NCBI GenBank assembly: GCA_017964785.1
Contig: JAGCRH010000024.1
Coordinates: 1 to 34,678, forward strand
Source: Prevotella sp.
GTDB lineage: Bacteria; Bacteroidota; Bacteroidia; Bacteroidales; Bacteroidaceae
Direction: 5' to 3'
DNA length: 34,678 nucleotides
The notes under the pieces were generated by a model. That model searched no databases. It was not told where the DNA came from and saw nothing but the letters and a program-made list of their open reading frames with translations. Positions 1 to 34,678 of this stretch are shown piece by piece (position 1 is the first letter of the stretch; every line of letters begins with the position of its first letter). The position numbers were made by a program, and so were the translations under genes.

Positions 1-80
1 GTGCGGAATACAGTCTGAGAGACCACATTGGACTGCTTCTGGGAGATAAGCAGGAGCAAGATGACAAACTGCCGTTCTGA
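1..80 (+). CDS. Partial 3' end of an unrecognised CDS, possibly the IS transposition gene
   Basis: Frame 3 is open from the window edge to a TGA at 78-80 and encodes about 25 residues ending in DDKLPF. The fragment is too short for a domain call. Its only context is the set of 31-bp phased repeats that begins downstream and looks like an IS21-family end, so the last transposition gene of such an element (istB or similar) is a reasonable guess. It could equally be chance coding. The neighbouring sequence inside the window is the only support. Confidence 0.25.
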   Translation, partial: AEYSLRDHIGLLLGDKQEQDDKLPF

Positions 81-361
81 CAACAAAATCAGGAATAAGC
101 TTGCATAGTCCAAGGAAAATGCCTATCTTTGCACCGCCAAGAAGACGGCTGGCAGAATATGCTCTGATTCTGTCATGCAGCATGACTGTCAACCGTCTTA
201 GGACAAAGACTTTGGAGTGACAACCATCTTAGGAATAAAGACAAAAGTGTAAACCGAAGCAGGAATAAAGTCATAAACTGACAACCTGTATAGGAATAAA
301 AACAATGATGTGTAAACCAAGTTAGGAATAACAAACAAAACTGTCAACCAAAATCAGTACA
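76..361. mobile_element. Probable end of an IS21-family-like insertion sequence with multiple phased terminal sites
   Basis: Six copies of a motif reading roughly TGnnAACCnnnnTAGGAATAAA have their AACC cores starting near 190, 221, 251, 282, 314 and 345, a spacing of 31, 30, 31, 32 and 31 bp. A weaker copy lies at 78-100. The last copy runs into a terminal CA at 360-361; read from the other strand the end would begin TGTACTGATTTTGGTTGAC. Ends with TG/CA tips and several internal transposase-binding repeats are typical of the IS21 family. The family assignment is inference, because no complete transposase gene is in the window. A 15-bp palindrome lies at 172-186 and an isolated TATCTTTG at 124-131. 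Confidence 0.5.
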
Positions 362-364
362 CTA

Positions 365-682
365 CACGCCTTAAATCCAGGGCACGTTTTTCTGAGGTCT
401 GAATATTATGCCCTAAATCCAGGGCACGTTTTCCCGAGGTCGGAATATTATGCCCTAAATCCACAGCATGTTTTCCCGAAGTCGGAATTTTATTCCCTAA
501 ATCCAGGGCATTTTTTCCCGAAGTCAGAATTTTATGTCCCAAATCCAGGGCAAAGTTTTCCGATGTCGGAATGATTTCCCCCAGATTTGGGGCAAATAAT
601 TCCGACGTCAGGACGACCACCCCTCCACCTAAATGGGTGGGAAAAAGGATGGGAAAGATCAGATTTCCACCCAAATGGGTGG
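365..682. repeat. 42-bp tandem palindromic array (six units plus two diverged units)
   Basis: Units begin with AAATCC at 373, 415, 457, 499 and 541, exactly 42 bp apart, with a sixth, diverged unit at 583. Each unit has two palindromes. One is GCCCT-AAATCC-AGGGC (410-425 in unit 2) and the other is TTCCGA-yg-TCGGAA or a variant, centred about 21 bp further on. Two related units with CCACCYAAATGGGTGG follow at 625-640 and 667-682, again 42 bp apart. The minus strand stays open through the array because 42 is a multiple of 3, giving a 14-residue peptide repeat, but that ORF has no credible start or domain and is treated as a by-product. Confidence 0.85.
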
Positions 683-702
683 ATGATATGGAAAGAATTA
701 TG

Positions 703-710
703 TAACTTTG
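703..710 (+). promoter_or_regulatory. -7 promoter element TAACTTTG for the TPR kinase/regulator pair
   Basis: TAACTTTG matches the Bacteroidota TAnnTTTG element and lies 18 bases before the first ATG of the kinase. No TTTG lies about 20 bp upstream; the diverged palindrome at 667-682 occupies that place, so the palindrome may act as an operator. Confidence 0.65.
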
Positions 711-728
711 CAGAAAAATAGAAGACGT

Positions 729-2639
729 ATGATGAGAACTGAACACAAAGGCACAAAGACACAAAGTTTTTCTCTGTGGCTATACTTCGTGTCTTTGTGC
801 CTTTGTATTCCATTAGTTGTATATGGCTACGACGACTACCGCAATGCCCGCGTCGATTCCTTAGAAGCGGCCCTGAAGAGTGCCAATCCGCCGAAGGGGG
901 AAGAACTGCTCAAAGCCTACGACGAACTGATGCGCGGCTATCTGTCCATCGATGACAAAAAGGCAGAATACTACGCCCAAAAGGCATTGGCACTGAGTTA
1001 TAAGGTGAACGGCGTATGGAGACGCCAGAACGCCCTGCGGTACTTAGGACTGTTGCGCTACGGCAAAGAGGATTTTGACGAGGCCCTCCGCTATTTCCAG
1101 CAGGCACTCGCTGTCGTCGATACGATGGAACACGACAGCCGCTACAATGAGGGACATGTTGATGATGCCCGCTCGGCCATCTACGGCTCGATAGCCAATG
1201 TCTATAACCTGCAAGGGAAGGCTCATCTGGCCATCAACTACTATCAGAAAGCACTGCCTATCTTCGAGAAACACCACTGGCTGCAGAGTCAGGCCATACT
1301 CTATAACAATATCGGTGAACTCTACCTGATTATGGGTAATAGTCAGGAGGCAGAGCGCAACTATCTGTTGGCTATTCAGAAAGGCGAGGAGTCGAAAGAC
1401 TCACTGATGATGGCACTGCCACAAAAGGGGCTTGTCAAACTCTACATCGGACAGAACGACTACGAGAAAGCCCGCCAGAATGCGGAGCAGTGCTATGCCT
1501 ACTACTATGCCCACCGTGACGAAGAGATGGAAGACTATCCTGTAGTGCTGTCCTATATGGCGCGGCTGAACCTGATGGAAGGCCATCAAGATCTGGCTGC
1601 CGCCAAGACGTATGCCCGCGAAGCCGTCAGTCTGGCAGACAGTCTGAGACTGGAGGAGCAGAGAGACGTCTATGTCGCCTGCAGTGAGGTGGCGATGACG
1701 GAAGGACGCTGGAAGGAGGCCCTCGACTACGGTCTACGCACCGTCCGCCCTGACTCGCTTGCCACCGATGCCGATGCCAACTGCTACCGACTTCTGGCGG
1801 AGATATACACAGAATTTGGACAGAAGGAGAAGGCACGTGAGTATATCCAGAAGATGCACAACGTGATGACACGCTACGCCACTGACCACTATCAGAGCGG
1901 ACTGTCGCAGATGGAGGTGCTCTACGAGACTCGTCAGAAGGAGGCGCAGATTGCGGCACTGGATAAGGAACGCGGACTGTACCTTTGGCTCCTTGCTGCC
2001 GCCATCGGACTGATAGCACTGTTGGCGGTGTTGTTCGTGTATCGCCATCTGGCGCACCGCAGGCAAAAGGCGCTGTTGGCAGCAAAGGTGGCATTAGAGA
2101 CAGAAACGAAAGAACGGCAGATCCTAGCCCGCGACCTGCACGACGGTCTCGGCGGGATGCTGTCAGTGCTGCGGATGAAACTGGAGGACGGATCGCATGA
2201 TTCGCTGGCATTGCTCGACGCCATCCATACTGAACTGCGACGGACGGCCCATCACTTGATGCCGGAAGAGTTATTGAAGAACGGCTTGGAATCGGCCCTG
2301 CGCGACTTTGCCATATCTGTGCCAAATGCAAAGTTCCAAGCAATCGGCGAAATCTGTCTGAATAGGGACAAGGAACTCGTGCTCTACCGCTGTGCCTACG
2401 AACTGGTGAACAATGCCATGAAGCATGCAGAGGCCGGCAATATCAGTATCCAACTGATGCAGGAACCACACCAAGTAACGCTCTCCGTCAGTGATGACGG
2501 AAAGGGAATGGTCTCCCCTGACCCAGAAGGCATGGGCCTGCAAAACATCCGCGAACGAATAGAGCCATACAAGGGCCGATTCGATATTGTATCTGCCGAC
2601 GGACAGGGAACAGACATTAACATCACATTGCCATTATGA
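729..2639 (+). CDS. TPR-containing membrane sensor histidine kinase (HisKA_3/NarX type)
   Basis: A two-component sensor kinase of 636 residues. A signal/anchor segment (about residues 14-34) is followed by a periplasmic region of TPR-like helical repeats (about 40-400), for example GSIANVYNLQGKAHLAINYY, and then one transmembrane helix at about 417-440. The cytoplasmic half has a HisKA_3 H-box, RDLHDGLGGMLS, with His471 as predicted phosphoacceptor, an N-box ELVNNAMKHAE near 558-568 and a G-box EGMGLQNIRERI near 600. ATG 729 (or 732) is chosen because the -7 element lies just upstream; the longer reading frame starts inside that element. The gene overlaps its response regulator by 4 bp (ATGA), so the two are translationally coupled partners. 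The signal-peptide codons are part of an 18-bp inverted repeat (745-806). The ligand is unknown. Confidence 0.9.
   Translation: MMRTEHKGTKTQSFSLWLYFVSLCLCIPLVVYGYDDYRNARVDSLEAALKSANPPKGEELLKAYDELMRGYLSIDDKKAEYYAQKALALSYKVNGVWRRQNALRYLGLLRYGKEDFDEALRYFQQALAVVDTMEHDSRYNEGHVDDARSAIYGSIANVYNLQGKAHLAINYYQKALPIFEKHHWLQSQAILYNNIGELYLIMGNSQEAERNYLLAIQKGEESKDSLMMALPQKGLVKLYIGQNDYEKARQNAEQCYAYYYAHRDEEMEDYPVVLSYMARLNLMEGHQDLAAAKTYAREAVSLADSLRLEEQRDVYVACSEVAMTEGRWKEALDYGLRTVRPDSLATDADANCYRLLAEIYTEFGQKEKAREYIQKMHNVMTRYATDHYQSGLSQMEVLYETRQKEAQIAALDKERGLYLWLLAAAIGLIALLAVLFVYRHLAHRRQKALLAAKVALETETKERQILARDLHDGLGGMLSVLRMKLEDGSHDSLALLDAIHTELRRTAHHLMPEELLKNGLESALRDFAISVPNAKFQAIGEICLNRDKELVLYRCAYELVNNAMKHAEAGNISIQLMQEPHQVTLSVSDDGKGMVSPDPEGMGLQNIRERIEPYKGRFDIVSADGQGTDINITLPL
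745..806. repeat. 18-bp perfect inverted repeat inside the signal-peptide codons
   Basis: Arms ACAAAGGCACAAAGACAC (745-762) and its exact reverse complement (789-806) are separated by 26 bases. The right arm encodes the hydrophobic FVSLCLC of the kinase signal segment. In the mRNA the arms could pair soon after the start codon. Confidence 0.85.
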
Positions 2640-3259
2640 AGAATTACCTGATAGACGTGTATATTGCTGACGACCACCAGATGGTGTGCGAGGGACTTTC
2701 TGAACTCATCAATGAAAGCGGGAAAGCCCACGTGAGCCGTACCTTCAACACACTGGAAGCCTGTAGACTGGTATTGGAAGAACGGCGCCCCGACGTGCTG
2801 CTGCTCGACCTCTCCATGCCTGACGGCGACGGTGTCGCCTTCTGTCAGCAGACAGTCAGTAATTATCCGAATGTCCGCATCGTGGCTGTGACCATCCATG
2901 ACGAATACTCCGTGATCCAACGCATGATGGAATGCGGGGCGCATGGTTATGTGCTGAAGAGTTCACCGATAGAGGAACTGATAGAGGCCATCGTCAGCGT
3001 GTGGCAGAAGCGGGAGTATGTCTCGCCACAGGTGGAGGCCATTCTGCGTGAGGGCAAAAGCAGCAGCGTGGTTCTGACGGATGTGGAAGCCCACATCCTG
3101 CGCCTGATCTGTGATGGAATGACCAATCCGCAGATAGCCACTCAACTCCATCTCAGTACCGAGACTGTGAGTTGGTACCGCAAGCGCCTGCTGGCGAAAT
3201 ATGGTATAAAAAATACCGCCAGCCTCGTAAGACTGGCGGTAGAAAAGAAAATAGTATAA
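2636..3259 (+). CDS. NarL/LuxR-family response regulator
   Basis: DNA-binding response regulator of 207 residues, the cognate partner of the upstream kinase with which it shares an ATGA overlap. The receiver domain (about 1-125) has the acidic pair in IADDHQM, phosphoacceptor Asp58 in VLLLDLSMPDG, the conserved Thr in VAVTIHD and Lys in YVLKSSP. A LuxR-type helix-turn-helix lies at about 142-207 (LTDVEAHILRLICDGMTNPQIA, then LHLSTETVSWYRKRLLAKYG). All phosphotransfer residues are present, so this is a conventional system. The 3' end of the gene also carries the terminator hairpin of the opposing pgk gene. Targets are unknown; autoregulation from the array-flanked promoter is possible. Confidence 0.93.
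   Translation: MKNYLIDVYIADDHQMVCEGLSELINESGKAHVSRTFNTLEACRLVLEERRPDVLLLDLSMPDGDGVAFCQQTVSNYPNVRIVAVTIHDEYSVIQRMMECGAHGYVLKSSPIEELIEAIVSVWQKREYVSPQVEAILREGKSSSVVLTDVEAHILRLICDGMTNPQIATQLHLSTETVSWYRKRLLAKYGIKNTASLVRLAVEKKIV
3205..3241 (-). terminator. Intrinsic terminator for pgk located inside the response-regulator gene
   Basis: TACCGCCAG (3214-3222) pairs with CTGGCGGTA (3233-3241) around a 10-base loop. Read on the minus strand, the hairpin is followed at once by a U-rich run (complement of 3205-3213). It lies downstream of the pgk stop codon at 3263 and within the last 20 codons of the opposing gene. On the plus strand the downstream bases are A-rich, so termination there is less likely. 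Confidence 0.8.
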
Positions 3260-3262
3260 TTT

Positions 3263-4534
3263 TTACTCGCCCTTGATGGCTGCTACGCCTGGGAGCACCT
3301 TGCCCTCGATGGCCTCGAGCAGGGCGCCACCACCGGTGGAGATGTACGACACCTTGTCGGCCAGGCCGAACTTGTTGACGCAAGCCACAGAGTCGCCGCC
3401 GCCGATCAGAGAGAAGGCTCCCTCGGCAGTTGCCTCAGCGATGGCCTCGCCGATGGCGCGGCTACCCGGGGTGAATGTGTCGCACTCGAAGACGCCGGCA
3501 GGACCGTTCCACAGGATGGTCTTGGCGCCCTTGATGGCGCGACGGAAGTCGTCCTGAGAGGCAGGACCGGCATCCACGCCCTCGAAACCTGCAGGCACCT
3601 TGTTGGCCGGGCAGTTGATGATCTCAGCGCCGGGCTTCACAGTCATCGTGCCGAAGTCGAGGCCATTCGTGGCGGTGCAGTCAGATCCGAGCACCAGTTC
3701 CACGCCGTTCTTCTTGGCCAGTTCCTCCACGCCCAGAGCCACGTCGAGTTTGTCGAGTTCCACGATCGAGTCGCCGATTTCGCCGCCGTGAGCCTTGGCG
3801 AAGGTATAGGTCATACCGCCGCAGAGGATGAGTTTGTCTACCTTGCCGAGCAGGTTCTCGATGATACCGATCTTCGAAGAAACCTTCGAGCCACCCATGA
3901 TGGCGACGAACGGACGCTTGATGTTCGAGAGCACATTGTCAACAGCCTGTACTTCCTTCTCCATCAGCAGACCGAGCATCTTGTTGTCAGCATCGAAGTA
4001 GTCGGCGATGACAGCCGTAGAGGCGTGCTTGCGGTGAGCGGTGCCAAAGGCATCCATCACGTAGCAGTCTGCATACGATGCGAGGGTCTTGGCAAACTCC
4101 TTCTGGCTGGCCTTCATGGCCTTCTTGGCCTCGTCGTAGGCGGGATCGGTCTTCTCGATGCCTACGGGCTTGCCTTCCTCCTCAGGATAGTAGCGCAGGT
4201 TCTCCAAGAGCAGGGCCTCGCCCATCTTCAGGGCCTTGGCAGCGTCGGCAGCCTTGGCGCAGTCGGGTGCAAAAGCCACGGGTACGCCGAGGGCCTTCTC
4301 CACAGCCTCGCGGATCTGTCCGAGCGACAGTTTGGGGTTCACCTTACCTTTGGGCTTGCCCATGTGGCTCATGATGATGGTGGCACCACCATCGGCCAGG
4401 ATCTTCTTCAACGTGGGCAGGGCACCACGGATACGGGTGTCGTCAGTGATCTTACCATTCTCATCGAGGGGCACGTTGAAGTCAACGCGCACGATTGCCT
4501 TCTTACCGGCAAAATTAAATTCGTTGATTGTCAT
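3263..4534 (-). CDS. pgk: Phosphoglycerate kinase
   Basis: Glycolytic enzyme converting 1,3-bisphosphoglycerate and ADP to 3-phosphoglycerate and ATP in the cytoplasm; 423 residues, close to the bacterial norm of 390-420. The N-terminus [14 protein letters not shown] carries the signature substrate-binding motif. [25 protein letters not shown] and the nucleotide-binding [18 protein letters not shown] and C-terminal [15 protein letters not shown] are all present. It is monocistronic, with its own -7 element (4593-4600) giving a leader of about 50 bases and a terminator in the opposing gene. The stop codons of pgk and the response regulator are 3 bp apart. Confidence 0.98.
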
Positions 4535-4592
4535 AATTGTGTTATTTGTTATAATATTAATAATGTGAATAATTCCCTTCGAAAAGCGACTG

Positions 4593-4600
4593 CAAAGTTA
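4593..4600 (-). promoter_or_regulatory. -7 promoter element for pgk
   Basis: The complement reads TAACTTTG followed by CAG, matching TAnnTTTG, 58 bases upstream of the pgk ATG. No TTTG lies about 20 bp upstream. It diverges from the GH30 promoter about 100 bp away. Confidence 0.7.
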
Positions 4601-4695
4601 CGAAAATTATGCGAAACTAACGGCACTGCGACAGGGAGATTTTCCTTTTTTTGCTTTTTTAATAGTTTTCCACGTGATAATCGCCCAACTTTTCG

Positions 4696-4703
4696 TACCT
4701 TTG
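4696..4703 (+). promoter_or_regulatory. -7 promoter element for the GH30 gene
   Basis: TACCTTTG followed by CACC, 26 bases before ATG 4730. It decides the start of the GH30 gene, because the reading frame is open far upstream, antisense to pgk. No matching TTTG lies about 20 bp upstream; CACGTG (4671-4676) occupies that position. Confidence 0.7.
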
Positions 4704-4729
4704 CACCCGAATTGCAATTTACTAACACA

Positions 4730-6310
4730 ATGAGAAAGGTTATCATCACTATTTTGGCGCTGGCAGCCGTGACGGCTGGCCACGCTGTGAGGAGGGCTTC
4801 AGTCACGATGACTGTGAATGACAATCGCCTCCAGACCATTACAGGCTTCGGCGCTGCCTGTTGCGACGGTGCCATGTGTCCCTTCGGCACTGACACCAAC
4901 CCTGTGAAACTGCTCTACGGTGACGAATCTAAAATCGGCCTGAACATCATGCGCATGGAGATCTCGCCCAACTTCGAGGGCGACGTGAAGGTGCCCGAGT
5001 GGGGCAACTGGGACACCCCCTACGACTGGAACGGCTCGCTGCCGTCGGCGAAGATCGTCAAGCAGCGCGGGGGTATCGTATTTGGCACACCCTGGTCACC
5101 TCCAGGAGAGTATAAGACCAACGGCACCGCCCAAGGCGGTAACGCCGACGACCAGGGCAATAAGAAGGGCAAACTGCGCGAGGATTGCTACGACAAGTTC
5201 TTCCCCTGGCTCAATACATTTTTGAAGTGGATGAAGCAAAAGGGTGTCGTTGTCGATGCCGTCTCCATCCAGAACGAGCCCGACTGGTGGGTCAGTTACT
5301 CCGGCTGTCTCTACGACCCGCAGGACTTGGTGAAACTGGTCAAGAACCACGCCCATCAACTCGATCGCGAGACATACAACGGCGTACGCCTGATCAGTGG
5401 CGAGAGTCTTGGCTTTACCCAGAACTATACCGACCCGCTGATGAGGGATGCCACCTGTCGCGAGCAGGTTGATATTGTCGCAGGTCACCTTTATGGCCAT
5501 GCGCCCCTCGACTATATGAAACAATCGGCTGTCCTCGCCACGAAATACGGCAAGGAGGTCTGGATGACGGAGCACTCCGTGTCCGACAATATCGGCGACC
5601 GCCTGCCCAACTGGGATGAGCAACTCGACTTCGCCGATGAACTCAACGAGTGCATCCAGGCCGGCGGCACCGGTTATATCTATTGGTATATGCGCGCCCA
5701 CTGGGCATTCGTCAGTACGGGAGAGGCAAAGTACGGCACCCCGAACAAGACCAAGAACAAGTTGTTGCCCCGTGCCTATGTGATGTCACACTTCTCGAAG
5801 TATATCACCGGCTCCACCCTGCTGAAATCGACGTGCAGTGTCACCCTCAAGACGAATGCCACGATCGAAACATCTCCCTTCATCAAGGGCGACTCACTCA
5901 TCGTCATGGCCATCAATAGGAATACCAATGACAGGAACTTCGTCATCAAACTGAAAGACACTCCTTTCAAGGTGGCAAGCGGTGAAATGTTGGTATCATG
6001 GGGTAATGAGGCCGACGAACTCTGTCAGAAAGTGGAACTTACCGTCGGCGAGTCACTCGATGAAGAGGATGCGCTCGTCATCGACGAGGAAGCACGGACA
6101 GTATCTGTCGTACTACCGGCGAAGAGCGTCTGCACCTATATCTTCAAACTGGATAACGGCGCGACGGCCATCAAGGAACAGAAACTGTTGGATGTGGATG
6201 GTCCCAAAACCTATTACGACCTGCAGGGACGACGGCTCGACAAGCCCCGCGGTCTCTGCATCGAGCGCCGTGCCGACGGCACCAGCAGGAAAATAATCTT
6301 CGAAGATTGA
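4730..6310 (+). CDS. Secreted GH30-family glycoside hydrolase
   Basis: Predicted extracytoplasmic retaining glycosidase of 526 residues. ATG 4730 is chosen for its promoter and signal peptide (MRKVIITILALAAVTAGHA, about 1-19). The GH30 barrel shows ITGFGAACCDGA near the start, FGTPWSPPGEYKTNG, acid/base Glu183 in SIQNEPDW and nucleophile Glu281 in VWMTEHS. A C-terminal beta side-domain follows (about 375-490). The last ~35 residues (YYDLQGRRLDKPRGLCI) resemble the C-terminal tails of secreted Bacteroidota proteins that may be type IX sorting signals; this is family knowledge, not shown here. Family members cut glucuronoxylan, beta-1,6-glucan or related substrates; the subfamily cannot be fixed by eye. 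It stands alone between housekeeping genes, away from the mannan locus. Confidence 0.85.
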   Translation: MRKVIITILALAAVTAGHAVRRASVTMTVNDNRLQTITGFGAACCDGAMCPFGTDTNPVKLLYGDESKIGLNIMRMEISPNFEGDVKVPEWGNWDTPYDWNGSLPSAKIVKQRGGIVFGTPWSPPGEYKTNGTAQGGNADDQGNKKGKLREDCYDKFFPWLNTFLKWMKQKGVVVDAVSIQNEPDWWVSYSGCLYDPQDLVKLVKNHAHQLDRETYNGVRLISGESLGFTQNYTDPLMRDATCREQVDIVAGHLYGHAPLDYMKQSAVLATKYGKEVWMTEHSVSDNIGDRLPNWDEQLDFADELNECIQAGGTGYIYWYMRAHWAFVSTGEAKYGTPNKTKNKLLPRAYVMSHFSKYITGSTLLKSTCSVTLKTNATIETSPFIKGDSLIVMAINRNTNDRNFVIKLKDTPFKVASGEMLVSWGNEADELCQKVELTVGESLDEEDALVIDEEARTVSVVLPAKSVCTYIFKLDNGATAIKEQKLLDVDGPKTYYDLQGRRLDKPRGLCIERRADGTSRKIIFED

Positions 6311-6317
6311 TAATAAT

Positions 6318-6346
6318 AAAAGCCACCCCAGATAGGGTGGCTTTTT
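6318..6346. terminator. Bidirectional intrinsic terminator between the GH30 gene and radA
   Basis: AAAAGCCACCC (6318-6328), loop CAGATA, then GGGTGGCTTTTT (6335-6346). The stem is flanked by A on the left and T on the right, so it can end both the plus-strand GH30 transcript (stop 6310) and the minus-strand radA transcript (stop 6349). Confidence 0.9.
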
Positions 6347-6348
6347 AG

Positions 6349-7743
6349 TTAGCCGAAGAGTTCACGAAGGGCTTCCTCGACCTTGCGCACGGGGTGGAGC
6401 GCGATGTGGTATTTCTTGCGGTCGAAGCCCTGGAGGTTGTACTTCGGGATGATCATATCCGTGAAACCCAGTTTCTCCGCCTCGGCGATGCGCTGTTCGA
6501 TGCGGTTGACGGGGCGCACCTCGCCGCTCAGGCCCACCTCGCCCGCCATGCACCAGCCGCTCTCGATGGGTGTGTCGACATTGCTCGACAGCACGGCGGC
6601 GATGATGCTCAGGTCCATTGCGAGGTCGGTCACCCGCAGACCGCCGGCGATATTGATAAACACATCCTTCTGCATCAGTTTGAAACCCACACGCTTTTCG
6701 AGCACGGCGAGGAGCATATTCAGTCTTCTCTGGTCGAAGCCGGTGGCAGAGCGCTGGGGCGTGCCGTAGGCGGCGGAAGAGACCAGTGCCTGCGTCTCGA
6801 CGAGGAAAGGCCGTACACCCTCGATGGCACTGCTGATGGCGATGCCGGAGAGTCCGTCGTGATCCTGCGTCAGCAGCAGTTCCGAGGGGTTCGACACCTG
6901 TCGGAGTCCGTTCTGCTGCATCTCGTAGATGCCGAGTTCGGCGGTGGAGCCGAAGCGGTTCTTCATCGAGCGCAGGATGCGGTACATATAGTGCTGGTCG
7001 CCCTCGAACTGGATGACGGTGTCCACGATATGCTCCAAGATCTTCGGACCGGCCAGCGTGCCTTCCTTCGTGATGTGGCCGATGAGGATGACGGGCACGC
7101 CGCTTGACTTGGCGAAGCGGAGTAGGGCAGAGGCGCACTCGCGCACCTGGGCGATGCTGCCGGCACTGCTCTCCACATCCTCCGTCATAATGGTCTGGAT
7201 GGAGTCGATGACCACGAGTTCGGGCTGCTCGGCCTTGATATGGTCGAAGATGGCTTCGAGGGAGTTCTCACAGAGGATGAGGAAATTCTCATTTTCGCCC
7301 CCCAAGCGTTCGGCGCGCATCTTGAGTTGGTGGGCGCTCTCCTCACCGCTCACGTAGAGAATCTTCTTCTCGGGCAGACGGATCATCGTTTGGAGCGAGA
7401 GCGTGGACTTGCCGATGCCCGGTTCGCCGCCGAGGAGCACGATGCTACCCGGCACGAGTCCGCCACCGAGTACACGGTTCAGTTCGGCGTCGTGCATGTC
7501 GATGCGTGGGTCGTCCTTCGAACTGATGTCGCGGAGGCGCAGCACCTTGTTGCTTCTGGTGCCGACAGTCTGTCCGCTGCGTACCGAGGCAGCGGCAGAG
7601 CGTGCCGCCTGTGAGCCGGTATCGCCGGCCACTCGGATTTCCTTAAACGTGTTCCACTGCCCGCAGGCAGGGCATTTGCCTATCCACTTCGGCGACTCCT
7701 GGCCGCAGTTGGAGCATACGTATGCGATCTTGTCTTTTGCCAT
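6349..7743 (-). CDS. radA: DNA repair protein RadA (Sms)
   Basis: RecA-like ATPase that promotes branch migration in recombination, 464 residues. An N-terminal zinc finger has Cys10, Cys13, Cys24 and Cys27 (YVCSNCGQ and GKCPACGQW). Walker A is GEPGIGKST at about 106-114, Walker B is LVVIDSIQT, and the RadA-specific KNRFG motif is present in RSMKNRFGST. The last ~160 residues form the Lon-like domain (LAVLEKRVGFKLMQKDVFINIAGG). Length is typical. ATG 7743 lies only 8 bases from the -7 element, so the mRNA is probably leaderless or nearly so. The divergent neighbour is a lipoprotein gene sharing a mirror-image promoter. Confidence 0.97.
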   Translation of the reverse strand: MAKDKIAYVCSNCGQESPKWIGKCPACGQWNTFKEIRVAGDTGSQAARSAAASVRSGQTVGTRSNKVLRLRDISSKDDPRIDMHDAELNRVLGGGLVPGSIVLLGGEPGIGKSTLSLQTMIRLPEKKILYVSGEESAHQLKMRAERLGGENENFLILCENSLEAIFDHIKAEQPELVVIDSIQTIMTEDVESSAGSIAQVRECASALLRFAKSSGVPVILIGHITKEGTLAGPKILEHIVDTVIQFEGDQHYMYRILRSMKNRFGSTAELGIYEMQQNGLRQVSNPSELLLTQDHDGLSGIAISSAIEGVRPFLVETQALVSSAAYGTPQRSATGFDQRRLNMLLAVLEKRVGFKLMQKDVFINIAGGLRVTDLAMDLSIIAAVLSSNVDTPIESGWCMAGEVGLSGEVRPVNRIEQRIAEAEKLGFTDMIIPKYNLQGFDRKKYHIALHPVRKVEEALRELFG

Positions 7744-7751
7744 AACGGCAA

Positions 7752-7799
7752 CAAAGGTACGACTTTTTTTGCGTTATTCCAAAAAAAGTCGTAACTTTG
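7752..7799. promoter_or_regulatory. Mirror-symmetric overlapping divergent promoters (radA / lipoprotein)
   Basis: 19-bp arms (7752-7770 and 7781-7799) are inverted copies with one mismatch, around a 10-bp spacer. The plus promoter is TTTG (7768-7771), 20 bp, TAACTTTG (7792-7799). The minus promoter is TTTG (complement of 7780-7783), 20 bp, TACCTTTG (complement of 7752-7759). Each arm holds its own -7 element and overlaps the other promoter's -33 element. The two polymerase footprints overlap completely. Confidence 0.88.
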
Positions 7800-7808
7800 C
7801 AACCGATT

Positions 7809-8726
7809 ATGAGGAAATTATTCTGGATGATAGCAATGATATGTCTGTTGGCAGGTTGCGGACAGAGTTATGAGGAGACGAAGCGCATCGTTCACGAACA
7901 GCGCGTGAAGCAACAGCGCGAGGACTCGGCTGCTTTGAAGGTTGCCGTGCTGCCCACGATCGACTGCCTGCCCATCTATCTGGCGGAGGATCATCGGTTG
8001 TTTGATACCATCGTGGATATTCGCTTGAAGCAGTTTACGGCGCAGATGGACATTGATACGGCCCTGATTAACGACCGCGTGGAACTCGGCGTGACCGACC
8101 TCGTGCGTGCTGAGCGGATGATGCAACAGGGTGCCAAGATAGAATACCTGACGGCGACGAATGCCTACTGGCAACTCGTCTCCAACCGCGTGGCCCGCAT
8201 CACCGACCTGAAACATCTCGATGACAAGATGCTCGCGATGACCCGCTACTCCGTGACCGACCTGCTCGGCGAACTCGCCGTCGACAGTGCGAAGTTGAAG
8301 CCGGAGCGCGTGTTCCGTATCCAGATTAACGATGTGAACGTACGCCTGAAGATGTTGGAGAACAACGAGATGGACGCGCTGGTGCTGACGGAGCCGCAGG
8401 CTGCCCAGGCGCGTTTCCTGAAACACAAGGTACTGCTCGACACCCGCAAACTGGATATGCAGATGGGCGCTATCGCGATGCAGTCCAGCGTCTCTCAAGA
8501 CAAATGGCGGAAGGTGCAGTTGAGGGTCTTTATCAAAGGCTACAATGCCGCGTGTGACTCGATCAACAAATATGGCATCAGTCACTACCGCGACCTCGTG
8601 ATGAAATACTGCAAGGTGAAGCGCGAGGCGGTGGACACCATCCCGCAAAGCCTGAAATTTAGTCCGATTGCCAAGCCCCGTACTAAGGACATCGAACGGG
8701 TGCAGAAATGGCTCTCTAAAAAGTAA
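7809..8726 (+). CDS. ABC-type substrate-binding lipoprotein (NMT1/SsuA-like)
   Basis: 305-residue lipoprotein with the lipobox LLAGC (Cys17) after a hydrophobic signal. The mature part starts like the NMT1/SsuA periplasmic-binding fold: LKVAVLPTIDCLPIYLAEDHRLF, then VELGVTDLVRAERM and, in the second lobe, MDALVLTEPQAAQARF. Family members deliver nitrate, sulfonates or thiamine precursors to ABC importers; the ligand here is unknown. No permease or ATPase gene is adjacent, which is odd for this fold; the partner is a TPR gene 6 bp downstream. ATG 7809 lies 9 bases after the -7 element, so translation is probably leaderless; the open frame further upstream lies in the promoter. Confidence 0.75.
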   Translation: MRKLFWMIAMICLLAGCGQSYEETKRIVHEQRVKQQREDSAALKVAVLPTIDCLPIYLAEDHRLFDTIVDIRLKQFTAQMDIDTALINDRVELGVTDLVRAERMMQQGAKIEYLTATNAYWQLVSNRVARITDLKHLDDKMLAMTRYSVTDLLGELAVDSAKLKPERVFRIQINDVNVRLKMLENNEMDALVLTEPQAAQARFLKHKVLLDTRKLDMQMGAIAMQSSVSQDKWRKVQLRVFIKGYNAACDSINKYGISHYRDLVMKYCKVKREAVDTIPQSLKFSPIAKPRTKDIERVQKWLSKK

Positions 8727-8732
8727 CCTACA

Positions 8733-10862
8733 ATGGAACACACGGACAACTTGAAAGACGTCTACGGCTATCTGCTGCAACGAAATCTCTCCGGCGCCCT
8801 CGATGCGATGGAGATATACCTCTCCGTCCATCCGCTCGATAACAATCGGGACAGGCTCTACGCCATCCGCTCGGACTTCCAACTCATGACCGACTACTGG
8901 AAGCGGGGCTACAAGGACCAGCAGGCCACCTCACTGTATGAAAACCTGCTCCGCCGGATGTATGCCCTCTATGTCCAAGTGAGGTTAGGATGCGGTGGGC
9001 TCATCACTATACCCCGACAGCCGGCGGAGGACCTGAAAGTGCAGTTGGAGAGTTTTGTGTCCGATGTGGCGATGCTGGAACTGGAATCCCCGCACACGCG
9101 GAAGGAGAAAGAAAAGGCCGTTCACTTGAAGCACCATCATCTCTTGGAAGACTGGTTCGACTATCTCCTGCTGTCGCCTCTATGGAGTGCGGAGCAGGCA
9201 GAGCGAATGGAGCAGTTGCTGTTGGCACCGACCATCGACATCCGCGACCAGCAATTGCTGATCAGCGGTATCACCTTGGGTGTCGTGAACTGCTTCGATG
9301 CGTCGAAACTGAAAGTGCTGGTGAATGTCTACAAGCAGACGGGCGATGAAGGTGTGCGCCAGCGGGCCTTCGTAGGATGGGTACTGGCGCTCGGCGATCA
9401 GATTCTGCCCGTGCTCTATCAGGAAGAGTTGCACGAGGTTGAGAAACTGTTGGAAGACGAGGCGGTTTGTCAGGAACTGGTGGAGTTGGAACAGCAGATA
9501 TACTTCTGTATGAATGCCGAGAAAGACAACCAGACCCTCCAAAAGGAAATCATCCCCGAACTGTTGAACAATAGTAACTTCCGCGTGACGCGCAACGGCA
9601 TCGAGGAGATAGAGGACGACCCGATGGAGGATATCCTGCATCCCGATGCCGAGGAGCGGCGGATGGAGAAGGTCGAGGAGAGTTACCGCCGGATGCAGGA
9701 TATGCAGAAGCAGGGCTCCGACATCTACTTCGGCGGTTTCTCACAGATGAAGCGGTTCCCCTTCTTCCGCGATGCCATCAACTGGTTTGTACCTTTCTAT
9801 ATGGAGCATCCGGGGGTAGCAGAGGTGACCGACAGGCTCGCCTCCAACCGTTTCTTGAAACTGATGATGAACTCTGGACCATTCTGCAATAGCGACAAAT
9901 ACTCTTTCCTGTTGGCCTTCTCGCAGGTGATGGAACGGATGCCCAAGAACGTGTTGGAGATGTTGGAAAGGGGCGAGGCCACCATCGAGGATGTGATGAC
10001 GAAAGAGACGATGACACCGGCATTCATCAGAAGATCCTATTTGCAGGACCTGTACCGCTTCTACCGTCTGTATAGTAACAGAAGCCAGTTCCGTGATCCC
10101 TTTATGATGCAATTCAGTCTTTTCTTCGGTAATGCGATTTTCTCACATACCCGTCTTGCGCCCTACTTCGGGGAGATTGTGTCATCGCTGATGAAGTTGA
10201 AGCGCATCGACGAGGCTAAGGCCGTGCTGAACAATACCGACGAGTCTCAGCGGGATTTGAAATTCTATATGATTACGGGTTATATTGCCCAGAACTACCG
10301 CGGTCTCTTTGACAGCGTGAAAGCCAGTGTCTTTTTCTTGAAGGCGCTCGAACTGGATCCGAAGAATGAACGTGCGCTTTACGGCATCGCCAAGCAGCGG
10401 TTCTTAGAGAAAGACTATCAGGCGGCACTCGGGTATTACGAGCAACTGCTCGCCTTGCAGCCGGAGAAGCGCAATTATCTGCTGAACCACGCCGTGTGTC
10501 TCACGAAACTGCTGCGATACCAGGATGCGTTGAAGGAACTGTATCAGTTGAACTTTGAGCGTCCCGACGACAATCGGGTGAATAAAGTGCTGGCGTGGAC
10601 CCTCACCTGCGACGGGAAGTATGAGCAGGCCATCAGGATCTATCAGCAGTTGGTGGGTGACGATGCCCAGATGGAAGACTTGCTGAACTACGGCTATTGC
10701 CTCTGGTTCAGCGGACATATCTCCGATGCTGTCGACTGTTTCCACCGTTATCTAAGAGAAACAGGCGAGGGGAAGAAAAGCATATTGGATAGTGAAAGTG
10801 CGCTGATTAAGGAAAAGGGTATCACTGAGGCTGAGCAGCAGATGATGCTCTATATGCTCTGA
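8733..10862 (+). CDS. Large cytoplasmic TPR protein of unknown function
   Basis: 709 residues, no signal peptide or membrane helix. The first ~500 residues are helical without a recognised domain; they begin with a basal repeat-like segment (DVYGYLLQRNLSGALDAMEIYL) and include an acidic stretch EEIEDDPMEDILHPDAEERR near 290-310. Residues of about 510-685 form clear TPRs (ASVFFLKALELDPKNERALYGIAK; DYQAALGYYEQLLALQPEKRN; YEQAIRIYQQL). It lies 6 bp after the lipoprotein gene and is surely cotranscribed. Its last 41 bp overlap, tail to tail, the 3' end of the acyltransferase gene. A scaffold role is inference. Confidence 0.8.
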   Translation: MEHTDNLKDVYGYLLQRNLSGALDAMEIYLSVHPLDNNRDRLYAIRSDFQLMTDYWKRGYKDQQATSLYENLLRRMYALYVQVRLGCGGLITIPRQPAEDLKVQLESFVSDVAMLELESPHTRKEKEKAVHLKHHHLLEDWFDYLLLSPLWSAEQAERMEQLLLAPTIDIRDQQLLISGITLGVVNCFDASKLKVLVNVYKQTGDEGVRQRAFVGWVLALGDQILPVLYQEELHEVEKLLEDEAVCQELVELEQQIYFCMNAEKDNQTLQKEIIPELLNNSNFRVTRNGIEEIEDDPMEDILHPDAEERRMEKVEESYRRMQDMQKQGSDIYFGGFSQMKRFPFFRDAINWFVPFYMEHPGVAEVTDRLASNRFLKLMMNSGPFCNSDKYSFLLAFSQVMERMPKNVLEMLERGEATIEDVMTKETMTPAFIRRSYLQDLYRFYRLYSNRSQFRDPFMMQFSLFFGNAIFSHTRLAPYFGEIVSSLMKLKRIDEAKAVLNNTDESQRDLKFYMITGYIAQNYRGLFDSVKASVFFLKALELDPKNERALYGIAKQRFLEKDYQAALGYYEQLLALQPEKRNYLLNHAVCLTKLLRYQDALKELYQLNFERPDDNRVNKVLAWTLTCDGKYEQAIRIYQQLVGDDAQMEDLLNYGYCLWFSGHISDAVDCFHRYLRETGEGKKSILDSESALIKEKGITEAEQQMMLYML

Positions 10863-11964
10863 CCTTTTCTTTGGCTTTCTCGCAGAGCCAGGTGCCTAAT
10901 AGAGGGATGCCTACGCCTGCGACGGTGTAGAGTATCCAGAAACAGTCCTCCTGGGAGTGTTCGTGTATCACCATGTGACAGCCTATCTGTCGGCTGTCCA
11001 GGCCGTAGTACCATATCTTGATGAGACTCACCACCTTATAGGAGAGGATGTGGAAGATGAAGATGTTAAGCGTGTGGTCGCCGGTATAGACGAGGAACCG
11101 CTTGAACCAACCTTTGCCGGCATCTATCCACCGGCTGATGTTATAGGTCATCAGGAAACCGAGGATGGCAGGGACGGGGAGCGACAGGAACTGTTGGAAG
11201 GTGGAGCGCCAGTTCATGTTGGCAGTCAGGTATTTCGAGAAAAGCCAGACGATGAGGCCAAAGAGCAAGGTGGCTGGAATGGCGAGATAATGGCGTGACA
11301 TGATCTGGCGATAGTCATCGACAAACTGACGGAAGATAAAGCCGATGCCGAAGAAGAAACAACCCATCATATCGCGATAGCCACCCTGTACGAGGTTGAT
11401 GACTGTCAGCCCTTCCCAGGTCTTCCAGCCGCAGAGCAGCAGCATGATAAAACAGATGAGGTAGGGGATAGCCTTTTCTGCCCGTCGGGGTAGGGTGTAA
11501 TCCACCATCTTATATATAATAAGGTATAGAATGCTGGCGACGAAGAGTCCTCTGAAAAACCAGAAAGCCCCACAGAGGAAGGCATCATAGCCGCCCATCG
11601 CCGTGAAGATGTTCCAGAGGTTCTGCTGGATCTGATGGGCCGACCAAGGATGGAGCACGCCGCCTTGTTCATTGCCATAGACCTCGTTGAGGATGCCGAT
11701 GTCGAACATCCAGTTGTGGATGATCAGGAAGAACACCGCCCATTTGACAAACGGGATATAGAGACCCTTGATGCGCTTCTTGACGAAGGTGGCCTCGTCG
11801 TGGAGATATTTCGTGGAGAAGAAAAAGCCTGCCGTGATGAAGAACAGAGGCATGTGGAACTCGAAGATAAACTTGCACAGCCACCCCGGTGCCTCGGCGT
11901 GGGCAATTACCATCAAGATAATAGCAATACCCTTTGCTATAGAAATAACGGTATCCCTTTTCAC
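10822..11964 (-). CDS. Membrane acyltransferase, acyltransferase-3 family
   Basis: 380-residue integral membrane protein with about ten helices that fits the acyltransferase-3 fold: ISIAKGIAIILMVIAHAE with the key His22, then FEFHMPLFFITAGFFFS. Family members move acyl groups onto sugars of the envelope or exported glycans, which fits its place as the last gene of a KDO/envelope cluster. No ATG is suitable; the start is GTG 11964, placed inside the repeated word GTGAAAAGG that fills the gap to the upstream gene. The next ATG would cut the first helix. The C-terminus overlaps the TPR gene on the other strand by 41 bp. Confidence 0.82.
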   Translation of the reverse strand: MKRDTVISIAKGIAIILMVIAHAEAPGWLCKFIFEFHMPLFFITAGFFFSTKYLHDEATFVKKRIKGLYIPFVKWAVFFLIIHNWMFDIGILNEVYGNEQGGVLHPWSAHQIQQNLWNIFTAMGGYDAFLCGAFWFFRGLFVASILYLIIYKMVDYTLPRRAEKAIPYLICFIMLLLCGWKTWEGLTVINLVQGGYRDMMGCFFFGIGFIFRQFVDDYRQIMSRHYLAIPATLLFGLIVWLFSKYLTANMNWRSTFQQFLSLPVPAILGFLMTYNISRWIDAGKGWFKRFLVYTGDHTLNIFIFHILSYKVVSLIKIWYYGLDSRQIGCHMVIHEHSQEDCFWILYTVAGVGIPLLGTWLCEKAKEKVRAYRASSAAQPQ

Positions 11965-11988
11965 CTTTTCAATTTTTCACCTTTTCAC
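11956..11988 (-). repeat. Junction repeat of GTGAAAAGG words supplying a GTG start
   Basis: Directly after the TAG stop of the phospholipase gene the minus strand reads three imperfect GTGAAAAGG words and one AATTGAAAAGG. The last GTG is the predicted acyltransferase start, and the purine words upstream of it could act as ribosome binding site. Confidence 0.75.
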
Positions 11989-13206
11989 CTATAGCCAAGG
12001 GGTAAGAAGACTGCCAAACCAGCCTCTGAACTTCTGCCAGCCCGTGCGGAAACGATCCCACTCCTCTTCGGTGAGGAGGACGCTCTTCTGTTTGTCGCGG
12101 TCGAACATGTCATCGAGTTCCTTGGTGGTCTCGCGGTTCACGATGAGGGCATTCTCCTCATAGTCGAAGCGCAAACTGCGGGCATCGAGGTTCGTGCTGC
12201 CAACGGTACAGAAGCGTCCGTCGACCATCATAATCTTAGAATGATGGAAGCCTGGCTGGTACAGCCACACGTTGGCACCGAGTTCCATCATCTTGTGGGC
12301 ATTACGGAACACGACATCGGGAGTCAGGGGGATATCGCTCTTGGCAGAGACCATGATCTCTACCTTGATACCCCGTTTGATGGCCCGTTTCAAGGCTTTC
12401 TTGATACAAGGAATAAGGGTGAAGTAGGGGTTGATGAGTTTGATGGAGTCCTGTGCATCGTCGATGGCATGGACGTAGAACTGGCGCATGATCTTATTGG
12501 TGGTGCGCGGCTCACGGTTGACGATGCCTACCATCTTATTACCCGACGGCTCTGGATTGTAGTATTTGGAGTCAGTTACCGCTTCGTTGGTGGCCTTCTT
12601 CCAGATACGTGCAAAAATTTCTTGCAGGTCGTTCACGGCAGAGCCTTCTATCCGACAATGCATATCACGCCATTCGCCCACCTGTTCCGTGCCTACGATA
12701 TAGTAGTCGGCCACATTCATACCGCCTGTGTAGGCCGTCTTGCCGTCGATGACGACAATCTTACGGTGGTCACGGGGCCAGATATGGTTCACCCACGGGA
12801 AACGGATGGGGTCGAACTCCACGATGTTAATGCTGTCGGCACGGAGTTTCTTGAGGTGGTGCTTCTTTAAGGGCTGGTTGTTGGAGTCGTTGCCGAAACC
12901 GTCGAACATCGCACGTACCTCTATGCCTTCCTGACGTTTCTCTTTCAGAAGATCGAAGAGCAACGAGGCGATAGAGTCGTTGCGGAAGTTGAAATACTCT
13001 AAGTGGACACTGCTCTTGGCCTGACGGATGGTCTCGAACATATCCGCAAACTTCGCCTTTCCCGACATGAGCAGTTTCACACTGTTGTCGTTGGTGAAGT
13101 GTACGCCGTATTCCCTCATCTGTCTCACAATCAACGAATCACTGGTCTCCGCCTGTACGGAAACCAGTGATAGGAGATAAGTGACAAGGAAAAGAACAGT
13201 TCTCAT
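11989..13206 (-). CDS. Secreted phospholipase D-superfamily protein (cardiolipin synthase-like)
   Basis: 405 residues with a cleavable-looking signal peptide (MRTVLFLVTYLLSLVSVQA) in place of the two N-terminal transmembrane helices of typical cardiolipin synthases. Both HKD motifs are intact: His147-x-Lys149-x4-Asp154 in DHRKIVVIDG, and His322-x-Lys324-x4-Asp329 in HHSKIMMVDG. The fold normally transfers phosphatidyl groups, either making cardiolipin or cutting phospholipids; export suggests work at the periplasmic face. ATG 13206 is preferred over GTG 13209; the sequence GTGATGAG is the same as at the kdsD start. It begins 6 bp after the regulator's stop codon. Confidence 0.88.
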   Translation of the reverse strand: MRTVLFLVTYLLSLVSVQAETSDSLIVRQMREYGVHFTNDNSVKLLMSGKAKFADMFETIRQAKSSVHLEYFNFRNDSIASLLFDLLKEKRQEGIEVRAMFDGFGNDSNNQPLKKHHLKKLRADSINIVEFDPIRFPWVNHIWPRDHRKIVVIDGKTAYTGGMNVADYYIVGTEQVGEWRDMHCRIEGSAVNDLQEIFARIWKKATNEAVTDSKYYNPEPSGNKMVGIVNREPRTTNKIMRQFYVHAIDDAQDSIKLINPYFTLIPCIKKALKRAIKRGIKVEIMVSAKSDIPLTPDVVFRNAHKMMELGANVWLYQPGFHHSKIMMVDGRFCTVGSTNLDARSLRFDYEENALIVNRETTKELDDMFDRDKQKSVLLTEEEWDRFRTGWQKFRGWFGSLLTPWL

Positions 13207-13212
13207 CACTGC

Positions 13213-16200
13213 TTATTTCCTGTGTTTGAGCCTGTATTCGAGCGGTGTCATGCCAAACTTCTCACGGAAGATGTTGATGAAGTTCTCGGCTGTCAGGAAG
13301 CCGATGTTGGTAGACAACTCACTCATATTGATATTGGTACGTTTCAACAGGATGCAGGCGTGTTTCAGTCGCAGGTCGCGGATAAGTTCCGTCGGTGTTT
13401 TACCTGTCAGGTTACGCACACGGTGGAAGAACGGCACGCGTCCCATACCCATAGCCGTCGCCATCTCTTCCAGACTGATCTGACCGCGACTCATGTTCTG
13501 CATCACGTATTGCTCGATGTTCTTCAGGAGTTGCTGATCCATCATGTCAAGCATCGAGAAGTCTGCCATATCCTGCTGTATTTCTTCCTCCTTGAACTGC
13601 TCCAGTTGCTGGGCCAGTTCTGTGCTTTCCTGAACCACAGGTCCTTTCTTGATGGATGTTTCCACCTTGTGGATGGGATCGTTCTCGTCCACGGTGTCGT
13701 TCTTGGCATCGTAGACACCGATATCGCCGTAACTCTCCGTGGCCGTCGTCATGCTGGCGTTGCGATCCTCCAGCATACGGGTCTCAGCACCTTCGATGAG
13801 GTTGCTATTCATCTCGATGGGCCCGAGTCCGAGTGTCTTGTTGAACCGCATCACGGCCTCCTGCAGGTTGAAAGGCTTGGCCAGATAGTCGTCTGCCGAC
13901 AGTGTGATATTCTGCCTGCGCATATCCTGCGGCGTGAGCACACCGTCGGTCATCAGCACGAACTTCGTCTTCTGGGTAATCGCATTGGTCTTGATCTGGT
14001 TGCACAGTTCACTACCGGTCATACCTGGCATATCCTGTTTACAGATCACGAGGTCTGGACGCATTTCGAGGATATCGTCGGCAGCCTTCTCGATATCATT
14101 GTAGGCATGGAAGGCATACACGTATTTCAGTCTGGCCGTGACAAATTTCAAGAAGTCGATGTTATCGTCAATCATCGCCACAGAGAACTTCATCGTCGGT
14201 GCATCGAGGGCGGCCCTTGACCTGGTGATGTCGGTCGTCAGTGTCTCGCTGGCAATCTCCGGCAACTCAATCTCACCACGTCCGTTCAGTTCCAGACGGT
14301 CGTGAACCACATTCTTCGCCTTCTCCTCGGGATTCTCCAAGGTGGTCTGCATATCGCTGACACGGGTGATGATCTGGAGCATCTGCGAGTGGAGGGCATT
14401 CAACTGCTCACGTTCCTCCAACGACTTCTCCTTCTCCGACAGGTTCCCGATGATGGAGGTCATACGGGCCATCGGCTGGCGCAGGTCGTCGCTGGCGGCC
14501 TTGATCTCCTCACGCTGCCGCACCAGTTGGTTGATGACGGCATGTTTGCGTGTCCTGATGGCCTTGATCTGTTTGACGCCGATGCGCCAGAAATAGATGA
14601 TGACGGCGGCAATCAATATGTAGGCGAGTATCATCCACCAGGAGAGCAGCCAGTGACTCTCGACATGGATGTCAAGGGTGCGCTCCTGATTGCTGACGGC
14701 ACCTTCCGCACTGATCGCCTTCACGTGGAGGGTGTAGTTGCCGCTGCTGAGGTTCTGGAAGGTGACACCGTGCGTCAGGGCATTACCGTTCTTCCAGTCG
14801 TCGTCGAGTCCCTCCATCCAGTACATGAACTGAAGACGCTCGCTCTGGTTGTAGTTGCCTGCACCGAACTTGATGGTGATGGTGTTCTGGTCATGTCCCA
14901 GTACCAGTCTGCTACTCTCGTTCAGGGCCTGTCCTAAGAGCACCTTATTGCCATAGGTGTGTCCGATCTGTACCTCCTCTTCGCCGAGGAACAGTTGTGT
15001 CAGCATCACTCGTGGCAGGGCATCGTTGTCTTCCTTGCCTTTCTGTACCACCCAGTTGACGCCGAATATACCGCCAAGCAGCACGTCGCCGTCCTTTTTG
15101 GTGATAATGGACCCGTGGTTGAACTCGTTGCTCTGCAGACCGTCGGTCGTGTCGTAGTTGTAGAGTCCGAAGTTATAGGTGCCGTCCTCGTGGTTACGCT
15201 GTACCACCACACGGCTCACACCACTACTCGTGGTCACCCATATATTGTGGCTCTTGTCTTCTGCGATACCACAGATATTGTTGTTGCAGAGTCCCTGTTT
15301 TTCCGTCAGATATTGCAGATTGTCCGTTTCCATGTCCAGGATGTTCAGACCTTCACGGGTACCAATCCAGATCAGTCCGCGGGAGTCTTGGAGCACCTGT
15401 GTGATATAGTTGTTGGTAAACTGCTTCACATTGTTGGAATTACCTGTCAGCACCTTCTTCTCCGTGTTCGAGAGGTTCATGATCACCAGACCTTCGGCCG
15501 TACCGATAAAGAGGTCGTTGGTCTTTCCGTCCTTATTATAATAGAGGCAGGACACATTGTTGGTGTTCAGTTTGCCGCTCTCCTTGGTGTACGACGAGAA
15601 GGAGTTCATTCTGGGGTTGTAGACTTGCAGACCGCCGTTGGTGGCAATCCACAGGTTACCGATCTTATCGACGCAGAGGGCGTTCACATGATCGTCGATC
15701 AGCGTTCTGGTACTGTCCTTGGCCAACGAGTAGATGGTCGACGTGCCGCCTTTGATACGGGTCAGTCCGTTGCGCATCGAGCCTACCCAGAGGCTACCGT
15801 CGGGGGTGATGGCCATACACGATACCTTCAGGCTGGCCAACGGACCGTGAAAGTCGAGGACGCCTCGGTTACTCGTTCCATACCAGATCTTTCCGCTGTC
15901 AGCCTGTGCGATGGCGGTAATGTCTCCGTTATGCGTTGTGCCAAAGCGATAGATATCCTTGCCAGTGTAGGCCACACCTCTCTTCTCCGTTCCCACCCAC
16001 AGCAGGTCGGTGTCGTCCACATAGAGACTCTGGATGCTGATCCTACTGCGTAAGATACGACGGGCATTGATATTCACGGGGCTGATGCTGTCGATCTGGT
16101 GGGTGTCAGTGTCATAGCGCAACAGTCCCAACTGATCTGAAGCAATCCAAATGTTCCCGCTCTTGTCACTGGCCATGCCGTTGATATTACGATCCACGCC

Positions 16201-16995
16201 GATACCTGTCAACCCCAGTTGGTTGCCAAATGAGGTGTCCCATGTGCTGGCGCTCTTGTTGTATTTGAAGAGGGTTCCTTGACCGTAGAGCCAGATGTTA
16301 TCGGCTTGGTCGGCGAAGACCTTCAGCGACTTGCTCCTTCTCAGTTTCTGTGTAGCGATGTCGTTGGTTGCCCAGACGGTGTGCTGCTGGTTCATCACAT
16401 CGCAGCATACAACCCGTCCGTCATCATAGACGATCAGGGCACCGTCCTTACATTCACCGATGGAGCAGATGTTACCTTGTGGCACACCTTTGATATCGTC
16501 GGAGTTTGGGAACTCATAACAAGTCTGCTGCTGCATGTTGAAGCAGACGACTCCCTTGTTGGGAATGGCACCCCAAAGGTTCTTGTGGCGGTCGACATAG
16601 ACGACGCTTGGGATGGTCTCGATACCCATTCTGGCGAAGTACTGTTTCATGTCGCGCTCAAAACTCTCCGTCTGTGGATGGTAGACACAGTAGCCCGAGG
16701 CGGTCTGCACCAGCAGGTTGCCGTCCAAAGTCTCCTGGATGGTGTTGATGTAACTGTTGGGCAGCGAGTTGCCGTCCTGCGAGTCACTCTGGAAATTCTT
16801 GAACACATAGCCGTCATACCGGTAGAGTCCGGCCGGCGTACCAAACCACATGTATCCGCGTGAATCTTTTAGGATACAGTTAATCTGACTACTGGTCAGT
16901 CCGTCTTTGGATTCCAGGGTCTTAAACAAGTAGTCAGCCATCACTACCATCGGCAGTGCCAACAACAAAACAAACAGTAGTTTCTTTATCTTCAT
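13213..16995 (-). CDS. HTCS-like transmembrane regulator without kinase or phosphoacceptor residues
   Basis: 1260-residue regulator with the outline of a hybrid two-component system. Signal peptide 1-20; repeated propeller blades (for example SRGLIWIGTREGLNIL, KIGNLWIATNGGLQVY) to about 660; a Y_Y_Y domain at about 705-775; transmembrane helix 786-807. A DHp-like hairpin follows, but its H-box reads SDDLRQPMARM, with Asp836 where the phospho-His should be. No HATPase domain is present: only about 130 residues separate the membrane from the receiver. The receiver keeps Asp943/Asp944 and Lys1040 but has Lys986 in place of the phospho-Asp (DLVICKQDMPGM). An acidic linker and an AraC helix-turn-helix (about 1158-1260) end the protein. 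ATG 16995 is chosen for the signal peptide; GTG 17013 lies in a repeat. It probably signals by conformation, without phosphate. Confidence 0.92.
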   Translation of the reverse strand: MKIKKLLFVLLLALPMVVMADYLFKTLESKDGLTSSQINCILKDSRGYMWFGTPAGLYRYDGYVFKNFQSDSQDGNSLPNSYINTIQETLDGNLLVQTASGYCVYHPQTESFERDMKQYFARMGIETIPSVVYVDRHKNLWGAIPNKGVVCFNMQQQTCYEFPNSDDIKGVPQGNICSIGECKDGALIVYDDGRVVCCDVMNQQHTVWATNDIATQKLRRSKSLKVFADQADNIWLYGQGTLFKYNKSASTWDTSFGNQLGLTGIGVDRNINGMASDKSGNIWIASDQLGLLRYDTDTHQIDSISPVNINARRILRSRISIQSLYVDDTDLLWVGTEKRGVAYTGKDIYRFGTTHNGDITAIAQADSGKIWYGTSNRGVLDFHGPLASLKVSCMAITPDGSLWVGSMRNGLTRIKGGTSTIYSLAKDSTRTLIDDHVNALCVDKIGNLWIATNGGLQVYNPRMNSFSSYTKESGKLNTNNVSCLYYNKDGKTNDLFIGTAEGLVIMNLSNTEKKVLTGNSNNVKQFTNNYITQVLQDSRGLIWIGTREGLNILDMETDNLQYLTEKQGLCNNNICGIAEDKSHNIWVTTSSGVSRVVVQRNHEDGTYNFGLYNYDTTDGLQSNEFNHGSIITKKDGDVLLGGIFGVNWVVQKGKEDNDALPRVMLTQLFLGEEEVQIGHTYGNKVLLGQALNESSRLVLGHDQNTITIKFGAGNYNQSERLQFMYWMEGLDDDWKNGNALTHGVTFQNLSSGNYTLHVKAISAEGAVSNQERTLDIHVESHWLLSWWMILAYILIAAVIIYFWRIGVKQIKAIRTRKHAVINQLVRQREEIKAASDDLRQPMARMTSIIGNLSEKEKSLEEREQLNALHSQMLQIITRVSDMQTTLENPEEKAKNVVHDRLELNGRGEIELPEIASETLTTDITRSRAALDAPTMKFSVAMIDDNIDFLKFVTARLKYVYAFHAYNDIEKAADDILEMRPDLVICKQDMPGMTGSELCNQIKTNAITQKTKFVLMTDGVLTPQDMRRQNITLSADDYLAKPFNLQEAVMRFNKTLGLGPIEMNSNLIEGAETRMLEDRNASMTTATESYGDIGVYDAKNDTVDENDPIHKVETSIKKGPVVQESTELAQQLEQFKEEEIQQDMADFSMLDMMDQQLLKNIEQYVMQNMSRGQISLEEMATAMGMGRVPFFHRVRNLTGKTPTELIRDLRLKHACILLKRTNINMSELSTNIGFLTAENFINIFREKFGMTPLEYRLKHRK

Positions 16996-17029
16996 GTCAC
17001 TTTTACTTTTCACTATTCACTATTCACTT
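16996..17029 (-). repeat. Junction repeat of AGTGAATAGTGAA words
   Basis: The entire gap between the kdsD stop and the regulator ATG is made of AGTGAATAGTGAATAGTG- and AAAAGTAAAAGTG-type words on the minus strand. It contains an in-frame GTG (17013) that extends the regulator frame by six residues. Confidence 0.75.
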
Positions 17030-17977
17030 CTATATCATACATGAGTAGTGGTCAACCACGCCGAGCAGATGCTGGTCGTCATCAGTTACCAGTACCGAAT
17101 GTATCTTATATCTGTTCATAATCTGTTGAATTTCCGTAATCTTCGTGTTCGGCTTCACCATCTTCGGGGTGCGCGTCATGATGTCGCTCACGGTATGGTC
17201 GAAGAACTCCGCCTGCCATTTCTCCGTGGCGCGGCGGATGTCGCCGTCGGTGATGAGACCCACAATCTGACCGTCCACTTCTGCCACGCCCAGTCCCAGT
17301 TTCCCCTTGCTCACCAGGATGATGGCCTCGCCGAGACGCATGTCTGGCGGCAGGACGGGCATGTCTTCCGTCCGCATCACGTCCTGGGCCGTTGTCAGCA
17401 ACCGCTTGCCGAGTTCTCCACCCGGATGGTACTGGGCGAAGTCACGGGGCTGGAAATTGCGCTTCTCAATGAGGGCTACTGCCAGGGCGTCGCCCATCGC
17501 CAACTGTGCCATCGTCGAACTGGTTGGAGCGAGGTTCAGCGGACAGGCCTCTTTCTCCACGCTCACGTTCAGGTGACAGGTGGAGTATTTCGCCAACAGC
17601 GACTGTGGATTACCGCTCATGCCGATAATCGGTATCTGCATGTGCAGCACCATGGGGATGAAGCGCAACAGTTCGTCCGTCTGTCCGGAGTTGCTGATGG
17701 CCAGTACCACATCCCCCTGAGCCATCACCCCAAGGTCGCCGTGAAAGACATCGAGGGGGTTGATGAAGAACGAGGGTGTACCCGTCGAGGAGAGGGTAGC
17801 GGCAATCTTGGCACCGATGTGTCCGCTCTTGCCCACACCCGTCACGATGATCTTTCCCTTACAATGGTAGATCAGTTCGACGGCTTCGTCGAAACTGTCG
17901 CCAATCTGGGGGATCAGTCCCATCACGGCCTGAGCCTCGTCCTTGATGCATTGTATGGCGTATTCTCTTATACTCAT
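17030..17977 (-). CDS. kdsD: Arabinose-5-phosphate isomerase (KdsD/KpsF/GutQ)
   Basis: Cytoplasmic enzyme turning ribulose-5-phosphate into arabinose-5-phosphate, the first step to KDO for lipopolysaccharide. 315 residues from ATG 17977. The SIS domain (about 35-170) shows GVGKSGHIGAKIAATLSSTG, then FHGDLGVMAQGDVVLAISNSGQTDEL; two CBS domains follow (MRTEDMPVLPPDMRLGEAI and DIMTRTPKMVKPNTKITEIQ). The start shares one base with the kdsA stop (TGATG), and both lie in a GTGAAAAG-type repeat, so the two KDO genes are translationally coupled. A GTG one codon earlier is the alternative start. Confidence 0.95.
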   Translation of the reverse strand: MSIREYAIQCIKDEAQAVMGLIPQIGDSFDEAVELIYHCKGKIIVTGVGKSGHIGAKIAATLSSTGTPSFFINPLDVFHGDLGVMAQGDVVLAISNSGQTDELLRFIPMVLHMQIPIIGMSGNPQSLLAKYSTCHLNVSVEKEACPLNLAPTSSTMAQLAMGDALAVALIEKRNFQPRDFAQYHPGGELGKRLLTTAQDVMRTEDMPVLPPDMRLGEAIILVSKGKLGLGVAEVDGQIVGLITDGDIRRATEKWQAEFFDHTVSDIMTRTPKMVKPNTKITEIQQIMNRYKIHSVLVTDDDQHLLGVVDHYSCMI

Positions 17978-17997
17978 CACTTATCACTTTTCACTTC
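17974..17997 (-). repeat. Junction repeat forming the KdsA tail, stop and KdsD start
   Basis: The minus strand reads GAAGTGAAAAGTGATAAG followed by TGATGAG. It encodes KdsA residues EVKSDK, the TGA stop and the overlapping ATG of kdsD. Confidence 0.75.
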
Positions 17998-18753
17998 GAT
18001 CAACTTGGCCACAAGTTTATCGAGTTTGTCGAGTTCCAGCATATTGGCGGCGTCGCTCAGGCCTTTGTCGGGGTCGGGGTGTACCTCGAAGAACCACCCT
18101 GTAGCACCGAAGGCTTTGGCGGCCAGTGCCATCTGCGGCACAAACCGTCGGTCACCGCCAGTCTTCCCGTCGCTGCCGCCCGGACGCTGTACACTATGGG
18201 TACAGTCCATGATGACCGTCGGCACAATCTCCAGCATGTCGGGGATGTTACGGAAGTCCACCACGAGGTTGTTGTAGCCCATCATATTGCCCCGTTCCGT
18301 CAACCAGACATCCTTGGCACCGGCCTCACGAGCCTTTTCTACCGGATACCACATATCCTTTCCACTCAGGAACTGGGCCTTTTTGATGTTGATAACGCGT
18401 CCTGTCTGGGCGGCTGCCACGAGTAGGTCGGTCTGCCGACAGAGGAAGGCGGGTATCTGCAACACGTCGCACACCTCACCGGCGGGTTTGGCCTGCCAGG
18501 TCTCGTGGATGTCCGTCAGGATCCGGAGCCCGTATTTTGATTTGATGTCAGAAAGCATCTGCAGTCCGCGTTCCAGTCCCGGACCGCGGAAAGAGCGTAT
18601 CGACGTGCGGTTGGCCTTGTCGAACGAGGCTTTAAAGATGATGTCTGTCCCTTGCTTTTCGTTGATTTCCACCAACTTACGTGCAACGGTGTCGAGCAGT
18701 TCGGTTGACTCAATCACACAGGGACCGGCAATGATCGTTGCTTCTTTCATCAT
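17977..18753 (-). CDS. kdsA: 3-deoxy-8-phosphooctulonate (KDO-8-P) synthase
   Basis: Condenses phosphoenolpyruvate with arabinose-5-phosphate to KDO-8-phosphate in the cytoplasm; 258 residues, usual length. Motifs: IIAGPCVIES at the N-terminus, FKASFDKANRTS, DIHE, DVLQIPAFLCRQTDLL, DCTHSVQRPGG and GWFFEVHPDPD. The Cys in AGPCVIES is the position occupied by the metal ligand in metal-dependent KdsA enzymes (Asn in the E. coli type), so a metal-dependent enzyme is predicted. Two ATGs in tandem (18753, 18750) are possible starts. A full promoter (TTTG-N20-TATTTTTG) sits just upstream, leaving an almost absent leader, so kdsA can be expressed apart from the channel gene before it. Confidence 0.97.
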   Translation of the reverse strand: MMKEATIIAGPCVIESTELLDTVARKLVEINEKQGTDIIFKASFDKANRTSIRSFRGPGLERGLQMLSDIKSKYGLRILTDIHETWQAKPAGEVCDVLQIPAFLCRQTDLLVAAAQTGRVINIKKAQFLSGKDMWYPVEKAREAGAKDVWLTERGNMMGYNNLVVDFRNIPDMLEIVPTVIMDCTHSVQRPGGSDGKTGGDRRFVPQMALAAKAFGATGWFFEVHPDPDKGLSDAANMLELDKLDKLVAKLIEVKSDK

Positions 18754-18763
18754 ATTTGCTTTG

Positions 18764-18795
18764 CAAAAATACGCATTTTATCTTTAACCACCAAA
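18764..18795 (-). promoter_or_regulatory. Consensus promoter for kdsA (TTTG-N20-TATTTTTG)
   Basis: On the minus strand TTTG (complement of 18792-18795), exactly 20 bases, then TATTTTTG (complement of 18764-18771). It ends 10 bases before the first ATG of kdsA, which points to a leaderless or near-leaderless transcript. It lies in the gap after the channel gene and provides an internal promoter for the envelope cluster. Confidence 0.8.
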
Positions 18796-18805
18796 GATTT
18801 TGGTA

Positions 18806-18840
18806 AATTTTTCACCTTTTCACCCTTTCACCTTTTCACT
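18806..18840 (-). repeat. GTGAAAAGG-word repeat forming the channel protein's C-terminus
   Basis: Four tandem words of the type AGTGAAAAG / GTGAAAGG encode the last residues SEKVKG and the TGA stop of the MscS-type channel and extend about 14 bases beyond it. Confidence 0.75.
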
Positions 18841-21168
18841 GATCAAGTGTACGTCTCGTTGCGGGAACGGGATCTCGATGCCGTTGGCATTCAACGTGTC
18901 GTAGATGCAGTTCAGGATGTCGCTCACCACATAGACCTTCTTCACGGCGTCCACCCAGACGATGAGTTGGAAATTGATGCTGGAGTCGGCCATCTCCGTC
19001 ATCACCACCCTGATGCGCTTCTCGTTGTCTATCAGGTGGTGCTTCAGGTTGTGTACGGCATCCTCGATGAGATCCTTCACCTGTCCGGCCTTTGAACCGT
19101 AGGCCACGCTGAACGGTATCAGCGCGAGGATATACCCGTGGTTACGGGTCAGGTTCTTGTAGTTCTTCGTGAAGAGTTGTGAGTTCTGGAAGGTGATGAC
19201 CTCGCCGTAGAGCGACTCCACGATGGTCGAGGTGTAGTTGATGGATACCACCTTACCCGTGGTGCCGTCCACCTGTATCCAGTCGCCTGCCTTGATACGT
19301 CCTGTCATCAGCGAGGCACCGTAGTAGATGTTTTCGATAATGTCCTTCGAGGCAAAACCGATACCGGTGGAGAGTCCGCCGGAGATGGCCAACAGCCATT
19401 CTACGCTGATATGCAGGTAGGCGAGTGTCCCCAACAGCCAGACACCCCAGATGATGAGTTGTATCACGTTCTTACCCATTACCACGCGACTCTCTGCCGT
19501 CGAGGGGTCTTTGATCTCGAAGTGCAGGCGCATCAGGGCGAGGATGGTTTTCGAGAGCCACTTGAAGAGGAACCAGAGACTGATCACCGTGGCCAGTTTC
19601 ACAATGCTCACCTGCAGGTTCTCCTGATTGATAAACTTCTTGTTGAAGTAGTCCCAGCACATGTCGCTCAGGTTGAACACGTCGGTGGCCCAGTAGACGC
19701 TGAGCATCACCGACCACACGATGAGCACCGGCATGACCACCTGGCGGATGAACGAGTGGAGCCATGTCTTTGTGATGGGCTTCTCGGCAAAGCCGTGCTT
19801 CTCCTCATAGATCTTCAGATAGTCGGAGATACAGGTGATGGTCAGAATACACGTCAACTGCATGATCCACCAGATGAGTAACTGCACGGAGAGTAGGGTA
19901 TAGCCCGCCCAGGAGCAGCACACCGAGGCGATGAACACCGTCAGCGAGACGTACGTATAGAACATATCCGAGCGGGGGATATTCTGGTTGTGCTTCCTCA
20001 CACCCCACCACTGCCAAACCATACAGGTAAGTAAAACCGGCGGGAAAACCAAACTTACCAATTCGCTGGGTATCAGAATAATACGGAAGGTGATAACCAC
20101 AAATCCAATGACCAGTAAAGGGGCATAAATATGGAAGGCACTCTTTATCTGTTCGCTGTTCACGCGGAGCAGCAGCGATATCAGGATGACAGCCAACAGC
20201 CACAGGTACTCCACAAAGAGTCCGCTCGCCATGATGAAGAAGTTCTGGTCGCTGTAGTGGCGGATGATGCCCATGAGCAGGGCCAGTGTGATGGCGGTGG
20301 TGGCCCACATGATCGACGAGCGTTTCTTCAGGAACTCCTCCGTGTGGAACCGTTTGGGCAGGAAACGGTACACCAGCCGGTTCAGTCCGATGGCGATGAG
20401 GGCATAGAAGGCGATGGCCAGAAACAGGCCGAAGATCCAGTACACGTTCCAGTCGGAGCGCTGGCTCTCCTTGTCGGTGGTGTATTTCTTCTGCATCACC
20501 TCGTGCATCGTACGCCATTTCTCCTTCAGGTGGCGCACAATGTCGATATAGGTGTCGCCGCCGTTCACGAAAATACTCGTCTGGATGTCGTAGTACCGTT
20601 TCTGCGCGTAGTCGTTCATGTTTTTCAACCGCTGCTCGGTGCTGTTGTAGTAGCGGATATAGTCCTCTATCTGCTGACTGTCCTCCTCGAGGGTGCGCAT
20701 GATACTCGTGGCCAGTGTTAGACAGACGTTACGGTCGGTCTTGGCCTCCTCGCTCAGCATGTTCGTCGGCATCACTTTCAGACTGTTCACCAGACTGTCG
20801 TAGCGGGCAATCTCCACATCTGTCTTTTTCAGATGGTCGCGGAAGGGCATCTGCTGGCGCTGGAACCGCTGGTACTGTTCGGTGGCCTGATGACAGGCGT
20901 AGGTCAGGTCGAACAGGTATTCCTGTTTCTGCGAGTAGAGCATCAGGGCGTTCTGGTTCGACTGCTTCATGGTCTGCGTCAGGTTGCGGAACACCTCTTG
21001 TGTCTGTTCCTCGCGCTCTTCGCGCTGCGAGGTCAGTTCGTGATAGTGCTTGGTCAACTCCGAGCGCAGGATGGTCAGCGTCTCTTCCAGGTTCTTTTCC
21101 TTGAGCACGGCGCCGGCCTCTATCGTGAAACCCATCAGGAGGGCGATGATGATGATATATCTTCTCAT
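18820..21168 (-). CDS. Large MscS-family mechanosensitive channel
   Basis: 782-residue inner-membrane channel. A signal peptide (MRRYIIIIALLMGFTIEAGA) leads to a predicted periplasmic helical, probably coiled-coil region to about 240 (EETLTILRSELTKHYHELTSQREEREEQTQ). About ten or eleven membrane helices follow. The MscS core near 590-760 shows GLSTGIGFASKDIIENIYYGASLMTGRIKAG split across the pore helix and beta domain, then VDGTTGKVVSINYTSTIVE and a C-terminal alpha/beta domain ending in IEIPFPQRDVHLI. This is the layout of the large, KefA/MscK-like members that relieve osmotic stress. ATG 21168 is chosen for its signal peptide and promoter; the longer open frame runs through the divergent promoter region. 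The last six residues come from a repeat. Confidence 0.9.
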   Translation of the reverse strand: MRRYIIIIALLMGFTIEAGAVLKEKNLEETLTILRSELTKHYHELTSQREEREEQTQEVFRNLTQTMKQSNQNALMLYSQKQEYLFDLTYACHQATEQYQRFQRQQMPFRDHLKKTDVEIARYDSLVNSLKVMPTNMLSEEAKTDRNVCLTLATSIMRTLEEDSQQIEDYIRYYNSTEQRLKNMNDYAQKRYYDIQTSIFVNGGDTYIDIVRHLKEKWRTMHEVMQKKYTTDKESQRSDWNVYWIFGLFLAIAFYALIAIGLNRLVYRFLPKRFHTEEFLKKRSSIMWATTAITLALLMGIIRHYSDQNFFIMASGLFVEYLWLLAVILISLLLRVNSEQIKSAFHIYAPLLVIGFVVITFRIILIPSELVSLVFPPVLLTCMVWQWWGVRKHNQNIPRSDMFYTYVSLTVFIASVCCSWAGYTLLSVQLLIWWIMQLTCILTITCISDYLKIYEEKHGFAEKPITKTWLHSFIRQVVMPVLIVWSVMLSVYWATDVFNLSDMCWDYFNKKFINQENLQVSIVKLATVISLWFLFKWLSKTILALMRLHFEIKDPSTAESRVVMGKNVIQLIIWGVWLLGTLAYLHISVEWLLAISGGLSTGIGFASKDIIENIYYGASLMTGRIKAGDWIQVDGTTGKVVSINYTSTIVESLYGEVITFQNSQLFTKNYKNLTRNHGYILALIPFSVAYGSKAGQVKDLIEDAVHNLKHHLIDNEKRIRVVMTEMADSSINFQLIVWVDAVKKVYVVSDILNCIYDTLNANGIEIPFPQRDVHLISEKVKG

Positions 21169-21176
21169 AATGGCCG

Positions 21177-21184
21177 CAAATTTA
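21177..21184 (-). promoter_or_regulatory. -7 promoter element for the MscS-type channel gene
   Basis: The complement reads TAAATTTG, 8 bases before ATG 21168, again nearly leaderless. Exactly 20 bp upstream is TTCG, one mismatch from TTTG, lying inside the palindrome 21192-21209. Confidence 0.7.
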
Positions 21185-21191
21185 CAACTAT

Positions 21192-21209
21192 TTTCGTAAA
21201 TATACGAAA
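21192..21209. promoter_or_regulatory. Candidate operator palindrome TTTCGTA-N4-TACGAAA
   Basis: Perfect 7-bp arms around AATA. It covers the -33 position of the channel promoter and lies about 40 bp upstream of the divergent kinase promoter, so a bound protein could affect both. Confidence 0.5.
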
Positions 21210-21248
21210 TATTCTGCCGAAAACATGCCGATTTAGCGTTTTTTTGTT

Positions 21249-21256
21249 TACTTTTG
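21249..21256 (+). promoter_or_regulatory. -7 promoter element for the BadF-type kinase gene
   Basis: TACTTTTG matches TAnnTTTG, 27 bases before ATG 21284. No TTTG lies at 20 bp upstream. Confidence 0.6.
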
Positions 21257-21283
21257 TACCCGAATAGCAAAAAACGACGCAAT

Positions 21284-22120
21284 ATGATACTGATAGCAGA
21301 CAGCGGAAGCACCAAGACCGACTGGGCTCTTGTCGACCGGGAGACCGTCGTGCGTTTCAATACCCAGGGCATCAATCCCGTCCACCAGAAGCGGGAGGCC
21401 ATCTTGGAGATCCTCCACGTGGAACTGCTGCCAAGTATGGAGGCCGGTGAGGTGAAATCTGTCTTCTTTTATGGCAGTGGCGTGCGCCCCGAATTGGAGG
21501 CAGCGATGGCAGACATCCTTCGTGAGGTCTTCCCCCAGGCCAAGACCGTCGAGGCCCACAGTGATCTGTTGGGCGCGGCCCGTGCCTTATGTGGTCATAA
21601 CTATGGTATCGCCAGCATTTTAGGGACGGGCGCTAATTCTTGCCTTTATAATGGCGAACGGATTGTGATGAACACCCCCGCCATGGGCTATGTCTTGGGC
21701 GACGAGGGGAGTGGGGCAGCCCTCGGCAAGCGTCTGCTGCACGATCTGTATAAGGGTGTTTTGTCAGAAGAAATTGTCAGTGGCTTTGAGGCTGAGACGG
21801 GTCTCTCGCTGCCCGAGATCATCGACAAGGTCTACCGCCAGCCCCTGCCCAACCGTTTCCTGGCCTCGCTGTCGGAATACGTACACGGCCACATGGCCGA
21901 CTGGCTGGAGTTGCGCCGTCTGGTGATGGATAACTTCGCCGACTTTTTCCGTTTTAACATTGCGCCCTACCAGCGTCGCGACCTCTCCGTGTCGTTCGTC
22001 GGCAGCCTTGCCTATCACTATCATGCGGAACTGCATGAGGTGGCCCGCTCCATGGGCTATACCGTCGGTGCCGTCACCCGCAGCCCCATCGAGGGCCTCG
22101 TCCGCTACCACACTGCCTGA
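21284..22120 (+). CDS. BadF/BadG-family ATPase, N-acetylglucosamine kinase-like
   Basis: 278-residue cytoplasmic ATPase of the actin-like (ASKHA) fold. Phosphate-1 motif ILIADSGSTKTDWAL at the N-terminus; central SILGTGANSCLYNG and GYVLGDEGSGAALGKRLL (about 107-150) match the N-acetylglucosamine kinase-like branch; SVSFVGSLAYHY near 233 is the adenosine site. Typical length for the Bacteroidota form. It probably phosphorylates an amino sugar or recycles cell-wall sugars; the substrate is inferred from family only. It is divergent from the envelope cluster and followed by a long palindrome and a repeat array, so it is probably monocistronic. ATG 21284 fits both the promoter and the motif; the frame upstream is non-coding. 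Confidence 0.88.
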   Translation: MILIADSGSTKTDWALVDRETVVRFNTQGINPVHQKREAILEILHVELLPSMEAGEVKSVFFYGSGVRPELEAAMADILREVFPQAKTVEAHSDLLGAARALCGHNYGIASILGTGANSCLYNGERIVMNTPAMGYVLGDEGSGAALGKRLLHDLYKGVLSEEIVSGFEAETGLSLPEIIDKVYRQPLPNRFLASLSEYVHGHMADWLELRRLVMDNFADFFRFNIAPYQRRDLSVSFVGSLAYHYHAELHEVARSMGYTVGAVTRSPIEGLVRYHTA

Positions 22121-22132
22121 CAGATCGCGTGG

Positions 22133-22196
22133 CGGTCATCTGCTGCCATGCTAAGCCCCCGGGGGCTTAGCATGGCATTCTGCAGCATGATGACCG
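22133..22196. repeat. Long hairpin with a 34-bp perfect palindrome at its core
   Basis: 22144-22177 is a perfect palindrome with core GCTAAGCCCCCGGGGGCTTAGC. Outside it TGCTG pairs with CAGCA after a small bulge, and CGGTCATC (22133-22140) pairs with GATGACCG (22189-22196). It starts 13 bases after the kinase stop. No T-run follows, so it is not a standard intrinsic terminator. Confidence 0.9.
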
Positions 22197-22233
22197 ACCA
22201 GAAACGTCCTTCTGTATATCTGTGTAATAACCT

Positions 22234-22316
22234 GCCCTTATTCAGCAATAACCCTGCCTTATTTCGTAATAAGGTACGCTTATTTTGCAATAAGGCACGC
22301 TTATTTGAAAATAGTC
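22234..22316. repeat. 22-nt tandem array of CTTATT...AATAAG units
   Basis: Units begin at 22234, 22256, 22278 and 22299 (spacing 22, 22, 21). The consensus is GCCTTATTnnGnAATAAGGnAC, and most units are themselves short palindromes (CCTTATT...AATAAGG). A degenerate unit may precede at about 22212. The array ends about 10 bases before the -33 box of the mannanase promoter. Confidence 0.85.
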
Positions 22317-22325
22317 GGGCTGAAG

Positions 22326-22357
22326 TTTGGTCAGTCCGATTGTTTTGTTTATCTTTG
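22326..22357 (+). promoter_or_regulatory. Consensus promoter for the GH5 mannanase (TTTG-N20-TATCTTTG)
   Basis: TTTG 22326-22329, 20 bases, TATCTTTG 22350-22357. ATG 22385 follows after 27 bases. Confidence 0.8.
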
Positions 22358-22384
22358 CAGCATGAAAACTAACAAACGAATAAT

Positions 22385-23680
22385 ATGTATCGACTAAAAC
22401 TATTCATCCTCACCCTGCTGGCGGTGGTTTGTGTGCCGGCGGTGGGACAGACGGAAAGCCCATTCGTAAAGGTGAAGGACGGGCATTTCCTGAAAGACGG
22501 GAAACCCTACTATTATGTGGGTACGAACTTCTGGTACGGGGCCATCCTCGGCTCGGAAGGACAGGGAGGCGACCGGAAGCGCCTCGGTCGTGAACTCGAC
22601 CTGATGAAGAAGATGGGCATCGACAACCTGCGCATCCTCGTAGGTAGCGACGGTGAACGGGGTGTGACCACGAAGGTGGAGCCCACGTTGCAGATACGGC
22701 CGGGCGTGTACAATGACACCATCCTCGCCGGCCTCGACTACCTGTTGATGGAGATGGGCAAGCGGCAGATGGTGGCCGTGCTTTACCTGAACAACTCGTG
22801 GGAGTGGAGCGGGGGCTATGGCTTCTATCTGGAACATGCGGGTGCCGGTAAACAGCCGCGACCCAACGAGGACGGCTATCCTGCCTATATGGAGGCCATG
22901 AGCAAATATGCCACCAACCAGAAGGCGCACGAACTATTTTATAATTACGTGCGTTTCATCCTCGGGCGTACCAACCGCTATACGGGCGTGGCCTATAAGG
23001 ACGACCCGGCCATCATGTCGTGGCAGATCGGCAACGAGCCCAGAGCCTTCAGCAAGGAGGCACTGCCAGCCTTCGAGAAGTGGCTCTCTGAAGCCTCGGC
23101 ACTCATCCGCAGTCTCGACGGCAACCACCTGATCTCCATCGGTAGCGAGGGCTCGTGGGGCTGTGAGAACGACTGGGCGTGTTACGAGCGTATCTGTGCC
23201 GACCGGAACATCGACTACTGTAACATCCACCTCTGGCCCTACAACTGGAGTTGGGCGCGACAGGATCATCTCATCGAGGATCTGCCACAGGCCAAGACGA
23301 ACACGAAGGACTATATCGACCGCCATCTGGCCATCTGCGCCCGACTGCAGAAGCCGTTGGTGATGGAGGAGTTCGGTTATCCCCGCGACGGTTTTAAGTT
23401 CGCCCTCGGTACCCCGACGAAGGGGCGCGACGGCTTCTATCAGTATGTCTTTTCACTCGTGGCCGACAATGCCGAACAGGGCGGTTACTTTGCCGGTTGT
23501 AACTTCTGGGGCTGGGGCGGCTATGCCAAGCCCAGACACGAGCAACAGTGGCAGGTGGGCGACGACTATACGGGGGATCCCGCCCAGGAACAGCAGGGAC
23601 TGAACTCCGTGTTTGCGGGTGACAAATCGACGCTGAAGGTGGTGCGGAAACAGGTGGCGAGGATGAATAAATTACGTTAA
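22385..23680 (+). CDS. Secreted GH5-family endo-beta-mannanase
   Basis: 431 residues. Signal peptide about 1-21 (ends VPAVGQ; no lipobox). The barrel resembles GH5_7 mannanases: FVKVKDGHFLKDGKPYYYVGTNFW at the start, YLNNSWEWSGGYGFYLE, acid/base Glu218 in SWQIGNEPRAF, HLWPYNWSWAR and nucleophile Glu329 in LVMEEFGYPRD. Such enzymes cut internal beta-1,4-mannosyl bonds with retention. It is the first gene of the mannan locus, with a consensus promoter, and would release manno-oligosaccharides outside the cytoplasm. CE7 and GH26 genes follow on the same strand. No SusC/SusD pair is present, so outer-membrane uptake must be encoded elsewhere. Confidence 0.93.
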   Translation: MYRLKLFILTLLAVVCVPAVGQTESPFVKVKDGHFLKDGKPYYYVGTNFWYGAILGSEGQGGDRKRLGRELDLMKKMGIDNLRILVGSDGERGVTTKVEPTLQIRPGVYNDTILAGLDYLLMEMGKRQMVAVLYLNNSWEWSGGYGFYLEHAGAGKQPRPNEDGYPAYMEAMSKYATNQKAHELFYNYVRFILGRTNRYTGVAYKDDPAIMSWQIGNEPRAFSKEALPAFEKWLSEASALIRSLDGNHLISIGSEGSWGCENDWACYERICADRNIDYCNIHLWPYNWSWARQDHLIEDLPQAKTNTKDYIDRHLAICARLQKPLVMEEFGYPRDGFKFALGTPTKGRDGFYQYVFSLVADNAEQGGYFAGCNFWGWGGYAKPRHEQQWQVGDDYTGDPAQEQQGLNSVFAGDKSTLKVVRKQVARMNKLR

Positions 23681-23693
23681 AAAGAGGGGTGTG

Positions 23694-23730
23694 GCAATAT
23701 AATGCCGTCATTTGACAAGATAGTGCCATC
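23694..23730. promoter_or_regulatory. Candidate operator: two direct repeats 21 bp apart
   Basis: 16-bp repeats RCAAKATARTGCCRTC at 23694-23709 and 23715-23730 match at 12 of 16 positions. The second ends 19 bp before the -7 element, in place of a -33 box, which is the layout expected for an activator binding direct repeats. Confidence 0.45.
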
Positions 23731-23749
23731 CTCTTTGCGTGATTCTTAC

Positions 23750-23757
23750 TACCTTTG
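23750..23757 (+). promoter_or_regulatory. -7 promoter element for the CE7-type esterase gene
   Basis: TACCTTTG followed by CAG, 29 bases before ATG 23787. No TTTG at the expected spacing; direct repeats lie there instead. Confidence 0.7.
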
Positions 23758-23786
23758 CAGCCGATAACTCAAACAATTCAACAAAC

Positions 23787-25127
23787 ATGAATACGAAAAG
23801 ACTACTAATGCTGCTTGCCGTGATGCTGACGCTGATCCAGACATGGGCCCAGATCCGTGGGAACAATATCATGGTGACGGTACAGCCCGAACATCAGGAC
23901 TGGACGTACAAGACCGGCGAGAAAGCCACGTTTACGGTGAATGTGTTGAAGTCGGGTACCCTGCTCGACAACGTGCGCATCGACTATGCCGCCGGACCAG
24001 AGATGTATCAGGACGTAAAGAAAAGCGTGGTGCTGAAAGACGGATCCCTGAAACTGACGGGGACGATGAAGCAACCGGGGTTCTATCGGGTGGACGTGAC
24101 CGCCCATGTGGACGGCAAGGACTACAAGGGCGCCTGTGGGGCTGCCATCTCGCCAGAGAGACTGCAACCCTCGACCGTGATGCCTGCCGACTTCGAGTCG
24201 TTCTGGCAGAACGCCATCGCAGAAGCCCGGAAGACTGCCCTCGAACCTACGAAACGGCTGTTGCCGGAGCGCTGCACAAAGGATGTGAACGTCTATGAGG
24301 TGAGTTTCCAGAACATGAGTTGGGGCAACCGTACCTACGGCATCCTCTGTGTACCCGTGAAGGAAGGAAAATACCCTGCGCTGTTGAGAGTGCCTGGGGC
24401 TGGTGTGCGGCCCTATGGCGGTGATATCTACACGGCCTCGCAGGGCGCCATCACACTGGAAATCGGTATTCACGGCATCCCCGTGACAATGGAACAGGGC
24501 ATCTACGACGACCTGAACAACGGGGCCTTGAAGGGCTATTGGGAGTTCGGTATGGACGACCGCGACAAGAGTTACTATAAACACGTGATATTAGGTTGTA
24601 TCCGTGCCCTCGACTATATCGAACAATATACCCCTTGGAATGGGAAGGAATGTGGTGTGACGGGTTCCTCGCAGGGCGGTTTCCTGACCCTCGCCACGGC
24701 TGGTCTCGACAAACGTATCACCTTCTATGCCCCGGTGCATGCCGCCCTCTGCGACCATACGAACTCGCTTCGGGGTATTGCCTGTGGTTGGCCACATTAT
24801 TTTTATAGGAGTCAGGAGACAGGAGTCAGGAGTCAGGAGACAGGATTCGGGAGACAGGAGTCAGGAGACAGGAGTCAGAGAATTGAGGTGAGTCGGTATT
24901 ACGACGGGGTGAACTTCGCACGGCTGATCAGCGACCAGCAGAAGGGGTGGTTCTCGTTTGGCTACAACGACGACGTGGTGCCGCCGACAACGGCCTGGGC
25001 CACCTATAACACCGTGACAGGACCGAAGGAGATTTCCCCCTATCAGGCCACGTGGCACTTCTGGTATCAGGAGCAGTGGGACGAATGGGAAGAATGGCTG
25101 CTGAAGGAGTTAGAATTGAAGAATTGA
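23787..25127 (+). CDS. Secreted CE7-type acetyl esterase with a repeat-derived insertion
   Basis: 446 residues from ATG 23787, signal peptide ending TWAQ. An N-terminal beta-sandwich-like domain (about 25-130) precedes an alpha/beta hydrolase of the acetyl xylan esterase (AXE1/CE7) type: RVPGAGVRPYGGD, nucleophile Ser295 in GVTGSSQGGFLT, Asp395 in GYNDDVVPP and His424 in QATWHFWYQ. The enzyme should remove acetyl groups; in this locus acetylated mannan is the likely substrate (inference). Residues of about 341-369 (RSQETG-type repeats) are encoded by GGAGTCAGGAGACA DNA repeats inserted in frame between GWPHYFY and YYDGVNFA. The C-terminal ELKN also comes from a junction word. An independent promoter is present. 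Confidence 0.88.
   Translation: MNTKRLLMLLAVMLTLIQTWAQIRGNNIMVTVQPEHQDWTYKTGEKATFTVNVLKSGTLLDNVRIDYAAGPEMYQDVKKSVVLKDGSLKLTGTMKQPGFYRVDVTAHVDGKDYKGACGAAISPERLQPSTVMPADFESFWQNAIAEARKTALEPTKRLLPERCTKDVNVYEVSFQNMSWGNRTYGILCVPVKEGKYPALLRVPGAGVRPYGGDIYTASQGAITLEIGIHGIPVTMEQGIYDDLNNGALKGYWEFGMDDRDKSYYKHVILGCIRALDYIEQYTPWNGKECGVTGSSQGGFLTLATAGLDKRITFYAPVHAALCDHTNSLRGIACGWPHYFYRSQETGVRSQETGFGRQESGDRSQRIEVSRYYDGVNFARLISDQQKGWFSFGYNDDVVPPTTAWATYNTVTGPKEISPYQATWHFWYQEQWDEWEEWLLKELELKN
24807..24890. repeat. In-frame GGAGTCAGGAGACA repeat inside the CE7 gene
   Basis: About five tandem, imperfect copies of AGGAGTCAGGAGAC are followed by AGAATTGAGGTG. The reading frame is kept, adding about 28 residues rich in R, S, Q, E and G to the esterase. 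The neighbouring codons encode conserved hydrolase sequence on both sides. Confidence 0.85.
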
Positions 25128-25147
25128 AAAATAGTGAATAGTGAGAT
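25113..25147 (+). repeat. Junction repeat GAATTGAAGAATTGAA / ATAGTGAATAGTGA
   Basis: The words cover the CE7 C-terminus (ELKN), its stop codon and all 20 bases up to the GH26 ATG. The second half is the plus-strand version of the word in front of the HTCS-like regulator. Confidence 0.7.
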
Positions 25148-26260
25148 ATGAAGAAAGTGATTGTAATGGCAATTGTGGCCTTGGCAGTGATGGCCTGTTC
25201 GACCACGAAGCAGAGTGAGCCGGAGAAGACACTGGCCCAGCAGTTGTTTGAGCGTCTGGATACTTTACGCCAGAGGGGTTATATGTTCGGTCATCAGGAC
25301 GATCCGTTTTATGGCCTCACCTGGGAATACCAGACTGACAGCAGTGATGTCCTGAATGTCTGTGGCGACTGGCCTGCCGTGATGGGCTTTGAACTCGGTG
25401 GTATCGAGATGGGCGACGAGAAGAATCTCGACAGTGTGCCTTTCACCCGTATGACCGAGGAGATCATCAAGCACCATCTGCGTGGGGGGATTGTGACCAT
25501 CAGTTGGCATCCGCGTAACCCCTCTACAACAGCACCAGACGGTGGCAGAGGCGCCCAGAAATTCCCTGAGGGTTCAGCCTGGGACGTGTCGGATACGACC
25601 GTCGTACACAGCATATTGCCTGGTGAGAAGAACGCAGAGTTATTCAAGGTGTGGATGGATCGGGTCAGCGACTTCCTCGCTACTTTGAAAACCGACGACG
25701 GAAAGAAGATTCCCATCATCTTCCGTCCCTGGCACGAGAACACGGGTTCTTGGTTCTGGTGGGGTGAGAAACTCTGCACCGCCGAGGACTATAAGGCCCT
25801 GTGGAACCTGTTGCAGGACAAACTCACTGCCGACGGTTTCGACAACCTGCTCTGGGCCTATTCGCCCGGTATGGCTGCCAACCTGACGGAAGAGAAATAC
25901 CTGGAGCGTTATCCTGGCGACGACCGTATCTCGCTGGTGGGCATCGACGGTTACCAATGGGGCACGAAGGAGGACTTTGTGAGTCAGTTGGATGCCAACC
26001 TCGACATGTTGACGAAGTTTGCCGAGAAACGTGGCAAGATTGCCGCCCTGACGGAGTGCGGTCTGAAGAACCTCACCGATCCGACCTGGTGGACATCGAC
26101 GCTGACACCCGTGCTCGACAAGTATCCCATCAGTTACTTCCTCGTGTGGCGTAACTACAAGGAAGAGTGGTTCGGTCCCTCCCCCGCAAAGCCGGATGCC
26201 GAGTACTTCAAACAGATGTACGACAAAGAGAATACCTTATTCTTGAATGAAATCAAATAA
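25148..26260 (+). CDS. GH26 beta-mannanase/mannobiohydrolase lipoprotein
   Basis: 370 residues with lipobox VMAC (Cys17), so anchored to a membrane. GH26 signatures: GYMFGHQDDPFYGLTWEY, GGIVTISWHPRNP, acid/base Glu197 in IIFRPWHENTGSWFWWG and nucleophile Glu303 in AALTECGLKN, with WTSTLTPVL after it. The close relation in plan to the mannobiose-producing GH26 enzymes encoded next to mannobiose 2-epimerase genes in Bacteroides suggests that it makes mannobiose for the downstream pathway; product specificity is inference. It overlaps the next frame only if the upstream start of that gene were used. Confidence 0.94.
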   Translation: MKKVIVMAIVALAVMACSTTKQSEPEKTLAQQLFERLDTLRQRGYMFGHQDDPFYGLTWEYQTDSSDVLNVCGDWPAVMGFELGGIEMGDEKNLDSVPFTRMTEEIIKHHLRGGIVTISWHPRNPSTTAPDGGRGAQKFPEGSAWDVSDTTVVHSILPGEKNAELFKVWMDRVSDFLATLKTDDGKKIPIIFRPWHENTGSWFWWGEKLCTAEDYKALWNLLQDKLTADGFDNLLWAYSPGMAANLTEEKYLERYPGDDRISLVGIDGYQWGTKEDFVSQLDANLDMLTKFAEKRGKIAALTECGLKNLTDPTWWTSTLTPVLDKYPISYFLVWRNYKEEWFGPSPAKPDAEYFKQMYDKENTLFLNEIK

Positions 26261-26264
26261 CGAT

Positions 26265-27428
26265 ATGACTGAGTTTGAACAGAAGGTGGCAGCCCTGCGT
26301 GCGCACCACGAGGCGCTGCTGAATAGGAAGAATGAACCCATAGAGTGGGGGAATGGGATCTACGAGAAATATAAGTACCCTGTGGTGACGGCAGAGCATA
26401 TCCCCTTGGAGTGGAAGTACGACTTCAACGCGCAGGACAATCCCTACCTGATGCAGCGTATCATGTGCAATGGTGCCTTTAATGCGGGGGCCATCAAGTG
26501 GCAGGGCAAGTATCTGCTCATCGTCCGGGTGGAGGGCGCTGACAGAAAGAGTTACTTTGCGGTGGCGGAGTCGCCCAACGGCATCGACAACTTCCGTTTC
26601 TGGGAGGAGCCCATCACGATGCCCGACGACGTGGTTCCTGCGACGAACATCTATGATATGCGCGTCACACAGCACGAGGACGGCTGGATCTACGGCGTGT
26701 TCTGTGCCGAACGGCACGACGACACACAGCCGGGCAACCTCTCTGCGGCGACGGCGACGGCGGGTATCGCCCGTACGAAAGACCTGAAGACGTGGGAGCG
26801 TCTGCCCGACCTGAAGACGAAGAGTCAGCAGCGTAACGTGGTGCTGCATCCGGAGTTCGTGGATGGGAAATATGTCTTCTATACCCGTCCACAGGACGGC
26901 TTCATTGATACAGGCTCCGGTGGCGGTATCGGTTGGGCGCTGGTGGATGACATCACCCACGCCGAGGTGAAGGAAGAGAAGATCATCAATGCCCGTCACT
27001 ACCATACGATTACGGAGGTGAAGAACGGTGAGGGTCCGCACCCCATCAAGACCCCGAAGGGTTGGCTGCATCTGGCGCACGGCGTCAGGGCTACCGCCGA
27101 CGGCCTGCGCTATGTGCTCTATATGTATATGACGGCGCTCGACGATCCCACGCGGGTGATCGCCCAGCCAGGCGGTTATTTCCTCGTGCCGGAGGGTGAC
27201 GAGTATGTGGGCGACGTGATGAACGTGGCCTTCGCCAACGGTTGGATTGCGGACGAGGATGGGAAGGTCTTTATCTACTACGCCTCTGCCGACACCCGTA
27301 TGCATGTGGCTACCTCGACCGTCGACCGCCTCATCGACTACTGCATGCACACGCCGGAGGACGGTCTTTATACCGCCGCCAGCGTGGAGACGATCAAGAA
27401 ACTCATCAACAAAAATAGAATGAAATAA
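26265..27428 (+). CDS. GH130 4-O-beta-D-mannosyl-D-glucose phosphorylase
   Basis: 387-residue cytoplasmic phosphorylase converting mannosyl-glucose and phosphate to mannose-1-phosphate and glucose. Start ATG 26265 (MTEFEQKVAALRAHHEALL) is chosen because it matches the N-terminus of the characterised Bacteroides fragilis enzyme as I recall it and places the general acid at Asp131 (TNIYDMR), the number known for that enzyme; ATG 26247 would overlap the GH26 gene. Conserved blocks: NAGAIKWQGKYLLIVRVEGADRKS in the five-bladed propeller, FCAERHDD, TKSQQRNVVLHPEF, GSGGGIGWALVDDI and YHTITEVKNGEGPHP. It lies 4 bp after GH26 and 2 bp before the transporter gene. Confidence 0.95.
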   Translation: MTEFEQKVAALRAHHEALLNRKNEPIEWGNGIYEKYKYPVVTAEHIPLEWKYDFNAQDNPYLMQRIMCNGAFNAGAIKWQGKYLLIVRVEGADRKSYFAVAESPNGIDNFRFWEEPITMPDDVVPATNIYDMRVTQHEDGWIYGVFCAERHDDTQPGNLSAATATAGIARTKDLKTWERLPDLKTKSQQRNVVLHPEFVDGKYVFYTRPQDGFIDTGSGGGIGWALVDDITHAEVKEEKIINARHYHTITEVKNGEGPHPIKTPKGWLHLAHGVRATADGLRYVLYMYMTALDDPTRVIAQPGGYFLVPEGDEYVGDVMNVAFANGWIADEDGKVFIYYASADTRMHVATSTVDRLIDYCMHTPEDGLYTAASVETIKKLINKNRMK

Positions 27429-27430
27429 CT

Positions 27431-28771
27431 ATGGCAACATTAAAAGAAAAAATCGGTTATGCACTTGGTGATGCAGCCGCTGGTGGTATCACCTGGAAAA
27501 TCATGTCTATCGCTTTTCCTCTCTTCTTCACGAATGTGTTCGGACTGACGGTTGCTGATACGGCAACACTCATGCTCATCGCCCGTATGTTCGACGTGGT
27601 GACGGATCCCCTGATGGGTAGTCTGGCCGACCGCACGCAGTCGCGCTGGGGCACCTATCGTCCGTGGTTGATCTTCGGGGCCGTGCCTCTCGGCCTGATC
27701 TTCGCCCTGTTGCTCTACACGCCGGAATTCGGTCCTGTAGGCAAGCGTATCTACGCCTATACACTCTATCTGTTGATGATGGCGGTGTATACGGCCGTCA
27801 ACGTGCCTTACGGTTCGTTGCTGGGTGTGATGACCGATAACGACAATGAGAAGAACCAGTTCTCGTCCTTCCGTATGGTGGGTGCCTATGCGATGGGGTT
27901 CATCACGCTGTTGTCGTTCCCGTATCTGCAGAAGATGGTGGGTGGCTCTGAGGCCCACCAGTATGCTGTGTTGGGTGCCGGTTTCGGTATCCTGGCTACG
28001 GTGATGACAATGGCCTGCGGTTTCCTCACCAAGGAACGCCTGAAGCCCGTCCGGGCCGAAAAATTCTCGTTCCGTCCCTTTGCCGACCTCTTTAAGAACA
28101 AGCCCTGGATCTATCTGACACTCATCGGTATCTGTACGAATTTCTTCAATGGCTTCCGCTATGCGGTGGCAGGTTATCTGTTGGAGTATTGTCTGCATGG
28201 CGATGTCACGGTGAGCGGCCTGATCATCAACTATACCGTCTTCATGACCTTCGGTGAGGTGACCTGTATGATCTTCGGTGGTGTGTCACCAAAATTCACA
28301 GAGTGGATCGGGTCGAAGAAAAAGGCCTTCATGGCAGCAGCCGTCATCTGCGTCGTGTTCTCCGTGGTGTTCTTCTTTGTACCGATGGATCCCGCCTATA
28401 TCTGGGTACTGGTGGCTATCGTCATCCTGACCTCCATCGGTGTGGGTCTCTACTCACCGCTGTTGTGGTCGATGTATGCCGACGTGGCCGACTATGCCAC
28501 CGAGAAGAACGGAACCTCTTCGACGGGTCTGATCTTCTCGTCGGGTACGATGGCACAGAAGTTCGGTACGGCCATCTCCGGTTCGCTCGTGGCCCTGTTC
28601 TTAGGTATGGCGGGCTTCGTGTCGGGTACGGATGCCAATGGTCAGACGGTTGTCACCATCAGTGATATGGAGTCTGTGCGGAATATGGTATGGGCACTCT
28701 TCTCGTTGTTCCCCGCAGCCATCGTCCTGATTATGATGTTCCTGATCTACAAGTATCCCATCAAGAAATAA
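27431..28771 (+). CDS. GPH-family sugar:cation symporter, probable mannobiose importer
   Basis: 446-residue inner-membrane carrier with about twelve helices. GPH/MFS signatures: KIGYALGDAAAGGITWKI at the N-terminus, MFDVVTDPLMGSLADRTQSRWGTYRPWL between helices 2 and 3, and VPYGSLLGVMTDNDNEKNQFSSFR; the second half has GVGLYSPLLWSMYADVADYATEKNG, a typical GPH motif. Position between the phosphorylase and the epimerase argues for uptake of beta-1,4-mannobiose, as in Bacteroides mannan loci. Intergenic gaps are 2 and 1 bp, so the block is one translational unit. Confidence 0.93.
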   Translation: MATLKEKIGYALGDAAAGGITWKIMSIAFPLFFTNVFGLTVADTATLMLIARMFDVVTDPLMGSLADRTQSRWGTYRPWLIFGAVPLGLIFALLLYTPEFGPVGKRIYAYTLYLLMMAVYTAVNVPYGSLLGVMTDNDNEKNQFSSFRMVGAYAMGFITLLSFPYLQKMVGGSEAHQYAVLGAGFGILATVMTMACGFLTKERLKPVRAEKFSFRPFADLFKNKPWIYLTLIGICTNFFNGFRYAVAGYLLEYCLHGDVTVSGLIINYTVFMTFGEVTCMIFGGVSPKFTEWIGSKKKAFMAAAVICVVFSVVFFFVPMDPAYIWVLVAIVILTSIGVGLYSPLLWSMYADVADYATEKNGTSSTGLIFSSGTMAQKFGTAISGSLVALFLGMAGFVSGTDANGQTVVTISDMESVRNMVWALFSLFPAAIVLIMMFLIYKYPIKK

Positions 28772-28772
28772 G

Positions 28773-29993
28773 ATGAACAAAGTTTCTGTGATGAAACAGG
28801 AAATGCAGGATGTTCTGGAGCAGAATATCCTGCGTTTCTGGTTGGATAAGATGATGGACCGTGAGCACGGGGGCTTCTATGGTCGCATCGACGGCAAGGG
28901 CATCCTCCATCCCGAGGCGGAGAAGGGGGCCATCCTCAATGCCCGTATCCTCTGGGCCTTCTCCGCAGCCTATCGGGTGCTGGGCAACCAGAAATACCTG
29001 GAGGCGGCTACAAGGGCGAAAGATTATCTGATAGATCATTTCATCGACAAGGAATACGGCGGGGTGTATTGGAGCGTTGATTATCTCGGTCGTCCGCTCG
29101 ATACCAAGAAACAGTTCTATGCCATCGGCTTTGCCATCTACGGGTTGTCGGAATTTGCCCGGGCCACAGGCGATCGGGAGGCCCTGGACTATGCCCTGCA
29201 ACTCTATAATTGCATCGAGGAACATGCTTTCGACCGTGAACAGAATGGCTATATCGAGGCTTGTACGAGAAAGTGGGGAACAATTGAAGATATGCGACTC
29301 TCGGAACTGGATGCCAACTATCCCAAGTCGCAGAACACCCATCTGCACATCATCGAGCCTTACACCAATCTGTTGAGATGCCTGAAAGAGTTGCATGTCC
29401 AGGAGTCGTGTGACCATGTAGAGGTCTCTCTGCGCAACCTGATCAATATCTTCACCGATAAGATCCTGAACCCCGAGACCCATCACCTCGACCTCTTCTT
29501 CGAGATGGACTGGACGCGTGGGGCGGGTCGTCTGGAGAGTTATGGCCACGACATCGAGTGTTCGTGGCTGATGCACGAGGCGGCATTGGTTCTGGGCGAC
29601 GCAACGGTCTTGGCCAAGGTGGACCCCATCGTCCGTGAGGTGGCGAAGGCCTCTGAGAAGGGACTGCGCCCTGACGGTTCGATGATCCATGAGGCCAACC
29701 TCGACACGGGTCATGTGGACGATGACCTCCACTGGTGGGTGCAAGCGGAGAATGTTGTGGGCTGGTTCAATCTCTATCAGCATTTCGGCGACGAGCAGGC
29801 CCTCGACCGGGCTCTTCAAGGCTGGAACTACATCAAGACCCAGATCATCGACTGGGACAACGGCGAGTGGCACTGGAGCCGTCATCCCGACGGTACCCTC
29901 AATACCGTCGATGACAAGGCGGGTTTCTGGAAGTGTCCTTACCACAATAGTCGTATGTGTCTTGAAATCATCGAGAGAAGCGCGGAAATGTAA
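28773..29993 (+). CDS. Mannobiose/cellobiose 2-epimerase
   Basis: 406-residue AGE-family (alpha/alpha)6-barrel enzyme that converts the reducing-end mannose of beta-1,4-mannobiose to glucose, giving the substrate of the GH130 phosphorylase. Catalytic-site histidines are visible as His192 (THLHIIEPYTNL), His259 (ESYGHDIECSW) and His391 (CPYHNSRMC), with ARILWAFSAAYR and QFYAIGFAIYGLSEF in the barrel. Length is usual. ATG 28773 follows the transporter stop by one base; an in-frame ATG at 28791 (MKQEMQDV) would also fit the family start. Last gene of the mannan block. Confidence 0.95.
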   Translation: MNKVSVMKQEMQDVLEQNILRFWLDKMMDREHGGFYGRIDGKGILHPEAEKGAILNARILWAFSAAYRVLGNQKYLEAATRAKDYLIDHFIDKEYGGVYWSVDYLGRPLDTKKQFYAIGFAIYGLSEFARATGDREALDYALQLYNCIEEHAFDREQNGYIEACTRKWGTIEDMRLSELDANYPKSQNTHLHIIEPYTNLLRCLKELHVQESCDHVEVSLRNLINIFTDKILNPETHHLDLFFEMDWTRGAGRLESYGHDIECSWLMHEAALVLGDATVLAKVDPIVREVAKASEKGLRPDGSMIHEANLDTGHVDDDLHWWVQAENVVGWFNLYQHFGDEQALDRALQGWNYIKTQIIDWDNGEWHWSRHPDGTLNTVDDKAGFWKCPYHNSRMCLEIIERSAEM

Positions 29994-30158
29994 TTGTCTG
30001 CCTCCTTTTTCGGAGATTTATCGTATTTTTTTATAAATATTCGATGAATTTACAAATATTATTTGTACCTTTGCAGCATAAAAGTTGTGAAGGTAATTTT
30101 TTCTTGCCGGTAACTGCTTGGTAACGAGAACAATATTGTTATAACATTATAAAAACTT
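29994..30158. other. Intergenic region before the nuo operon
   Basis: 165 bp, AT-rich. It holds a weak CTCC...GGAG hairpin (30002-30015) with T-rich sequence after it, the nuo promoter, and a 12-bp palindrome AACAATATTGTT (30129-30140) in the leader just before nuoA. No coding region is seen. Confidence 0.7.
30066..30073 (+). promoter_or_regulatory. -7 promoter element for the nuo operon
   Basis: TACCTTTG followed by CAG gives a leader of about 80 bases to nuoA. An inverted repeat ACAAAT-ATT-ATTTGT (30052-30066) abuts the element and could be an operator. No TTTG occurs at the -33 distance. Confidence 0.7.
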
Positions 30159-30509
30159 ATGAACTTTACTTTGTTGATTACCGTCTTGTTGACGGCTATT
30201 ACATTGGTGGTGGCGGCTTACGTGGTAGCCAAGTTGATAGGACCGCGGTCCTACGCGAAGGTGAAAGGTGAGCCGTATGAGAGTGGTATACCCACCCGAG
30301 GCACCTCGTGGCTGCCGATATCGGTGGGATTCTACCTCTTTGCCATCCTGTTCCTCATGTTCGATGTGGAAACGGTGTTTCTGTATCCATGGGCAGTAGT
30401 AGTGAAGGAGTTCGGCGCGACAGCCCTGCTGAGCATCGGTTTCTTCCTGGTAGTTCTGGTATTAGGCTTGGCGTATGCCTGGCGGAAAGGAGACTTGGAA
30501 TGGAAATAA
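30159..30509 (+). CDS. nuoA: NADH-quinone oxidoreductase subunit A
   Basis: Membrane subunit of respiratory complex I, 116 residues with three transmembrane helices. Diagnostic stretch GEPYESGIPTRGTSW followed by PISVGFYLFAILFLMFDVETVFLYPWAV, containing the conserved acidic residues of the quinone-site loop and the second helix. The C-terminus overlaps nuoB by 10 bp. First gene of the nuo operon. Confidence 0.97.
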   Translation: MNFTLLITVLLTAITLVVAAYVVAKLIGPRSYAKVKGEPYESGIPTRGTSWLPISVGFYLFAILFLMFDVETVFLYPWAVVVKEFGATALLSIGFFLVVLVLGLAYAWRKGDLEWK

Positions 30510-31285
30510 GGAAACCGCACATCAAGAGTATCCCCTACGAGGAATGGAACGACAACTCCTCGTTGGAGAAGATCGTTGACGAACTCCATGAGGGTGGCGT
30601 CAATGTGGTGACGGGGTCACTGGACCAGTTGATCAACTGGGGTCGTTCGAACTCCCTCTGGTCGCTGACTTTCGCTACCTCGTGCTGTGGTATCGAGTTC
30701 ATGGCCTGCGGCTGTGCCCGTTACGACTTCGCCCGTTTCGGTTTCGAGGTGACGCGAAACTCTCCCCGTCAGGCCGACCTGATCATGTGTGCCGGAACGA
30801 TCACCCACAAGATGGCTCCTGCCCTGAAGCGTCTGTACGACGAGATGGCTGAGCCGAAGTACGTGATTGCCGTCGGTGGCTGTGCCATCAGCGGTGGCCC
30901 GTTTAAGTCGAGTTACCATGTGGTGAAGGGTATCGAGGAGATCGTGCCCGTCGATGTGTTTATCCCAGGTTGTCCCCCGCGTCCGGAGGCGATCATGTAC
31001 GGCATGATGCAATTGCAGCGTAAGGTGAAAATAGAAAAATTCTTCGGCGGTGCCAACCATAAGCAGACCGCTGAGGAGGCTGCATTGGGCGTATCGAATG
31101 AGGAACTGACCTTCCGCGAGAAGCATGGCGACCACCGCCGTGAGCCGATGGTTATCACCGAGGTGCCGGAAAATTTTAAAATTGAAAATGGAACATTGAA
31201 CATTGAAAATGAGGTTGGCGCAGCAAATAATGGTCAATGTTCAATGGTCAATGTTCAATCAAAAACAGAGGAGGCTGCCGTATGA
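30500..31285 (+). CDS. nuoB: NADH-quinone oxidoreductase subunit B with a repeat-derived C-terminal tail
   Basis: Peripheral arm subunit that carries the terminal iron-sulfur cluster N2; 261 residues from ATG 30500. Cluster ligands are visible in TSCCGIEFMACGCARYD, VGGCAISGG and FIPGCPPRPEA. The conserved part ends near residue 180; an extension of about 80 residues follows. Its last ~35 residues (FKIENGTLNIENE, then NNGQCSMVNVQ) are encoded by low-complexity ATTGAAAATG / TCAATGTTC repeats, which suggests repeat insertion at the 3' end. The stop overlaps nuoCD by ATGA. The long frame upstream of 30500 is the nuoA shadow. Confidence 0.96.
   Translation: MEIRKPHIKSIPYEEWNDNSSLEKIVDELHEGGVNVVTGSLDQLINWGRSNSLWSLTFATSCCGIEFMACGCARYDFARFGFEVTRNSPRQADLIMCAGTITHKMAPALKRLYDEMAEPKYVIAVGGCAISGGPFKSSYHVVKGIEEIVPVDVFIPGCPPRPEAIMYGMMQLQRKVKIEKFFGGANHKQTAEEAALGVSNEELTFREKHGDHRREPMVITEVPENFKIENGTLNIENEVGAANNGQCSMVNVQSKTEEAAV
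31178..31260. repeat. ATTGAA / TTCAAT repeat with dyad symmetry in the nuoB 3' end
   Basis: AACATTGAACATTGA (31192-31206) is matched by TCAATGTTCAATGGT (31234-31248) as an imperfect inverted copy, and TCAATGTTCAAT recurs to 31259. All of it is translated in frame as the NuoB tail. Confidence 0.8.
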
Positions 31286-32892
31286 AATTAGAATTCTTAT
31301 CATTCGATTTTGACAAGTTCGCCTCTGAGATGCAGAACTTGAAGGACCAGAAGGGCTTCGACTATCTGGTGACCATCGTGGGTGAGGACTTCGGAGAAGA
31401 AGGGCTTGGCTGTATCTACATCCTCGAAAATACCAAGACGCACGAGCGTTGCTCGGTGAAGATGATGGCCAAGAGTCAAGTATGTGGCGATGGCATGTCA
31501 TCTAACGGAACAGGCGAGACTGATGGTCAGTTGCTGGCTTATATCCCCACCGTTTCCAATATCTGGAAGGTGGCCGACTTGTTGGAGCGCGAGGTCTATG
31601 ATTTCTACGGTATCGTGTTCCTGGGCCATAAGGATATGCGCCGTCTCTTTTTGCGGAGTGACTTCAAGGGCTATCCCTTCCGCAAGGACTGGGCGTACAA
31701 CGACAAATATACGTTGGAAGACGATGTGGAACCTGACTACGGTCTGGAGTATTTCATCGACAAGGACGGTAACTTGCAATCGAAGCAGAACCTCCTCTTC
31801 GGTGCCGATGACTATGTGATCAATATCGGTCCGCAGCACCCTGCTACGCATGGTGTGCTCCGCTTGCAGACGGTGCTCGACGGTGAGACCGTGAAGCGTA
31901 TCTATCCGCACCTCGGCTATATCCACCGTGCGATTGAGAAGATGTGGGAAAGCATGACTTATCCCCAGACACTTGCTTTAACAGACAGACTTAACTATCT
32001 GGGAGCCATGCAACACCGTCATGCACTGGTGGGCGTTATCGAGGAAGCCATGGAGGTGGAACTGACCGACCGCATCAAGTACATCCGTACGATTATGGAT
32101 GAACTGCAGCGTCTCGATTCCCACCTGTTGTATACCTCTTGTGTGGCTCAGGACTTGGGTGCTCTCACAGGTATGCTCTATGGTATGCGTGATCGTGAGC
32201 ACGTGCTCAACTGTATGGAGGAGACCACGGGCGGTCGTCTGATACAGAACTACTACCGCATCGGTGGTCTGCAGGATGACATCGACCCGAACTTTGTAAC
32301 CCACTGCAAGGATCTGGTGAAGTATCTGCGTCCCACCATTCAGGAGTACATGGATATCTTCGGTGATAACATCATCACCCATAACCGTCTGGAGAACTGC
32401 GGTCCGATGAGTCTCGAGGATTGTATCAACTACGCCGTGACCGGTCCTGCTGGACGTGCTTCGGGTTGGAAGAACGACGTACGCAAGAACCATCCGTACG
32501 ACATGTACGACAAGGTGGAGTGGGAGCAGTGTACACTGACTGGTTGTGACTCGATGGACCGTTACTTGGTTCACATCAACGAGATGTACCAGAGCCTGAA
32601 CATCATCGAACAACTCATCGACAACATCCCGGAGGGTGACTTCTATGTGAAGCAGAAGCCGATCATCAAGGTGCCCGAGGGACAGTGGTACTTCTCTGTC
32701 GAGGGTGTGGCCGGTGAGTTTGGTGTCTATCTCGACACTCGTGGCGACAAGAGTCCCTACCGCATGAAGATGCGCCCGATGGGTCTCTCGCTGGTAGGTG
32801 CCTTCGACCCGATGCTGCGTGGTCAGAAGATTGCCGACCTCATCGCTACCTGTGCCGCTATTGACGTTGTAATTCCTGATATTGACAGATAA
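31282..32892 (+). CDS. nuoC/nuoD: NADH-quinone oxidoreductase fused subunits C and D
   Basis: 536-residue fusion. The N-terminal NuoC part (about 1-150) shows ADLLEREVYDFYGIVFLGHKDMRRLFL and DFKGYPFRKDW. The NuoD part (about 180-536) shows INIGPQHPATHGVLRL, the quinone-site region, LDSHLLYTSCVAQDLGALT and GLSLVGAFDPMLRGQKIADLIATCAAIDVVIPDIDR at the C-terminus. ATG 31282 shares ATGA with the nuoB stop; the earlier in-frame ATG at 31237 lies in the nuoB repeat. Fused CD is common in Bacteroidota. Next in line is nuoH, with nuoE, nuoF and nuoG missing. Confidence 0.96.
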   Translation: MKLEFLSFDFDKFASEMQNLKDQKGFDYLVTIVGEDFGEEGLGCIYILENTKTHERCSVKMMAKSQVCGDGMSSNGTGETDGQLLAYIPTVSNIWKVADLLEREVYDFYGIVFLGHKDMRRLFLRSDFKGYPFRKDWAYNDKYTLEDDVEPDYGLEYFIDKDGNLQSKQNLLFGADDYVINIGPQHPATHGVLRLQTVLDGETVKRIYPHLGYIHRAIEKMWESMTYPQTLALTDRLNYLGAMQHRHALVGVIEEAMEVELTDRIKYIRTIMDELQRLDSHLLYTSCVAQDLGALTGMLYGMRDREHVLNCMEETTGGRLIQNYYRIGGLQDDIDPNFVTHCKDLVKYLRPTIQEYMDIFGDNIITHNRLENCGPMSLEDCINYAVTGPAGRASGWKNDVRKNHPYDMYDKVEWEQCTLTGCDSMDRYLVHINEMYQSLNIIEQLIDNIPEGDFYVKQKPIIKVPEGQWYFSVEGVAGEFGVYLDTRGDKSPYRMKMRPMGLSLVGAFDPMLRGQKIADLIATCAAIDVVIPDIDR

Positions 32893-33006
32893 AAGATGAT
32901 TTACGATTTAGCGATTTTCGTTTTTCGATTTAAATGTATCGGAAGTCGGAACCCGCAAATCAAATCAATCGAAAATCGAAAATAAGTAAATCGAAAATTA
33001 ATACGG
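32893..33006. repeat. nuoCD-nuoH spacer with CGATTTTCG / CGAAAATCG words
   Basis: This 114-bp gap is much longer than others in the operon. 32911-32930 (GCGATTTTCGTTTTTCGATT) is matched by an inverted copy at 32968-32987, with 4 differences in 20. A further TCGAAAATTA comes at 32991-33000. The gap can form a long imperfect hairpin. No gene is seen in it. Confidence 0.75.
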
Positions 33007-34089
33007 ATGTTTGATTTTAGTATTGTTACACAATGGTTCGACGCTCTCCTAAGAGAAACCTTAGGTTTGGGAGATTTTCTGTCGATATTGATTGAGTGCG
33101 TGCTGGTGGGTACGGCGATCCTCGTGGGATATGCCCTCATCGCCTGCGTACTGATATTTATGGAGCGTAAGGTCTGTGCCTACTTCCAGTGCCGTCTGGG
33201 CCCGATGCGAGTAGGTTACTGGGGCTTGTTGCAGGTGTTTGCCGACGTGTTGAAGATGCTCATCAAGGAGATCTTCATCGTCGACAAGGCCGATAAGTTG
33301 CTCTACCTCGTGGCTCCGCTCTTGGTGATTATCGGCAGTGTGGGTGCCTTCTCGTTCCTGCCTTGGAACAACGGTGCCACCATTCTCGATTTCAATGTGG
33401 GTGTGTTCCTGCTCACCGCCATCTCTTCGATTGGTGTGGTAGGTATCTTCCTCGCCGGTTGGGGTTCCAACAACAAGTACTCGGTGGTATCGGCCATGCG
33501 TGGTGCCGTGCAGATGATCTCTTACGAGATGTCGCTCTGCCTCTGTCTGATCACGGCTGTGATCCTGACAGGAACCATGCAGATGAGTGGTATCGTGGAG
33601 GCGCAGACAGGCCCTTGGAAGTGGTTGATCTTCCAGGGACATATCCCTGCGCTGATTGCCTTCTTCGTGTTCCTCATTGCCGGTAACGCAGAGGCCAACC
33701 GTGGCCCGTTTGATATGGCTGAGGCTGAGAGTGAGTTGACGGCCGGTCACCATACAGAGTATTCCGGTATGGGCTTCGGCTTCTTCTACCTCGCAGAGTT
33801 CCTGAACCTCTTCATCATCGCAGGTATCGCCGCAACGGTGTTCCTCGGTGGTTGGGCGCCAGTGAACATCGGTGTCGAGGCCTTCGATGCCGTGATGGAT
33901 TACATCCCGGGCATCGTCTGGTTTATGGGTAAGACCTTCTTCCTGGTGTGGATTCTGATGTGGATCAAGTGGACGTTCCCCCGTCTGCGTATCGACCAGA
34001 TCCTGAAGTTGGAGTGGAAGTATCTCATGCCGCTGGCGTTGCTTAATCTGGTAATTATGACAGTCGTTGTGGCGCTGGGTATATATTAA
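33007..34089 (+). CDS. nuoH: NADH-quinone oxidoreductase subunit H
   Basis: 360-residue membrane subunit with about eight helices that joins the membrane arm to the quinone cavity. Signatures: FMERKVCAYFQCRLGPMRVGYWGLLQVFADVLKML split across helix 1 and the first cytoplasmic loop, then IAGNAEANRGPFDMAEAESELTAGHHTEYSGM, the conserved acidic loop, and FLVWILMWIKWTFPRLRIDQ. Length is a little above the usual 320-350. Translation starts at ATG 33007 just after the repeat spacer. Confidence 0.97.
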   Translation: MFDFSIVTQWFDALLRETLGLGDFLSILIECVLVGTAILVGYALIACVLIFMERKVCAYFQCRLGPMRVGYWGLLQVFADVLKMLIKEIFIVDKADKLLYLVAPLLVIIGSVGAFSFLPWNNGATILDFNVGVFLLTAISSIGVVGIFLAGWGSNNKYSVVSAMRGAVQMISYEMSLCLCLITAVILTGTMQMSGIVEAQTGPWKWLIFQGHIPALIAFFVFLIAGNAEANRGPFDMAEAESELTAGHHTEYSGMGFGFFYLAEFLNLFIIAGIAATVFLGGWAPVNIGVEAFDAVMDYIPGIVWFMGKTFFLVWILMWIKWTFPRLRIDQILKLEWKYLMPLALLNLVIMTVVVALGIY

Positions 34090-34101
34090 ATAGGTGTTGA
34101 T

Positions 34102-34647
34102 ATGGAAGATAACAAAACATATTTCGGAGAAATCGGGCACGGGCTCAAGACGTTGGCTGTGGGCATGAAGACCTCCTGGAAGGAATACTTCAAGGACTTC
34201 TTCACCAACAAGTCGACGGAGCAGTATCCCGAGAACCGCAAGACCACACTCCACGTGGCTAAGCGTCATCGCGGGCGCCTGGTATTCAAGCGCAACGAGG
34301 ACGGCAGTTACAAGTGTACGGCTTGCACATTGTGCGAGAAGGCCTGTCCGAACGGAACCATCAAGATCGTGGCCCACATGGCCGAGGATCCTGAGACGGG
34401 CAAGAAAAAGAAGGTGCTCGACGATTATGCGTACGACCTGGGCGACTGTATGTTCTGCCAACTCTGTACGAACGCCTGCAACTTCGACGCCATCGAGTTT
34501 ACGAATGATTTTGAGAACGCTGTGTTCGACCGCAGCAAGTTGGTGCTCCACCTGAACGAGGAAGTCTATCAGGGCGGTTCACTGCCGAACCTCATCGAGG
34601 GTGGCGCTGCGTTCGAGATCGGTAAGTTTAACACTAAAACGAAGTAA
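34102..34647 (+). CDS. nuoI: NADH-quinone oxidoreductase subunit I
   Basis: 181-residue ferredoxin-like subunit with two 4Fe-4S sites that pass electrons to N2: CTACTLCEKACPNG and CMFCQLCTNACNFDAIEF. The second motif has Asn in place of the usual Pro after the fourth Cys. An N-terminal helix region (residues 1-50, KTLAVGMKTSWKEYFKDFF) matches the family. It is separated by 12 bp from nuoH and by 6 bp from the next start codon. Confidence 0.95.
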   Translation: MEDNKTYFGEIGHGLKTLAVGMKTSWKEYFKDFFTNKSTEQYPENRKTTLHVAKRHRGRLVFKRNEDGSYKCTACTLCEKACPNGTIKIVAHMAEDPETGKKKKVLDDYAYDLGDCMFCQLCTNACNFDAIEFTNDFENAVFDRSKLVLHLNEEVYQGGSLPNLIEGGAAFEIGKFNTKTK

Positions 34648-34653
34648 CGCGTT

Positions 34654-34678
34654 ATGGGTAATACAGTTATGTTTATCA
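34654..34678 (+). CDS. nuoJ: Start of a gene cut by the window edge, probably nuoJ
   Basis: ATG 34654 opens the sequence MGNTVMFI and runs off the window. It lies 6 bp after the nuoI stop. The operon order and the hydrophobic start make nuoJ likely, but eight codons cannot prove it. Confidence 0.55.

Follow-up and report, generated by a model that had tools for sequence, protein, structure and literature searches.

The window analysed here, a stretch of 34,678 nucleotides from a Prevotella sp. contig (JAGCRH010000024.1), encodes a large regulator, REG, built like a hybrid two-component system (HTCS), and raises the question of how such a protein could signal once its phosphate-moving parts are gone. 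An earlier note on this DNA had described a propeller, a Y_Y_Y domain, a membrane helix, a DHp-like hairpin, a receiver and an AraC domain, and this anatomy was recovered by Pfam searches, PDB relatives and an AlphaFold2 model. Residues are numbered from the GTG codon at 17013, which adds 6 to the numbers of the earlier note, whose Asp836 and Lys986 are D842 and K992 here. The features of REG, all on the minus strand, are as follows.

13213..17013, minus strand: pseudo-HTCS regulator ORF (REG), 1266 aa from GTG 17013; ATG 16995 is the likelier start (1260 aa)
14857..16923, minus strand: periplasmic two-component-regulator propeller, residues 31-719 (Pfam Reg_prop; PDB relatives 4a2l, 3v9f, 3ott)
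14656..14856, minus strand: Y_Y_Y domain, residues 720-786 (Pfam match 720-784)
14578..14646, minus strand: membrane helix, residues about 790-812, limits set by eye (sequence and AlphaFold2 model helix 2-74)
14299..14517, minus strand: pseudo-DHp helical hairpin, residues 833-905 (weak HisKA match, model helices 2-74 and 79-107, conserved)
14488..14490, minus strand: D842 codon, corresponding to the H-box His (D in 73 and E in 16 of 89 orthologs)
14188..14298, minus strand: linker at the place of HATPase_c in canonical HTCS, 34-38 residues in 89/89
13834..14187, minus strand: pseudo-receiver, residues 943-1060 (Pfam Response_reg; complete receiver fold in the model)
14038..14040, minus strand: K992 codon, corresponding to the phospho-Asp (K in 89/89)
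13963..13974, minus strand: alpha3-beta4 loop at the S/CHIP place of canonical HTCS, residues 1014-1017, QKTK in REG
13738..13797, minus strand: motif IEGxETRxLExxNxSMTTxx, specific to the family, residues 1073-1092, lying between the receiver and the AraC domain
13216..13551, minus strand: AraC-type DNA-binding domain, residues 1155-1266 (HTH_18; nearest PDB sequence for this part, 12aw)

Pfam matched Reg_prop with E=5.5e-34, Response_reg at residues 945-1054 with 50.2 bits (cut-off 30.2) and HTH_18 at residues 1184-1261; the highest-scoring PDB sequences were HTCS sensor domains, and 4a2l is BT4663. Weak matches to Baculo_PEP_C, PilJ, KLRAQ and others, among the best 25 of the 96 families listed, were taken as coiled-coil noise. 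REG thus has the propeller and Y_Y_Y sensor, membrane helix and AraC output of an HTCS, and its sensor, membrane helix and DNA-binding domain share one chain, as in a transmembrane one-component regulator. In the AlphaFold2 model, made for a 480-aa piece as a monomer, a single helix runs from the membrane into the first DHp-like helix, and the receiver is complete and accompanied by an AraC-like helical domain; the matches found by Foldseek were receivers and AraC domains. The placement of the receiver relative to the DNA-binding domain was discarded as unusable, because with a pTM of 0.33 domain placement cannot be read from the model.

The features that define an HTCS as a phosphorelay, namely the phospho-accepting His, the HATPase_c domain and a receiver with phospho-Asp, are absent from REG. 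Among 89 non-redundant orthologs (including REG of the window; pairwise identity 53-97%), residue 842 is D or E and never H, whereas the H-box His is present in 14/14 canonical HTCS relatives; the HisKA match of REG (16.3 bits at residues 833-888) lies under the cut-off of 26.9. HATPase_c was not listed for REG at E<=1 in the Pfam search. Moreover, a HATPase profile made from 13 canonical relatives reached at best 0.8 bits over 94 ortholog rows (the 89 non-redundant ones among them), compared with 189-249 bits on its own source proteins and 78-105 bits on nine proteins kept out of its construction. These nine belong to PHK, a related HATPase-bearing family (propeller, Y_Y_Y, membrane helix, HATPase) without the His, a receiver or a DNA-binding domain. 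Consistently, the H-box and phospho-Asp sites, the same two points in both groups, lie 147-151 residues apart in 89/89 REG sequences versus 291-333 in the 14 canonical HTCS. The hidden HATPase_c that the earlier note proposed to look for was not found in REG or its orthologs. Both substitutions that it described are confirmed, and orthologs with an intact His or Asp numbered 0/89 and 0/36 in further loci that partly overlap those 89. Its statement that every phosphotransfer element is lost needs qualification: the His, HATPase and phospho-Asp are gone, but the receiver active-site residues D949, T1022 and K1046 each persist in 89/89, with the second acidic position, 950, variable (D61 S16 N9 T3, n=89). 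According to PMC12632262, the His is missing in 0.9% of HisKA domains and the Asp in 2.0% of receivers; in PMC4395418, Arg, Lys and His jointly make up 4% of phospho-Asp replacements.

The D842/E842 and K992 substitutions are fixed throughout the REG family, with open frames of 1251-1446 aa in 89/89 sequences. The former H-box is among the best-kept stretches (S841, L844, R845, P847, M848, R850 and M851 are invariant), and H875 and D949 are invariant as well. From 74 non-independent pairs out of 3,916 possible, dN/dS was 0.075 for the H-box, 0.10 for AraC, 0.14 for Y_Y_Y, 0.18 for the propeller and 0.22 for the pseudo-receiver, the last being under weaker constraint than the other domains. By these estimates selection on REG is purifying, and together with the fixed substitutions this upholds the idea of a protein maintained without phosphotransfer. 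REG occurs in 155/398 sampled genomes of its genus, rumen Prevotella among the hosts, and in none of the other genera sampled.

REG also lacks the S/CHIP-DK inhibitory contact, which holds canonical HTCS away from DNA and is found in most, though not all, HTCS. H at 1015 and P at 1017 are absent in 89/89 orthologs, the Pro being present in 14/14 canonical relatives versus 0/89 REG, while the partner D1159 is kept in 89/89 and the place of the partner K is K in 48 and R in 41. Since the S/CHIP His is already missing from the close canonical relatives L022-L026, which retain IP, part of this loss may predate REG. Substitutions in the S/CHIP motif are described as enabling unphosphorylated HTCS response-regulator fragments to bind DNA (PMC11253607). 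The family-specific segment 1073-1092 has a dN/dS of 0.082, is of low confidence in the model and has no matching residues in the aligned canonical relatives.

The surroundings of REG are those of envelope genes.

11989..13209, minus strand: cls, cardiolipin-synthase-like, the next gene, 3-base gap to REG (PLDc domains above cut-off)
17030..17980, minus strand: kdsD-like, KpsF/GutQ-family sugar-phosphate isomerase (TIGR00393 passes its cut-off, the KdsD equivalog model does not)
17977..18753, minus strand: kdsA, KDO-8-phosphate synthase (two equivalog models above cut-off)
18764..18795, minus strand: promoter-like TTTG-N20-TATTTTTG directly upstream of kdsA (strict pattern)

The cls product scored 274.4 bits with TIGR04265, slightly under the cut-off of 290. 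In 75/75 larger loci REG is flanked by kdsD and cls; its setting is a KDO-gene operon and not a polysaccharide utilisation locus. The promoter-like pair upstream of kdsA, of Bacteroidota type, was found in 43/74 loci versus 0.1 expected by shuffling (31 had no match), and also in 4 of 10 REG-negative loci displayed. The operon promoter looks, from its sequence, like a plain housekeeping type, and inspection by eye recognised no REG-specific operator upstream of kdsA. Location alone suggests envelope state as the signal of REG; the gene order agrees with the earlier proposal of envelope sensing, but the housekeeping-like promoter and a PorZ-like score common to propeller proteins elsewhere do not favour it. 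A PorZ/LPS-sensing lead (NCBIfam, under cut-off) was dropped as a specific identity of REG (87.7 bits) because PHK L154 (83.3) and the one-component protein L021 (82.4) score about equally; for canonical L022 and L024, PorZ was not among the best 25 matches listed.

How does REG compare with known systems? HTCS such as BT4663 and BT4124 have the same order of propeller, Y_Y_Y, membrane helix, DHp-like region, receiver and AraC domain, and in a tree of the propellers REG branches from within the canonical HTCS. It differs from them in the missing H-box His, HATPase and S/CHIP, the Lys in place of phospho-Asp, the extra pre-AraC motif and a location among KDO genes rather than in a polysaccharide locus. 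The label 'HTCS-like', as used in two papers, was set aside as a precedent, since it refers there to ordinary polysaccharide-locus regulators. Precedents in print for a one-component regulator on a kinase scaffold do exist, and ChiS, pseudo-receivers and pseudo-histidine kinases are partial ones. ChiS, a non-canonical hybrid sensor kinase from Vibrio cholerae that binds DNA, retains its kinase domains, and its DNA-binding domain is an unusual one. A sensor, a membrane helix and a DNA-binding domain in a single chain are also found in the transmembrane transcription regulators surveyed in PMC10269533 and in propeller-AraC one-component proteins such as L021 (Reg_prop, Y_Y_Y, HTH_18); L021 has neither a kinase nor a receiver domain, whereas both folds remain, inactive, in REG. 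With its Response_reg fold and replaced Asp, REG has an aspartate-less receiver, or pseudo-receiver, and follows the trend described in PMC4395418 (the first acid, the T and the K are conserved and the second acid varies), but a Lys replacing the Asp is rare there and the kinase half of REG is dead too. Kinase-derived, lacking catalytic functions and still kept, REG also counts among pseudo-histidine kinases, which have a DHp-like domain without the catalytic His (PMC12632262; ChrS and a Caulobacter pseudokinase are further examples in print); unlike them, REG lacks an ATP-binding domain altogether and includes a DNA-binding output of its own.

Because the phosphate-moving parts are gone and have stayed so across many related species, shape-only signalling by REG is probable. 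We therefore favour, with moderate confidence, the reading that REG descends from an HTCS and acts as a one-component transcription regulator anchored in the membrane, passing its signal by shape, probably as a dimer. A periplasmic ligand or state would alter the setting of the propeller/Y_Y_Y dimer, and the change would run down the membrane helix, continuous with the first helix of the DHp-like bundle, which would serve only as dimeriser and signal coupler. Pseudo-receivers and AraC domains would thereby be re-placed, leaving the pair able or unable to bind DNA. K992 probably fills the acidic pocket vacated by metal and phosphate. With S/CHIP lost, the lock released by phosphorylation in canonical HTCS would be gone, and segment 1073-1092 may be a new latch.

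The best-surviving alternative, though an unlikely one, is that REG forms part of a mixed complex, in which its pseudo-DHp pairs with another sensor, such as PHK or a canonical HTCS, and this partner supplies the switch. PHK was detected in 85/155 REG-positive versus 4/243 REG-negative genomes of the same 398, counts uncorrected for phylogeny, and both proteins may simply mark one clade. The two are complementary: nine aligned PHK retain the N- and G1-box residues of a HATPase and have no output, whereas REG has an output and no HATPase. However, PHK fell below the detection cut-off in 70/155 REG-positive genomes, many of them incomplete, and did not adjoin REG in the loci fetched. A two-protein system is possible on these sequence data. 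A narrower version, which we consider doubtful, makes the two proteins halves of a phosphotransfer-free relay from a duplicated HTCS, joined in mixed membrane dimers in which REG is tuned by shape. If it were true, the relay would be split, PHK bringing the ATP-binding domain and REG the DHp-like bundle and AraC output, and REG would be tuned by the binding of ATP or by a further ligand in the periplasm.

Somewhat less likely than the mixed complex, REG could be always on or always off and controlled by its amount, with the pseudo-receiver locked by K992 and the propeller a vestige or anchor. PMC12632262 discusses pseudo-receivers that are active constitutively, and the housekeeping-type promoter and the loss of the S/CHIP lock would fit. 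A mere anchor, however, would need neither a propeller and Y_Y_Y domain under such clear purifying selection nor a strongly conserved H-box helix, which counts against it. It is very improbable that phosphorylation continues at a displaced residue with a kinase in trans. The invariant H875, in the second helix, and D949 would be candidates, but a His at the H875 position also occurs in canonical L022, L026 and L027 and is thus an ordinary residue there, which makes H875 an unlikely substitute phospho-His; D949 is the usual metal-binding acid position, and there is no HATPase in cis. Finally, a decaying gene or a sequencing or assembly error, which the earlier note had named as a possible undoing of its observation, is refuted by identical substitutions and long open frames in 89/89 sequences, purifying selection and a constant operon place (75/75).

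REG as a one-component regulator passing its signal by shape would be a natural separation-of-function case, in which evolution deleted phosphotransfer and the sensor, bundle, receiver fold and DNA-binding domain are still selected. It makes testable how far signalling by HTCS and pseudo-receivers is a matter of conformation, and what substitutes for the lock between receiver and DNA-binding domain where phosphate is absent. For annotation, REG is a warning that a protein called an HTCS from its domain order need not be a kinase, and that an HTCS-shaped regulator may serve something other than a polysaccharide locus.

The regulator studied here, REG, is a pseudo-HTCS (HTCS, hybrid two-component system) encoded by a single open reading frame:

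13213-17013, minus strand: REG, 1266 aa from GTG 17013 (numbering used here) or 1260 aa from ATG 16995, which by eye opens a signal-peptide-like stretch.

Counted from this ATG, the otherwise intact frame of 1260 codons in the earlier note is upheld, and so are its HTCS propeller, Y_Y_Y, receiver and AraC domains, since Pfam matched Reg_prop repeats, Y_Y_Y (residues 720-784), Response_reg (945-1054) and HTH_18 (1184-1261). HisKA matched weakly (16.3 bits versus a cut-off of 26.9), and HATPase_c was not among the matches listed. In the H-box, SDDLRQPMARM, D842 occupies the place of the His, and in the receiver, VICKQDMPGMTG, K992 occupies that of the phospho-Asp.

We collected 93 loci with matches above 1000 bits, the window included, 13 from one search and 80 from another; the second search was limited to the best 80 of 176 relatives, which biases the sample towards close ones. 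Clustering at 98.5% left 89 non-redundant sequences, the window among them, with pairwise identities of 53-97% (median 66%). The substitutions read earlier as Asp836 and Lys986 are general: site 842 is D in 73 and E in 16 sequences, site 992 is K in 89/89, and the intact His or Asp sought among orthologs was found in none. In another 36 loci, among them the window and several genomes counted before, K likewise stood at site 992 in 36/36 and His at the H-box site in 0/36. Receiver residues D949, T1022 and K1046 are retained in 89/89, and site 950 varies (D61, S16, N9, T3). The distance between sites 842 and 992 is 147-151 residues in 89/89, versus 291-333 in 14 canonical relatives (HTCS with His and Asp). 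Nor did a hidden HATPase emerge: a profile built from 13 canonical relatives scored at best 0.8 bits on 94 REG ortholog rows versus 78-105 bits on nine proteins outside its training set, members of PHK, a related His-less family. Among the 25 of 96 families listed for the 89 C-terminal halves, HTH_18 and Response_reg were matched in 89 and HisKA, weakly, in 68.

In a pool of 74 close pairs (3,916 possible), not independent of one another, dN/dS was 0.18 for the propeller, 0.14 for Y_Y_Y, 0.12 for the pseudo-DHp (H-box, 0.075), 0.22 for the pseudo-receiver, 0.10 for AraC, 0.08 for segment 1073-1092, and 0.34 and 0.36 for linkers. The fixed substitutions and the values of 0.075-0.22 across domains indicate a maintained protein, as proposed. 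The initial observation is confirmed, and its interpretation is partly supported.

In a propeller tree of 29 rows, which has several long branches, six REG rows formed one clade (support 100/100), with REG's position supported at 94/93. Its sister group holds canonical HTCS (L022-L026) together with PHK and L153, and further canonical HTCS fall outside both. The two sites hold His and Asp, respectively, in 14/14 canonical relatives that carry a receiver. If this tree is right, phosphotransfer would have been lost on REG's own stem, and the His separately in the PHK/L153 line. In the L153 protein (725-4009; 1095 aa; propeller-Y_Y_Y-TM-AraC), the H-box is degenerate (NEELRQPF) and the receiver is missing, which makes it a further form without a kinase in REG's genus.

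PHK comprises the following members:

L152 and L154-L161, nine loci with open frames of 1030-1085 aa; L163 (genome G000, contig C115:1-2904), cut by the contig end.

These proteins consist of propeller, Y_Y_Y, TM and HATPase (Pfam on L152, L154 and L161, with no HisKA match; HATPase by profile on nine) and lack a recognisable phospho-acceptor His. Their C-terminus is a short, conserved acidic tail, EEAVLMDDDE-like, which can be aligned with receiver beta1. A similar C-terminal tail is shared by propeller-Y_Y_Y-TM proteins of 871-872 aa without HATPase or output (L156:6519-9134, in tandem with a PHK, and L162:349-2961). Near PHK, 7/9 loci carry a neighbour of ~990 aa with the same start, GH31-like by eye; four loci have LacI-like genes and two a sugar-transporter-like gene. 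At a cut-off of ~190 bits or more, with the matches listed reaching well below it, PHK was present in 85/155 genomes with REG versus 4/243 without (Fisher p ~6e-38, genomes treated as independent of phylogeny); the four are 54-88% complete, and G647, with a broken copy at 167 bits, was excluded. PHK may act as a partner of REG or may mark a clade.

In canonical HTCS of Bacteroides, S/CHIP in the receiver alpha3-beta4 loop is reported to touch D and K of the DNA-binding domain, a contact that holds this domain off DNA and whose substitution leads to DNA binding without phosphate (PMC11253607). REG has His at 1015 in 0/89 and Pro at 1017 in 0/89 (K88, M1), with partner residues D1159 in 89/89 and K48/R41 at 1198; the 14 canonical relatives have Pro in 14, His in 9, the partner D in 14 and K10/R4 at the K place. 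Judging from these sequences, the phosphate-opened lock of canonical HTCS is gone from REG along with the phosphate machinery. The S/CHIP His is already absent in REG's nearest canonical relatives. Instead of the lock, REG has an invariant segment between receiver and AraC, IEGxETR...SMTT (1073-1090), without a counterpart among the canonical relatives aligned. In the AlphaFold2 model, confidence is low for this motif (window 13738-13797, residues 1073-1092). This model, of 480 residues (mean pLDDT 72.3, pTM 0.33; 101 residues below 50, mostly linkers), has a single helix that leaves the membrane and continues into the hairpin, followed by a second helix, a complete receiver and AraC-domain helices, and Foldseek matched the receiver part to solved receivers (e.g. 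3nns, TM 0.82 by target length). From the lost lock, the segment and these folds, we infer that the signal would pass as a conformational change along a predicted helical dimer, the model being a monomer.

Membrane one-component regulation is described for ChiS, built on a hybrid kinase scaffold, and for TTRs (PMC10269533); for pseudo-receivers and pseudo-histidine kinases there is a review (PMC12632262). Among the open-licence papers listed by word matches, none dealt with a pseudo-HTCS within a kds operon, or with an HTCS lacking each of the three phosphotransfer elements.

The pseudo-DHp profile matched 155/398 sampled genomes of the genus, 5/251 in the family sample (all of the same genus) and 2/393 in the order sample (both of that genus, one the window's own). 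Among the best 80 of 176 relatives, record titles are mostly Prevotella or Prevotellaceae, with one Xylanibacter ruminicola, and many name rumen, reticulum or omasum samples. The placement in a KDO-gene cluster also holds: among the 75 non-redundant loci that span 9 kb or more, REG is flanked on the same strand by kdsD upstream and cls downstream in 75/75, with kdsA in 74 (in the exception, L043, the fetched stretch begins 877 bases before the match); twelve shorter loci (L009-L020) likewise carry kdsD and cls. Other neighbours in the window are:

18820-21402, minus strand: MscS-type channel before kdsA, in 59/75 loci, adjacency not constant.
10822-11964, minus strand: uncharacterised 380-aa ORF after cls, in 44/75 loci.

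In 9/9 genomes of the genus picked for lacking REG, kdsA, kdsD and cls are consecutive with nothing between; a tenth, G794 of another genus, had no cls within the fetched stretch. A tree built on kdsA, kdsD and cls covered 48 loci, of which 39 carry REG (every second larger locus plus two more) and 9 do not; 38/39 with REG fell into one fully supported group. The remaining locus, L186, whose REG carries the same substitutions, paired with a locus lacking REG (support 91/82), so the best tree requires two gains or losses; its starred branches force just one.

A promoter-like pair, TTTG-N17-22-TAnnTTTG, lies upstream of kdsA in 43/74 loci (0.1 expected by mononucleotide shuffling), 32 of the 43 at 39-43 bases before the match start. 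Given the gene order and this pair, REG and the KDO and cardiolipin genes are probably transcribed together at a basal level. This operon context bears on the expression of REG, not on what it senses.
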